Assembly: GCA_947561395.2 (NCBI GenBank)
Contig: OX387183.1
Location: forward strand, 41,646,901-41,710,900
Reading direction: 5' to 3'
DNA from: Buxus sempervirens
Taxonomy: Eukaryota > Streptophyta > Magnoliopsida > Buxales > Buxaceae
Length of the DNA: 64,000 bases
Both the position numbers and the translations under genes were made by a program. Of this stretch, positions 1 through 64,000 are shown in pieces. Position 1 is the first letter of the stretch; the number at the start of each line of letters is the position of its first letter. Below the pieces are notes generated by a model. It was given only the letters and a program-made list of their open reading frames with translations. It was not told the origin of the DNA and ran no database searches.

Positions 1-3000
1 GTTAATGCACGGCTCCATGTATCTGGAGGGGCACTTGGTGGTGGTCGCATGGTGGAAGACTCATCAAGTGTGGCAGGTATTTGCTTTTTTTCTTTGGAGA
101 TTTGGATTTATGGGTACTTTCATATCTTTGTGCAGCATGGGATTTTTTGATCCTATATGTTAAACGCAATGCAAGGATTGCAAAGTAGAAAAGTGGTTGT
201 ATTATTACTTGAAAATTATGCAATTTTTCTCTCTCTACTGCCATCTCCTGTTTGTGTAATGTGTTTGTATGCCATTTAGGATTTCTAGATATATCCTTCA
301 ATCTTTTATGCTTTAAAATTTAGTCAGATGTTCATTTTTGTGCTTGGAGATGAAAGAATTAAAATTATGCTTCAAAATATTGTATGAAAATATATATTCA
401 GACCTTAAAACATGGAAAACAAATTGATATTGGAAACATTATAAAAATTTATGAAAACATTGTAAACTCATTGAAAATATAAAAAAACTGAAGTAAGGCT
501 CATTTAGATGTAAATATAGGCTCAAAATATGATGAATTAACATGAAGTTCATATTACAGACCTGTTCACATAATATAAATTAACGTGGAAACAAATTGGT
601 TCCCATGAAGAAGAGGGAGAGAAGGTTATGGAACAATTTATGAGCTTTGTCAGTTCGCACAAAAAGAAGAAGATTCAATGGAAATATAGGAATATATTAT
701 ATAGAGGACAAAGATAAGGAATAAGTTGGAAGAATTGTTCCTTTTCTAGTAATCGAATATGTAAACCCATGAAGAAGAATAAGATTTGAGTAATAAACAA
801 CAGTAACAGTCACAAAATTCATTATTGATGTTAGTTAGGGTCAGGAAAAAATAGAAAATAAGGACTTACCAGACTTTCTTAGAGGCACTTAAGGCAATAA
901 TACATGGTGGATTTTTGAGTGAGCAAGAGTCGTGGCAGATGAAGAGGTCCCTATGTAGGAACGAGTTGCATAACCCTATTCCTTTTTGAAAGAATGAGAA
1001 AAACCATTGGTGTTTGTTCAAATTTTGGATGTTGAACTTATGTCACACAATTTACCCAATCTGGTTTTATTTATTCAACAAGTTGAAAGATATTACATAA
1101 TTATTTATAGTGATGCCTGCGTATTTGTATCTTAAGAGGAACAAAAGAGAGAAGAAGGGGTTGGGGGGGGGGTGGGCTGAGGTTGTGGAAAGAAATCTGT
1201 GATATAGCCACATGGGTATATTCGTATGGTAGTAAAAAGTCAAATGACTTATAAGCCTGCCAATTGGAAATTTGATGTCAAATTTGGTCCAATCATTACT
1301 GAAGTGGTGAGTGATGGGAATGAAATCCCTGTTTCTAAAGTAGAAAATTTGGGATTAGGTGGGATTGAACTTGCCTCCCTATGTCATGGTAGAGGTAGAT
1401 CATTTTTTTGGCTGCAGTATTATAGGTGGGCACCTGGGCCAGTTACTTTGATGTAAAGCTGACATGTTGGCGGCTAAGAGCTTGTTCATTACAGTAATCT
1501 CAAATCTCAACTAGGCATAAATGCACAAAATTATTTTATTGTGTTAAATCATGGTTACTTTGTCATATTTTGGGATTCAAATCTCATTCTTCTCCACAAT
1601 TATTCTCTTTTCTCTGAGAGAGATGCTGCTAAAACCATCATGCCTCTGTACTTTGGTTTATTGCGAAGGAAAGTGAACTTTAACATCTTTCCTTTTCCCT
1701 CTTGTTTTGGTCAAGGCTTTTTCACCCATAAACCTAACAAATATGCTTTTTGCTTTTTTCAGTGTTAGATACTGCAGCAGGAGTTTGGTGTGATACTAAG
1801 TCTGTTGTTACAAGTCCTAGAACAGACAGATACAGTGCTGATGCAGCTGGCGGGGATGCTGCAGTTGAATTGACAAGGCGGTGCAGGCATGCTGCGGCTG
1901 CAGTTGGTGATTCAATCTTTATTTATGGTGGACTGAGGGGTGGTAAGATATCAAAATGAATTCATCTGGATGCATTTCTTGTTGATATTTTAGGACATGA
2001 AGATGCTAAATAATTTTTAGTATCATATATCAATTTCTGTTCAAGTGAACTAGTGTTTCTTGTTTTCTTTAAGGAGATTGTGTCACACGTAGTCAATCAT
2101 CATCTTTATAAATAAACATATTGCTAAAAGTAATTTAAGGATTTAGTAATTTTGAGATGTTCAGATCTATTGGCAATGCATATTTGGTATACAATAAGTG
2201 ATCGACCTTTATTTCCTCGATTACTCATTTTGGCATGACAGTCACTAAGTTCTAATTTGTCCATGAAATCATTCATCATCACCCTTAGCATCTTGTTCCT
2301 GTTCTTCTTCTTCCCTTTTTTTTAACTATTTGTAAAATTAGATAAGATAAACAAGATTATAGTATTCATTTACTTTTGTATCTTGTCCATATTAATGCCA
2401 GACTTGTTTAGTCCATAGAGTTTATGAACGATATGTGGATGGGCAAAGATTTCTGATCCTTGATGTATTGAAAGACTGATATGAGAGATGACTTTTGGAG
2501 TGTATCTTGCTCCTGTTGATGGAGTTGTCCTAGTTGGTTATGTATCTTTGATTGGATTTCTTCGCTCTAAATGAAACATTCATCTTACAAGTGATCTCAT
2601 TTTGTTGTTGCAAGCTACCAATTTGCTGTTGAAACTTCTCTTCTGTATGATAACTCTAAGCAGTGCCCATTTGGATGTTTCCTATTTTTTCCAACTTATT
2701 ACTTTCCCTTTGGGTTAAAGTTTGTTGTTTTGCTCCTCATAATCGGCTGTACCTTTAGGAGAGATGTAGCTGTTGTGTTTTGCATTCTGGTGGGATGCAT
2801 GTATATGTAGTTACTTGGTTGGTTCGTCAGGTGAACCTGGTATATCCTTTTTTTTTCAGTTGGACTGATTTCAATAAAGGTTGCATGAATTATCCTTTGA
2901 AAAGATGTTTCTTATAGCCTCACAGCATTCTAATGTTTGTAGCTTGTTGTGTATCAGCGTTTGGTTCTCTCTCTTTCTATCTTGGAAATGTGGGGTGCTA

Positions 3001-6000
3001 AATTAACTATCAGTTAATAATAATGTAGCATATTGAATGGGACTAGTTTTATGCTGCAGGAGTGTTGCTTGATGACCTGCTTGTTGCTGAAGATCTTTCT
3101 GCTGTTGAAATGACAAATGGACCTTCACATGCTGCAGCAGCCAACATGCAAACAGGGAGTTCACCTGGAAGGCATGCATTTGTTGATGAAAGAATGAGGC
3201 AAGCAATGCCCGAAGAAGTTCCTGATGGTGCAGTTGTGCTGGGTAGTCCTGTTGCTCCTCCTGTAAATGGTGATATTTGTTCAGATATCAGCACCGAAAA
3301 TGTCATGCTTCAGGGACAGAGGTAGGCTACCCTGATTGTATGGAGTGGTATTAATATGTCTGTACTTTATGGAAATAGGTACTTAGCATTTGTTTTTCAG
3401 GAGACTTAGCAAAGGTGTTGATTACTTGGTTGAAGCCTCAATAGCAGAAGCTGAAGCTATAAGTGCTACATTGGCTGCCGCCAAAGCAAGGCAAGTTAAT
3501 GGAGAAGTTGAGTTGCCTGACAGTGATCGTGAAGCAGAGGATGCTTTGAATAGGGTGTCTGATTCAAGTTTGTCCAATGAATTAACTCCAGCTGGAGTTC
3601 GGTTGCATCACAGAGCTGTCAGTATTACAACTGTATCAGTCTTAGATATTATGTCTTTCAATTTTCTATTCAACCAGCTAAGTGTTGTGACTTGTGATGA
3701 TGCTTTAGATTCTGCATGACTTTAATTTTGCCTTTGTTTCCTTTGTATATTTTGACAGGTGGTTGTAGCTGCAGAGGCTGGGGGAGCTTTAGGTGGTATG
3801 GTCAGACAACTTTCAATTGATCAATTTGAAAATGAGGGCAGGCGGGTTAGTTATGGTACTCCGGAGAGTGCAACTGCAGCTAGGAAATTATTGGATCGAC
3901 AAATGTCCATCAACAGTGTGCCAAAGAAGGTGCATAGGATGTTAAAAATTTATAATATATTACCAACATAATTAGTTCACTACATTTGAAACAAGAACAA
4001 CCATTATTGATTACCATTATTTGGAGATCTTTTCTACCCATATGATGAATAGTTATTGTAGATGTATAGTTCTTGATGCCTGTAATTGTTGGCATTAAAT
4101 CTTGCTGCTACTGGAGCATTTATGAGTGATTGCCTTGCTTAAATGTATGGTTCTTGATGCTTGTAATTGTTGGCATTAAATTCATTGCTACAATTATTTC
4201 AGATGACAATTACAAGAAGAATAATCTAGCTTGCTTGTCATCATTATCTTACAAGTTTATGTGGCAGCTCTTAAGTTTGTTGCATTCTTTCTTTCATGTA
4301 TGATAAAGGTTGTGAGTTATCCGTTAATGCATTCTTGTCTGGCCTTGTCCATGGTTTATAAAAATGGACTAAATGTCAAACTGGTGAGGAGGCAGGTCAG
4401 GTTTTACCTGGTTCAACTTGATGCTCACACCATGATGACCTGGTTCTATAATAGTATTTTTAGTTTAATAAAATCACAGAAAAAACTGTGCATGTCTGCC
4501 TCACATTGTCGTTAACAACTTTTTAAATATTGGCCGATACTGAGAAGTATTGGCCAATATGGCTCAAGGCGATACCGATACTTCCGGAATTTTCAAGTGA
4601 GCCTAGTTATATGGGGCTTGCCATTTTAAACTGGCTCAAACAGGTTTAGTGTCTAAACTGAAATTACTGTTGAAACGAACTATTGATGGGTTCAGGTCAT
4701 GGTTCAGCTTTTATTTTATATTAAATTAGGTTAATGATAATCTCTATTAATTTTTGATTTGATTTTATGTTCCATTTTGATTCTTCCCTTACACTGTCCT
4801 GAATTTTCAGGTGATAATGCATCTTCTGAAGCCTCGTGGTTGGAAGCCTCCTGTCTGTAGGCAGTTTTTCTTAGATTGCAATGAAATAGCAGATCTTTGT
4901 GATAATGCTGAACGTATATTTTCAAGTGAGCCAAGTGTTCTGAAAATTAAGGCTCCTGTCAAGATATTTGGTGATTTGCATGGACAATTTGGGGATCTCA
5001 TGCGTCTTTTTGATGAGTATGGAGCTCCCTCAACTGCTGGAGATATAGCGTATGTTTTCTCTTTTATGCATCTTTTTTTTTTCTCTCACTTTTATGCATC
5101 TTTCTTACAAGTTGTTCATCATCTTAGTTTAGATATTCCATATATTTCAGACATAAGTGTCAATTATGAAGGCAATTCTTCGCTTCCCTGTCCTATTTGA
5201 GTTCTTTCTCTACCTGGTTTGCTTGGGCATTTTTTTATGCAAAAACATATATGTAAGGGTATTGGGGTGTGTGGGTCGGTGGGGTTTATTGGAATTTGGG
5301 ATGTTGCCGTGGAGTCCTGTATAGGTGGTGCGGGTTGGTCATGGGGGTGGCAGGCACACTGTGGGTATATGTTGAAAGATAAAAATTGCATGTATTCAAG
5401 CTTGATTTTGTGTCCATTTATGATATAATTTTGCATGGACACTTCTAGATACATGATATACATGTTTGGATTTGACACACAACTGATTCTGGTAATGACT
5501 TCAGATACTCTTTATTTTCATATTAAAAACTAATACCTAATATCTGGTGGCTTTCCTGAAAAACGTTTTTGAAGTGCATAAATATGTGATAATTCCCAAG
5601 ATACATTGCTATTTAATGTTATGTATTAGGTGAATTTCATTTATTTTCTACTAAATTACTTAAATATCCTGCAGATCCTAATTTCTCAAAATTTTTTTTG
5701 AATGAAACAATCATTATTCATGCAAATTCCAACACTCATAGAATGCCCAATGTGAAATAACATTTGTGTATAATTATTATTTAAGTTCTATCCAGTTTTT
5801 GAGTATGCATTTCTTGGCTGAGAGCTAGTAAAAGCTGGAGTAAGAGATGTAATGAATTAGTATGAGAGAAAAAAAGTTCATAATTTTATGATTTTGAGCC
5901 TATTTCTTTGTATTAGCAATATGTTTATCTCTCAAAGTATTTCCAGATTTATCTCATCTTGCAATCTGCACGCACCAAGGAAATACCTTTTTCCAAAAGA

Positions 6001-9000
6001 GAAATGAACATTTGGTGACTTTTAAGAGTGGATCAAACTGTAGTTAAATTAACTTTTTTCTTCTTAATTGTAAAGTTATTCCAGCCGAGAATTTAGCCTC
6101 CAACTTAGGTTAATAGTGATGGATATTTGGGAATGTGTATTATCCATATAAGAGATCTTCCAATCGAGAAGATCCATTGACTTGAGACGAAGAGAAAGGT
6201 CTATCTATTTTATTTAGTTATTCAGTTAAACCAATGGTTCGTTATTGGAGCAGGTAGCAACAACCATTTCATTGGACATGCGTATTTTTTTATTTTCCAA
6301 TGGATTTACATGTTTCATTAATGGAAATTTTTTGATGGAGTGAGTAATAGGCTCAGGTTGTTTGCCTTCCAAGAATTTTTGTTCAGGCAGTTCATACCAT
6401 CCATACATAGTGTTTTGATCTCAGATTTCAATTCTTCCATGTTTCAGTAGTAGCGTTCCATGTAGCAAAGGTCCAAAATATGGAAGAAATAAGTGTTTCC
6501 ATGACTTTACCACCTGGTCAATTCTGTTCAACTTAATCCTTCTTTCATGGCCACATACCTTTCGGCTAAGGATGGGGAAATCTTTCTTATAAGTTCAAGT
6601 ATCTTGGATATCAGTGATAGAAAAAGATGGAGAAATTGATGAAGATGGTGCGCAGAAAATTAGAGCTGGTTAGCTTAAGTGGAGGGGTGCTTTTAGGGTT
6701 TTGTATGATAAACGTGCTCCACTTAAATTGAAGGTATAAGACAACAATTGGATGAGCTATGTTATATGGCGCAGAATGTTGGGCGGTAAAGAATCAACAT
6801 ATTCAGAAGATGAGTGTTATCGAGATAAGGATGCTAAGATGAACTTATGGCAAAACTAAGAAAGACAAAATAAGAAATGAAGACATTTGAAAGTGGTTAT
6901 GCATAGCATGCAATAGAGATTAAATGTAGGAAAGTAGGTTAAGGTGGTTGGTCATATAAAGCGGAGACCTAGAAATGGATCTGTTAGAAGGTGTGAGAGT
7001 ATGCAGATTGAAGGGCCTAAGCAAGCAAGAGGGAGACCTAAAAAGACATGGATGGAGTCTATAAAACAAGATTTACAGAAACATAAATTAATTGAAAATA
7101 TGATTTTTGATAGAGTGGAATGGAGAGACAAGATTTGTGTCACCGACCCTATTTTGGTAGGTACTGGCTTATGATGATGATGATGATGATGATGATGAGG
7201 TTATTGAAAGAGGCTAGTTGGGACCTTTTGGCTTTGGGGTGATCTGACTAGGGTGTTGAATGAAATGGCCAATTGCATCACAAGACTTGGAAAATAAGTA
7301 CTAGGAGAATCTCGAGGTAGTATTCAAATAATAGAGAAACTTGGTGGTGGAGTAATGTAGTCTAAGAAGCTATTAAAGAAAAAAAACTTTATTTTAAAAT
7401 TTGGAAAAAGAACAAAACCCAACAAAACTTAGAAAACCATACAAATGTTAAAAAAGAAACCAAGAAGAAAATTCGCATGTCTTGAAATCATGATTATGTC
7501 AACTTGTATGCTAGGTTAGGTACTAAAGAAGGTGAAAACTTTATTTATAAATTAGCAAGATTTAGAAAGAGGAAAACGAGGGACCTAGATCTTGTTAAAT
7601 GTATTAAAAGTGAAGATTTAAGAGTTTAAGTAAAAGATGGGGAGATTAAAGAAAGGTTGAGAGAATAATTTATGAAATTATTCGATGGAAATGGTACATA
7701 GAGATCTAGAGTATGCATGGTTGATAGCAACAATGGAAGTAGAGAACAAACTCATATTTGTAGTGTTCGAGTTGTAGAAGTTAAAGACGCTTTAGTCAAA
7801 ATTAGATTAAGAAAAGCCTTGGTCTCCGATGGCATCCCTATAGAGGTATGGACATGCTTGGGAGATTTTAGTGTATCTTGGTTACCTAAATTATTTAATT
7901 AAATTTTAATGATTGGAAAAATGCCAAATGCTTGGAGGATTAGTACAGTAATACCAATATATAAGAATAAAGGAGATATGCAGAAGTATGTAAATTATCA
8001 TGGCATTAAACTTATGAGCCACACTATGAAATTGTGGGAGAAAACCAAATTGGATTAAGGCTAATAACTAGAGTGATAGAAAACCAAATTGGATTATGCT
8101 TGGAAGATCCACCACCGAAGTTATATTTTTACTTAGACAGTTAATAGAAAAGTCTAGAGAAAAGAAAAATAATTTACATATGTTTTTTTTATTTGGAAAA
8201 AAAGCATATGATAGGGTTCCAAGTTAATAAATTTGGTGAAATTTTTTTTATAAAAAAGGCATATCAATGAAATATATTGATGTAATGAAGGATACCTATG
8301 AGGGAGCCTTAATTAAAATGAAACTGTTGGCAATGAGACAATTGTGTTTCCGGTTAAGATTAGTTTGCATTAAGGTTCTAGTATTAGCCCTTATCTTTTC
8401 TCTTATGGATGAGTTGACAATCACATTCAAGATGAGGTGTCTTGGTGTATGTTATTCGCAGATGATGTAATCTTAGTGGATCACACCACAGTAGAGAAGA
8501 ATTAAATATTAAGTTAGAATTATAGAGAGATACCTTAGAATTAAAGGGTTTTAAAATAAGCCATGCGAAGACAGAATATATGAAATGCCGTTTTAATAAA
8601 AATAACAATATAACTAATAAAAACCATTAGAGTTGACAATTAGGGTATCCCTTTAAGTAATAAGTTTATATATCTTGGATCAGTGATACAAAATGATAGA
8701 GAAATTGATGAAGATGTAGCACATAGGATTAGGGTTGGTTGGCTTAAGTGGAGGGTGCTTTTAGGGTATTATGTGATAAGCGTGTTCCATTGAAATTAAA
8801 GAGCCAGTTTTGTAAAACAGCAATGTTGTATGGTACATAATGTTGGGTGGCAAACAATCAATATGTTAGAAGATGAGTGTTGCTGAGATAAGGATGCTAA
8901 GATGGACTTGTGGCAGAACAAAAAAAGACAATAAGAAATGAAGACATTCGAAAGTAGCTACGCATGGCATGCATTAGGGATAAAATGTAGGAGAGTAGGT

Positions 9001-12000
9001 TAAGGTGGTTTGGACATGTAAAGCGGAGACCAAGTGATACACCTTTAAGAAAGTGTGAGAGGATGCATATTGAAGGGCTTAAGAGTTCAAGAGGAAGACC
9101 TAAAAAGACATGGTTGGAGTCAATAAAACAAGACATAAAAACATCAACTAATGGAAGATATGATTTTTGATAGAACGGGAGGGAGAGATAGGATTTATGT
9201 CACCAACCCCATTTTGGTGGGAACTGGCTTTTGATGATGATGATGATGATAGTATTTTCTTGGCCTAATCTTCATTCCTTTCTATTTGTTTTGATATTTA
9301 GTTTAGGTTATGGTGAGGCAAATGCTTACACATGTTAAAAGGAGCTGCCCTACCTAAGTAAAATGCTTTCCTTCTTGAAAAGTGCAAACAAATTTTGATT
9401 GATGGTGTTGTATGTGATTGAATCCATACATATATTTTTCAGGTTTATTGGTGTTGCCAATATAGCCTATGCTGACAGTCTTTTGTCATGTAGACTGTCT
9501 GGATGGGGCATTTCACCATCCCAAGTGGTAGAAAATGCCACGTCACACCAGGCAACTAAACTTGGTGAGAAAGGCATGAATACTTTTTGCTTTTTCTCAT
9601 TTGTTTAATCTAATGCATTATCTACTGAACCTAAAATGCCTATAATAGAAATATGCCTGTTTGAGTTTAAGCTTTAAATTAGTGGAATTCCCAGTAATTG
9701 TTAAATCAAGTGCTACTTCTTTGCAGTGTTTTTTTTTCATGAATTAGGGGCAAAGAATAAACCTGGAATGCACTGGCTGGTTGGGTTGAGCGGGTGGTTT
9801 ATTTGTACTGCCTTGGCTGGGTTAAGATTCATTACAGGTTTTAGAAAATCACGTATCAGTGCGGATCAGTTGGAACTGAAATACGTGACATGGATCGATA
9901 ACTGAACATCATATTTTATATAATAGGCACAAGGGCATAAAGTTGATTCAAATTACAGTATTATTTTGCTTCTCAAAATGTTTATTAAGCATAGATTATT
10001 TATTTATCTTTTTCACATGTAATCCAACACATATATGTGCATACATTATTTTTGTGTATCTATATACAATATATATACCATTATGTGCATGTGAGCATGA
10101 GCATGTGTGTGATTGTACATGTGCATGTGCATGTGGGCTGGGTGGTTGCTTGCAAGGTTTGAGCCTTGTGTCTTAATGTCACAAGTCCTGAGGTCCTAAC
10201 AGCCTGATCTCATTCATAGACACTGATATGTTTTACATCACAGCGAAGAATTTAGAGTTTTGGTCAGCTAATTTTATGTATATTATTTTCCAGATACATT
10301 GATTATCTCTTCTTAGGGGATTATGTTGACCGGGGGCAGCACAGTTTGGAGACTATTAGTCTATTACTTGCTTTGAAGGTATCACTTGAGCTATTGCATC
10401 ATATCCATAATCATTTGATATTTGTCTTGTATTTCAATGATAAAGGTAACACTTATAGTCTTCTGAATGTTCTAGATCGAGTATCCACACAATGTACATC
10501 TAATTCGTGGGAACCATGAAGCAGCAGATATTAATGCTCTTTTTGGCTTTCGAATTGAGTGCATTGAGCGCATGGTATGTCATATATTCTCAAAATATAT
10601 TTTTTGTTTTATGCCAAACTTCATAAATTGTTGCAGCCATTAACCTTTTGTACATACTCTAATCAGGGAGAGCGGGATGGGATATGGGTTTGGCATCGGA
10701 TAAACCGGTTGTTCAATTGGCTTCCTTTGGCAGCCCTTATTGAAAGGAAAATTATCTGCATGCATGGTGGTATTGGTCGGTCAATAAATCATGTAGAACA
10801 GATTGAGAATCTTCAGCGCCCAATCACAATGGAAGCAGGCTCAGTTGTTCTTATGGATTTATTATGGTTGGTGCTCATTGATACCATTTTCTTTTGAAGC
10901 TTGTCATAACACTCATGTTTCTTATTCTTCTTCCTACTATTCTATTTATCCATATTATGTTCCAGGTCTGACCCTACAGAAAATGATAGTGTGGAAGGAC
11001 TGCGACCAAATGCCAGAGGTCCAGGTTTGGTTACTTTTGGGGTGAGTGGTTTCTTATATGTTTATTTTTATTTTGTAGGTGTTTTATGCACCCATTTTTC
11101 TTCTTATAATTTTATATTTTTATTAGATATTTTTCTTATTAAATATATGGTTTTGGATAAAAATGTCTTTTATAGGGAAATACCAATACCTTATTTGTTT
11201 ATATTTATCATCAGTATCCTAAAGCTAGTAAGTAAAATTTTGTATGCTATTTATGGTTTTGAGGATGCTTTGCTAGTGGGAAAAGCTTGTAAATAGGGTT
11301 AAAATGATGAAGCTACCCTTGATATGTTGGAATTCACCAGTTCCTGTTTAATTGAATGAAATTTCTATTGTTATATCCTGATTGGTTATGAGATACTTCA
11401 TACTTTAGGAGTGAAATATTTGAAAGGTAACATGTGTACAACAATGTATAGACAGCTGGATCTACTTATCAGCAAGAAAAGAAACTATCTGTAAACTTTT
11501 TGGAAATAGAAATCCAAGGAAAAAAGGAACTTAGTATCTTAGAACCAATCTCTTCAAGTCAGAAACAATTTTTCCTGTTATCGAAGATGTATCTATTTCC
11601 ATTCTTCAAATATACTTAAAGATAGAAACTATGCGCATATTTTGAAGAAATTTGAATCAATATCATTTCACTAAATGCTAGAGAATTATAACTCCCTGTA
11701 GATATTTTGTCATGGAAGCACAATAAGATGGTAAATAAGTTCCTTATTACCTGTGCATGAAAATGGTTTACAACATTGCTAGCATTCTGAAAAATGCTGG
11801 CAATATATACCACCAGAGCCTCCAGTGGCATGATAAAATGGGGGAGATATTTATTTCCGCAATTTTCCCCTTCATGTTGCAATTTATCGGCGGCATGGAA
11901 CAATATATCATGGCATGGAGCGATATTTCACGGCATGGAGGGGAAAATGCTGTATTTGTTAGCAATATGAATGGCATACCACCAATACATCGGCGGCATC

Positions 12001-15000
12001 ATGGTGATGAATAGGCAACTTTCAAAATATGAGGAAAATTCCTGTTCAGAAGTTTCCCTTTGTGTCAGGGGATATATCGGTGGAATGTGGCGATATATCC
12101 CCAGCACAAGGGGTGGGATGCTCCTTTGTGACGATGTTGCAAACCTTGGCATAAAATGCTCCGAACTGCACATCCTGGAAATAAGGTGGTTCATTGTTAG
12201 AATTCTGTCTGAGGCAGTGGTCTACATAAAGAAAGCAACTCTGGACCTTTGGTAAGAACAAGATTTTCAAAATTTACTTGGTTAAAACAAGAAAGAATTC
12301 CTTTAGAAGATTTCGTACAGAAAGAATGAACTGAATACATTTATTTTCCACTCCAGATTCACTTTTTATTTGATCTTAAGGATTGTCATGTCATGGACGA
12401 GGTGTCAAGTTTAATGTCCATAACCTATTGTATGCCACAACAAAAATCCTGACAGGGTGGATGGAAAAAGAATATAAAAAGGTAATCTCTAAGCCATTTG
12501 CCTGTTGTCTGAAGCCTGGATTCCGACCTACTGAGTTGCCAAACCTCTCTTGATAATCACTTACTATTTCCTCCTTGTTAACTTCTATTGAAACTATCGA
12601 GAAATGGATTCTAATGAAGACCCCTTCATAACAAACGTTCCAAAAGCTGATCTTTCCATGACATTGCCCTGAAATTGGATTGCTTTGGGATCTCCACGTA
12701 GTTTTGAATTCACTTTCGTAATCAGCCTTATAGATTCAAACTACCAGATTTCACTTTAATAACACCTCCAATGATTATATTTTTACTCTTGGAACCTCCA
12801 TTGGTGGAGTGCTGATTTCCATGCAATTGAAGTTCAAAAATTTCCTCCCAGTTTAACTCCATGCTCTTCAAACTCAAAGCTGTTAACACTTCAAATATGT
12901 CCTTGCGAGTCTTCTTTGCTTTGCACACCATACATGTTGGTATATGTGAAGAAAGATATTGCCAAAATACTCTTTAACTGTGAGTTTAAACTAGGAAAGA
13001 GCATCTTTCACAATGTTATACTTCCATCACCTTGAGTTCCCAACTTGAGGACATTTGAACGGTGGCTCCTAAAAGAAGACTGAGACTAGGTGTTGGAAGA
13101 TATCCAACCCTTATAATACAAATTAATGACCAACTCATCCGGATTAATATCCTCCTAAGCCCCAGTTAATTAAATTTTTTTCTAGATTAAGTCATAAACT
13201 AGATGGGACTTTAAATCTTCATAGACTGCAATGGAGAAGCATGTAACTCAATGCCACAAAAGGGAATGATAGCTATTTGTGCGCACATGGGGCACATTGG
13301 CGTGCTTTGTGAGTTGCCACTGCCTAATTTGGGGTGCAGCCGTGCAGGTAGGAACCTAGCGTATTTCGTTTGCGTCTAGGGATTCCTGGGTTAGTGATCT
13401 TTGGAAGTTCGTAGACACCATGGGTCACCCACTTGATTAGCGGGTTCCCATGGTCATGTTGGTTTGGACTGTTTGATTTGATTCGGCTCACCTAATTACC
13501 AATCTAGCAGGTAACTGCTTTGGTCTATGTGGGCCTTGATTCGTGTGGCCCACCTTTTGGTTTGGTGGGTCCTATTGGAAGTTTTACCTTTCATAGTCCA
13601 GTTTAGGCTTTTGGAGAAGCTAATGTCCTTTTGGAAGGTTCGGTTAGAACCGAGTTCTTCATTGGTTTAATTTTGTCTGATTTTCGGCAGTTCAGACCAG
13701 CAGAGGCTGATTTTTGTTGGTTTCTATGTTTGGCTGTCTTCCCAGGCCAGCCACAATTGTTTTCCTTCTGGCCCTTCTGTAAGGTAGACTAAGACCTTAT
13801 TCTTTGTCTTCTTAAATTCTATAGGGCCTTTGGTCCCCTTAGGGTGAGTTTGATAGAATAAAGGGATGCATGGCCCGTGCAGGCCCTGTTGGGTACACCC
13901 AGAACGGCTGAATGGCCTGCGCATGGTTTTTCAAGGTTGTCTAGCCACAATGATTTTGCTTCCTGCTGGCCACATCCTGCTTTTTGCAAAAATAAATTTT
14001 TTTGCATGGCTCTAGATTCAATATGCTTGGTCTTTTCCTGGAATGATGGACTGGATTTTATATGTAGGGCTGCTTGATTATCAGAATATAGTGGATAAGA
14101 GCAAGAGCTGGTAAGTCAGTCTCTTGAAGGAAATGTTGAAATCATGTCAGCTCACTCGCTATGTGCCATTACTCTATATTTACTCTCAACACTTGACCAT
14201 GCAACCACCTTTTGTTTCTTATTCCTCTAGGAAACTAGATTCCTCCCAAGAATGTGCAATATCCTGTTGTGGATCATCTACCTGAGGGTGACCATGTTTA
14301 GTCTACACTTGTGAAGCCTTCTACTCTGAGATGATCATGCTTCCTATGTATTATACAACCTTGAGCTCTGTTTAAATACTGAATGATGTGACCAGCAACA
14401 TCCCAATGTGGGAGTCTAGGAGCTTCTAAGATTTGCCTCACCACAATTACTGCATATGAGATATTTGGTATCACAATAGTGTTTAATTTCCCAACTAGTT
14501 GACTGTATTTTCTAGGACCTGGAAATATATCTCCCTTATCTCTTAATGGTTTTTGATTTGGATCAAAAGGAGTCACAGTGCTTGCGTACATCAGTCCCTT
14601 CCTGATCCCGTGCAATGGTGGGGCCTTTTTTTTTATTTGGATCAATAGGAGTCTCAGTAGGTTGAGCACCTAGTAGTCTTGTTTCTTCAAGTATGTTAAG
14701 TACATTATTTCTTTGGGATAAATTAATGCCCACTCGAGACCTTGCAACTTAAATCCCTAAGAAATGCTATAATTTTCCCTGATCTTTGGTATGGAAGCAT
14801 TTTTGTGGGAACTGTTTCAACTTGGTACTGCCTTCTGAATCATCTCCAGTGATCACAAGATCATTTAAATCACCACGGGTACAATATGCTTAGCATTAGA
14901 GTGCAGATGCAAAACTGAATGAATCGTGTGGTAATGATGAAGACCAAAATCCAATAAAGCCTCTGAAAACTTCTTAAACCATCTCGTGGGGATTGTGTAA

Positions 15001-18000
15001 CTTTATAAATTCTTTCTTCAATTTTAAAATAGTGCCTAGAGACTCCCCTTGAGCAACAAAACTAAAAGCTTACTCCATATAGACTTTCTTCAAGTAAATC
15101 ACTGTGAAGAAAAGCATTCTTCCATCTAATCGATAGAGAGGCCAATCTAGATTACTAGCAAGAAATATTGAGGTTTGAACAGAGGAAACCTGGGTGGAGG
15201 AGAACGTCTCATTATAATCAATGTCATAGGTTTGAGTGTATCCCTGTGCTACGAACCAAGCTTTTAACCGATCAACTAAGCTGTCAGGATTAAATATGAT
15301 AGTATACAAGCATTTACAACCTACAGTCTGCTTCCTAGAAGGAAAAGGTGCAAGGTCCCAAGTTCCATTTTGATGTAAAGCGTCCATCTCGACCTCCATA
15401 GCTTTCTGCCAACCTAGATCAGAAAGGGCATAAGGGCATCCTGAACTGTCTTAGGAAGTGAGACATTGGAAAGATTAGAAGTAAAGTAGGAAAATGAGTG
15501 AGGAGACAAAATTACCAATGGGATGTTTTGTAAAACAAAACCAAGTACCTTTTCAAAAATCAATAGAAAAGGTAGAAAGGTTAGTAGATGGAGGTGGATG
15601 AGAAGGTGACGTAGAAAAGGATGAAGGGCCTGTAGCTGGTATTTTGATCATCCGGAATATACTTGTAAAGGAACTGTGGGTTGGGACCAAGGATGGAAAT
15701 TTCGCATTTTGCCAAAATTTCGGCGAAATGAGGGAATATTTCCTCACATTTCCCTAGTGAGGGCAAATGGGGGAAATATGTGTTTTCCTTGTATTTTTTT
15801 GGTTTATTACACCTATAATGCATGCCAAGGTTGAGAATTTTGGGTTTTGCTGGGCATGTCCAGCAAAATTTCGGAGGCATGTTGCAAGCATGTTGAAAAA
15901 TCTAGGAAAAATAAATTCCCCACAATTTCCCCAGGATGAGGAAATTTTGCCAGATTTCGTTGGCATGCCGCCTTAAATTCGCCAGCATACCAATAAATTT
16001 CCCTTAAGTTTTCCCAATCTAGAGAAATCTGGGGAAGGGAAATATTTCCCAATCGACGTCTAGGATGCCGATCAATGGCAAGTCTATATCTTACTCCATA
16101 TCCTAAAATTTAATCATCACCTGAAAAATATAGTAGGAGTGAGCACAAACATAGTAGGTATCATCCTACAGTCTAGCCTAGTTCACGAGGCTCCCACCAC
16201 TGCGCAGGGTCTTGGGAGGTATTGTATACACAGCCTTACACTTGTAGGTTGGGGGCTGTTTCCTAAATCATCCTATAGTCCAAGTCCCAAAAAGAACCTC
16301 AGACTTGTAGAGCAATCACCACACATGAACATAACAGCAAAATGCAACCATGAAATAAATAGTATAACAAAAATATATATAGCAATGATGATGATCCGAA
16401 GGCACCTATATAAACCTTAGAACGCATGATATTTTGAGCATGATATCTATATAAAAGAAACACTCCAAAATCTATAAACTCATATGCAAACAAATATGCA
16501 ACACATGTAGTGAATAGTGTGTGCATCCACCATAGATATCCAACGTTTACCCTTGTGAATATCTTAGAGTTGCATACTATAAGACTATTCTCTTTCCCCC
16601 CTCCCCCCCCAACCCACAAAACCCTTCTTGCAGCTTGCCAAGTGTACATCTAATATGGCTTTAGAGTACATAAGATAGCACACATTCATACTATAGGCAC
16701 CAATATGATAAGGAGTACCTCTACAGTATTCTTGCTGTATAATCCAATACAAAACACCTTTGTAGACCCCAATAAGGAGCACCTCTATAAACCCTAGTAT
16801 ATAGAGCACCTCTATAGCATTCCTACCATAGACCCAAATATAGTATGGAGAACCTTTGTAGCATTCTACATGTACGTCGTAGTTTATTAGTTTTCAATTG
16901 ATGGGATTAGCATGTGAGCCATCATTTTTGTAAATGGGAATACACTTGAAGATGTTCTTAATGTCCATGTGATAGTTTGGCTCTAAAATAATATCATCGT
17001 CTCATCTACAAGCATATACTGAATTCTCAAGTTATTTTCACATCTACAAGCTACTTCTTGGATGCCATGATTGCTTTTATTACGATCATGGTTTACAATT
17101 TTGCTGGCATGCCGGCGACACTTCGTTTTTGAGGGGGGTAACGACACGAAATTGGAGGGGAAAAGCCCTTCTGCGGCTTTTACCCTCCACGTCGGCGAAA
17201 TTGGCGGCATGCCAGCAAAATCTGATGAAATTTCCCCAGATTTCCCCAAAATGGGGAAATTGTGGGGAATTCCTTTTCCCTAGATTTCTCAGCATGCCCA
17301 GTGAAATTTGGGCGAAATACGAAATGTAAAACCTTGATTACGACATATAGGGATAAGCAAATATATATCTTGTTTTTGGTGACAGTTGGGATCGCTCCTC
17401 ACACCTCAACCATCCATCAACAATGTATAATGCAACATTAATAGTGAAAATAGTGCAATACAATTCTGCACCTTATATGATCTAAATGCACATCAAATAT
17501 GGCTTTCAACAACAACCATGCACATGCTTTATCAATTCATGTTTCAGCAAGTAATACAATTCAAAGATTCATCATGAAGCCAATAAATAATTTCTAGAGC
17601 TCAGATCGCATTGTTTTTCACCTTAAAAACTTGATTTCTTGTATTCTTATAAAATTAGCCTTTAAACAATACAAACTCATCAAAACGAGCATTATTGTAT
17701 TCTACATCCTTAAACTTATGAATTTTTGACCAAACTGGGCTTACAAAAAAATCAGATTTTAGGCATCAACCAGAAAGTTGAATTCTTATTGAGAATGAAT
17801 TATGTTTTGAAAATAATTTTGTTAAATCCGAATATTTTAAGGGGGAGTGGATAAACTTTATTTATATGTAAAAACTTCAATGATGATTAATTGTGGTGCT
17901 TAATAGGGGTGAACTTTATTGCATGTAAATAAGGGGGTAAACCTTATTTACATGTGCATAGTGGCGGAATTTGTGTAGAACTATTAACTAGGTGAAATTG

Positions 18001-21000
18001 TATGTGGCGAATAATCGTGACTAACACATCATTAATTGAGAATTGGCGATTAGGTGTTGCAATTAATCGAGACCTAGCGATTAGAAAACCCGAGATCTTG
18101 CTTCTATAGATTTTTCTCAGGGTTAGTTTGGTGATCAATCGAGAAATCCACGACTAATCTGGTGATTAATCGATAGCTAGTGGCAATTAAGCATGAGATT
18201 GCACATATTTTCTCCGAATCAGTTTTTCTTCCACTTTCATGAATCAAAACTTAACCTTATCTAACTTTTCTTCCCATTATTCTAAGACCTTAATTACACT
18301 ATAATATGCATCATAATATGAAGAACAATAATCGAACATTATCGCACATGCAAAATCCTAAATGTTCTAGATTTTACTGGCATATTAAACATGTAATCAA
18401 CAAGTTCCATCAATTTTCTCCTATCTAGCAATCATCTCACAATGCCATAAACTCATCACATGATTGACTATGCGTTCCAACAGGAAAAACACATAAAACA
18501 ACATCCAACCATCATAAACATGCTCAAACAAAGATATGTCAATGCACAAGTAATATGCATGAAAGCACTCAATTTAATTCATCAATATAGTTCATATCTT
18601 CACCAATATATGCTATTCTACAAGTTGAATCTCTCGTTGGGAAAAGTACCGTAGATCCACTTAATTTTTCACAAATCAACTCCTTCGATAGGTGTAGTTT
18701 TGTATCCTGGATTTTCTGCGAACTTCTCTTCTCTCTCCTTTTACCCAGTTCCTTCTCCAATTTCTCATATCCAGAATTTTCCTACACGCCCAACACTATT
18801 CCTCTCTTTCTCTCTCTAGGGTCGATATTATTAATATTAAATCATAATTACAGTACACACACACACACACACACACTGACGCAGATATACATACCCTTAG
18901 GGTTTTTGTAGTCCAACTTGGATTACAAGTATGCCTGTAACCTAAGATCTCTAATAGCTACCTTAACTTCAATTTTCGTTCAAATATTATTTCTAATTTA
19001 AACATCACCTAGTCACCTATTTCCTTAATTACTTTCCAATTTCAGTCCCCTTAATTAAGTAAAATCCAAAACACCCTTTTTTCACCTAACAGGCTGTAAA
19101 TCTAGCTATTTAGATTCAAAGTAAGCCTAACTTAAGTCCTATGCAGTTTTTTAGACCCAATAGTGATTTAATTAATTAGGCTTAAGTCCTATGAAGTTTT
19201 TTAGACCCAATAGTGATTTAATTAATTAATCAATCACTTAGGATAATTACGAAAAAGACTAAAATAACCCTAGGTAAATTTCTAGGTCATTACAAAAAGG
19301 ACAACATGCATCAAAGTGGGCTAACTCAAGGGGGTGGACACTCGACTAACAGTGTGAGAAGGAAAAGAAACGCAATGGTGTTTACTAAACTGACATGCTT
19401 CACATGATCAACAAATGTCACTCATTTTTTCAATGATTACAAGAAATAACTCAGTCTTGATCAAGGTGACCAAACTTTGGCTGAATGCCATGGTCATGAT
19501 AATAATGGAGGAACGGAACATGTATCAACCCACTACTAATGATTGTGATTAGAGCATGGTGAGGTTGCTGGAATACTATTGATGTATCAAGGATTACTAG
19601 AAAAGATGGCAGACTTGGCTTTGATACCATGTTAAAATAGAGAAAGAATTTAGAAATAGAAGGAGAGTTTAGTAAATTCCCTTCATTGTTGCATGTCAAT
19701 ATATGGAGGAATTATAAATAAGGAAAACAAAAATATGGTAACTATACAACAGTGACAGTAACCCGGCCCAATATTCTGTCAATATTGACAAGAGTTTTAC
19801 CAATCTAATATTTTTCTGGCAGTTCTAAAACCCACTTTCACAACTATTTGCCGTCAGTTTCATGGATTAGAAAGATTTAAAAAGAAGAAGAAGAGAGGTT
19901 GTCCATTGTTGTAGTAGTTATAGTAGTTACTGCTGACTTGTAATATTTTTTTGGAGTCAAGTTGTGTAAAACAGTCATTAGGGTCCTTTGTCAAATTTCT
20001 CTCAATTTTATTTTTATCTTTTCATCTTGACATTGTTCATATCTGTTTCTGCTTGTGCATTTCTGTAAGAAAGGTCATGTAATTGCTATTTTGAATTAGA
20101 AAGCTTTGTCATTGCTACATGGTTGGCTGCACTACTAAATCCTGGTGATAGTATTCTGGGCTATCCTTGACCAGTTTATACTCTGTCATTAAATTCTTAA
20201 GGTATATTTTCCTGCCATTTGGGTGTAGGTTTAGATTCGAGTGAAGCTAAAAAAGGTTAAATATTCCCTCCATCCTTGTTGACACCATACTTTCATTTTG
20301 GGCTTCTAAGTTATCCTTGGATTTGCCAAATTAGGCAGGTACAGAATTATGCTCCAATCTTCTCCTATTTGTTGGTATGCAATGAGATAGTGACCCTAAT
20401 ATTTATATTGAGTGTATTACCATTGAGATACCTTTGCTTCATATTTGGGTTGAAATGGGTGTGGAGTATTGAATTGAATGCAATGAATTCAAGAAATTTG
20501 GATTTATGGACATGGTATTATATATGAATAGTTTAGAATAAACTATTTATATTTGTAATGTATGTTGAGTCAAACAATAAAGGACCATGACATGCTGAAG
20601 GGGACTCAGAAAAGATCGCTTGGCGACCTCATAAAAGATCACTCAAATCAATGAGGATCCAATTTAATTAGAGTTAAAGATGAAGAGAAACAACTAAGAG
20701 CAATAGAGAATAAATCTACTGGTCTTTGCAGCCAGGAATAAGAGGTATTCTTTCTTCGAATTAAACTAGAATATTTTCCGTATCCCGATTAAAAAAAAAA
20801 GCATGTCAAATTCCGGTAACACTAATACTAGAGCTTAAGTCACTGCTGTTTTGATATGCTGGAAAGCTTTATTTGCAGTTTTGGATCAGACAGTGATTCC
20901 CTTCCAGCACTTAATAATAGGACTTATAATGGAGCTGAAAATGCAGATAAACATCTTACAGAGAGAAGCTAAACCCATGGAATCTATGAACATCTCCTAT

Positions 21001-24000
21001 GTTTGAGTTGTAGGCTTTTCCTTGATTGCTTTTACCTTCTTTGGATCAGGCTTTAATCCATCTTGTGAAACAATATATTCAAAAACATCACCTAGTCACA
21101 TAGGAAAGAATATTTCTTTAAATTGACATAGAGATTTCTCTTTGTGAAGGACCTCCATAACTTGAGGGAAGTGGCACAATTACTTGTCCTTGTGATTATA
21201 AATCAGAATATTATCAAAATAAGCTACTGTTAGATAAGCAAGAAAGGATGAAGTACCTCAGTCATGATGCACACAAAATGTGATAGTAGCATTGGACAAG
21301 CCCAAAGGTATCAGGAGCCAATTGTATAAGCCATTCAGTGTCTTAAATGCTGTTTTACACTCATCACCTCTATGAAGCTTGATTGGGTGATATCTGCTGC
21401 ACAAGTCAATTTGGGAGAAGACCTCATAACCAATTAGAATGCTTAACATATTGTCAAACATTGGAATTGGAAAACTGTGATTTATTGTTTTCTTGTTTAT
21501 TTCACGGCTATCTGCGAGCATTCTACACGAGCCATCTCTTTGGTGTAAGCAAAACTGGCACAGCACATAGACACTTACCTTCATGCACCAGCCTTTTTGA
21601 AATCAACTCTTCTAATTTACTTCTATCTCTGCTTGATAATTTGGTGGCATTTTATATGCTGCCTAGTTTGGTAAATTAGCATTTTTTACCAGGCATTAGA
21701 TCAGTTGGGATTGACCAGTTATCTGCTCTCTTCCTCCATGTTGAAAGTGCAGTCAATCACCCTTCTATTCCTGATGAGCATGTTTCAATACCTGACTCAT
21801 CTGGCCGTTTTACTTGTAAATCTTTCTTATCATTAATTCGACTCAATTCACTTAACTTTGCTGTCCCCCTTCCATTTTAAACCCATGTGGAAACCAGCTT
21901 CGCCAATGAGGATCAAAGGTTTCTTATGGATTGCCTTGTGGAATAGGATTAACACCACAGATGTACTACAAAGAAGACGGGCATACATGATGATATTCCC
22001 AAATATTTGTTTCCTGTGCTCATGTAGGGAGTCAGCTGATCACTTCCTTATTCATTTCTCCTTCGCACGACAAATATGGGAGCATTTTCTAGGTTTGATT
22101 GATACAGCTTGGGCTCTTCCATGTACCTTGTGCGACCTCTTTTCTCAGTGGAGGTTTCCATCTCTGGGAGTTTGCAGACATCAGTTACATCAGTTTCTCT
22201 TCTTTGCTATTTGCTAGTGTGTATGGAAGGAGAGGAATAGACGCATCTTTGAGGATCGACAATGGCAGCTTTCAGTTATATAGCATTTGGTTACTGCTCA
22301 TGTATCTACGTGGGCTGCCATGCTTCCGTTATTCTGGGATACTTGAGTGGTGATATTAGATGTTGTTGGGTGTCTATATCTTTGGGATTTTGACGGTGTG
22401 GTGCCTTGGTTGCATATAGATTTCGGTTCTTGTCTTTGGGGTTGGAGGCCACCATATTTCTAGATTATTAGCTTTGTGTAACGTGCATTTGACTTTGAAT
22501 ACCTTGTTCAATCACTTCCAGGTCATACATCTGGGAGTTTGTTCCTTAAAGCAATAAATTGGGCTGGTTTGTAGGCGTCCAGGGGTTGCATGTTGCACCT
22601 TCTCTATTGGGTATCCCATTATACTAACATTGTTTTCTATCTCTATATCTATATATGCTTCATTACTGATAAAAAAAAAATGAAAGCTGTATACTCCGCA
22701 TTGGTGGTAACCCCTTAGGTAACTCTTCACTAATAAACTCTCTAAATTCCTTCAACAAATTCTGAACCTCTTGACGATGCTTATATACGGTTGTCTATTA
22801 TACAGTCCTTCCAAGTAGCACATACGCAAGTCCAGTTTCCATAATCAAATTGATTAGCTGTAATAAACTGATAACATTACCATCCTTAAGTAGTATTGGA
22901 TGGATCTTCCTTCATAGGATGCAATGCCAATTTCTTACCATCTTTCTGGAATGTATGTGTAATCCTTAGTGAGATGGATCATGTCAGGGGTATGTAGTCA
23001 AGGTCTCCCTTGAGGCATATATCCATGGGTGCAACACTACACCATGCCTGATCCTTTTGTTTATCATCCATAGTAATCCATAATGAATTGAGATAAGCAA
23101 GAAGCGGTTGATAGAAACTACATTATCTTGTTAAAATCCAGACACCTTATAATGATGCGGGTGCATCTGAAGTGGAAATTTGAGCTTGTCAACAACCTCT
23201 TAGGCACTATATTTTTGCTGGTACCTTTGTGTCGACCCCTCCAAATGGTCTAGGTGCTTGATTTGAAACTTTGGCTGCACGATCACTTCTAGATACTGTT
23301 TCACTATTTTGCACATTTCTGACATCAGCAAGAGTCCTAGTAGTAGTTGTTGTTTTGGTGCAGATAGTAGTGCTTCTTTATGGACCAAGATGAGTCACAC
23401 ATTCCCACTCTTGAGGAATATATTGGTTAGCATCTTCATGGTTTGTGGATCTAAAAATCCTCATCTTATTGTCTGAAACTCAAGCCTGAAAAGTATCTAG
23501 CTGTTAGTTGCTCATTGGTTTCATTCAACCCCACACAAGAAGATAAGTTACTAAATGCAGCCATGTGTTCTTGCACGTTTGTATCACATTGATGCAACCT
23601 GTGGAATTTCTCATATAATGTCATAGTATAACCAGTTGGAAGATATTGCTTTTGCAATTTCATCTTCATGTGCTCCCAATTGCTTATTTTGTTTTCATTG
23701 TCTACTTAGCTGTCCTTCATGTTGTTTCCACTACCATAAACTGAACCTTTGAGCTTCATCTTTACAAACAAAACCTTTAGATCCTAAGTTTAAAAACTCG
23801 GTATCAGGTTTGGTATCGGCCGATACTTCCGGAAAAACCCAGAGTATCGGGTTTATACTTGGTATCGCCTCAAGGTTTGGTATCGGCCAATACTTCCGGA
23901 AAAACCCAGAGTATCGGGTTTATACTTGGTATTGCCTTGAGGCGATACCGATACATATCGGCCAATACTTCTCGGTATCGGCTGATACTTAAAACCTTGT

Positions 24001-26042
24001 TTAGATCCTCCATAATGGATTTCCAATCAAATAAATTTTCTAACGTGGCTTCTCTATCAAGGATCCTCCGCATGCAATCTTTGATCAAAATAAAGCACCT
24101 CAATTTGTACTGTACTACTACTTAAATCATGCGCCTTAGCCAACTGCTATTTGAATGTACCACGTTCAAGTTGTTATTGAATAGTAGGACCATGGAATGA
24201 GCTTTCCTTTTCAAAATCCAATTTGTCTATCTCAAATTCTCAAGTCCTCTCTCTTGTAGATCTAAGGGGTCGCTATTGCCTTTGGTACCTTTGTTTGGGC
24301 CTCCACATGTTCTTGATGCTGTAGGTTCACACTTTTCATGTTAGTTGCTCAATCATCCTTCACATCCTTTGCATATCTCCTTTGTTGGGCTTGGTTCAAC
24401 GTTGGAACTCTACCTTTCCTTGCTGCCATATTAGAAAAATGGGGGCCTCTTTTGCTCTTGATACCAGATTTGATGTAGGAAAGATCACTTGAATCAACGA
24501 GGATCTAATCTAATCAGAGGTGAAGATAAAAAGAAACGAATAACCAACAGCAATAGAGAACAAATCAATTGGTCCTTTGTAGCCAGGAAGGTCTTCTTTC
24601 TTCGAAGTTAAACTAGAATATTCTTTATGTCCTAATTATAAGTCCAAAGATTTATTTATATATCCTACCAATCCTAATAATTATAGTTTTTAGTCCTTAG
24701 AACTTCTAATCTCAACCCTGCGATAGCGCTTAAGTGAATAAAAAAGAGGACAAAAATGTCCCCATAAAGGAAAATATGTTGTAAACAGTAATCTGAACGG
24801 TAATCGCTACAGTAATGTAAACAGTAATTGCTGCAGTGACGATTCTCCTACATCAGTAGGATTTGCCAAAGTATGGTCCTTGTAGGGGTGGACTGCAATT
24901 GAATTTTAGCAATTTTATGAGAAGTTTCTTTAGTGAGAATTGAATCTGCATTATAACATTGCTAGCCTAGGCTTTTACCATTATATGAAGTGGTGTTATT
25001 TATGTTGAATTAGACAATACCATCTTAGTAATTGCTTCATATAGGCATGAAAGGGTCAGGAGCTCAAAGCTTTTGTAGTTGAAAGGACATGGCCTATACA
25101 ATATATTGATGTTAATTTGCGAGGTAAAAGTACAAAGACGTAAATGGTCTATTCAATGTGTTGATGTTAATTTGTGGATGTGAAAGTAAAAAGAAGGAAA
25201 TTAGTGAGTGTCGTACAAACAATTTGAGCTCAAGTCATATTCACATTTGATGCGTGCCTGATATGGTACATTACTTTTTTATAACTGCCCATACAACATA
25301 TCTCCCTGTTCTGTTTTCTAGTCAACAAAATACTTGTCTGGTGTCCCCTGAAAGAACTGTTTGTATTGTTGAGGTATAATGTAGGCATTCTTCTGATATT
25401 GGTGTGAGATATTTTTGCTATCTTCTTGTTAGTCTATGTTTTCATTTGAGCGAGTGCTCATCTAAAAGGATTTGGTGTTGCAGCCTGATCGTGTCATGGA
25501 ATTCTGTAACAGCAATGACCTCCAGTTAATTGTACGTGCACACGAGTGTGTTATGGATGGGTTTGAACGTTTTGCCCAGGGACACTTGATTACTCTTTTC
25601 TCAGCCACCAACTATTGTGGTATTCACATTGGCTCTTCATCCTGAATTTTCGAGCTTCATTTATGATTTCCGGCCTTCTAAGTGACTTCTGTTGTTTTTG
25701 CATGTTACTCCAGGTACTGCAAATAATGCAGGAGCGATCTTAGTTTTGGGAAGAGACCTTGTGGTGGTTCCAAAACTTATTCATCCTTTACCTCCTATGA
25801 GTTCATCCCCAGAAGCATCATCAGAGGGCCATGTAGAAGATACATGGATGCAGGTGGTTTTGCTGTTCATCTAAAGCTCTCCTCTGGAAATGGCCTCTCT
25901 TTTACAGTCTTGTGCATTATTCTGTAACTAATATCCTTTATTAATTGTCTGAAATCAGGAACTTAATGCTAACAGACCGGGAACTCCAACACGAGGGCGC
26001 CCTCAGGCTACAAATGAGCGGGGATCTATTGCCTGGATCTAA
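1..26042 (+). CDS. BSL2/BSL3: BSL2/BSL3-like serine/threonine phosphatase with kelch repeats (3' part, 13 exons)
   Basis: Exons, from reading frame, GT..AG borders and family similarity: 1-76, 1763-1942, 3060-3321, 3401-3617, 3759-3929, 4811-5049, 10294-10378, 10476-10574, 10667-10866, 10966-11041, 25484-25619, 25714-25853, 25959-26042. They sum to 1965 nt, exactly 654 codons plus TAA, with no internal stop. Residues 1-95 are the end of the kelch propeller ([19 protein letters not shown]). A linker rich in Ala and Ser follows to about residue 300. Then comes a PP1-type catalytic domain with GDLHG (about 356), GDYVDRG (about 390), RGNHE (about 421), MHGG and RAHECVMDG, so the metal-binding residues are kept. 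The C-terminus RGSIAWI is typical of the BSL2/BSL3 branch. In Arabidopsis these phosphatases act in brassinosteroid signalling by acting on BIN2-type kinases (family knowledge). The N-terminal kelch part lies outside the window. BSL2 and BSL3 cannot be told apart here. Confidence 0.95.
77..1762 (+). other. BSL intron, no recognised element
   Basis: The donor is GTATTT after a phase-1 codon and the acceptor is TTTTTTCAG. AT-rich sequence with a G tract near 1160. I see no coding remnant, terminal repeat or RNA gene in it. Confidence 0.75.
1943..3059 (+). other. BSL intron, no recognised element
   Basis: The donor is GTAAGA and the acceptor is ATGCTGCAG. The interior is T-rich and no mobile-element coding sequence is visible. 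Confidence 0.75.
4062..4191 (+). repeat. two-copy tandem duplication, period about 81 bp
   Basis: A block of about 50 bp containing GTTCTTGATGC and TAATTGTTGGCATTAAAT occurs at about 4062 and again at about 4143 with a few substitutions. It lies within a BSL intron. Confidence 0.7.
4516..4600. repeat. dyad-rich fragment related to the element at 23785-23999
   Basis: It contains TATTGGCCGATACTG, GTATTGGCCAATA and GCGATACCGATACTTCCGGA. The same words make up the bounded element at 23785-23999. No clear target duplication is seen, so the borders are approximate. Confidence 0.55.
6567..7198 (+). mobile_element. RTE-clade LINE, 3' fragment (copy 1)
   Basis: Broken reading frames match the C-terminal part of plant RTE polyproteins: a degraded FKYLG-like start, LKWRGAF, then [29 protein letters not shown] and DRVEWRDK. 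It ends in a run of GAT/ATG triplets at about 7171-7198, the simple-repeat tail typical of plant RTE elements (family knowledge). The reverse-transcriptase core is absent, so the copy is 5'-truncated. It sits in sense inside the 5.2-kb BSL intron. Confidence 0.85.
7210..9250 (+). mobile_element. RTE-clade LINE with decayed reverse transcriptase (copy 2)
   Basis: This copy directly follows copy 1 in the same orientation. In several frames it shows an upstream linker ([25 protein letters not shown]), then reverse-transcriptase pieces: [44 protein letters not shown], a decayed FADD box near 8455, and the C-terminal RGRPKKTW and [11 protein letters not shown] region. It ends with a GAT-repeat tail at 9231-9250. 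Many stops and frameshifts show it is inactive. The 5' border is approximate. Confidence 0.85.
10084..10137. repeat. TGCATG/TGTG microsatellite-like stretch
   Basis: Alternating purine-pyrimidine sequence with repeated GTGCATGT words. Confidence 0.6.
11757..12130. repeat. dyad-rich short element with GGCATGG/GCGATAT words
   Basis: It starts with ATGGTTTACAA, as does the element at 17086, and contains many repeats of CGGCATGGA, GCGATAT and CGGCGGCAT plus GGGGAAAAT. Ends are not sharply defined and no target duplication was found. It is probably a relative of the other dyad-rich elements in this intron. Confidence 0.45.
13278..13640 (-). mobile_element. diverged fragment of a family-3 LTR
   Basis: It begins TGTGCGCACA and continues with a worn version of the block that starts the LTRs at 54070 and 55405: a CACTGCCT..GGGGTGCAG segment, then AAGTTCGTAGACACC and a block with GGGTC and GGTTC words. 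Orientation is therefore minus. The far end is lost and no target duplication was found. Confidence 0.6.
14290..15420 (-). mobile_element. Ty1-copia pol remnant (reverse transcriptase and RNase H region)
   Basis: On the minus strand, 15399-15070 reads as the copia reverse-transcriptase N-terminus ([46 protein letters not shown]). Around 14900-14720 comes DLVITGDD and KLYHFLGI, and 14669-14298 gives [37 protein letters not shown] and VEGFTSVD, the start of the RNase H region. The order and spacing fit one decayed copia element. The YVDD-type catalytic box is not visible and the ORFs are broken. Confidence 0.88.
15683..16060. repeat. dyad-rich short element with GAAATTT/GGCATGCCG words
   Basis: It opens with CAAGGATGGAAATTTCGC and carries repeated AAATTTC, GGGGAAA, TTTCCCC and GGCATGCCGCC words on both strands. 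The composition closely matches 17086-17336, but no flanking duplication is clear. Confidence 0.5.
17086..17336. mobile_element. short non-autonomous element, dyad-rich, flanked by an ATTACGA duplication
   Basis: ATTACGA lies at 17079-17085 and again at 17337-17343. The ends are CATGGTTTAC on the left and GTAAAACCTTG on the right, an imperfect terminal inverted repeat. The inside consists of inverted words such as GGCATGCCGGCG, GCGAAATT and CCCCAGATTTCCCC. The duplication may extend to 9 bp with mismatches, which would suit a Mutator-type MITE (inference). Confidence 0.6.
18855..18876. repeat. (AC)n microsatellite
   Basis: An uninterrupted run of AC dinucleotides. Confidence 0.95.
19131..19228. 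repeat. two-copy tandem repeat, period 50 bp
   Basis: The block starting CTTAAGTCCTATG and including TTTTTTAGACCCAATAGTG occurs at 19131 and again at 19181 with one difference at the start. Confidence 0.85.
19616..19790 (-). mobile_element. possible copia 5' LTR and primer-binding site
   Basis: On the minus strand, a segment running from TGTCAATATTGACAG to CTATTTTAACA is followed by TGGTATCAAAGCC. That resembles the initiator-Met tRNA primer site common in plant copia elements (family knowledge). A TTATTTATAATT box lies inside. It could be the 5' LTR of the copia remnant at 14290-15420, with gag and integrase eroded or deleted. The LTR start is a guess. Confidence 0.4.
20630..20795 (-). repeat. 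gypsy 3' LTR, partial
   Basis: It matches part of 24474-24852 in the same orientation, including AAAGATCACT, CAATGAGGATC, GCAATAGAGAA and AACTAGAATATT. The remainder is lost. Confidence 0.7.
21686..22680 (+). mobile_element. L1 LINE 3' fragment (zinc-binding end of ORF2) with poly(A)
   Basis: Frame-shifted coding sequence resembles the end of plant L1 ORF2: [18 protein letters not shown], then [19 protein letters not shown], the Cys-rich zf-RVT stretch [16 protein letters not shown], and WKRRNRRIF-like words. It ends in A10 at 22671-22680. It is in plus orientation and interrupts the minus-strand gypsy pol gene, whose reading resumes at 22681. The 5' border is approximate. Confidence 0.85.
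23785..23999. mobile_element. short dyad-rich element with a 9-bp target duplication
   Basis: TTTAGATCC occurs at 23776-23784 and 24000-24008, an exact 9-bp duplication. The 215-bp element starts TAAGTTTAAAAACT and ends ACTTAAAACCTTG. Its interior is a two-copy module of about 68 bp built from GGTATCGGCCGATAC, CTTCCGGAAAAACCCAG and GAGTATCGGG words. A 9-bp duplication is the hallmark of Mutator-type transposition (family knowledge). It interrupts the gypsy gag region. Confidence 0.8.
24474..24852 (-). repeat. gypsy 5' LTR (379 bp)
   Basis: Bounded by TGTAGGAAAG and TCTCCTACA on the plus strand. It shares several blocks (AAGATCACT, GAGGATC, ACTAGAATATT) with 20630-20795, the partial 3' LTR. 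The primer-binding site follows on the minus strand at 24466-24454. Confidence 0.8.
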
Positions 26043-27410
26043 GATCTTCCCTCTGATATTTGAATTCATTCAAGGTTATCAATAGGCTCCTGTGCTTCAC
26101 GGGATTATTGAGCACGCAATGCTTTTCTTTACACCTGGCTTCTGCTACACGAGGAACAATCAATCAAGGTACTAATGAAGCTACGACTCTAATACAGGTT
26201 GTAGATAGTGTGGAGTAGATTTCTCTTTACTGAACCACGACATAGATCCCACAAAGGTTGGGTCTTGTATATTGAGCCAGAGTCAGCTAGAAGTCCCTGT
26301 AATTTCCTAGACGAATTCATGGTTATGGCTCTGTGTCAGTGTGTAATTCCTTTTCATTTTTCCTCATTTCAGCCTACGTTACCTGTGTCATACATAGAGT
26401 TGTTTCCATGTTCATTACAGTGCCTTGTGTATAACTTTCCTCATTTCTTTCTTGTATATCATTTTGTGTGAAAAAAAAGAAAAATGAAAAATAGGACTAT
26501 GCCAGGACATCCTTTGGTTTTTTTCTTCTCTGCAGACCTTGGAAGAAGCCTGAGAAATGACTGCAATCACAGATCTTCCAGTTCATTTTACCTTGCTCTG
26601 ATATCAAGCAAGCCTTATACACGCAGCTTCCGGGAACCAACACATAGCTTTTAAACCTGTGCTTGTCATGCCTGACTCTTGGAACCCACAGAAAAGGACC
26701 TCGAGAAAGTTAACAAGAATAATTAATAATCTTGACTTTCAGAACCCCCAAACTTTAAGCCCCAGACGTTACCAAAAAAAAAAAAAAAAACTTTAAGCCC
26801 TAGGAAACTCTAATAGGCTGCTCCATATGTTGACAAATATTTTAAGACCAGTGATTTGATCCCATGTATGAGAAGGTTCCAGCTTTGAACATTTAGTCTT
26901 ACGACTCTAACCCATTTTTCTCATTTTTGCTGGGTCAATGTAGGACTCGTAAGCCTCTGGCTGTTGGGATGAATACGACACACTGTCCTTCACAAATTAC
27001 GAGAATACCCGTTAAAGCCATTCTTGATGGGAGAGAAGATTGTTAATCCGAAGGATTTTGGGAGATATATAGTCTAACAAACGTCGACGGAGGTTCCATA
27101 TATTTTACCTAAAATAAAAATTTTGTAAGAACAAAGAAGGAATTTAAAGAAAAAAAAAAATCAAGAGATGGCAAACGGGATGATCCTAACTCAATCACCT
27201 CTTCTCCACAAAACAGGCAAAAATATGGTTGGATATCATATATGCTGATCCCATAACAAATATACAAGCACAAGAAGCAACCAGAAAAAGGAAAAAATAG
27301 AAAAAATAAAAATCAAGTATCATCATAACCTGATCAAAGAAACCAAAAATTCAAAAAACAAATTGAAATTTATAATTTGACAAAAACCTGCACCGACCCA
27401 ACCCCATCTC
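26043..27410. other. convergent spacer: BSL and syntaxin 3' regions
   Basis: It follows the BSL stop codon and precedes, on the other strand, the syntaxin stop codon. It is AT-rich and noncoding, and should hold both 3' UTRs. No terminator or RNA gene was recognised. A small poly(A) insertion scar lies at 26750-26800. Confidence 0.7.
26750..26800 (+). repeat. poly(A) tract between direct repeats
   Basis: ACTTTAAGCCC occurs before and after a short CAGACGTTACC stretch followed by 17 A residues (26774-26790). This looks like a tiny target-primed reverse-transcription product with its target duplication. Confidence 0.55.
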
Positions 27411-28322
27411 CTACTTCTTGAGAACAATTGGAAGAACAATCACCAGAATGATGATAAGCAGAATGATGATAGCAATGCAAGTCCACTTCCTTGAGTTCTT
27501 CTGAAACATACGAGCCTTCTGCAACTGCTGCGTCCCTCCCCTAACAAACGAATTGGCTCGACCAACTTGACTCTCTATGTCATCAAGCTGCTCCCCTTGT
27601 GTCTGAACCAACACAGACATGTCCATGAACACCTGCTGCAACTCCAGTAAGCCCCTCTCCATCTCCCTCACAGCATCGTGTCTTTCCTGTATCTCCGACA
27701 CAGTGTCCATTATCCTTCCCCTTCCCTGTTCCTGAATCGCCTTCTGCAACATCGTCTCGCTCTCTCCCGTCGATATCAATATCTCTATCGTTTGATCGTC
27801 GGCTTTCTCTCCGGTCACCGTGAAGTACCTTCTTGTGACTGTCTCTCTGTACTCTGAAGTAATTTGCTGTCTCAGTGTGTTGAAGTTGTCTACGGTGTCT
27901 TTGAGTTTCTTTATCAAGCCGTTGAGGATGGACGTCCGGGTTCTGTCGGTGGAGCTGCCGGGTTCGCATCCGGGGAGCTTCCGGTTGGCGGTGTTGGCGC
28001 GGTCGAGCGCTTCCAGGCGGGATTTGATCAGCTTGGCTTTCTTGAGGACGAGGGAGACGTCGGCGTCCATCCGGGACCGGAGGTCTTTAACCGATTTGGC
28101 GCTGTGAAGGGTCTTGCTTTGTTCATGGGAGGCTTGGAGCTGTTGGTGCAGCTTCTCTACCTGTTTAAGCTCATCCTTGATCACCTCCACGTCCTCGAAG
28201 AACTTGTCGAGGTTAGCTCCCATGGCTGCCATCTCTACGGTTGCATCCCCACCTGGTGGTGGAGGATGATTGCCGTTGGAGTCTCGGAATCGAGAAAAAG
28301 TGTTTGAGAGAAGATCATTCAT
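27411..28322 (-). CDS. SYP121: SYP12-type syntaxin (plasma-membrane Qa-SNARE)
   Basis: A 303-residue protein in one uninterrupted frame, from ATG at 28322 to TAG at 27411. It starts [13 protein letters not shown], as SYP121/SYP122 proteins do. The Habc helices span about residues 36-165 ([36 protein letters not shown]). The syntaxin signature [15 protein letters not shown] lies at 196-218, the SNARE helix at about 205-267 with the central-layer Gln at about 242 ([10 protein letters not shown]), then KNSRKWTC and one membrane anchor at about 281-300. Family members drive vesicle fusion at the plasma membrane, including secretion in defence and ion-channel traffic. Unlike Arabidopsis SYP121/SYP122 as I recall them, there is no long Gly/Pro tail after the anchor; it ends IVLKK. 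Assignment within the SYP12 group is tentative. Confidence 0.95.
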
Positions 28323-28365
28323 GTTGCTTCAAGGGATCTAGTACCAGAAATGATTGAACAAGTGA

Positions 28366-28593
28366 TCAACCAGATAAAGATAAATGGAATTGAATGAATT
28401 CAGGAGGAGAAACTGGTGGGTTTTTGATTGTGGAAGGTGGATGAGTTTGAGGAGAAAAAGAGAGAAAGGAAACGCGGTTTCTTCGTTGCCGGCTGCCTGA
28501 CTTGTAAGATTCAACGAGGTCTGGTCCAACCCCTCTCCTCCGAGTCCCACCTGCTGCCTTCTTAGAAAGTCTTGTATGGAGTGCTTCTTTCAT
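28366..28593 (-). other. possible upstream ORF in the syntaxin leader
   Basis: A 75-codon ORF (starts MKEALHTRLSKK) ends 43 nt before the syntaxin start codon, with a second overlapping ORF at 28550-28338. Both would lie in the leader if transcription starts near the TATA-like box at 28671-28680. No protein family is recognised. Confidence 0.3.
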
Positions 28594-28670
28594 GGTGCTT
28601 GAGATAATATAATTAAGTAATTAATAATGGAAAAACTATAGGATCTCGTGTTGCAGAAGTCTATGAGTAG

Positions 28671-28687
28671 GAATAAATAGCCACGTG
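28671..28687 (-). promoter_or_regulatory. candidate G-box and TATA-like box of the syntaxin gene
   Basis: On the minus strand CACGTG (28687-28682) is followed directly by CTATTTATTCC, about 350 bp upstream of the start codon. The arrangement fits a plant core promoter, but other AT-rich boxes lie nearer, around 28605-28627. Confidence 0.35.
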
Positions 28688-29082
28688 TACTGTTTCCAAG
28701 AGGGATTAGGGGCCGCCATATGGACCTAAAGCGATCCGCATCGTCTACAGAAACGCTCCATCCCGCGAGTTAAGTTTTTTTTTTTGGTTTTTTTTTTAAT
28801 GCGTGTTAAGTCTTTTATGTTTTTTTAAACATTGAAAAATAAAAATCTCTTGAACAAAGATATCCTCTCGTAACAAATCATTTTCAAATAGTTTTTTGGA
28901 CAGGTCAACGTCAACCTATTTATTTTAATTGGATGGGGTTCGGATTGACCTCACTTAAAGAAAATTCGGTTTAAACGCAAGAAGACATGCTGAAACATTG
29001 GGTGGGTTGATGGGTTGGGTTATGGTTTACTCTTTTCTTTTCATGTTGTATTGCTAAAAATCATTAGAGGAAGTATCACTAA

Positions 29083-29276
29083 AAATACATATTTTATGAA
29101 TAAGTATATTATTAATTTATGCATTTAATTTAAAAAAATACATATTATTAATTTATGCATGGGTTGGTAATGAGGCGAGTTGGGTTTGACATGACTGTGG
29201 TATAGAATGCCCAAAAAACGATTTTTTAAATAAAATGCATAAATTAATAATATACTTATTCATTAAATATGTATTT
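29083..29276. repeat. inner inverted repeat (hairpin)
   Basis: The sequence at 29083-29134, including AATAAGTATATTATTAATTT, returns inverted at 29224-29276 after a spacer of about 90 bp. Confidence 0.8.
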
Positions 29277-29422
29277 TTGTATGTAAGATACATTAAAACT
29301 AATATTTAAATGATTTAAGGTCGTTTGAGGTTCATCTAAATTCTCACCCGGTTTATCCCTTACCAAAACCTAACCATTACGAGTTCGAGTTGGGCCAAAC
29401 CTAGTGAGCCTCACTTGGAATT

Positions 29423-29835
29423 GGGAAAATTATGAGAAGGGTCAGTTTTTTAAAAATATTTATAAAAACAGTCCACTAAGATGTTAAATTGAAGAAAAGG
29501 AACACTTTTAAAACATAATCGGCCTGAAGGGTCATTTCTTAATGCTTGTGTTCACATATGATGCGCTCGTATCCCACGTACAATGTGTTTGTGTTCTATG
29601 TAAGATGTGCTCGTGTCTCATGTAAGAAGCTTGCATTCCATGTAAAATGAGCTTGTATCCTAAGTAATTAAGGTGATCCTCAAATTTAATTGTTTTTGAA
29701 AGTGATTCTATAATTTAATTTCGATGGACTTTTTTATAATTATGGACAAAAAGTGGCCTTTTTCGGCAATTTAGCATCTTAGTAAACTGTTTTTATAAAT
29801 ATGTTTAAAAAATGACCCTTTTTCATAATTTTCCC
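29423..29835. mobile_element. Mutator-type MITE with a 9-bp target duplication
   Basis: CTTGGAATT occurs at 29414-29422 and again at 29836-29844, an exact 9-bp duplication. The element starts GGGAAAATTATGAGAAGGGT and ends with the reverse complement of GGGAAAATTATGAAAAAGGG. Terminal inverted repeats extend about 75 bp, including ATATTTATAAAAACAGT and CTAAGATG. There is no coding capacity. A 9-bp duplication with long inverted termini fits the Mutator superfamily. Confidence 0.85.
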
Positions 29836-30590
29836 CTTGGAATTTCACCCATCCATGTTCCTTCACTTCCTTCACTGTTTTAGGACCTTCTTTAATCCTC
29901 TGGAATAACTGAGAGCTTCTAAGAAAAAAAAGGAAAAGATGATTTTTTTCCATTTTTCTTGTTGAATAAAAAATAAAAATCAAAAAATGGAAAAAGGAGA
30001 GGTGAAGAATTAAGAAGAAGAAAAACTTGATTTTCACTTGATCTATTTGATCTCTCATTGTCACATCAGTGCTCAACATCCTCTTACGTTCCTTAAGCAT
30101 ATGTATTAACATATTTTCTTTATTGATACTTCTTTTAATAATTTTTAGCAATACAACTGTAGACACCTCAAAATTGCACGATTTTTGATAAATCTTGAAG
30201 GAGAGAAATATTATTGGGATTTTCAATTCTTTGCATTGGGTTTGAGATACTTAACCCATTTGAATCCAAAACCATAAAGGAAAAGGCCTGAATTCAATCT
30301 TTTGTGCAAAGTCAAACTTTTTCCGGTTGAATTTTGTTGACTTTTGACCCCAGAAAATGAAATATTTTTTAAAGCCAGATTTCAAGATAATTTTTCCCGG
30401 TAATTAGGTTTTTAGCCATGTTATTGCATAAAAGAATTTTTTGAGATTTTAAATCTTGGCGAATACCTTGGTTTTAACATATTGAACCTTTTTTCCAGAC
30501 CTGAAAAATCGGAATTTTGCCTAGAACTGGAAAGTTGACTTTTTATTCACTTGGAATTTGGGTCTAGAACTATTTTTAATGGATTCAAAT

Positions 30591-30604
30591 GGGGGGGGGG
30601 GGGG
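30591..30604 (+). repeat. poly(G) tract, 14 bases
   Basis: Fourteen consecutive G residues within LTR A. Confidence 0.9.
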
Positions 30605-30727
30605 TGTTTGCTTATTTACATGTAATATCTTAAGTAAATGGAGATTAAAAAATACGAGGACATTTACTTAAACGATATTACATGTAAATAAGTATTGCCT
30701 GTGTTAAAATTTGGAAAAAAGGCTTTT

Positions 30728-30874
30728 TTCCTTGTATCCGGCAACTCAGGCCGGATACAAGTACATTTCTTTGTATCCGGTGATCAATACCGGATACAAG
30801 CAGTGCTTAGTGTATCCGGTATTGTATACCGGATACCTTAAGGACCTTGTGTATCCGGCCTGATATACCGGATA
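30728..30874 (+). repeat. array of TATCCGG/CCGGATA dyads in LTR A
   Basis: Four hairpin-like units, each pairing GTATCCGG with CCGGATAC around a short spacer, lie about 170-315 bp upstream of the LTR's TATA box. Confidence 0.9.
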
Positions 30875-31042
30875 CGCAAGTTTTGCTCAAATTTAGGGTT
30901 TTCCGAGAGCTTTTCACTTTTACCATCATATCCCTCATTAAATGAGGGGAAATCTCGGAAATAGCCTTAGGGTTAAGGTTGGTGGGCTATAGACATTATG
31001 TTGTGTCTACCATTCTCACCAACCCTAACCCTAACCTTTGCC

Positions 31043-31050
31043 TATAAATA
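31043..31050 (+). promoter_or_regulatory. TATA box of LTR A
   Basis: TATAAATA, preceded by telobox-like AACCCTAACCCTAACC at 31021-31036. It probably marks the end of U3. Confidence 0.7.
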
Positions 31051-33090
31051 GGAGACTCCTCCTTAAACAAATGGAACACAGAACTCTTGTTTTGAATTCT
31101 CGCAAAGAAGAACTCCAAGAGAAGAAGAAAACCGCTGCGGAATCGCCTCCAGAACTCAAGTAAGCCTCAACTTTTCTTTTTATTTTCTGTCTTTATATTC
31201 CTAGATCTAGATCTCTTCTTCTACCTTTCTGTAGTGTAAAGCCTTGTTTGTATGTGTGGAAATCCTTCCCCGGCTCAAAGTATCTCAAGACTCCCCTAGC
31301 CGTAAAACGTGAAGGCGGATCTAGGAGAAACGAGACTGGGGATTGACCCTAGTGCTAGAGCCCATGTAGCATAAGGCTTTTGAATGTTTGAAAACCGTTC
31401 TATAATCAAAGTACCCTTGATTATTTCGAAGATCCGTTTTAACGGGGAGAGAGAACAGAGGGAAACGATAATGGAATGGAACCCTAGGCTATGCTAGAAC
31501 CTATTTTGTTGAATCTATATGCATGTGTATTAATCTTGTTTGGTTTTTCACTCTTGCACACATATTACACTTTTTTTGGTGAATAGGCTCACATTTGGGG
31601 ATTTATTACATTCATTGTGATAAATCTCCAATAAATGGCCTCAATCAAATTCTGGAGTATTTTTAAATGTTTTTCAAAGGTTTTGGATTCATCTCACACG
31701 AATCTCACACACTTTGTCAATTTTCGGATTTGGTTTTTTTCAAAAGTGGCTTAGCTTGACAGCACCTGTACCCTTACTTCGGACGCCCATAACTTCATCA
31801 TCCGAATGAATTTTGGGGCGATTCTAGAACCATGGGAAAGGTGAGGCTGTCTAGTTTATGTCCACCAAATTTCACAAATTTCTATCTAGCGGATTTTTGA
31901 CACCTCTCTGTCGAAGTTGAGTGGACAGTTCAGGTTCAAGTACAGAACTTGTCACTTCGACGGACCGCCATGTGTTCGTTTTAAGTCCGATTCGAGTGAT
32001 TTTTGTTTCTGAGTACTCCTTTATGAGTCTATTTTCAAATCCAGTTGGTTTCATAATTTTTGGATTCCATTTAAATTATTGGTAGCCGATTTACTCAGAA
32101 CTGTTCATTTGTACTTTTCTGGGTAAATCTGTGATCTTCGGGGCCTGTTCGGGAGATCACCCAAGGCACATCCGAAGGTATTTTTGTATGAGGCTAGTTT
32201 CTTTTGAAAGATGGCCATACAAACTTCAATCACACCAATTTTCGTGGACTTTTATGTAGTGGATTTTTCTAGATAATTTTCCAAAGTTGCCCACTTATCA
32301 CTTTTAAAAATCCCCAGCAGCAACTTCAAAGGAGCATAACTCCTAGATTTTTCATCGGAATGAAGTGAAATTTTGCATGAGACTCTTATTTACCCTAATC
32401 TTTCAAATGGATTTGGTTTGGTTCAATTTAGAATTGGATTTGAATGATTTCAAGGCAAATGACATACTTTTTACCGAATTTTCCGGATTTGATTTAACTT
32501 GGTTTTATGCAACCTCTACTTGGATTTCTATCTTTTGAGATATTCCAGAAATGATATTGACATAAGAGAAGATCTAAAATCCATTTGGATCTTCATGTGA
32601 AAATATCATACATTGTTCCTTTTTCAAGGCTTTTCCATGATTTTTAGCAAGCTTCTTATGTTCTTTTTAGCATGAATAAATACTTGGCAACCACTTCGTG
32701 TGGGTGAATGTGGGTGCCTAACACCTTCCCCCGTTCATAATCTAATCCCCTTACCCATCTCTGGATTTGATTTTCAAGTAGGATTATTTTTATCCTAGAA
32801 TGCTTCTTTTTTCACTTTTTGTTTATTTTGAACTCTTTGGTGTCCATTCTCACCCCAAAATTCTGAATGGTGGCGACTCTCCCGTTTTTGCGTTGAGCCC
32901 GTGTGTTGACGGAGGGATGATCACTCCGGTGAGTTTTTCCCATGTCTCACAACAACATGGAAAGAGTAAACCATAACCCAACCTATCAACCCATTCAACC
33001 GACCCAATGCTTCACCATGTCTTGTTGGGTTTAAACCGAATTTTCTTGAATCGGGTCAATCCAAACCCCATCCAATTAGAATAAACTAGG

Positions 33091-36000
33091 GGGCTGCACG
33101 CGCTACTCATGTAGAAAACATGGGCCCACTAAGATAAACAATCCAAGTAGTTACAACATGTATAAAATAGTGGGGGATTGTTTTGTTTGGGAAGGGTAAT
33201 GTTTGAAAAAGGAAAAGGGAGGCCAGAATCTGGAGGGAATATTCCTCCCTCTTCCCTTTATTAATAGTATAGATAGGTTGACGCTGATGGGACGTTCTGT
33301 TTTTTGTCATCGCCAGTACACGTGTCAAAGAATGCTTCACCTAAAGAGATGGAAGTTAAGAATGATTGGCAGTTTGATTTGTCTTGTTGCTTTCAATGGT
33401 GGAAGGTTTCTGCACGGCACGGGTGTTTAAGAAAGAACATAAAGAAATGAAATGGAAAATGTGTCAAAGACGAAATTTGGGATGGAAGCTCTTGCCGGTG
33501 GGACCATTTAGGATGTTATTGCATTGGTTTCTCGGGGATGAAATCCCCCAAAATTTTTTCTAGCATTGATTTCTGCTGTTGGCGTGAAATGCTGCCATGT
33601 GGAGCATCTCATGGTTATTGTTTTTCCAAGTGGGTCTCAGTGAAACATCAAGAACATTCCTGATCGTATACATCAAAGATTGTATATATAGCACTTATAC
33701 CCAGTAACAGTGATGTAGGGCCATTGGAATATTCACTTATGGGTCCCACATCATTGTTCTTGGGTATACAGGCTATAAATGAAATCTTTCACTACAAATT
33801 ATTTGCAGTCAAGAAAAATCACTAACAGGGGGATGCTCCCATGGCAGCGTATAAATCTTGCCAATAGAAGAAACAGGAAAAATTTTTGGGAGATTTCCAA
33901 TAGGATTTTTTTTTGTAGAGAGTTCAAGAGAGATTTAGGAATGACTATGGGTGGGCTATATGGAATATAGGGCACCTAATTTGTTAATGAGGCATCATTT
34001 GGCATTTATTTTGGAAGCTTATTCCATGGCCTAGAATGATTTTAGCGGGTTAGAATGAATTTGAGGGGTTAAATGCGTGTTTGGTTCCATTTGAAGAGTG
34101 AGTTCTGAAAAATACACTACAATCCAGATTCAACCCAATTCCCGTTTCAAGAAATTCAAAAAGAGTTTTGCAAAAGTGTAGTGGTATACTTGTAATAATT
34201 GTAAATTGTGAAGAATATACTTCAAACTTGTTTTAGACACTCATTTATATGACAAGAACAAACTTGCCATTTATGAAAAATTCTTTTACTATTTTTAAGC
34301 TTTAAAAGAATCAATCGTATTCACCAATCATCAAAACCAACCTTCATTTTCTCAAATCTCATTTGGGGAATGAGTTTCATGCGAACTCATTCCTAATCTA
34401 GAATGAAGGCCAAAAGAGGCCCAAGTAAATTGGGTTCAGATTGGATTTGGATATTGATCACCATAACCCATCCCATTGAAAAAAGTACCATAGATGTAGA
34501 TGGTATCAATAGACCTAACATTTGTCCTCCTTTGTTCTTTGTTTGTTTGTTTTTTTTAATGCAAAGCGACTATTCTTAAGCACAAAACCACATTCCCTTG
34601 CCAGGCAGTTGGAGTTAATAATTTTAGATACATACACGCGCACAAATGCACACGAATGTGCAAATGTGCACACTCCCACACATGGATACACACATTCACA
34701 AATTTTTTTTGGTAAGATGGATGTTGAAAGCCCAACAACACATAAGAAGAGGCCTCAACCTTGAAACGTAAGTTAAAAGGTGAGGGAAGTCCATCTCTTA
34801 TATGATGGATGAAAGAATGGTGAATTTCCGATATAAGACAAATTCCAACAATGGATGCCCACATTCACACACGCACACACCGTGTCTCTCCCTCTATTAA
34901 ATTTGTCAAATTTGAGCCTAGCTAGCTAATGGCATGGGTTGTAACAATACAAGTACTATCCAAGTAGATGACATGGCTATAAGTAACATGGCAAGAAGAG
35001 AGCTTAAATGGAAACTCATGGGCCTAACCTTTCACTTCTTAATCTTAATTAATATTCACTAGCTACCAAAAGATTCAAGAGGTCTTTACCGGTGGGAGAA
35101 TGCAATATTTAATTCCTGCATTAATTTCTTGATATTATCCAGCTATCCAAACTCAGCCTAAGAGATTGATGCACTTGGAAATTAAGAACTTGTTATTGGT
35201 GTAACCTGCAGCGTGCCCAGAAATAATCACTATAATTCCGAAAAGAATCCTCAGTATTGCTAGGCCTCCTGTTGGTTGGGGTAGATACCTGGTGCAATCG
35301 AGTATAAAAGCCGTGACGTTGAAAGATTAAGTGGACTTGGTCTTCTCTCTTGCCTTTTCCAGGAAACTTCCATATTTGTTGGGATGTGGTGTGCTCTCCC
35401 AATTAAGGAGGAAGGTTTGAAAAGATGGAACAAAGTGGTTGTATGAGAGTTGCTAGGTCCATTGCAAGGTCCAAAGACTTGCTTTGGGCAGCTTGGGTTA
35501 ACTAAAATCTGTTAAGAGGGAGGAATCAATTTCTGGGGTCTAGATTCTATGCTTGGGCTTGGAATCCAAATTAAGAACCAGACTTCGTTAAAATTTTAAT
35601 GTCCAAGGTCAAACTGTGCTGTGCTTGGGCAGTGCTAATAGATTTATATATACAGTGTCCAGCCCTGTCCATGGCTAATTTGAAAGTGACAAAAAATAAG
35701 TTATATGTGCTGTTGATCAGCCTGGTTCAAGCTGTGATCAGCACCATATACAGTATTCTTTTGAAATAAAATGCTCAAATCAAGTCCAAGCCATACAAAT
35801 CCCAAAAGCATTATTTGTCAAGTTCCGTTTAAGTTCCCTGGTGTTATTTTGGAATGGTTCGGTAAAGATCAACTTTATGATAACTATTGAATTAATTGAG
35901 ATAGTGCTCTCATGATCATTTACCCTTTCATTTATACTTACGCCTCTCAAATGTTTCTATATTGTGTGATTGCCCGGCGGTCCAAATAAATATAGGTAAA

Positions 36001-36839
36001 ACCAGCAACAGCAAAAGTTTTAATAGAGGTTTTTTTTTTAATTTGTAATTTTTTAAGCTATGAAAATTTTGTTTGCTATCCTGAAGTCCATTTGGCCCCT
36101 TGGTAACTCTCCGGTCGGTCAGTTTCATCAAAGAAGCATCAAGACTCATTTTAATCCTTATTACAAAAGCTGGGCTATTAAAAAAAAATTTACAGAATTG
36201 CTTGCAGTGCCCTTCAAATATGCAAGCTACCCTTTACGAATCCGAAAAAGCATTAAAACAAGAACGATCCTTAACGACTTTTTGCACGACAATTCTTCAT
36301 TCTTTGTTTCCGAGTTTTTGTCTTTTTGGCTTGTTTCCTATTTTTCTCTTTAGGGGCTTTTACGTTTTCTTCATTGTTCCTTAGTTCTGATCAACTGTAT
36401 TGTGTAGTACTAGTCACTTCTTGGTTTATGCTTCTGATGATGTATGCATCTTTGTCTTTGAAAAATCATCATCATGATCATGTGCTAGCTCCCACCAAAG
36501 TGGAGTCTGCAACACAAATCTTGTCTCCCCATCTCGTTCAATTAAAAATCATTTCTTTAGTTAATCTACGTTTTCTTAGGTCTTGTTTTATAGTTAGTTC
36601 CCTTATTTGCACCCATGGTCTTTTTTCCCTTCTCCTTCTGCTGATAGTGTCTTTGTGAAGTCTCCTCCCCTTCGAACCACCATAGTCTATATCTTGGGTG
36701 GCATGATCAAACTGAAACTCCTCAGAAACTGTGTATGATGACCCTTTTCCTCCTTCTCCCTGTACCCCCTTCCCCTTCTTTGGGCATCATCATCATGACT
36801 ATCATCCTTATCACCAATATCTTCATCATTACTACAATC
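33091..36839. other. intergenic region without a recognised gene
   Basis: AT-rich sequence with short ORFs only. It contains a CA/TG-rich stretch at about 34628-34885. The segment at about 34000-34440 has weakly inverted ends (TTTGGTTCC near 34080 and GGCCAAAAGAGG near 34410) and might be an old MITE. No protein family is recognised. Confidence 0.6.
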
Positions 36840-39800
36840 TGTAGACACCCCAAAATTGCATGGCTTTAGATAAATCATACGGAAAGAAATATTTTCAGTT
36901 CGCATTGAGATTGAGTTCCATGACTCATTTGAATCCACAATCAAAAGGGGAAATACCCAAAATATTAATATGTGAATAAAACCAAAATTTTGTTGTTGAA
37001 ATTTTGTTGACTTTTAACCATAAAATGAAATTATTTTTAAGACAAAATTTCAAGATAATTTTTTTGGCAGAATAAGGGCTTTAGAAATGATTTGGTATTA
37101 TTGAATTTTTGAGTGTAACATCCTAGTTTCGGAGATTCTTGTGTTTTGCTGTGTTTACGATGACTTGAAACATTTTGTAATTTTCTGTTAATTATTGAGG
37201 GATTTATTGAATTAATTGTAATTAAATATATTTATTAATTGGCCTATTTGTAATTTATCTCACATGTTTTAGACGTTGATTAATTATATTTTGTTTGTAG
37301 TGATTTTCTATTAATTATTATGTATTTATTTGAGGATTTATTAGGGTTAATTTGAATTTAAGGGTTTTCTTTCTTAATTTATGCAATTATATGTATTTAT
37401 TTTGTGCTTTTAATACGCTAATTATTGGTATAAAAATTATAATTATTGGTCTTATATTTAAGTAAGTGCAAAATTAGGGTATGCTTAAGGATTTTGGTCT
37501 AGTATGCTTGTAAGGTATTACCGATTCGGACCTTAGCGGTTCATTTATATCCAAACTGTATTGCAGTGAGTCTCTCTCTTCATTCTCTTTTAAAGCTTTT
37601 GATTATGTAATAGTACAGTGAATTGACGACCCATTGAATCATTCTCTTTAGACTTAAACTCTCCATAACAGTCCACAATACACGACCATCTTCTCACAGT
37701 TTCTCCATGGTTTCGGTTTGTCTTTACCCTCCGATTTCCTTGGAGTTCGGTTCTTGTAGTTTTCTGGTGTGGAATTGTTGTTAGCCATGAAGGCTTGCTG
37801 TATGCCTGTGTTGGTGTTCTTATGCGTGTGAGTGGAGTGGGTTTTAGGTGATTGAACTGTATCAGGAAAGAGCCTGTTCCGTCTTGGTTAAGGTTGATAT
37901 CTGCAATTCAAGTAAGTCGTCCCCTACTTTGATTTAAGTTTGCTTAATGTATGAATTATACTCATATATAGCTTGGAATTCGAATGATTTGATGTGGCTT
38001 GGCTTTATCTAATCTTTGAATTGGTTTTGGATTGATGATACGGATGCTTTGTTTGAAATGATTTTGGGAAGTTTTTGGATGTTTGCAAAACTATGCAAAC
38101 ATTATTGCAAATTTTAGTTTAATAGCTTAAAATTTAGTTTACCAGGTGTGGATTACATAGGAATTGATTTTATTGTGAGTGATAGGAATCCTGGATTGAT
38201 CTAGAAAAATCCACAAAGTAGGCCATTTAATCAAAAAAATTGCAGGAATAGTGCTATCATGGATAGTTGTAAAATAATTAATGTTCAGTATAAAATTAGT
38301 ATGTTAATCCGAAAACAGTTTATAATTTAGTAAATATTTAAGATTAGTATATAATGGATTACTTACTTTTAAATTAGTGTAAAACACTTAAGTAGTTGAG
38401 TTTTAGTTCAGATTTAAATTAAATTCAACAAATGAGTTCAAATCCTAATAAATAATTACATTTTAGTCGAAATTTGAAAGAAAAATCAAGATTCAATGAA
38501 AAAGTGTTTAAAAGTGATTTTTAGGATCTAAAAATTGGATAAGGTCATTTTAATAAAAGTAAAGAGAAAAAAGTAATAGTTGAGATGCAATCTAGCATAT
38601 TGTATGAAAAGAATTTTGGGAAAGTGACTAAAAATAGGGAATTTAGGCGTGAATGTGTTATATGATTGTGTGACTCATTTGATCGCATCTGTTTATCATA
38701 AATTTAGTTTTATTGCTTATGTGAGTATAATAAGTTTCAAACAATGATGTTTATCCTTGTTATTAAATATTTCATATGAATTTCACTAGCATGATTCCTA
38801 AATTGCATTTATATTTATAATATCTTATATTTGGAAAAATAGGCATATTTGCACCCCTGTGATAATTTGATTATCAATATGGGTTAGCGATTTATCAGTA
38901 TGTAAGGTAGAAAAATGAATTTCACTATTTGATCTCAATGAGATCCTTATTATGTTTGGAATATAGAATTATTGTGTGGATGTGTAAAAGGATAATTAAA
39001 ACTTGAGTGTGTGAGGGCTCATCAGTATGGGAGTAGAGGGGGTCGTACCGATTGGAGTGACGAAGCTGGTTGAGTTGAGGATTCCTCCTGGCATGTTTTT
39101 ATTTATTTTGTGATGAGAGCTAGTCGAGATGTGTGATTCCTCCTGGCAGTGTGAGCGATGTGATTGGTATTTCCTGGTAGAAGGGGATTTACCTGAAATG
39201 TGTTGTGTGTGGTGATCTTGTGATTCAAGGACTGTGCATCCCAGTCTGAATATTATAGTTGTAGTCCGGGCAATGTTTATAGTTCTGGCTGGACATTACT
39301 TTGATTAGTCTTGTGATATAATATGATATGGTTTATCGGATTAATCGAATTGGTTTGGTTCTAAGTTATAAATTGATGTATATATTCCAGTTGATGATTA
39401 TTGTAATTCTTCTGAACCATGGTGTGAATTCATATTATTTAGTGGGATATGGGGTTGTCTCACTTGCACTTGATTATTTGTGATGTATTTTGATTTGAGA
39501 TATATCCACATGTGTATTTAATTTATCATGTGATGACTTACTGGGATCTCTGATCTCATTTAGTTTATTATATATAGACTGTGCAGATTTCAGAGTGTTG
39601 GCAGTTGGTTTCGGGTAGATCCAGATTTAGAGGTATAGCAGTTATCATTTTTATTCAGTGTACTTAATTGTATTTCATTTCAGTGTTTTTTTTACATTCT
39701 AAGATTATGATTTCGTGATAGATATTCTATTAAGTCTTCCGCTTTATCATCATTTGATTTATTGCACTTTGATATATTTGATGAGCATGGATTATCTGTT

Positions 39801-41650
39801 GGTATCAGATGATTGGTAGTGTTCATTGGTGAGTGAATTTGGATTTATTGTTTTAAATTTTAATTAAAACCCAGATTTACTTGTCACCCGACATACCAAT
39901 TCTAGTAATTTTGTGGTTTAGGCTATAAGGTACTAGGATTGAAATGGTGTATGTCACATTGAGTCTTTAAAATTTGACAAATACCTTAGCATTAAGAATG
40001 GTGAAATTTTCCACCAGACCTAAAAAACTAGATTTTAGCCTTGAACTAGAAAGTTGATTTTATTCCCTTGGAATTTTGGGTCTAAAACTATTTTTAGTAG
40101 CTCCAAACAGGGTTTATTTGCTTATATATATATGTAATATTTTAAATAAATAGAGGTTAAAAGCACAAGAAAATTAATTAAACAATATTTATGTAAATAA
40201 GCACTGCTTATAATAATAAGCGCCAGTGATGTGAAGAGGTGTACAGAACTATCATTTCATTTGCACCGTGTTTATATAATGGTGCAGCTATTAATTTACT
40301 TCTACTCCTATAGGATAGAGATTAAAAAAATAAGAGTCCTACAAGTAATTCTCTTTTTAGATTTCTATAGTTATCTTTAATTTACAGCAATCCCTTCTTC
40401 TAATCCTTCTTTAAGATAGAGGTTCTATGTGTTTACAGCCTCTAACCAAGATCTAAGTACCTCAAGCTTCTTTCTAGTCATAAAACGTGAAGAAGAGAAC
40501 TAGGGGAAAAGATGAAAGGAAGTATCCTAAATCTAGAACCTATGTTTTCAAAATTTCACAAGATGTAAAATGATTTGTGCTTTACTTGTTGCTTCTGTTT
40601 GAATTTTCTTCAATCTAGGAGGTTCCTAAAGGTCTAGATTAATTAATGTTATTAAATCTAAAGTCCTCCCCATATTGATTTGCTTTGATTATCTTTTCAT
40701 ACATGTTTACTTGTTGACATAAGCAAGCAAGCACAATTGTATAATTTTTCTTCCATTTTAGACAATTCCTTAAATCTACCATGTTTAATGTGGACATATC
40801 TGAGGATAATGCTTTATAGTAATGTGTCAAGCCCTTCGATTTCATTTTGCATATGAATTGATCATAAGGAGAAGGTCTTATGGCTTGATTTCATCAGATC
40901 TACAATTCCACAATGAATTTTAGGATTGGATTTGACTCATACTCTTTTCATCATAAGATATTTGAGCAAATTATGATCTTACATATTCTTAAGCTTTTCT
41001 AATTCCATTTCTATTATTTTGGATTTAATTTAGGAGGATTAATTTCTAAGATCTAGTGAATTTTAGTTTACTTTAAAAATCTTCTTAAAATCTAGACTGT
41101 GCTTGAATATGGATTTGTAGAACTCATAATTTCATCATATGGATGCATTTTTGAGTGATTCCAATTCAATATAAAAAATACATGTCCAAATTTATTTTTG
41201 AGCAATTTTCACGAATTTATATGGAGCCAAACTCCTTTTGTGCTTAATTGAAGTTATAAAGGTGTGCAGATATGTTTTGTAGAACTTATTACTTCAAATT
41301 GGCATATTTGGCCCATTTCAAATCCAATTTGAGTATTTCAGTTTCTGAGTATTCCTTTATGAGCCTATTTTCAAATGAAATTAGTTTGAATGGTTTTGCT
41401 TTTGTATTGATTTTTCTATGGCTGATTAATCTTGTGCTGCTTTATAACAGAACACAAGATCAATCATGATCATTTCGGTAAGTTCACGGATGCACCTAGA
41501 CTTCAAATGGATAAATCTCTATGTGAGATCTATGCCATTTGAAAGCTGAGGCATTTATTTTAATCATACTAACTTGTAGAAGTTTATATGAAGCCATTTT
41601 TCACAAATAGGCTTTCAAAGTTGGTATGATCTATTTTGAAAACGACCAAT
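36840..41650 (+). mobile_element. family-1 LTR copy A2, interrupted and cut off
   Basis: It starts TGTAGACACCCCAAAATTGC and follows LTR A block by block (GAATCCA.., then from 39964 GACAAATACCTTAGC, GGGTCTAAAACTATTTTTA, GTCATAAAACGTGAAG, GAGTATTCCTTTATGAG). It is split by solo LTR B (37114-39958). Similarity stops near 41650, where LINE sequence begins; about 800 bp of its 3' end are missing from the window. Confidence 0.8.
37114..39958 (+). mobile_element. solo LTR B (TGTAACATCC family)
   Basis: It starts TGTAACATCCTAG and ends GTATGTCACA. TTGAG lies at 37109-37113 and 39959-39963, an exact 5-bp duplication. On both sides the sequence belongs to LTR A2, so it inserted into that older LTR. 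Length 2845 bp, no coding sequence. Confidence 0.92.
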
Positions 41651-42524
41651 CACTTGTTTGAAAACCCATTCCCACTCGTTCAAACCCTCTCTGTCCACCG
41701 GCCTGTTTTCCAGCCATGATCGGAAAACACCCTCCTCCCTTGCTTTCATCCCTTTCTTTCCTCTCTACCCCTCACTCCCTTTTCCATTCTATCTCTTCCT
41801 TGAATGTCCCTGAACCCCCTCCTCCCCTGCTACCGTCCCCTCCCTTGAATGTCCCTGACCCTATCGTGGCTTCTGTTGGTCCGACTGGTGTAAGCACCCA
41901 AATTTTGATCAAACCAAAAAATAAAAAAAAGAAAAGAAAAGAAAATAAGAAAACAAAAAATGTGCTAAAAGACAGCAAAATAGCTCAAAACTCTAGCTGA
42001 AAAGTCAAACCCTAAGGGGGCAAAAGTTGACTTTTTGATCAAGTGCAATTTGGCCACCTTGTTTTATCTCAATGGATAGAGAATCCCGACACGGTTCCAA
42101 CGCAACTGAGTTTGCTGGAATCGGAGTCCGGATGAAGGTTCTGCAGGTCGGTCAAACTTGAGGGGGAGCCGAAATTGACTTTCTGCTAAACCCTAGAACA
42201 GCTGCCCAAACTTGTCCCAGTGGACAGGTCATCCTGACACGATTCCAATGTAACTGAGTTTGCTCGAATCGGAGTTCCAGATAATAAGTTATGAGCAAAA
42301 TAAGAAACCCTAAATACTGTCCACGTGGCAAAAACAGTAGAGAAAATAGCAGAAAAAGGTGTCTAGGGGCAAATCCGTAAATAATCAGGACATTCAAAAA
42401 TATCTGATGGCATATCTGTAATTATCTGGGGACGAATTTGTAAATATCAAGTTGATGTTAAAATAGCTCAGGGACTAATTTGCAATTACCAAGAAAATCT
42501 CCCCCATATGCTTAATTCCCCACC

Positions 42525-42960
42525 ACATCTTTCTTTCTCTCTCTCTCTCCTTCATAACTCATCCCCCACATGCTTAATTCCCCACCACATCTTTTCCCTC
42601 TCTCTCTCTCCTTCATAAATTCTTGTTCCCTATGTGCATCCCCATGCATCATGCATGCAAACACCTCTCTCTCTCTCTCTCTCTCTCTCCCCCTCATGAG
42701 TATCCATGCATGCATCATGCATGCACCTCTCTCTCTCTCTTCCCCCCATGATCACCCATGCATGCATCATGCATGCACCTCTCTCTCTCTCTCTTCCCCC
42801 CATGATCACCCATGCATGCACCTCTCTCTCTCTCCCTCATGATTAGTGTTCCCCATGTGCATCCCCTATGCATCATCCATACATGCACCACCTCATGCAT
42901 CCTTCTCTCTCTCTCTCTTCCAAACACCTTTTCCCCATGCATGCATCATATGCATTCACC
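42525..42960 (+). repeat. CT-rich and GCATGCATC repeat array in LTR C
   Basis: Runs of CT alternate with CATGCATGCATCATGCATGC words in units of about 50 bp (clear at 42700-42830). All reading frames through it are low-complexity and not genes. Confidence 0.9.
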
Positions 42961-44139
42961 CATCATCACCCACATAATAAAAGCCCCATGGAGCCCCATA
43001 CGTAAGGAGGAGAGCTCATTTTGTTGCTCTCCATTTTTCTTCTCCAAGCTCTCTCCCACAAGCCCCTCTCCATCTCCAAGCTCTCTCCCATTGACCACCT
43101 CTCCCACACTTGAACCTCCTTTAATCAAACCTCTCTTGATCCCCTCCTCTTCTCTTCTTCTTCATGTGGAGCTAGGAGAAGCTTGGTGGTGCAAGGAGCA
43201 AGGGGGTGTACGGCTGCTGTCCACACCACTAAGGACCACTACACACCTCCAACAAGGTTTCTAACCCTAAGGTGAGTCCCCTTGATGTATCTTGTTCCAC
43301 ATATATAAAGATGGTAGGATGATGAACATGTTTGCCATGAAATGCTTGTTCCTTTAGTTCTAGAATGTTTTGTTGTTCTATTTCTTTTCCTACTCTTCTT
43401 CCTCTTTGAAAAGAGAAGTTCCCATGGTAACGGGAAAGGTTCAAGAATGAAATAAGGGAGGAGGGTATTCGTAGGGTCCTAAGGTCACCTTTGAAGGCTC
43501 ATGCCCACGCTCCCTTCCTTGTTTATTTCTCACCATTTAAAGGAGGGTGTGTCCTCCTATCTCCATCTTGTGTACCCCATAAAGCCCCTCATACCCCTTC
43601 TTTTAATGGTATTTTTCTTCACTTGCATGCTTGTTGTTTTGTGATGTTTATAAGACATAAAGCATGTGTGCCTAGGATAGGACCTTTTTACTTGAATGCC
43701 TTAAAGTATGATCCCTATATCCCTTTTTTCCCCATAGTATTTGGGCTATTGTTTTGAGCCATCTTGCATGATCCCATCCCCCACTTGCATGCACAAACAC
43801 ACACACTTAATCCACTTCTTAGCAAGTTTCTAGTCTTGAGTATGTAGGAATGAGTTGCTGTTTTTTAGCATGTGTTTTAAATTATTTTCAGCATATATGC
43901 TTGTCCTTGCTTGAATATAGTTTGGCCGTTGAGACTTGGAGGAGGACCTTTCGGGTCCTTCACCTATTTTCTCTCATAAGGAAGGTGAGTAACCTCCACA
44001 AATAGCAAAGAGATATCTATGATCTCTTTATGTCATATGGATTCTCATCCATGAGTGGAGGAGCAAGGCCCCAAGCCTTGTTCTCTATTGTTTTGATCCA
44101 AAAAGCAACAAAAATGGCCTATTCAGGCTCAATGCCCCA

Positions 44140-45010
44140 ATCCCAGACAACTGTGGGCCCACGCAGGGGCCCACACAGCCCCTAGGAAGCCCATGAAACT
44201 ACCCCAATTGCAAAGCCCGAAAAAAGGCAATTTTGAGGTGATCTGACAACTCAGGTCGGATCACCTGGGGCTTGTGTGAAGCCGACAAGTAATGTCGGCT
44301 ACATGGCAGAAATGCCATTTTGGAATATCTTGTGATCCTTGCTGAATTTTTATGATACTTTCAAGCAAACCGAGCAAACCAACAGGGTTTCTGGGTCACC
44401 CAGAAACCCAACTTGGGACATGGACCACCGGTCCAATACGGTACATTAGTGGGCCTTCCAACAGGGCCCACCAAGTCCAATGAACCCTTTTGTGCATATA
44501 AATAAACAAGATAAGCTAATTAACCAACCCAGCCAGGTGGGCCAAATCCAATGCGGCCCACCCGAACCTGTTTTGTGAAATGGCATGTTTGAATTGTATG
44601 GTTTGGCCGAGACCCAGGGCTAGGGCCTATCGGGCCCGCCAAAGCCCACCAATCAACCCAGTGAGGGTTCAAAGCCCTAAACTCCAAGAACTTGGGCTTT
44701 CAAGCCTAAATTTGGACCATGGGCCCCAAGCCCTATGTCCAAATCACTTTTGCAAATTAAACCAAGATAATCTAAAAATATTTTGGCAACCGCCATGGGG
44801 GCCCACCCAAGGGCCCGCAAACCAATGCAGGCTCACTTGTTGCATGAAAATCACATAAGTCTCCAACTTAAATAAACTAAGTAAAATCAATTCATTTCAC
44901 CTAAGCCCACAGGGCCTCTCAGGTTAGACTGAGGCCCACCAAGGGATTCGTGGGCTTAACTAAGCCCACCAGGGACACAAGGGGCCTTCCAATGGGGCCC
45001 ACCCTAGCAG
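44140..45010 (+). repeat. GGCCCA-rich block of LTR C
   Basis: Dense GGGCCCA, GGCCCAC and TGGGCC words, including the conserved dyad GTGGGCCTTCCAACAGGGCC near 44449 and a variant at 44981. LTRs D, G and H have the same block. Confidence 0.8.
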
Positions 45011-46025
45011 ACTCAGATCATTTAAAACAAACAAGATAAAATCAATTAAAGGGACCCATATCACTCAGGCGGTCTCGGCAGACTGAACCGAATGGCATGC
45101 TGTACTAGGAATCGGGTGAGAACCAAAAGTGAGTTGACTCAAACCAGGGAACCCACGGGACCCGTCATCCGACGGGGTGGTCTGGGGTGTCCACGGACTT
45201 CCCCAGACCGCATCCGAGACCTTTCTCAGAATCTCAAAGCCGCAGACCAGCCTACTAGATAAACTTAGGCACCCAGGTGTCTGCCTGCACCCCATCAGGC
45301 AGTGGCGACTCCAATATCCCATTTCTACCCAGTGCGACACATCGGAAACAGGTGCGCACAATTGGTTTACTTCAACCAATGACCCATGACTGAAGATGGT
45401 AAGGTTAAAGCCAAAGTTGCTCTGCAGTATTTTCCCCCCAAGACTAAAGATGGTGTAAGCACCTTATTTTTGCGCTCCCAGAGGAGCTGGAAATGCAAAC
45501 CCTGGACGGAAAGTCAAACCCTAAGGGGTAAAAAGTTGACTTTTTGATCAAATGATAATTGGCCACCTTGCTTTATCACAATGGATAGAGGATCCCAACA
45601 CGGTTCCAACGCAACTGAGTTTGATGGAATCGGAGTCCGGATGAAGGATCTGTAGGCTGGTCAAACTTGAGGGGGAGCCAAAAGTTGACTTTCTGCTAAA
45701 CCCCGAGCTAGGAGCTTAGCCTTGCTTCTTTGGATAGAGGGCTCCGATACGGTTCTAACGCAACTGAGTTTGCTCAAATCAGAGTCCAGATGAAGAAGAT
45801 ATGAGCAGTTGAAGTTTCCGGGCAGCAACGCCGGAAACTGCACATGTGGCAAGAAACGCAGGAAAATATATCAAGGGGCAATCCGTAAATATCCAAAATT
45901 TGCAAAATATCTCAGGGATTAAACCAAAATTGCGCAGGGGGCAATCTGCAGTTATCTCAAATGTCAAATCAGTCAAATTGGTCAAATCCAGGGGGCAATC
46001 TGTAAATATAAAAAATATTGGTAGA

Positions 46026-46267
46026 ATAACCGAAATTAAATTCGGTTATACACAAATCATGTATAACCGAAATTCAATTTGGGTTCATAAAGTGAAATCA
46101 AAAATCGCCCGACAGATTCTCTCATTCCATACCTGATAGAAATTAATTGCTAATTGAGTGCAAAAGTAACCGAAATTAAATTTCGGTTACAAACAAAAGT
46201 GGCATAACCGAAATTAATTTTTGGTTATACTACAAATTGGTATAACCGAAAATTAATTTCGGTTATT
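46026..46267 (+). repeat. AACCGAAATT..AATTTCGGTT dyad array upstream of the LTR D TATA box
   Basis: Five hairpin-like copies of ATAACCGAAATTAA followed by its inverse, ending 12 bp before TATAAATA. Confidence 0.92.
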
Positions 46268-46278
46268 GGGTTTTTTGC

Positions 46279-46286
46279 TATAAATA
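46279..46286 (+). promoter_or_regulatory. TATA box of LTR D
   Basis: TATAAATA directly after the dyad array; downstream sequence is C-rich. Confidence 0.7.
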
Positions 46287-47632
46287 GCAACCCCAGCCAT
46301 TTGGCTTGGGGTTGCTGGATCCCGAAATTTCCCCCCCACCCCTCCCTGCTCGGACCTCCCTTCTCCACCCTCTCAACCTCTCCTAACACTCTAAATCCCT
46401 TCCCAAACCACCCCAAACCCTCCCTTACCTCTTCCTTCTTCTCTTGGGAGCCTTGGAGAAGTCTCGTGGAGACTTGGTGCTTGGAGAAGTTGCTGTCCAG
46501 GAGTTGTGCTACCTCAAAAAGCCTTAAGCTCACCTCCAAAGAGGATTTCAACCTTAAGGTATGATTCCCCACTCAGTTTTATTCCACATATGTAAATCTT
46601 AGCTCATTTGGAGCAAGTTGATTTCCAAGCATGCTATAACATGATATTTTACTCACCTTTGATGCTCCCCCATCTCTTCATCATCTTCCCATGGTTATGT
46701 GCTGGATTGTCATCCTTCTATGGTAAGAGGAGGGGTATCGATAGTTCCAAGAGAGGGTAGAGAGGATTTTTTGTTTGGGTTTACAAGAGATCATGCAACC
46801 ACCATACGGCCACCGTTTTTTGTTCATTGTCATTATTGTTGGTTCTATATCAAAAGGAGGAGCATGTTCCTCTTGATGAAATCCTATGTAACCTCGGCAT
46901 AAGCCCCCCCCCTCCTTTTCCCTTCTTTAGATACCATCTTCTTTTAGGTTTAGTGAAGTAATATTGGCATGATAAAATACCTGTGGTAGGTGACTAGTTG
47001 CTATCATATGCATGCATAAAGTCATCTTGTCAATCGCTAGGATTTAAAGCATGCATGCCATGATTTTATCCTTGTATGATTGCATTATTTTTCGACTGTT
47101 TTCATGCATTTTTAGTGAGGTTTTTGTCACTTTTTTTTTAAACCACTGTTTGTGACCATATGAAGCCGTTCCCTTTGCATGTATGTACCCATATGCATGC
47201 ATGTATTTCCGTTCATTAGAAGCATATGTTAGAAGAGGTTGTTTTTTTTTATTAAGTTGTGAGCATAGGAAAAGTGTTCCCCAAATCTTAGTAGGGCTTA
47301 ATCATGTACCATCTTGTTCGTTTCTGTTTTGATTTGAAGCATGCCTAGGTTAGCCATTTTACTTGATTTGTGTCCACATGTAAGCATGCAGATTTGTCTT
47401 GCAGCAAAGGAACCCAAACCAGGGATACTCAGATCCTTGATTGGCCCTTGCTTTGGTGTATGAAGGGGGGATGAACCCTTTGATCCCCTTTATATTGTTG
47501 ACCTTGAAAACCCCAAAAAGTGAGCCGGATGGCTCCATTTGAACCATTGTGGGCCCACAGAGGCCCTATACATGTTCACAAACCCTAAGAACCAGTTCTC
47601 TGCTAAAAAGTGAAAAAAGTGTTTTCTGCAGG

Positions 47633-47764
47633 GTAACCGAAATGATAGGCCGATTATGGGCATTTCTGGGCTTCACCGAAATCTAATTTCAGTTAAACCA
47701 AGAAATACAGTATGACTAAAATCCCATTTCGGTTATACTGTATTTCATGGTTGACCGAAATTCA
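47633..47764 (+). repeat. second set of AACCGAAAT dyads in LTR D
   Basis: GGTAACCGAAAT, CACCGAAATCTAATTTCAGT, CATTTCGGTTATAC and TTGACCGAAATTC, with an outer hairpin GAAATACAGTAT..ATACTGTATTTC at 47702-47747. It lies about 1.35-1.5 kb downstream of the TATA box. Confidence 0.85.
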
Positions 47765-49995
47765 ACTCCAAATTTTAATAAAAACTTGATTTTTGGTGTT
47801 TGCTGATTTGTGGTGTTGTCTAAGCCGAACTGGTTGAACCAATAGGGTTCCGGGTCAACCGGAAACCCAAAATGGTGCATGGGCTTCCAAGCCCAATGGG
47901 ATCCTTTGGTGGGCCTTCCAACAGGGCCCACCCAGCCCAAGATCACCTTTAGGGATAAACAAGATAATTAAAGTAAACTAAATGGGCCACACCTCACAAG
48001 GCCCACAAGAGCCAAAAAAGGAAGCATGTTGGCTGAGCATAGGAATGGTTTGGCCGTGACTGCGGGCACGGGCCTATCGGGCCCACTAAGCCCATCAACC
48101 CACCTGGGTAGGGTCCAATACCCTTCCCTTTGAACCATGGACCACCCGGTCCAAGTCTAGACTAATGGGCCCCAAGCCCAAGGTCTAGCCCGCTTTGGGA
48201 ATTAAAATGAGATAAAACCGAATAAATCATTGGCAACCACTGTGGACCCACCCAATGGGCCCATAAACAAATTCCGGCCCACCTTTGCATGAAAACCACT
48301 TAAATTCCAACTTGAACCCTAAAGTAAAATCAATTGAACTCACCAAAGCCCAAAGGGCCTCTCAGGATTAGACCAAGGCCCACCAGAGGCATGTGGGCTT
48401 AACCAAGCCCACTAGGGATACCATGGGCCTTCCAACGAGGCCCACCCAATCAGACTCGGTAATTAAGCAAGATAAAAGCAATTAAAGGGACCCACACCAC
48501 TCAGGTGATCTCGCTAGACTTAACCAAATTGCATGCTGGATTAGGAGTCGGGTGAGAAACCAAAATTGATTCAAACCAGGAGAACTCTATGGGACCCATT
48601 AGCCGACGAGGCGGACTGGGGTGTCTACAGACTTCCTCGGACCATAACCGAAAACCTACTTAGAATCTCAAGCCGCAGACCAGCCTAATAGACAAACTTA
48701 GGCACCCAGGTGTCTGCCTGCACCCCATTAGGCGGTGGCCACTCCAATTTCCCGTTTTACCCTCCCGGAGAAATGAATGATTCGCGTGCGCCCCACTGTG
48801 TACGATTTCCCATGCGCACAGATGGTAAGGTTCTGATTGAACCCCTTGCTTGTGTGATTCAAGACGGAGTTGATTGTTTGGTGGGCTACTTCATCGAAGG
48901 AGCTCTTCCTTTCTAAGTTGTCAAATCCATAACTCAAAAGCTATAGGTGAAGAAAGGCTTGTTGGATATGTTGTCTAATGCTGAAGGATTCTTTTTCTTC
49001 AAGTTTAGTTCTGCGCATGACAGAAACATGGTACTGGAAGGGATCTGTGAGACATGGAAAAAATCAATTTAATGATTTCCTAATCATCACACGGGATTAT
49101 ATAAAACAAAGAGTTGCCACCATTCAATTTAGGCGTGAATGGACACCAAAATATTAAATAAGCACAAAAGGCAAATTTTAGGGCAAAATATCCCTCTTAA
49201 AAAAAACAACCAGAGATGGGTAAGGGGATTAGGTTATGAACAGGGGAAGGTGTTAGGCACCCCTATTCATCCACACAAGGTGGTTGCCAGGCATTGTTCA
49301 TGTTAAATTAAAGGAAAAAGCTTGCTATAAAAATCACACAAAATCACAAAAAAAGCAAAAATATATGGTTTTTTCATATGAATATTCTGATTGATCCAGA
49401 ACTTTCAAATATGATCATACCATTCCTAGGGTTTCATGATCAAAATAAAATTGAGATAAAATCAAATAAAATCAATTTAAAGTGAAAATCCAAAAATCTG
49501 GCTTCAAGCTAAATTCTAGAAATCTAGAAAAATATGATTTTTATAAAATATTTCAAAATTGAACTTGAATAGTCTAGGACATAGATAAAGCCCAAATTTC
49601 ACATTAAATCAGAAAATAAAAACCAAAAATACCCACGTTGATGAAAAACACCAAAATGGGAGAATTTAGACCGTAGGGTCTTCTCTCAATAATGAAAAAC
49701 GATTTAAAAACCATATCATGAAACCCTAGAATTTATTTTCAGGCTTCTGGATTCAGATCTACCATATTGATCATGATAAATCCAAGATCCTAGCCTAAAA
49801 TCACAAAAATCACGAAAACAGTGCTGTAAGTGCAAAAGTGGCAAAAATCCAAATTTTAGCAAAAAGAGGGGATCTCATGCTATAAACATTATAGATTCAT
49901 GTTATTCATTCAGATATATCATAAAAAGCATTAAAACATGATCAGGATATTTAAAACGGCCACATCTCACAGATTAGAGCACATGGGGGTCTACC

Positions 49996-50260
49996 CTACG
50001 GATCCACCTATTCCCCTTTCCCCTAGTTCTCTCTTCACGTTTTACGGTTAGAGAGACTCTTGAGGTACTTAGAGATAGGTTTGGGTATACAAACACAATC
50101 ACAGGCCTTATTCTATGAGAAAAAGAAAAAAACAGATATGGGGTTCTATTCTAGGGATCCACCTGTTCCCCTTTCCCCTAGTTCTCTCTTCACGTTTTAC
50201 GGCTAGAGAGACTCTTGAGGTACTTAGAGACAAGTTCAGGAATACGAAAATAGATATGGC
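49996..50260 (-). repeat. tandem duplication in LTR E, period about 155 bp
   Basis: GGATCCACCTRTTCCCC..CTCTCTTCACGTTTTACGG..GAGACTCTTGAGGTACTTAGAGA occurs twice, from 49996 and from about 50151. Confidence 0.85.
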
Positions 50261-50442
50261 CTTATTCTACAGCAATAGAGATGATCCTATTACTTCTAGA
50301 ATTGAAGACAGAAAATAAAAAGGGATAGGGGACTTACCTGGATTGAGCAGGCAGGCAGCAGGAGTTCTTTCTTTTCTCTTGGAGCTTCTTAGAATTCCTT
50401 GGACACAAAATTTTGTGGCCCTAAGCTAGAGGAGAGAGCCTC

Positions 50443-50450
50443 TATTTATA
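50443..50450 (-). promoter_or_regulatory. TATA box of LTR E
   Basis: TATAAATA on the minus strand within CCTATAAATAGAGG, about 200 bp downstream of the ACCGTA dyads. Confidence 0.65.
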
Positions 50451-53400
50451 GGCAAGCACAGGGGCAAGGCTGGTCCAGAAGGATATATCTTGATCCTCAA
50501 GATAGAGTGAAAATTGGAGGTAATGCCCATCCATAGCCAACCAAGGTGGCTTCAGCGAATAAAATACGTAATTCGCTCATTTAAAGATATATTGGACTAA
50601 AGATAAAGCTCGGAAATCGAGAGAAGGACAAAACTCGCACGTGTCTTTAGTGACCGTAAATGCACTACGGTCCAACGGTGACCGTATAGTTTCCACGGGC
50701 GCGCCTGACCGTAGAGCGATCTTGGGCGCGACCGGCCCGTGAATGAAATACGGGCAATGCCTGTTTATTCAATTTTTATGCATTTTTGACCTGTTTTAAG
50801 CTCTAATTACATGTTTTTATTATTTTCTCATTTTGTAGTGCAATTTGGGGTGTCTACAAGATCCCATGGCTTTTATCAGGGAAACTATTCATCATTAAGG
50901 AATGAAATCCCTCTATGAAACTTGTTAAAGAGGAAATGGCTTCAATCCCTGTCTAGATTAAGCTATTGAAGGTCCCATTATCCCTGTCTATGTTATCTAG
51001 CAAGTGGAATTGGCAAACCACTATTTTTCTATTTTAATACAGAGAATCAATCAAGACTTGAGTTTGCTCGTATTTGTGTTGAGATTGATGCAGCTGCTGA
51101 GTTCCCCAAACGGATCTCGGTGAACATTGGTTCAAGTGAATACCCTGATATTCGCTGATTCAGGTTGAATATTAGGGTCTCCTTAAAAAATGTGGGAATT
51201 GTAATACTTTTGGTCACAATGTGCAAGTTTGTGCAAAGCAACTGCTAAGTTCTAATGTGGGGAAACCAGTTGAAGCTCTTGCACAAAAATCTCTGAAGGA
51301 GGAGGGATGGATTAAAGTTAAAGGTAAGCGTTCTGCTATTACCTCTAGTATAAGCCACTTGTTTGAATCTTTAGGAAATAATTTAGATGAGGATCTAGAT
51401 CAAGCTATTGGACCTAATTCTTCACCATCAGTGCAACTTGTTGTGGATTTGGGAGTGGCACTTGGTCCTAATCAAACTCATTGTGATGAGATCACTGCAT
51501 CCAAGAAATCCCAGGAACAACAATCAGATAGTGAGGAGATCACTGCTTTGAAGGAAACCCAAGAACAACAAACTCATCACAAGGAGGAAGTGATTTCAGC
51601 ATCTAGAAAGAAGAAGAAAAAGAAAGTTAAAATTGCAAAGGGTGAAAAGAGAAAGTGTTTGGTTCTTAAGAACCACCTAATTCATTGTAGAACCCAGAAT
51701 TTTGGTAAAATAATAACATAATTATAAACCTAAATATTAGAAGAAATAAAATAAATAAAATTGAAATATTTGAGGATAAATATTTAATCTAAGTATTTCG
51801 GAGATTGAAATTATAGTCCATAATCATATTATGAAGAGAAATAATGAGGAGATTAAATCTAGAAATTTTGGAATAAATCTAATGGTTAAATATGGTATGA
51901 TAAAGAAAAGGGTATTTTAGTCTTTTCCTAGTGGCCAATTATTAAATTAATTAAATAAGTAATTATTAGAATTGAACTAATTAATTAGACTTAAGTTAGA
52001 TTAAAATAGCTTAATTTATAGCTTAAAAGATGAGAAAAGGACATATTTGTAATTATACTTAATTAGGGGCCTTAAATTTGATGATAAGAGGAGTTTTGGG
52101 GTGTTTTATTAATATTTTAAAATAGGGGAAATAATTAACAAGAAAATTTATTAAATTGGGAGTTTCTTTTGTATGAATTCTTAAAAGGAGTCCTAGTGGA
52201 GTTAGTTGAAAAGTTTCCTGATCTAATTAAAACTTCTATTTGGGTGAGTCTATATAAGGAAAGCATTAGGGAAGATTTGGGGTTTCCATTACTTCAAACA
52301 TGTGGAGAAAAAGAGGAGAGAAAAGTGGTGTACACGATTGAGAAAATAGGGAGAAAAAAATAGAAAGAGAATAAGAGACTTTAGAGAAAAAGATAAGTTG
52401 CAGAAAATTTTGACTAGCAACCATCAAACGGCAATCTAGAGACGATCAACTGTTGGATCGGCCTCAAATTTGGAGGTTTTGTTCTTAGCTCGTGGTTCTT
52501 CAATCTGAACGGTGGAGATTTTATTTGAAGATTCCTAGAGTGGTGCAAAAATTTCAGAAACTTGGATGTACCTTGAGGTTTATTGGAAAAGAAGGATTTT
52601 GCGTTCTTAAGGCAATTAGTAACACCTTTTTTGTTTAATTGATGCATGGTTTTTATATTCGATTGTTTAAGAGTGATTTGAAAAGTATGTGTGATGATTT
52701 AGAAGCAAAACCCTGTATTTATTTTTATTTATTCATAGGTTTAAAAGATTTCATGCAAAGTTCATAAAACTGTCAAGTATGAGTAAAGTATGGATTTTTA
52801 GTTGATTTCGTATGAGATTTATTGTAAAACTATGTTTTGATGTATTTAGAATGATCTAGTATGTTTGGAGGATGATATTACATGTTTTCGAAGTGATTTG
52901 AGAAGTTGGATTGGTTTTATTTGAATTTAGTTTGAAAATTTGCAAAATTCTAGATTTATACGGATACCTGGCATCCGGCTCGGCGCCAGGCCAGGCCCCA
53001 TAATATTTAGGCAGGTCACCCAAAGCCGCTCGAGCGCTATTAATGGTGCTCCACTTGCAATTTTTTTTTTTTAGAAATTTAGAACTCAAAAACCAGAATT
53101 TGAATTAAGATAGATGCTAGGGATGTGGCTCGAGCGTCATGTTGAGCGTCGAACCCAGATTTGTGTATTTTGACCTTTTGACTTAGTTTTTGATTTTAAA
53201 ATGATTTTTATGGAATTCCAACTCATGTACCAACTAGATTAGGGTATTTTGAGAGTGTTTGCTTTGGTCTAAGATTTATTTGGTCTTTTATAAAGAATTT
53301 GGGTATGTTACACTGAAATGAATTTTATTTAGGTTTATCGTTCCAAATTGTTTTCTTTTCAACTTGGTTTGATTTTATTGTTTCCTATACTTGCATTTAA

Positions 53401-54599
53401 CCTATCTAAAGATGTTTTCATGGTTATTATGGCAGAATTGTGATTATTTTCCTCTGTGTACATATGAGTGGTGAATTTCTCATTCATATAGCTTGGTTTT
53501 GAGACTTGAATTTGTTCCATGTATCTTGGAGTTGACTTGTGGATTATTGAGGATGTTTTGGTATTTATAATAACATGTTTCAGTATTTGATTGCCTTGTG
53601 TCTAGTTGGCATAGTTGGTTATGGATCCATAGTTTAGTTAGATAGTGAAGTAGGTCGTTCTTTATTTAGTTAACTCCATGGTCCATTTATGCATTTTAGT
53701 CCGTGTATCTCGGCAATCCTCTTCCTTGATTCATGTATCTTGGTGGGAAGATGAAAATTGTAGAAATCATCTTCCTTGATCCATGTATCACAGTGGGAAG
53801 TTATGGTTGTACATGCCAACCTTAATCCCGGTATTTGGGTGGGTACTCTTCTATGTTGTAGTTTGTGTATCTCAGTCAGTATATGTCGGGAGGTGGCATT
53901 TGGAATTGGGTTTTTAGCTTCTCAAAGATCTCTTACTTCACGTGTCTTGTGATATCACAATTGTGTGGTGTGTTGATTGTATTATTTGAGTATTCATTAT
54001 TGGTTTTACTTTGGAAATATATGGTTTTGGATTCATGTTATATTTGGTATTTGGATTTATCATTGAAACTGTGCGCACGTCGATCCATGGCACACGGATG
54101 CAAGAGGGAGAGTGGGAGTCGCTACTGCTTGATGGGGTGCAGGCAGACACTTGGATGCCTAAAGGGATGTCTATTAGGTGGTTTGCGCATCGAGATTCCA
54201 GGAAAGGGTCTTGTTACGGTTCGGGGAAGTTCGTAGACACCTCGATCCGCTCTGTCAAAAGACGGGTCCCATGGGTTATCCTGGTTAGCCTTTAGAGAGT
54301 CAACTCATTTTTACCTCACCCATCTTAAGCCAGCATGCCTACTTGATTTGGTCTTTAGTGGGGACCACATGTATGGTGTAGGTCCCATTTATGTTGATTT
54401 TTATTTTTTAGACCATGTGATAGTCTGAGTGGTGGGCCCCGTTGGAAGGCCCACGGAATGCCATGTTGGGCTTAGGGCAAGCCCAAAGTCCCAATTTGGG
54501 TATGGGGACCCTGTTGGTATTAAGACTTTTTTTTAAAGATTGATTGTAAACATTTAAGCACAAAAATGTGAAATTGTAAACTTTCTGTACAATAACTGT

Positions 54600-54695
54600 A
54601 GGGTTCATAAAGTTCTGGCAAAATCGTATAGATCATATGGTTCTGGCAAAACCGCATAAATCATATGGTCAGGCTAGAACCGCCCTGAGTTTACG
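54600..54695 (-). repeat. CCGTAT-type dyads in LTR G, downstream set
   Basis: GGTTCTGGCAAAACCGCATA, CAAAATCGTATAGATCATAT and TAGAACCG words, matching the motif found near 59630-60075 in the same LTR. Confidence 0.65.
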
Positions 54696-56862
54696 ATTTG
54701 CATTAAAAATACAATTTCAGGGATTTTTGGGATCCCCCTTTTCATGTGGGACTGATGTAGGGCGGGGGTCATTCGACCAACCCACAAAGGCTCCCAAGTT
54801 GTTTTTAAACCATTATTAATCCTACTTTACTAAGTGATTAAGCCAAATATTGCAAGGAGAAGGGCGTAGGGCTCCTTCTCCTTCTTCTGAGAAGAGATTC
54901 TCAGGTGCTTGAAATGGAGAGGAGATTCTCCACTTCTGGTTCAGCAACAAGCTCAACCATATCAAGTATGAGAGGTTGAAACAGGGGCTCGAAAGGCTTT
55001 TTGCTAGTAGTCATACGGCCAAACCATGATCATTCAAGTATAGCAAGCAACATGACATAAAAGAGCTAAGATGGAGTACTTAAACACATGCTAAGAATGA
55101 TGGTGGGTGTGCTTCGAACAAATGTACATGAAGAGTTAGAAATCTAGCCTATAGACAAGTACCATGGCACATGTTTCAAATGGAGTAGTTGTGGTGCTTC
55201 ATGCTTATGTGTTCATGAAAGGCAAGAAATTAGACTCTAAATAATGGCCATGGCATGTCACAAATAAGGGGCTTGTGTATGCTTTATGGGGTGGGTATTA
55301 GAGATCCAAAGCATTCTAAGAAAGATGAAATCAAGGCATGCAGGTGATACTTAAGAGCAGCAAGTAACATTCATGCTTTCACACAACTAATCAAGCTAGC
55401 AAGGTGTGTGCGCGTCGGAAATGCGGCACGGGAAATTCGGAGTCACCACCGCCTGATGGGGTGCAGGCGGACACCTGGGTGCCTAAACTTGTCTATTAGG
55501 GCTTTTGGTTTGCGGCTTTCAGATTCTAAGTAGGGTCTCGGTTGTGGTCCGGGGAAGTCCGTAGACACCCCGGTCCACCCCGTCGGGTGACGGGTCCCTT
55601 AGGTTTATCCTGGTTTGAGTCAGCTTATTTTGGTCTCACCCGATTCCTAATCCGATATGCAGTTTGGTTAAGTCTGGCGGGACCACCTGAGTGGTGTGGG
55701 TCCCGTTAATTGCTTTTATCTTGATTAATTAGGTAATCTGAGTCTGGTTGGGTGGGCCCCGTTGGAAGGCCCACGGTGTCCTTGGAGGGCTTTGGTCAAG
55801 CCCATGTACCCTTGTAGGCCTCAGTCTAAGCCTGAGAGGCCCTTAGGATTTTTGGTTCAATGAGTTGATTTTATTTTGGAGTTCAAGTTGGATTATTAAG
55901 TGATTTATATGCAAAGCGGGCCGGTTTGGTTTGTGGGCCCATTGGGTGGGCCGCACAGGGTGGCCTGGTAATTTATTGGATTTATCTTACTTAAGTTTCC
56001 AAAAAATGGGTGGGACACTGGGATTGGGGCCCGTAGTCCTGATTAGGGTTTGAAAGCCCAGGTTATGTGAGGTTAGGGTTTTGAACCCTTACTCGGTTGG
56101 TTCGTGGGCTTTGGCGGGCCCGATAGGCCCTTGCCCTTAGTCTCGGCCAAACCACGCATTTCATGCATCAATTTCACAAGTCCGGTTTGGGTGGACCGCC
56201 TCAGGTTTGGCCCGCCCGGTTTAATCGGTTAATTTTGCTTATCTTGATTAAGTTGCATGCATACATGTTTATTGGGCCGGGTGGGCCCCGTTGGAAGGCC
56301 CACTGGAAATCAAGTTGGACCGGGGGTCCAAGTCCCATGTTGGGTTTCTGGGTGACCCGGAAACCCTGTTGGTTCATCTGGTTCGGTTCGGAAATGGCAC
56401 TTACATCCAGTGATAATCATCGAAAAATATACAAGTTTGACACTTATTAAGGAGAGACTGGCTCATTATGCTGGGTCCAAGGGGAGGTACCCAAGGGATA
56501 TGCCAAAATCTTCCAATTGAGTTAAAAAAGGATTTAATGTAAATCCATTAAACCACAAAGGATAAACAAGAGGATTCGAATCTCCCATAGAGAGATTTGA
56601 GTGTAGATAAGGCTCAAAAATCGAAAAAGGATAAATTCGCTCAAAAAACCTGTTTCTTCTCGTACCAAGGAATGAGTTGGACGCGCGGTGAACAACGGGG
56701 TTGGGGGGCGAAGCCCCCCGCGGTACGGTAAAGGGCATTTTCGGGATTTCTAAAAAATATGGCAATTCGGCCTTTTTTAGGGGTATGCGCCAACCTCAAG
56801 CACTAGGCGCAAGGTCGACGAGGTGGGCGGACCGAAAAACCAAAAAAAATGATCCGTGGGCG

Positions 56863-57100
56863 AAGTGGGCGCACCCAAAAACGAAGTGGGCGCGAGCTCG
56901 GCGCACCCAAAAAATCAAGTGGGCGCGAGCTCGGTGCACCCAAAAATCAAGTGGGCGCGAGCTCGGCGCATCCAAAAATCAAGTGAGCGCGAGCTGAGCG
57001 CATCCAAAATTAAGTGAGCGCGAGCTGAGCGCATCCAAATTTAAGTGAGCGCGAGCTGAGCGCATCCAAAAAGGGAAGTGGGCGCGAGCTCGGCGGATGC
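56863..57100 (-). repeat. GC-rich minisatellite, period about 32 bp
   Basis: Units begin with AAGTGGGCGCGAGCTCGG or AAGTGAGCGCGAGCTGAG at about 56884, 56917, 56949, 56981, 57012, 57043 and 57076. Each contains a self-complementary GAGCTC or GAGCT core. Confidence 0.92.
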
Positions 57101-57831
57101 CCAGAAAAACGATCCGCTCACCCTTTTTTGGGTGCGCTGAGCACGTAGAGCTCGGCGCATACCCCTACGAAACCCGATAGTCTGGTTTTTTTTGCCCGAA
57201 CTCCATTTTTAATGGTTTTTAAGCTCTGTAATCACTCTCTGGGGATCCTTAGAACCCTAGAAGGCCTCTAAGCACACTTGGAAATTAATCTAAGCTTCTA
57301 TAACATCACAACCGAGATCCCCTCGCACACAACCCTAATCCGAAAACCAACCACTCAGGACATGAATAATGAAGAAGGGAACAGGGGGGGGGGGGTTTAT
57401 CGGGATACAAGAGATGCAAACATCAAGGAGAACATGCTCCCCCTTCGAATCACACAAGCACTGTTACTAAACGAAATAACAGAAAAGAAAATATAGCAAT
57501 GAACTTATTTATTTTGGACCAGAGGCCATCGGGAACATCACCTGGGTTTCAATCTTTTGTAGGGTGTGCTGGACCTTGGAGCTCGAGCAACTGTCGGAGC
57601 AGCACCTCTCCACGCCCGTAGCAAGCTCTTCTTCGGGTTAGATGAGGAAGAAGAGGAAGAGAAGGGGCGGGGTCTCGAACCAGGTAGAGTGGGGAAGAGG
57701 GAAATGAAATCCGGCAGAGTCGTGCCAACCCAGAAAGAACCAAGCTCGAAAACCTCCAACCAAAATTTTCGAACCCGAAAATGATCCCACCCGAAAATGA
57801 TCCAACCCTTTGCACGATATCTCGCGCGGCC

Positions 57832-57838
57832 TTATATA
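57832..57838 (-). promoter_or_regulatory. TATA-like box of LTR H
   Basis: TATATAA on the minus strand within CCTATATAAGG, just downstream of GAGCTGAGCGCAT-type dyads at 57841-57970. Confidence 0.6.
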
Positions 57839-58204
57839 GGCGAGGAAAAAGGGATCCGCTCACCTAAAAAAAGGGATCCACTCAGCTTGAGCTGAGCGCA
57901 TACCCGCTTGCCACGTCCGCGCGAGCGGCAAAATGATGAAAAATCATTTAATGCTGCCGCTCGCCGGTCGAGAAATCCGGCTTTTTTAGATTTAGTCCCT
58001 GGCAATTTTTGGTTTAATCCGATATTCTCAGATTTTTACGGATTTAGTCCCTGGGATATTTCGTACATTTGGATATTTACGGATTTGATCCTCGAGATAT
58101 TTTCCTGCGCAACTCGCCACGTGTGCAGCTTTTTGCCACGTGCGAAGTTTGCCGGTTTTGCTGCTTGGAAACTTTGTCAGCTCATATTTTCTTCATCCGG
58201 GCTC

Positions 58205-58860
58205 CGATCTGGGCAAACTCAGTTGCGTTAGAATCGTATCGGAGCCCTCCATCCCATGACCTAGGGGTAGGCCTCTGGATCAGATTTTAGCAGAAAGTCA
58301 ACTTTTGGCTCTGCTCCAGTTTGACCGCCCGCAGAACCTTCATTTGGACCCCGATTCCTGTAAACTCAGTTGCGTTGAAACCGTGTTGAGATTCTCTATC
58401 CAATGACATAGGGGTAGGCCTCTGGATCAGATTTTAGCAGAATGTCAACTTTTGGCTCTGCTCAAGTTTGACCGTCCGCAGAACCTTCATCCGGACCCCG
58501 ATTCTTGCAAATTCAGTTGCATTGGAACCACGTCGAGATTCTCTATCCAATGACCTAGGGGTAGGCCTCTGGATCGGATTTTAGCAGAAAGTCAACTTTT
58601 GGCTCTGCTCAAGTTTGAACGTCCGCAGAACCTTCATCCGGACCCCGATTCCTGCAAACTCAGTTGCGTTGGAACCGCGTCAAGATTCTCTATCCAATGA
58701 CCTAGGGGTAGGCCTCTTGATCGGATTTTAATAGAAAGTCAATTTTTGGCTCTGCTCAAGTTTGACCGCCCGCAGAACCTTCATCCGGACCCCGATTCCT
58801 GCAAACTCAGTTGCGTTGGAATCGTGTCGAGATTCTCTATCCAATGGCATAAAGCGAGGT
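58205..58860 (-). repeat. tandem repeat, period about 147 bp, 4-5 copies, in LTR H
   Basis: CAAACTCAGTTGCGTT recurs at about 58215, 58361, 58508, 58656 and 58802 with the same surroundings (CAGAACCTTCATCCGGACCC, ATTCTCTATCCAATGAC, AGTCAACTTTTGGCTCTGCT). LTRs C and D carry two or three related units. Confidence 0.9.
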
Positions 58861-59628
58861 GGCCAATTTTCACTTGATCAAAAAGTCAACTTTTCACCCC
58901 TTAGGGTTTGACTTTCTGTCCAGGGTTTGAATTTTTGGTTTTTCTGGGAGCGCAAAAATGAGGTGCTTACACAAGGTTATGAAATTGAGAACACACCGAT
59001 CTATGCAACTAATGATTACTCCAAGAGAATGAAAATGAACTAATTAAATTAAGAAAGGAAGTGGGGGGGGGGGATTAAGGTTACATTCCTCCAGATTTGA
59101 GGGGAGAGAAATAAATTACATTTTCTCAATACTTAATCGACTTTAAAGGATACTAAAGCCTTCATGAACCTCCCTTATTTGTTCGCCCATCATACCATGC
59201 CTTACCTCATATGGATTGCATTTTTGAAGAGTGGATACCACCATAGGAAGGGGAGAAAAGAAAACAGGGGAATCCAAGACCATGGAAGCTAGAGCATGCT
59301 CCTTATTTCATTAGGAAACAATACATATTACACTAAATAGAGAGAAGAAAATTTACCTTGTTGAAAGAAGATCCTTGAGGACACTTTGAGCTCCCTTGAA
59401 GACTTTGGCAGCAGCTAGAGATCCTTCCTTCCTTCTCCAAGAGAAGCCTTGAGGTTGGTCTTGGTGAGGATGATGCGAGGGAGAGAGCTTGTGAGTTTTT
59501 TGAGATAGTTGGAAGTGGTTTTGAGGTGTTTAATGACTTGGAGATGAAGAAGAAGGTGATTCGGAGGTATTTGTTGCAGGGAGAACAGTAGAAAATCACC
59601 AACCAACCTTCTGTGTTCGGATTTTGAA

Positions 59629-60075
59629 TTATATGGTTTGGTCAAAACCGTATGTATTATACGGTTTGGTCAAAACCATATAGTCCATACGGTTTGATTG
59701 TGTCTGTATATATTATACGGACACGGACGATCTTTTCAACATTAAATGGGGGACAAACTTTGACGCATGCAGTGCGCTAAAGGCGACCATACATATAGTA
59801 CGGACGCTTTTAGTCCCGCTGCACGTCGTGATTGGCTGTTCAAGCGGGCACCACAAAAATCGATCATATACTACATACGGTTGCCAATGCTGCACGTCGT
59901 GATTGGCTGTTCAAGCGGGCACTGCAAAAATCGATCATATACTACATACGGTTGCTTTGCAACCGTATGTAGTATACGGTCGCGGCAAATATTTCAGATT
60001 TGCCTTTTTCTCTCCTTAGCTGGCTTGAGTTGACGGCTGAGGTGACTCAGCCGAAGCAACCGTATGTAGTATACG
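59629..60075 (-). repeat. ACCGTATGTAGTATACGGT dyads in LTR G, promoter-side set
   Basis: Many copies of CCGTATGTAGTATACGG and variants such as ACGGTTTGGTCAAAACCGT. Two local duplications are embedded: period about 71 bp (59820 and 59891, from TGCACGTCGTGATTGGC) and period about 97 bp (59959 and 60056, from GCAACCGTATG). Confidence 0.92.
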
Positions 60076-60736
60076 GTTGCGGCAAATATTTCAGATTTGC
60101 CTTTTTCTCTCCTTAGCTGGCTTGAGTTGACGGCTGAGGTGACTCAGCCGCCCACTCCGGACAAATCGGGTTTTTCCGATTTTTTATTTTCTATTTATCT
60201 TAATTAATTTAATTAAGATATTTTAAGCTTTTACTAATACGTCCTTTGTTCTGTCTTTTCCCTGTTTTTGCCTTTTAGAACTTAAATTTTCCATTTATCA
60301 GGTGAGGCCTGCACACTTGCCAAGTGACGGGTCCTTCTGTGCTTAATTACCATTTTGCCCCTGGGGGTTGTTTTGCTCATATCTTCTCCATCCGGACTCC
60401 GATTCATGCAAACTTAATTGTGTTGGAACTGTGTCGGGATTCTCTATCCATTGGGATAGGGTATGTCAATCAATTCGGACTCAGGCAGAAAGTAACTTTT
60501 TGCTCCTTAGGGTTTTGACCTGTCTTTTAGGGTTATGATTTTTGGCTTTTTAGAGGGGTGCAAAAATGAAGTGCTTATAGAAACCTCATGAAAAATGATT
60601 TAAAACTCTATGGACTGTTTTCTCTCATACATGTTATTTCTTGGTAAGATTTTATATCTCACCCTTGTTTTTAATATTTGTTTTCAGATATTATTTAAAA
60701 GGACGTGCAAGTCGGGGTAAGTAATATAGAGGGTAC

Positions 60737-62564
60737 TGTGAGACATGGGAAAAAAATCATCTTTTCATTGAATGACTTCCTCAATAATCACACGGGATTG
60801 ATTAAAACAAAGAGTCACCACCATTCAATTTAGGTGTGAATGGACACCAAAATATCAAATAAGCTCAAAAATGCAAATTTAGGGTAAAAATAACCCTCCT
60901 AAAAAAACAACCAGAGATGGGTAAGGGGATTAGGTTATGAACAGGGGAAGGTGTTAGGCACCCCTATTCATCCACACAAGGTGGTTGCCAGGTATTGTTC
61001 ATGTTAAAATAAAGGAAAAAAAAGGCTTGCTATAAAAATCATAAAAAATCACAAAAAGACAAAAGTGTATGGTTTTTTCATACGAATAGCCTGATTGATC
61101 CAGAACTTTCAAATATGATCATACCATTCCTAGGGTTTCATGATCAAAATAAAATTGAGATAAAATCAAATAATATCAATCCAAAGTGAAAAATCCAAAA
61201 ATCTGGCTTCAAGTCAAATTCTAGAAATCTAGAAAAATATGATTTTTATGAAATATTGCAAAATTGAACTTGAACATTCCAGGACATAGATATAGCCCAA
61301 ATTTCACCTTAAATCAAAAAATCAAAACAAAAAATACCCACATTGATGAAGAACATCAAAAGGGGAGAACTTAGACCGTAGGTTCTTCTCTCAAACATGA
61401 AAAACGGTTCAAAAATAACATCATGAAACCCTAGAATTTACTTTCAGGCTTCTGAATCCAGATCTATCATATTGATCACGATAAATCCAAGATCTTAGCC
61501 TAAAATCACAAAAATCACGAAAACAGTGCTGTAGGTGCCAAAGTGTGAAAAATCCAAATTTTAGAAAAAAAATGGGGATCTCATGCTATAATCACCATGA
61601 ACTCATAGGATTAATCCAGATTCAAGATAAAATCATTAAAACATGATCAGGATATCAAAAATAGCCATATCTCACAGATTAGAGCACATGGGGGCCTACC
61701 CTACGGATCCACCTGTTCTCTTTTCCCCTAGCTCTCTCTTCACGTTTTACGGCCAGAGAGGATTCTTGAGGTACTTAGAGATAGGTTTGGGTACACAAAC
61801 ACAATCAAAGGCCTTATTCTAGAAAAAAGGAGAAAAACAGATATGGGGTTCTATTCTAGGGATCCACCTGTTCCCCTTTCCCCTAGCTCTCTCTTCACGT
61901 TTTACGGCTAGAGAGACTCTTGAGGTACTTAGAGACAAGTTTAGGAATACAAGTACAAAAGATGGCCTTATTCTACAGCAATGAAGAAGATCCTATTACT
62001 TCTAGAATTGAAGACAGAAAATAAAAGGGAAAATGGACTTACCTGGATTGAGCAGGCAGAGCAACAGGGATTCCTCTCTTCTCTTGGAGCTTCTTGGACT
62101 TCAAATTTTCATGGCCTTTTGCTTGAGGAGAAGCCCTCTATTTATAGGCAAACCCAGGGGTATGGTTGGTCCAAGGTTTGGCAAGATAGAGTTTCAGATT
62201 GAGTTAAACACAAGGATAATGCCCATCCATGGCCAACAAGGATAAATGAGATAATTCGAACAGATAAATAAGAGAATTCGCTTATCCAAGAGAGATATTT
62301 GGGTGCAGATAAGGCTCAAAAATCAAAAAGGTAAAATTCGCACAAAGACCCCCGTGCCTGTATATATATTACGGTCGCGCCCTACCCGTATTATTGATAC
62401 GGGCACGCCGTGACCGTATATCAACTGCGGGTATGACCAGACCGTAAACAAAATACGGTCATGACCAGTTTGGCCAGATTTTACACTTTTTTGACCTGTT
62501 TCAAATCCCAAATTAATATTTTCAATTATTTTCTCATTTTGTAGTGCAATTTGGGGTGTCTACA
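60737..62564 (-). mobile_element. solo LTR I (family 1)
   Basis: On the plus strand it starts TGTGAGACATGGG and ends GGGTGTCTACA. GGTAC lies at 60732-60736 and 62565-62569, an exact 5-bp duplication within LTR F. It is a close relative of LTR E (49046-50858), including the internal tandem duplication (61700-61960). Length 1828 bp. Confidence 0.93.
62139..62146 (-). promoter_or_regulatory. TATA box of LTR I
   Basis: TATAAATA on the minus strand, about 200 bp downstream of the dyad region 62340-62465 (CCGTATTATTGATACGGG, ACCGTATATC, CCGTAAACAAAATACGG). Confidence 0.65.
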
Positions 62565-62884
62565 GGTACAACAGAGGACCTTGAATAAGTACTTTATATC
62601 TTATTATTTTGTCTTATATATTTGTAGGAGATTTGTTAGGAGTTATTTCTTTTATGGTATGTTTGAGAAGTGTTTAGAATAGGTTGTTGCCTTTTTATAT
62701 TTCAGATTTAATGTATTGAAGTAGAAGTTTATCTTGAGGACTATTAGCACTTTTATATTGAATTAATGAAGGAGTTGTTTAAATTTTGGCATACTTTGAT
62801 TTACCTTCATCTAATTTATGCTCTCGTTCTTAATGCCCTGATCCATTGAAAAAAAAAACCTACCGGATCCGGGGCATCACATTC

Positions 62885-64000
62885 ATGTTAAATATGGTCG
62901 CATGGAACATTAGGGGTTTGGACGACCCAGCTAAATAGAGATCAGTACAAAATATGATCTCTAAACAGAAATTGGAATTTTTATGTTTAGTGGAAACTGG
63001 ATTAAGATCTTGTAATTACTTTGTGATTGCTTCATCTTTGGTTCTGGGATAGGAAATAATTGCAAACTACAATCAATCGATTTATGGTCGAATCTAGGTG
63101 ATGTGGAACTCAAAATGTTTTGATATACAAGAAGTATTGAAGTTAGATCAAGGTATTCATTATAATGTCCTAATCAAACCTCTAAAGATGTGTTGTCTAA
63201 TATCATTCATTTATGCTTCTAAGGACTTGGTGGCTAGAATGAGACTATGCTAGGAGTTAATAATTGTCAATTCTAGTTCTCTGTGGTTATTAATGAGAGA
63301 CTTCAATGTGGTGGGTAATCAACCAAAGAAGCAAGGTGGGCGTTCTATCAATAATCGTGCTACTCAGGAGTTTTCTGAAGTAGTAAATGATTGCTATCTA
63401 TTGGGCCTAAAATTTCAAGGATGTAGATTTACTTGGAACAATAATGGTGAAGAGGTGGCAAGGATTCAATCCAAACTTGATAGAGTTTGAATTAATACTT
63501 CGAGCTAAGTACATTCAATGCTTCTCAAGCAACATTCCTTCCCCAGGAATATTTGATCACTCCCCAATGTTGATTTTTTTTTTGAAAAGAAAATTTTGGG
63601 TTCCAAACCATTTAAGTTCTATAATTTTTGGCTTGAAGACAGTGGATTTCAGTTGGTGGTAGAGAAGAACTGGGCACCTCCTGTGTATGGCATACCATTG
63701 TTCAAGTTAGCTTTGAAACTAAAGAGATTGAAGCAAGATTTGAAGGCATGGAGTAAACTTAAATTTGGGCAATTGCACAAAAACATTGAGGAGCTAAACC
63801 AGGAATTATCTACAATCCCAAAACTCTTGGAACTTGATCCGATTAATGAAGAACTAGCTACCAAGGAGAAGCTGCTATCCTCACAGTTATCCGTTCTTTT
63901 GAGATGTGAAGAAGCTAAGTTTAGGCAAAAATCCCGAATCCAATGGATTAGCTTGGGGATTAAAACATCAAATTTGTTTACAATTCTTTATTAGCTCGCC
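62885..64000 (+). pseudogene. LINE ORF2, endonuclease region (partial, decayed)
   Basis: It starts with ATG at 62885 and opens with VAWNIRGLDDP, typical of L1 apurinic-type endonucleases. Later pieces are LCLVETGL, MRDFNVV (usually GDFN, so the Gly is changed), FTWNNNGEEVARIQSKLDRV, and FDHSPML in place of the usual SDHSP. Then comes the linker before the reverse transcriptase (LKAWSKLKFGQLHKNIEELN). Stops at 62936, 63488 and elsewhere plus frame changes show it is inactive. The reverse transcriptase should lie right of the window. Confidence 0.88.

What the first reader, a model, noticed from the sequence alone, without database searches (positions are those of the whole stretch)
46026..60075. 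Family-3 LTRs each carry their own dyad 'word', present on both sides of the TATA box
LTR D uses AACCGAAATT dyads upstream (46026-46267) and again downstream (47633-47764). LTR G uses CCGTAT dyads upstream (59629-60075) and downstream (54600-54695, about 1.4 kb from TATA once LTR H is removed). LTR H uses GAGCTGAGCGCAT words upstream (57841-57970) and downstream (56770-57165). The words differ between copies, yet the two sites in one copy match. Something seems to keep the two sites in step while the word changes. Candidates are gene conversion, selection as protein or small-RNA sites, or hairpin-mediated copying during reverse transcription.
Basis: partly seen in the sequence, partly recalled or inferred. 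Interest (0 to 1): 0.8.

Follow-up and report, generated by a model that had tools for sequence, protein, structure and literature searches.

The report
Paired CCG-N11-CGG words in plant LTRs
Large retrotransposon LTRs in this plant-like genome carry arrays of short mirror-image DNA words in two places, usually the same word in both within a lineage, and many of the words share a hidden fixed-spacing grammar that looks like a protein-binding code.

Summary
In LTRs D, G and H the word array upstream of the promoter recurs 0.7-1.5 kb downstream (z 7.6, 12.9, 3.2; H only equals its best shuffle). Among 45 copies with both sites in this 676-Mb, plant-like genome, the match belongs to lineages, not copies: lineage pairing ranks 1 of 720 permutations, but a copy's own partner scores no better than a lineage-mate's. 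One lineage (17 copies) breaks the rule, so the sites are not kept in strict step.

The words are not arbitrary. Three of six upstream classes, and LTRs A, F1 and F2 of another family, share CCG-N11-CGG: 21 in the window against 1.4 expected; genome-wide 163,369 against 40,613 for N12. Arrays mostly repeat every 28 or 38-39 bp by word class, in both slots. Fixed spacing favours a dimeric DNA-binding protein over RNA pairing or gene conversion; no protein is known. Closest known: Sirevirus RM boxes, element-specific palindromes with a CGG-CCG core, also in two clusters (PMC2829016). This is a new variant of that kind.

The parts
45454..48820 (+). LTR D, family 3, apparently a solo LTR, flanked by GATGG/GATGG
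   Evidence: TGTAAGCACC start and ...GCGCACA end with the same 5 bases on both sides
46026..46267 (+). Slot 1 of LTR D: AACCGAAAT...ATTTCGGTT dyads; CCG-N11-CGG at 46170 and 46246; dyad centres about -25, -63, -101, -204 from TATA
46279..46286 (+). TATA box of LTR D (TATAAATA)
47633..47764 (+). Slot 2 of LTR D: AACCGAAAT-type dyads, just before the conserved U5; none is an exact CCG-N11-CGG
   Evidence: (z 7.6)
41889..45360 (+). LTR C, family 3; the counterexample (slot 1 CATGCATGCAT/(CT)n around 42640-42960, slot 2 CCGAC dyads around 44225-44305)
44282..44298 (+). CCG-N11-CGG in slot 2 of LTR C (CCGACAAGTAATGTCGG)
54070..60579 (-). LTR G, family 3, interrupted by LTR H
   Evidence: termini
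59629..60075 (-). Slot 1 of LTR G: CCGTAT dyads (CCG-N11-CGG at 59648, 59963, 60060), 28-bp period nearest the promoter; no clear TATA consensus was seen in this copy
54600..54695 (-). Slot 2 of LTR G: diverged CCGTAT/CCGCAT dyads, 28-bp period; none is an exact CCG-N11-CGG
   Evidence: (z 12.9)
55405..58971 (-). LTR H, family 3, nested in G; its start is 98-99% identical to the other 39 places scored
57841..57970 (-). Slot 1 of LTR H: GTATGCGCTCAGCTC / GAGCTGAG-type dyads; the lineage does not show the CCG-N11-CGG skeleton (one such site, 57964-57980, overlaps the edge)
56770..57165 (-). Slot 2 of LTR H: 31-32 bp repeats with GGATGCGCTCAGCTCGCGCTCACTT and terminal dyads
   Evidence: (z 3.2)
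30738..30871 (+). LTR A (30158-32951, another family): four CCG-N11-CGG words, 39 bp apart, upstream of its TATA; no slot-2 partner found
50654..50753 (-). LTR F1 (49046-50858, 84% identical to F2, related to A): three CCG-N11-CGG words upstream of its TATA; no slot-2 partner found
62386..62458 (-). LTR F2 (60737-62564): three CCG-N11-CGG words, 28 bp apart, upstream of its TATA; aligns with the slot-1 array of LTR G

Best explanation
Family-3 LTRs have two regulatory slots. Slot 1 lies upstream of the TATA box, mainly within about 130 bp with further words to about -250. Slot 2 usually lies 0.7-1.5 kb further on, just before the conserved U5. Each holds an array of short inverted repeats. For three word classes (AACCGAAA, CCGTAT/CCGCAT, TATCCGAC/TAGCCGAC) the repeat is two half-sites around CCG that face each other as CCG-N11-CGG, and arrays mostly run at 28 or 38-39 bp (SHOWN). 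I infer that these are binding sites of a dimeric sequence-specific DNA-binding protein: CCG is the invariant contact and the neighbouring bases are a lineage-specific flavour. A lineage's two slots match because the slot1-TATA-leader-slot2 segment is inherited as a linked block and the same factor reads both slots (INFERRED). New words reach a lineage by recombination with other LTRs, since similar word blocks occur in LTRs of another family; template switching is the likely route (INFERRED). Whether the factor is a host transcription factor or encoded by the element is not known.
For: Fixed spacing: CCG-N11-CGG 21 in the window vs 1.40 expected, largest of 100 shuffles 4, 16 of the 21 inside word arrays; N10 2 vs 1.17. 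In chosen site groups 87 vs shuffle mean 1.7, max 5 of 50. Genome-wide N11 163,369 vs N12 40,613. Palindromy covers CCG and roughly 2-4 bases on each side, weaker in F, and falls off at the centre. Period goes with word class: 28 bp for CCGTAT in slot 1, in slot 2 of L052 and L072, and in F2; 38-39 bp for AACCG, TATCC and GCCGAC words, in both slots and in LTR A. Lineage-level match rank 1 of 720. Genome-wide pairs of identical 23-mers at 1047-1306 bp (7 pairs among 100 listed places) and of AACCG 23-mers at 1211-1418 bp. Block inheritance: in the LTR start AACCG copies are as far from each other (0.119) as from GC copies (0.124); in U5 they are closer to each other (0.158 vs 0.318) (the D set was chosen by similarity in that very start). 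Words shared between families: LTR A slot 1 vs TATCCGAC slot 1 27.2 (null 9.2, sd 1.4); F2 vs CCGTAT slot 1 15.7 (null 8.7, sd 1.2).
Against: GC and H lineages match between slots but lack the N11 skeleton, and slot 1 of the C lineage has no CCG-CGG pair. Slot 2 of D, G and L087 holds only diverged, inexact copies of the skeleton. LTRs A, F1 and F2 show the skeleton in slot 1 but no slot-2 partner, so slot 2 is not generally needed. F1 aligns little with the CCGTAT class (10.1, null 8.5). Genome-wide counts are counts of repeat copies, not independent events; 5 of 21 window sites lie outside the arrays, one of them a U5 sequence seen again elsewhere; the tool's own reversed-pattern control, of other composition, gives 126,325 (N11) and 105,655 (N12). 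No binding protein, expression or chromatin data. Fixed spacing could be kept by descent.
Confidence: 0.5

Rival explanations
1. History only: the word was copied from one slot to the other once per lineage (template switching or hairpin-mediated copying during reverse transcription) and then simply inherited; no selection holds the slots together, and palindromes are kept neat by quasi-palindrome correction (recalled mechanism).
For: No copy-level co-variation. The C lineage, L055, L052/L072 and L012 tolerate mismatch or loss. In the GC lineage slot 2 is an inverted relative of slot 1 over about 30-60 bp in the best copies, loops included.
Against: In the AACCG and TATCCGAC lineages arms match between slots while loops differ. 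The spacing of 11 and the word-linked period recur in different families and slots. At least three unlike word classes show the slot match.
Confidence: 0.27
2. RNA pairing: slot 2 is the end of R beside the poly(A) site, slot 1 the end of U3; in the 3' LTR transcript they pair over the R loop and make polyadenylation 3'-LTR-specific, as a Rex-response-element-like structure does in HTLV-1 (recalled; one search gave a listing only).
For: The better own match is inverted in 8 of 10 GC copies (means 16.8 inverted, 10.4 direct) and in 7 of 8 CCGTAT copies, there by a small margin (13.5 vs 12.4). Poly(A)-like hexamers are denser from -80 to +20 of the U5 start (1.25 vs 0.32 per 100 bp; at least one in 26 of 40 copies).
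Against: No bias in AACCG (2 of 4) or H (2 of 6); TATCCGAC slots match better directly (24.5 vs 21.0); all 7 TATCCGGC(AACTCAG) pairs are direct. A fixed CCG-to-CGG distance is not needed for RNA pairing. LTRs A and F have slot 1 only. The C lineage lacks the match and still amplified.
Confidence: 0.12
3. Ongoing gene conversion keeps the two sites alike within each copy.
For: Sites match within many copies.
Against: Own scores do not significantly exceed lineage-mate scores in any of the five lineages tested (GC leans that way, 7 of 10, p 0.16); letter-level disagreement in L052 and L072.
Confidence: 0.05
4. An element-encoded anti-silencing factor reads the words (VANC-like), and word turnover reflects co-evolution with that factor or escape from host small RNAs.
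For: Lineage-specific, repeated motifs in non-coding zones, also in another family, as reported for VANC21 and VANC6 (PMC5735166, passages).
Against: Hardly tested: only 0.3-2.0 kb after nine primer-binding sites was in hand, and of 7 open frames printed one (66 aa of it) was searched in Pfam, with no significant match. VANC21 motifs are described as arrayed in one orientation; these are dyads.
Confidence: 0.12

Closest known systems
Sirevirus RM boxes (Ty1/copia; PMC2829016, sections 9 and 10 and passages read)
   Same: Palindromic, element-specific words with a CGG/CCG core, many copies in an array just upstream of the LTR TATA box; in ENV-bearing elements the same word forms a second cluster elsewhere (upstream of ENV).
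   Different: There the core is mostly CGG..CCG with short, variable spacing; here CCG..CGG at a fixed 11. The second cluster here is inside the same LTR. The primer-binding site differs (TGGCGACTCCGCTGGGGA here, TATCAGAGC there).
Maize Sirevirus LTR palindromes (Bousios 2016, not read; described in passages of PMC10760457)
   Same: Clusters of palindromes in the LTR cis-region; the same palindrome was also abundant in another TE type (Helitrons).
   Different: Discussed there as small-RNA targets; no two-slot lineage matching or fixed N11 spacing in the passages seen.
VANDAL transposons and VANC proteins (PMC5735166, passages read)
   Same: Family-specific short motifs, multiplied as tandem repeats in several non-coding regions of one element and also present in an unrelated TE.
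   Different: Not LTR retrotransposons; motifs arrayed in one orientation, not dyads; a cognate protein is known there and not here.
Retrosat2, a rice element with LTRs over 3.2 kb (PMC3485330, passages read)
   Same: Very long LTR with a long R (2023 bp) after a TATA box.
   Different: No dyad words in the passages seen; different LTR ends; its TATA lies about 230 bp into the LTR.

Membership tests
Sirevirus (Ty1/copia) | Primer-binding site of the TATCAGAGC type | tested here: not met
   TGGCGACTCCGCTGGGGA (up to 2 mismatches) follows LTR ends in L009, L014, L018, L022, L033 and L040 (also L056, L058, L089): 9 of 86 sequences scanned, most of which do not reach an LTR end; Sirevirus PBS as given in PMC2829016
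Sirevirus (Ty1/copia) | Palindromic RM boxes with CGG-CCG core upstream of a TATA box | tested here: met
   Works alike rather than the same motif: dyads with CCG..CGG upstream of TATA in AACCG, CCGTAT and TATCCGAC lineages and LTRs A, F1, F2; not in GC, H or CATG slot 1
Sirevirus (Ty1/copia) | Copia-type polyprotein | not tested
   Internal regions were not fetched beyond short stretches after some LTRs
OTA/Tat clade of Ty3/gypsy (Ogre-like) | Primer-binding site of a non-Met tRNA such as tRNA-Arg | tested here: inconclusive
   PBS sequence found; its match to tRNA-Arg(ACG) is recalled; non-chromovirus use of tRNA-Arg among others is in PMC6317226 passages
OTA/Tat clade of Ty3/gypsy (Ogre-like) | Gypsy RT with additional RNase H (aRH) | not tested
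VANDAL/VANC anti-silencing system | Cognate element-encoded DNA-binding anti-silencing protein | not tested
   No coding region of family 3 was available apart from short frames; one of 7 was searched in Pfam
HTLV-like structured R controlling polyadenylation | Slot 1 and slot 2 complementary in the RNA in a fixed sense | tested here: inconclusive
   Better inverted in 8 of 10 GC and 7 of 8 CCGTAT copies; 2 of 4 AACCG, 2 of 6 H; direct in all 7 TATCCGGC pairs

The most novel reading that the evidence does not exclude
This genome holds a shared recognition code, CCG-N11-CGG with lineage-specific flanking letters and array period, used by more than one LTR retrotransposon family and, in one of them, at two positions of the LTR. 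A dimeric factor with evolving specificity (host or element-encoded) reads it, and retrotransposon lineages switch between code words by recombination, so that the word of both slots changes together.
Probability: 0.3. Interest if true: 0.85.

Novelty: new variant of a known kind. Interest (0 to 1): 0.6.

Why it matters
If the words are protein sites, the genome contains about 120,000 more CCG-N11-CGG places than the N12 count, many of them presumably spread by retrotransposons: a natural library of one binding grammar with many flavours. It makes testable how LTR promoters change their regulator, whether retrotransposon lineages avoid or exploit each other's regulators, and why a second copy of the promoter array is kept in the same LTR. 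It also extends the Sirevirus palindrome story to elements with another primer-binding site.

Tried and rejected
Copy-level in-step evolution: not supported, own-pair scores do not exceed lineage-mate scores. Simple chance: rejected, though H in the window only equals its best shuffle. Universal inverted (RNA-pairing) orientation: not supported. A common skeleton for all words: rejected for GC, H and CATG slot 1. Slot-2 partner in LTRs A, F1, F2: none (11.4 vs null 11.4; 9.4 vs 9.8; 9.3 vs 9.9). Fold energy of slot 1: strong in AACCG, TATCCGAC, CCGTAT, H and CATG (means -4.0 to -7.9), not in GC (-0.9; 43 control leaders -0.7). Family by protein domain: one 66-aa stretch after a 5' LTR gave nothing significant in Pfam. 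Paper searches whose listings showed nothing on a CCG-N11-CGG code in plant retrotransposons; the library lacks most subscription papers, and I saw titles and abstract starts only, apart from the papers cited.

Rows dropped: of 81 stretches fetched plus 4 window LTRs, 45 copies had both slots and entered the own-pair test: 14 of 20 D-query, 15 of 20 C-query, 7 of 22 G-query, 5 of 13 H-query, and the 4 window LTRs. The rest were cut by nested insertions, ended before a slot or could not be placed; L012 reaches U5 but has no slot-2 words. G set: 8 more had slot 1 only, 7 could not be placed. H set: 2 more had slot 1 only. Of 6 stretches fetched for slot 2 of the TATCCGAC lineage only L087 reached it, so no single copy of that lineage has both slots in hand: L019 and L026 give slot 1, L087 slot 2, and L087's own slot 1 is known only as an 84% hit to that of L026. 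Lineages in the D-query set were named from slot-1 words, not blindly; the C, G and H sets were chosen by flank similarity. GC and H words are related, so the six lineages are not fully independent. The pooled count of 87 uses the groups where the skeleton was first seen by eye; searches are unselected. An N10 genome-wide control was asked and not answered.
Full report
WHAT WAS CHECKED. The window lies in a genome of 676.5 Mb held without a name; that it is a plant is my inference from its sequence.

MORE COPIES. I searched the genome with the LTR starts of D, C, H and G (1971-4978 first-look candidates each, 40 scored) and fetched 81 stretches, six of them for slot 2 of one lineage found by a fifth search. 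The 20 D-query copies are 91-94% identical to D over the first 231 bp, yet carry four upstream word classes by eye: GC-rich (13), AACCGAAA (4), TATCCGAC (2), CATGCATG (1). The slots are in regular places. Slot 1 is mainly at about -15 to -130 from TATA, with dyad centres often at -24/-52/-80 (CCGTAT) or -25/-64/-103 (AACCG). Slot 2 is just before the conserved U5.

IN STEP BY LINEAGE, NOT BY COPY. Mean slot1 x slot2 scores with self pairs left out: AACCG 29.8, TATCCGAC 24.5 (two slot-1 copies against one slot-2 copy, L087, none with both slots in hand), GC 15.7, H 14.7, CCGTAT 13.5, CATG 11.0. Cross-lineage values lie between 9.1 and 12.6, apart from GC-up x H-down (13.6) and TATCCGAC-up x CATG-down (19.2). 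The diagonal is the best of 720 permutations of six lineages, of which GC and H are related. Within lineages a copy's own partner is not significantly better than its lineage-mates'; singly, 13 of 24 copies outside the C lineage score above every downstream site of other lineages. The C lineage as a group (17 copies) stays at the cross level: its slot 2 belongs to the TATCCGAC/TAGCCGAC class while slot 1 is CATGCATG plus CT runs. In the CCGTAT lineage L055 has another slot-2 word, and L052 and L072 have CCGCAT upstream but CCGTAT downstream. By LTR start, the nearest neighbour has the same word class in 35 of 43 copies, but not in 4 of 5 AACCG and 2 of 2 TATCCGAC copies; by U5 in 29 of 32 (chance about 0.35). 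The D set was chosen by similarity in that start, which favours mixing there. The middle of the LTR, words included, is not alignable between D, C, H and the GC copy L010 apart from short pieces. My reading is a linked block [slot 1, TATA, leader, slot 2, U5] recombining with other LTR starts.

GENOME-WIDE PAIRS. The 23-mer TAACCGAAATNNNATTTCGGTTA has 849 places. Among the 50 listed on one chromosome, gaps below 8 kb fall at 38-78, 141 and 211 bp, at 1211-1418 bp (8 gaps from 5 places), and above 4.1 kb. The 23-mer TATCCGGCAACTCAGGYCGGATA occurs 1419 + 1411 times (reversed control 0). Among 100 listed places, 7 pairs lie 1047-1306 bp apart, all on the same strand; which LTR family they belong to was not seen.

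THE HIDDEN GRAMMAR. The words of the AACCG, CCGTAT, TATCCGAC and C-slot-2 classes, and of LTRs A, F1 and F2, share CCG, exactly eleven bases, CGG. In the window there are 21 such sites against 1.40 expected (largest of 100 shuffles 4), 16 of them in word arrays; with ten bases, 2 against 1.17. Genome-wide: 163,369 for eleven, 40,613 for twelve. These are counts of repeat copies, and not all are words: one of the five non-array window sites is a U5 sequence whose like appears in the genome list. The tool's reversed-pattern controls, of other composition, give 126,325 and 105,655. Palindromy covers CCG and a few bases on each side and fades at the centre. Arrays mostly have a class-specific period: 28 bp for CCGTAT in slot 1, in slot 2 of L052 and L072 and in F2; 38-39 bp for AACCG, TATCC and GCCGAC words, in both slots and in LTR A; some spacings are 55-56, 77-78 or above 100. 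GC, H and CATG slot-1 words do not show the skeleton, and slot 2 of D, G and L087 has only inexact copies.

SHARED BETWEEN FAMILIES. By blastn at E 0.01, LTR A shares with D, C, H, L026 and L019 only short stray matches and its word block, which aligns with the TATCCGAC lineage's slot 1 (27.2, null 9.2, sd 1.4), spacers included. It also contains the loop AACTCAG found in slot 2 of most C-lineage copies and of L087. F2's array aligns with the CCGTAT lineage (15.7, null 8.7, sd 1.2); F1's hardly does (10.1, null 8.5). A and F are related to each other (69-77% in the long blocks) but carry different words, and none of the three has a slot-2 partner.

MECHANISM. Shown: two slots, lineage-level match, fixed spacing, word-linked period, sharing between families. 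Inferred: a dimeric DNA-binding protein with CCG contacts reads the words. A fixed half-site distance with varying arm letters and non-palindromic centres is what such a protein would impose, and is not needed for RNA hairpins. The match of slots then follows from block inheritance plus one reader. A purely historical copy between slots remains possible, and the better inverted match in 8 of 10 GC and 7 of 8 CCGTAT copies (the latter by a small margin) hints at copying or RNA pairing there, against direct pairs of the TATCC class. Poly(A)-like hexamers are denser around the U5 start (1.25 vs 0.32 per 100 bp), so slot 2 may be the end of R; that is not tested by RNA data.

KNOWN RELATIVES. Sirevirus RM boxes are the nearest precedent: element-specific palindromes with a CGG-CCG core, upstream of TATA and, in ENV-bearing elements, in a second cluster upstream of ENV (PMC2829016, sections 9 and 10 read; passages). 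The present elements have the primer-binding sequence TGGCGACTCCGCTGGGGA after the LTR, which I recall as complementary to tRNA-Arg(ACG) and which is not the Sirevirus one. Non-chromovirus gypsy elements use tRNA-Arg among others (PMC6317226, passages). Gypsy membership is likely but untested. VANC motifs are a functional analogue (PMC5735166, passages). The 2016 Sirevirus palindrome paper was not read; it is described in passages of PMC10760457.

VERDICT. Real and interesting, but lineage-level rather than copy-level. New variant of a known kind.

Noticed in passing
30158-32951 and L026, L087, L029: A similar word block, and even the same 7-nt loop AACTCAG, occurs in slot 1 of LTR A and in slots of family-3 lineages although the LTRs otherwise share only stray matches.
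   Followed up: partly
60737-62564 (F2) and 55405-58971 (H): 85 bp at 83.5% identity are shared between F2 (LTR positions 219-302, next to its words) and H (2327-2411, after its slot 2), another sign of block exchange between LTR families.
   Followed up: no
47841-47870 and the U5 start of other family-3 LTRs: U5 begins with a palindrome of the type AGGGTTTCCGGGTCACCCGGAAACCC, seen by eye in several lineages around the anchor.
   Followed up: no
58191-58846: U3 of LTR H carries a 147-bp tandem repeat, about 4.5 copies; a related unit is present in fewer copies in D.
   Followed up: no
46556-46563 in D, about 280 bp after TATA, and similar places in other family-3 LTRs: A splice-donor-like AAGGTATG/AAGGTGAG is conserved in position by eye, so slot 2 could lie in a 5' UTR intron.
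   Followed up: no
C1:46768-46840 and 47714-47758 of G000: CCGTA words at 28-bp spacing in two arrays 946 bp apart, an apparent two-slot element that is not among the places listed by the family-3 queries.
   Followed up: no
27411-28322 (minus): An open frame of 303 aa looks like a plant syntaxin (recalled from its sequence; not searched).
   Followed up: no
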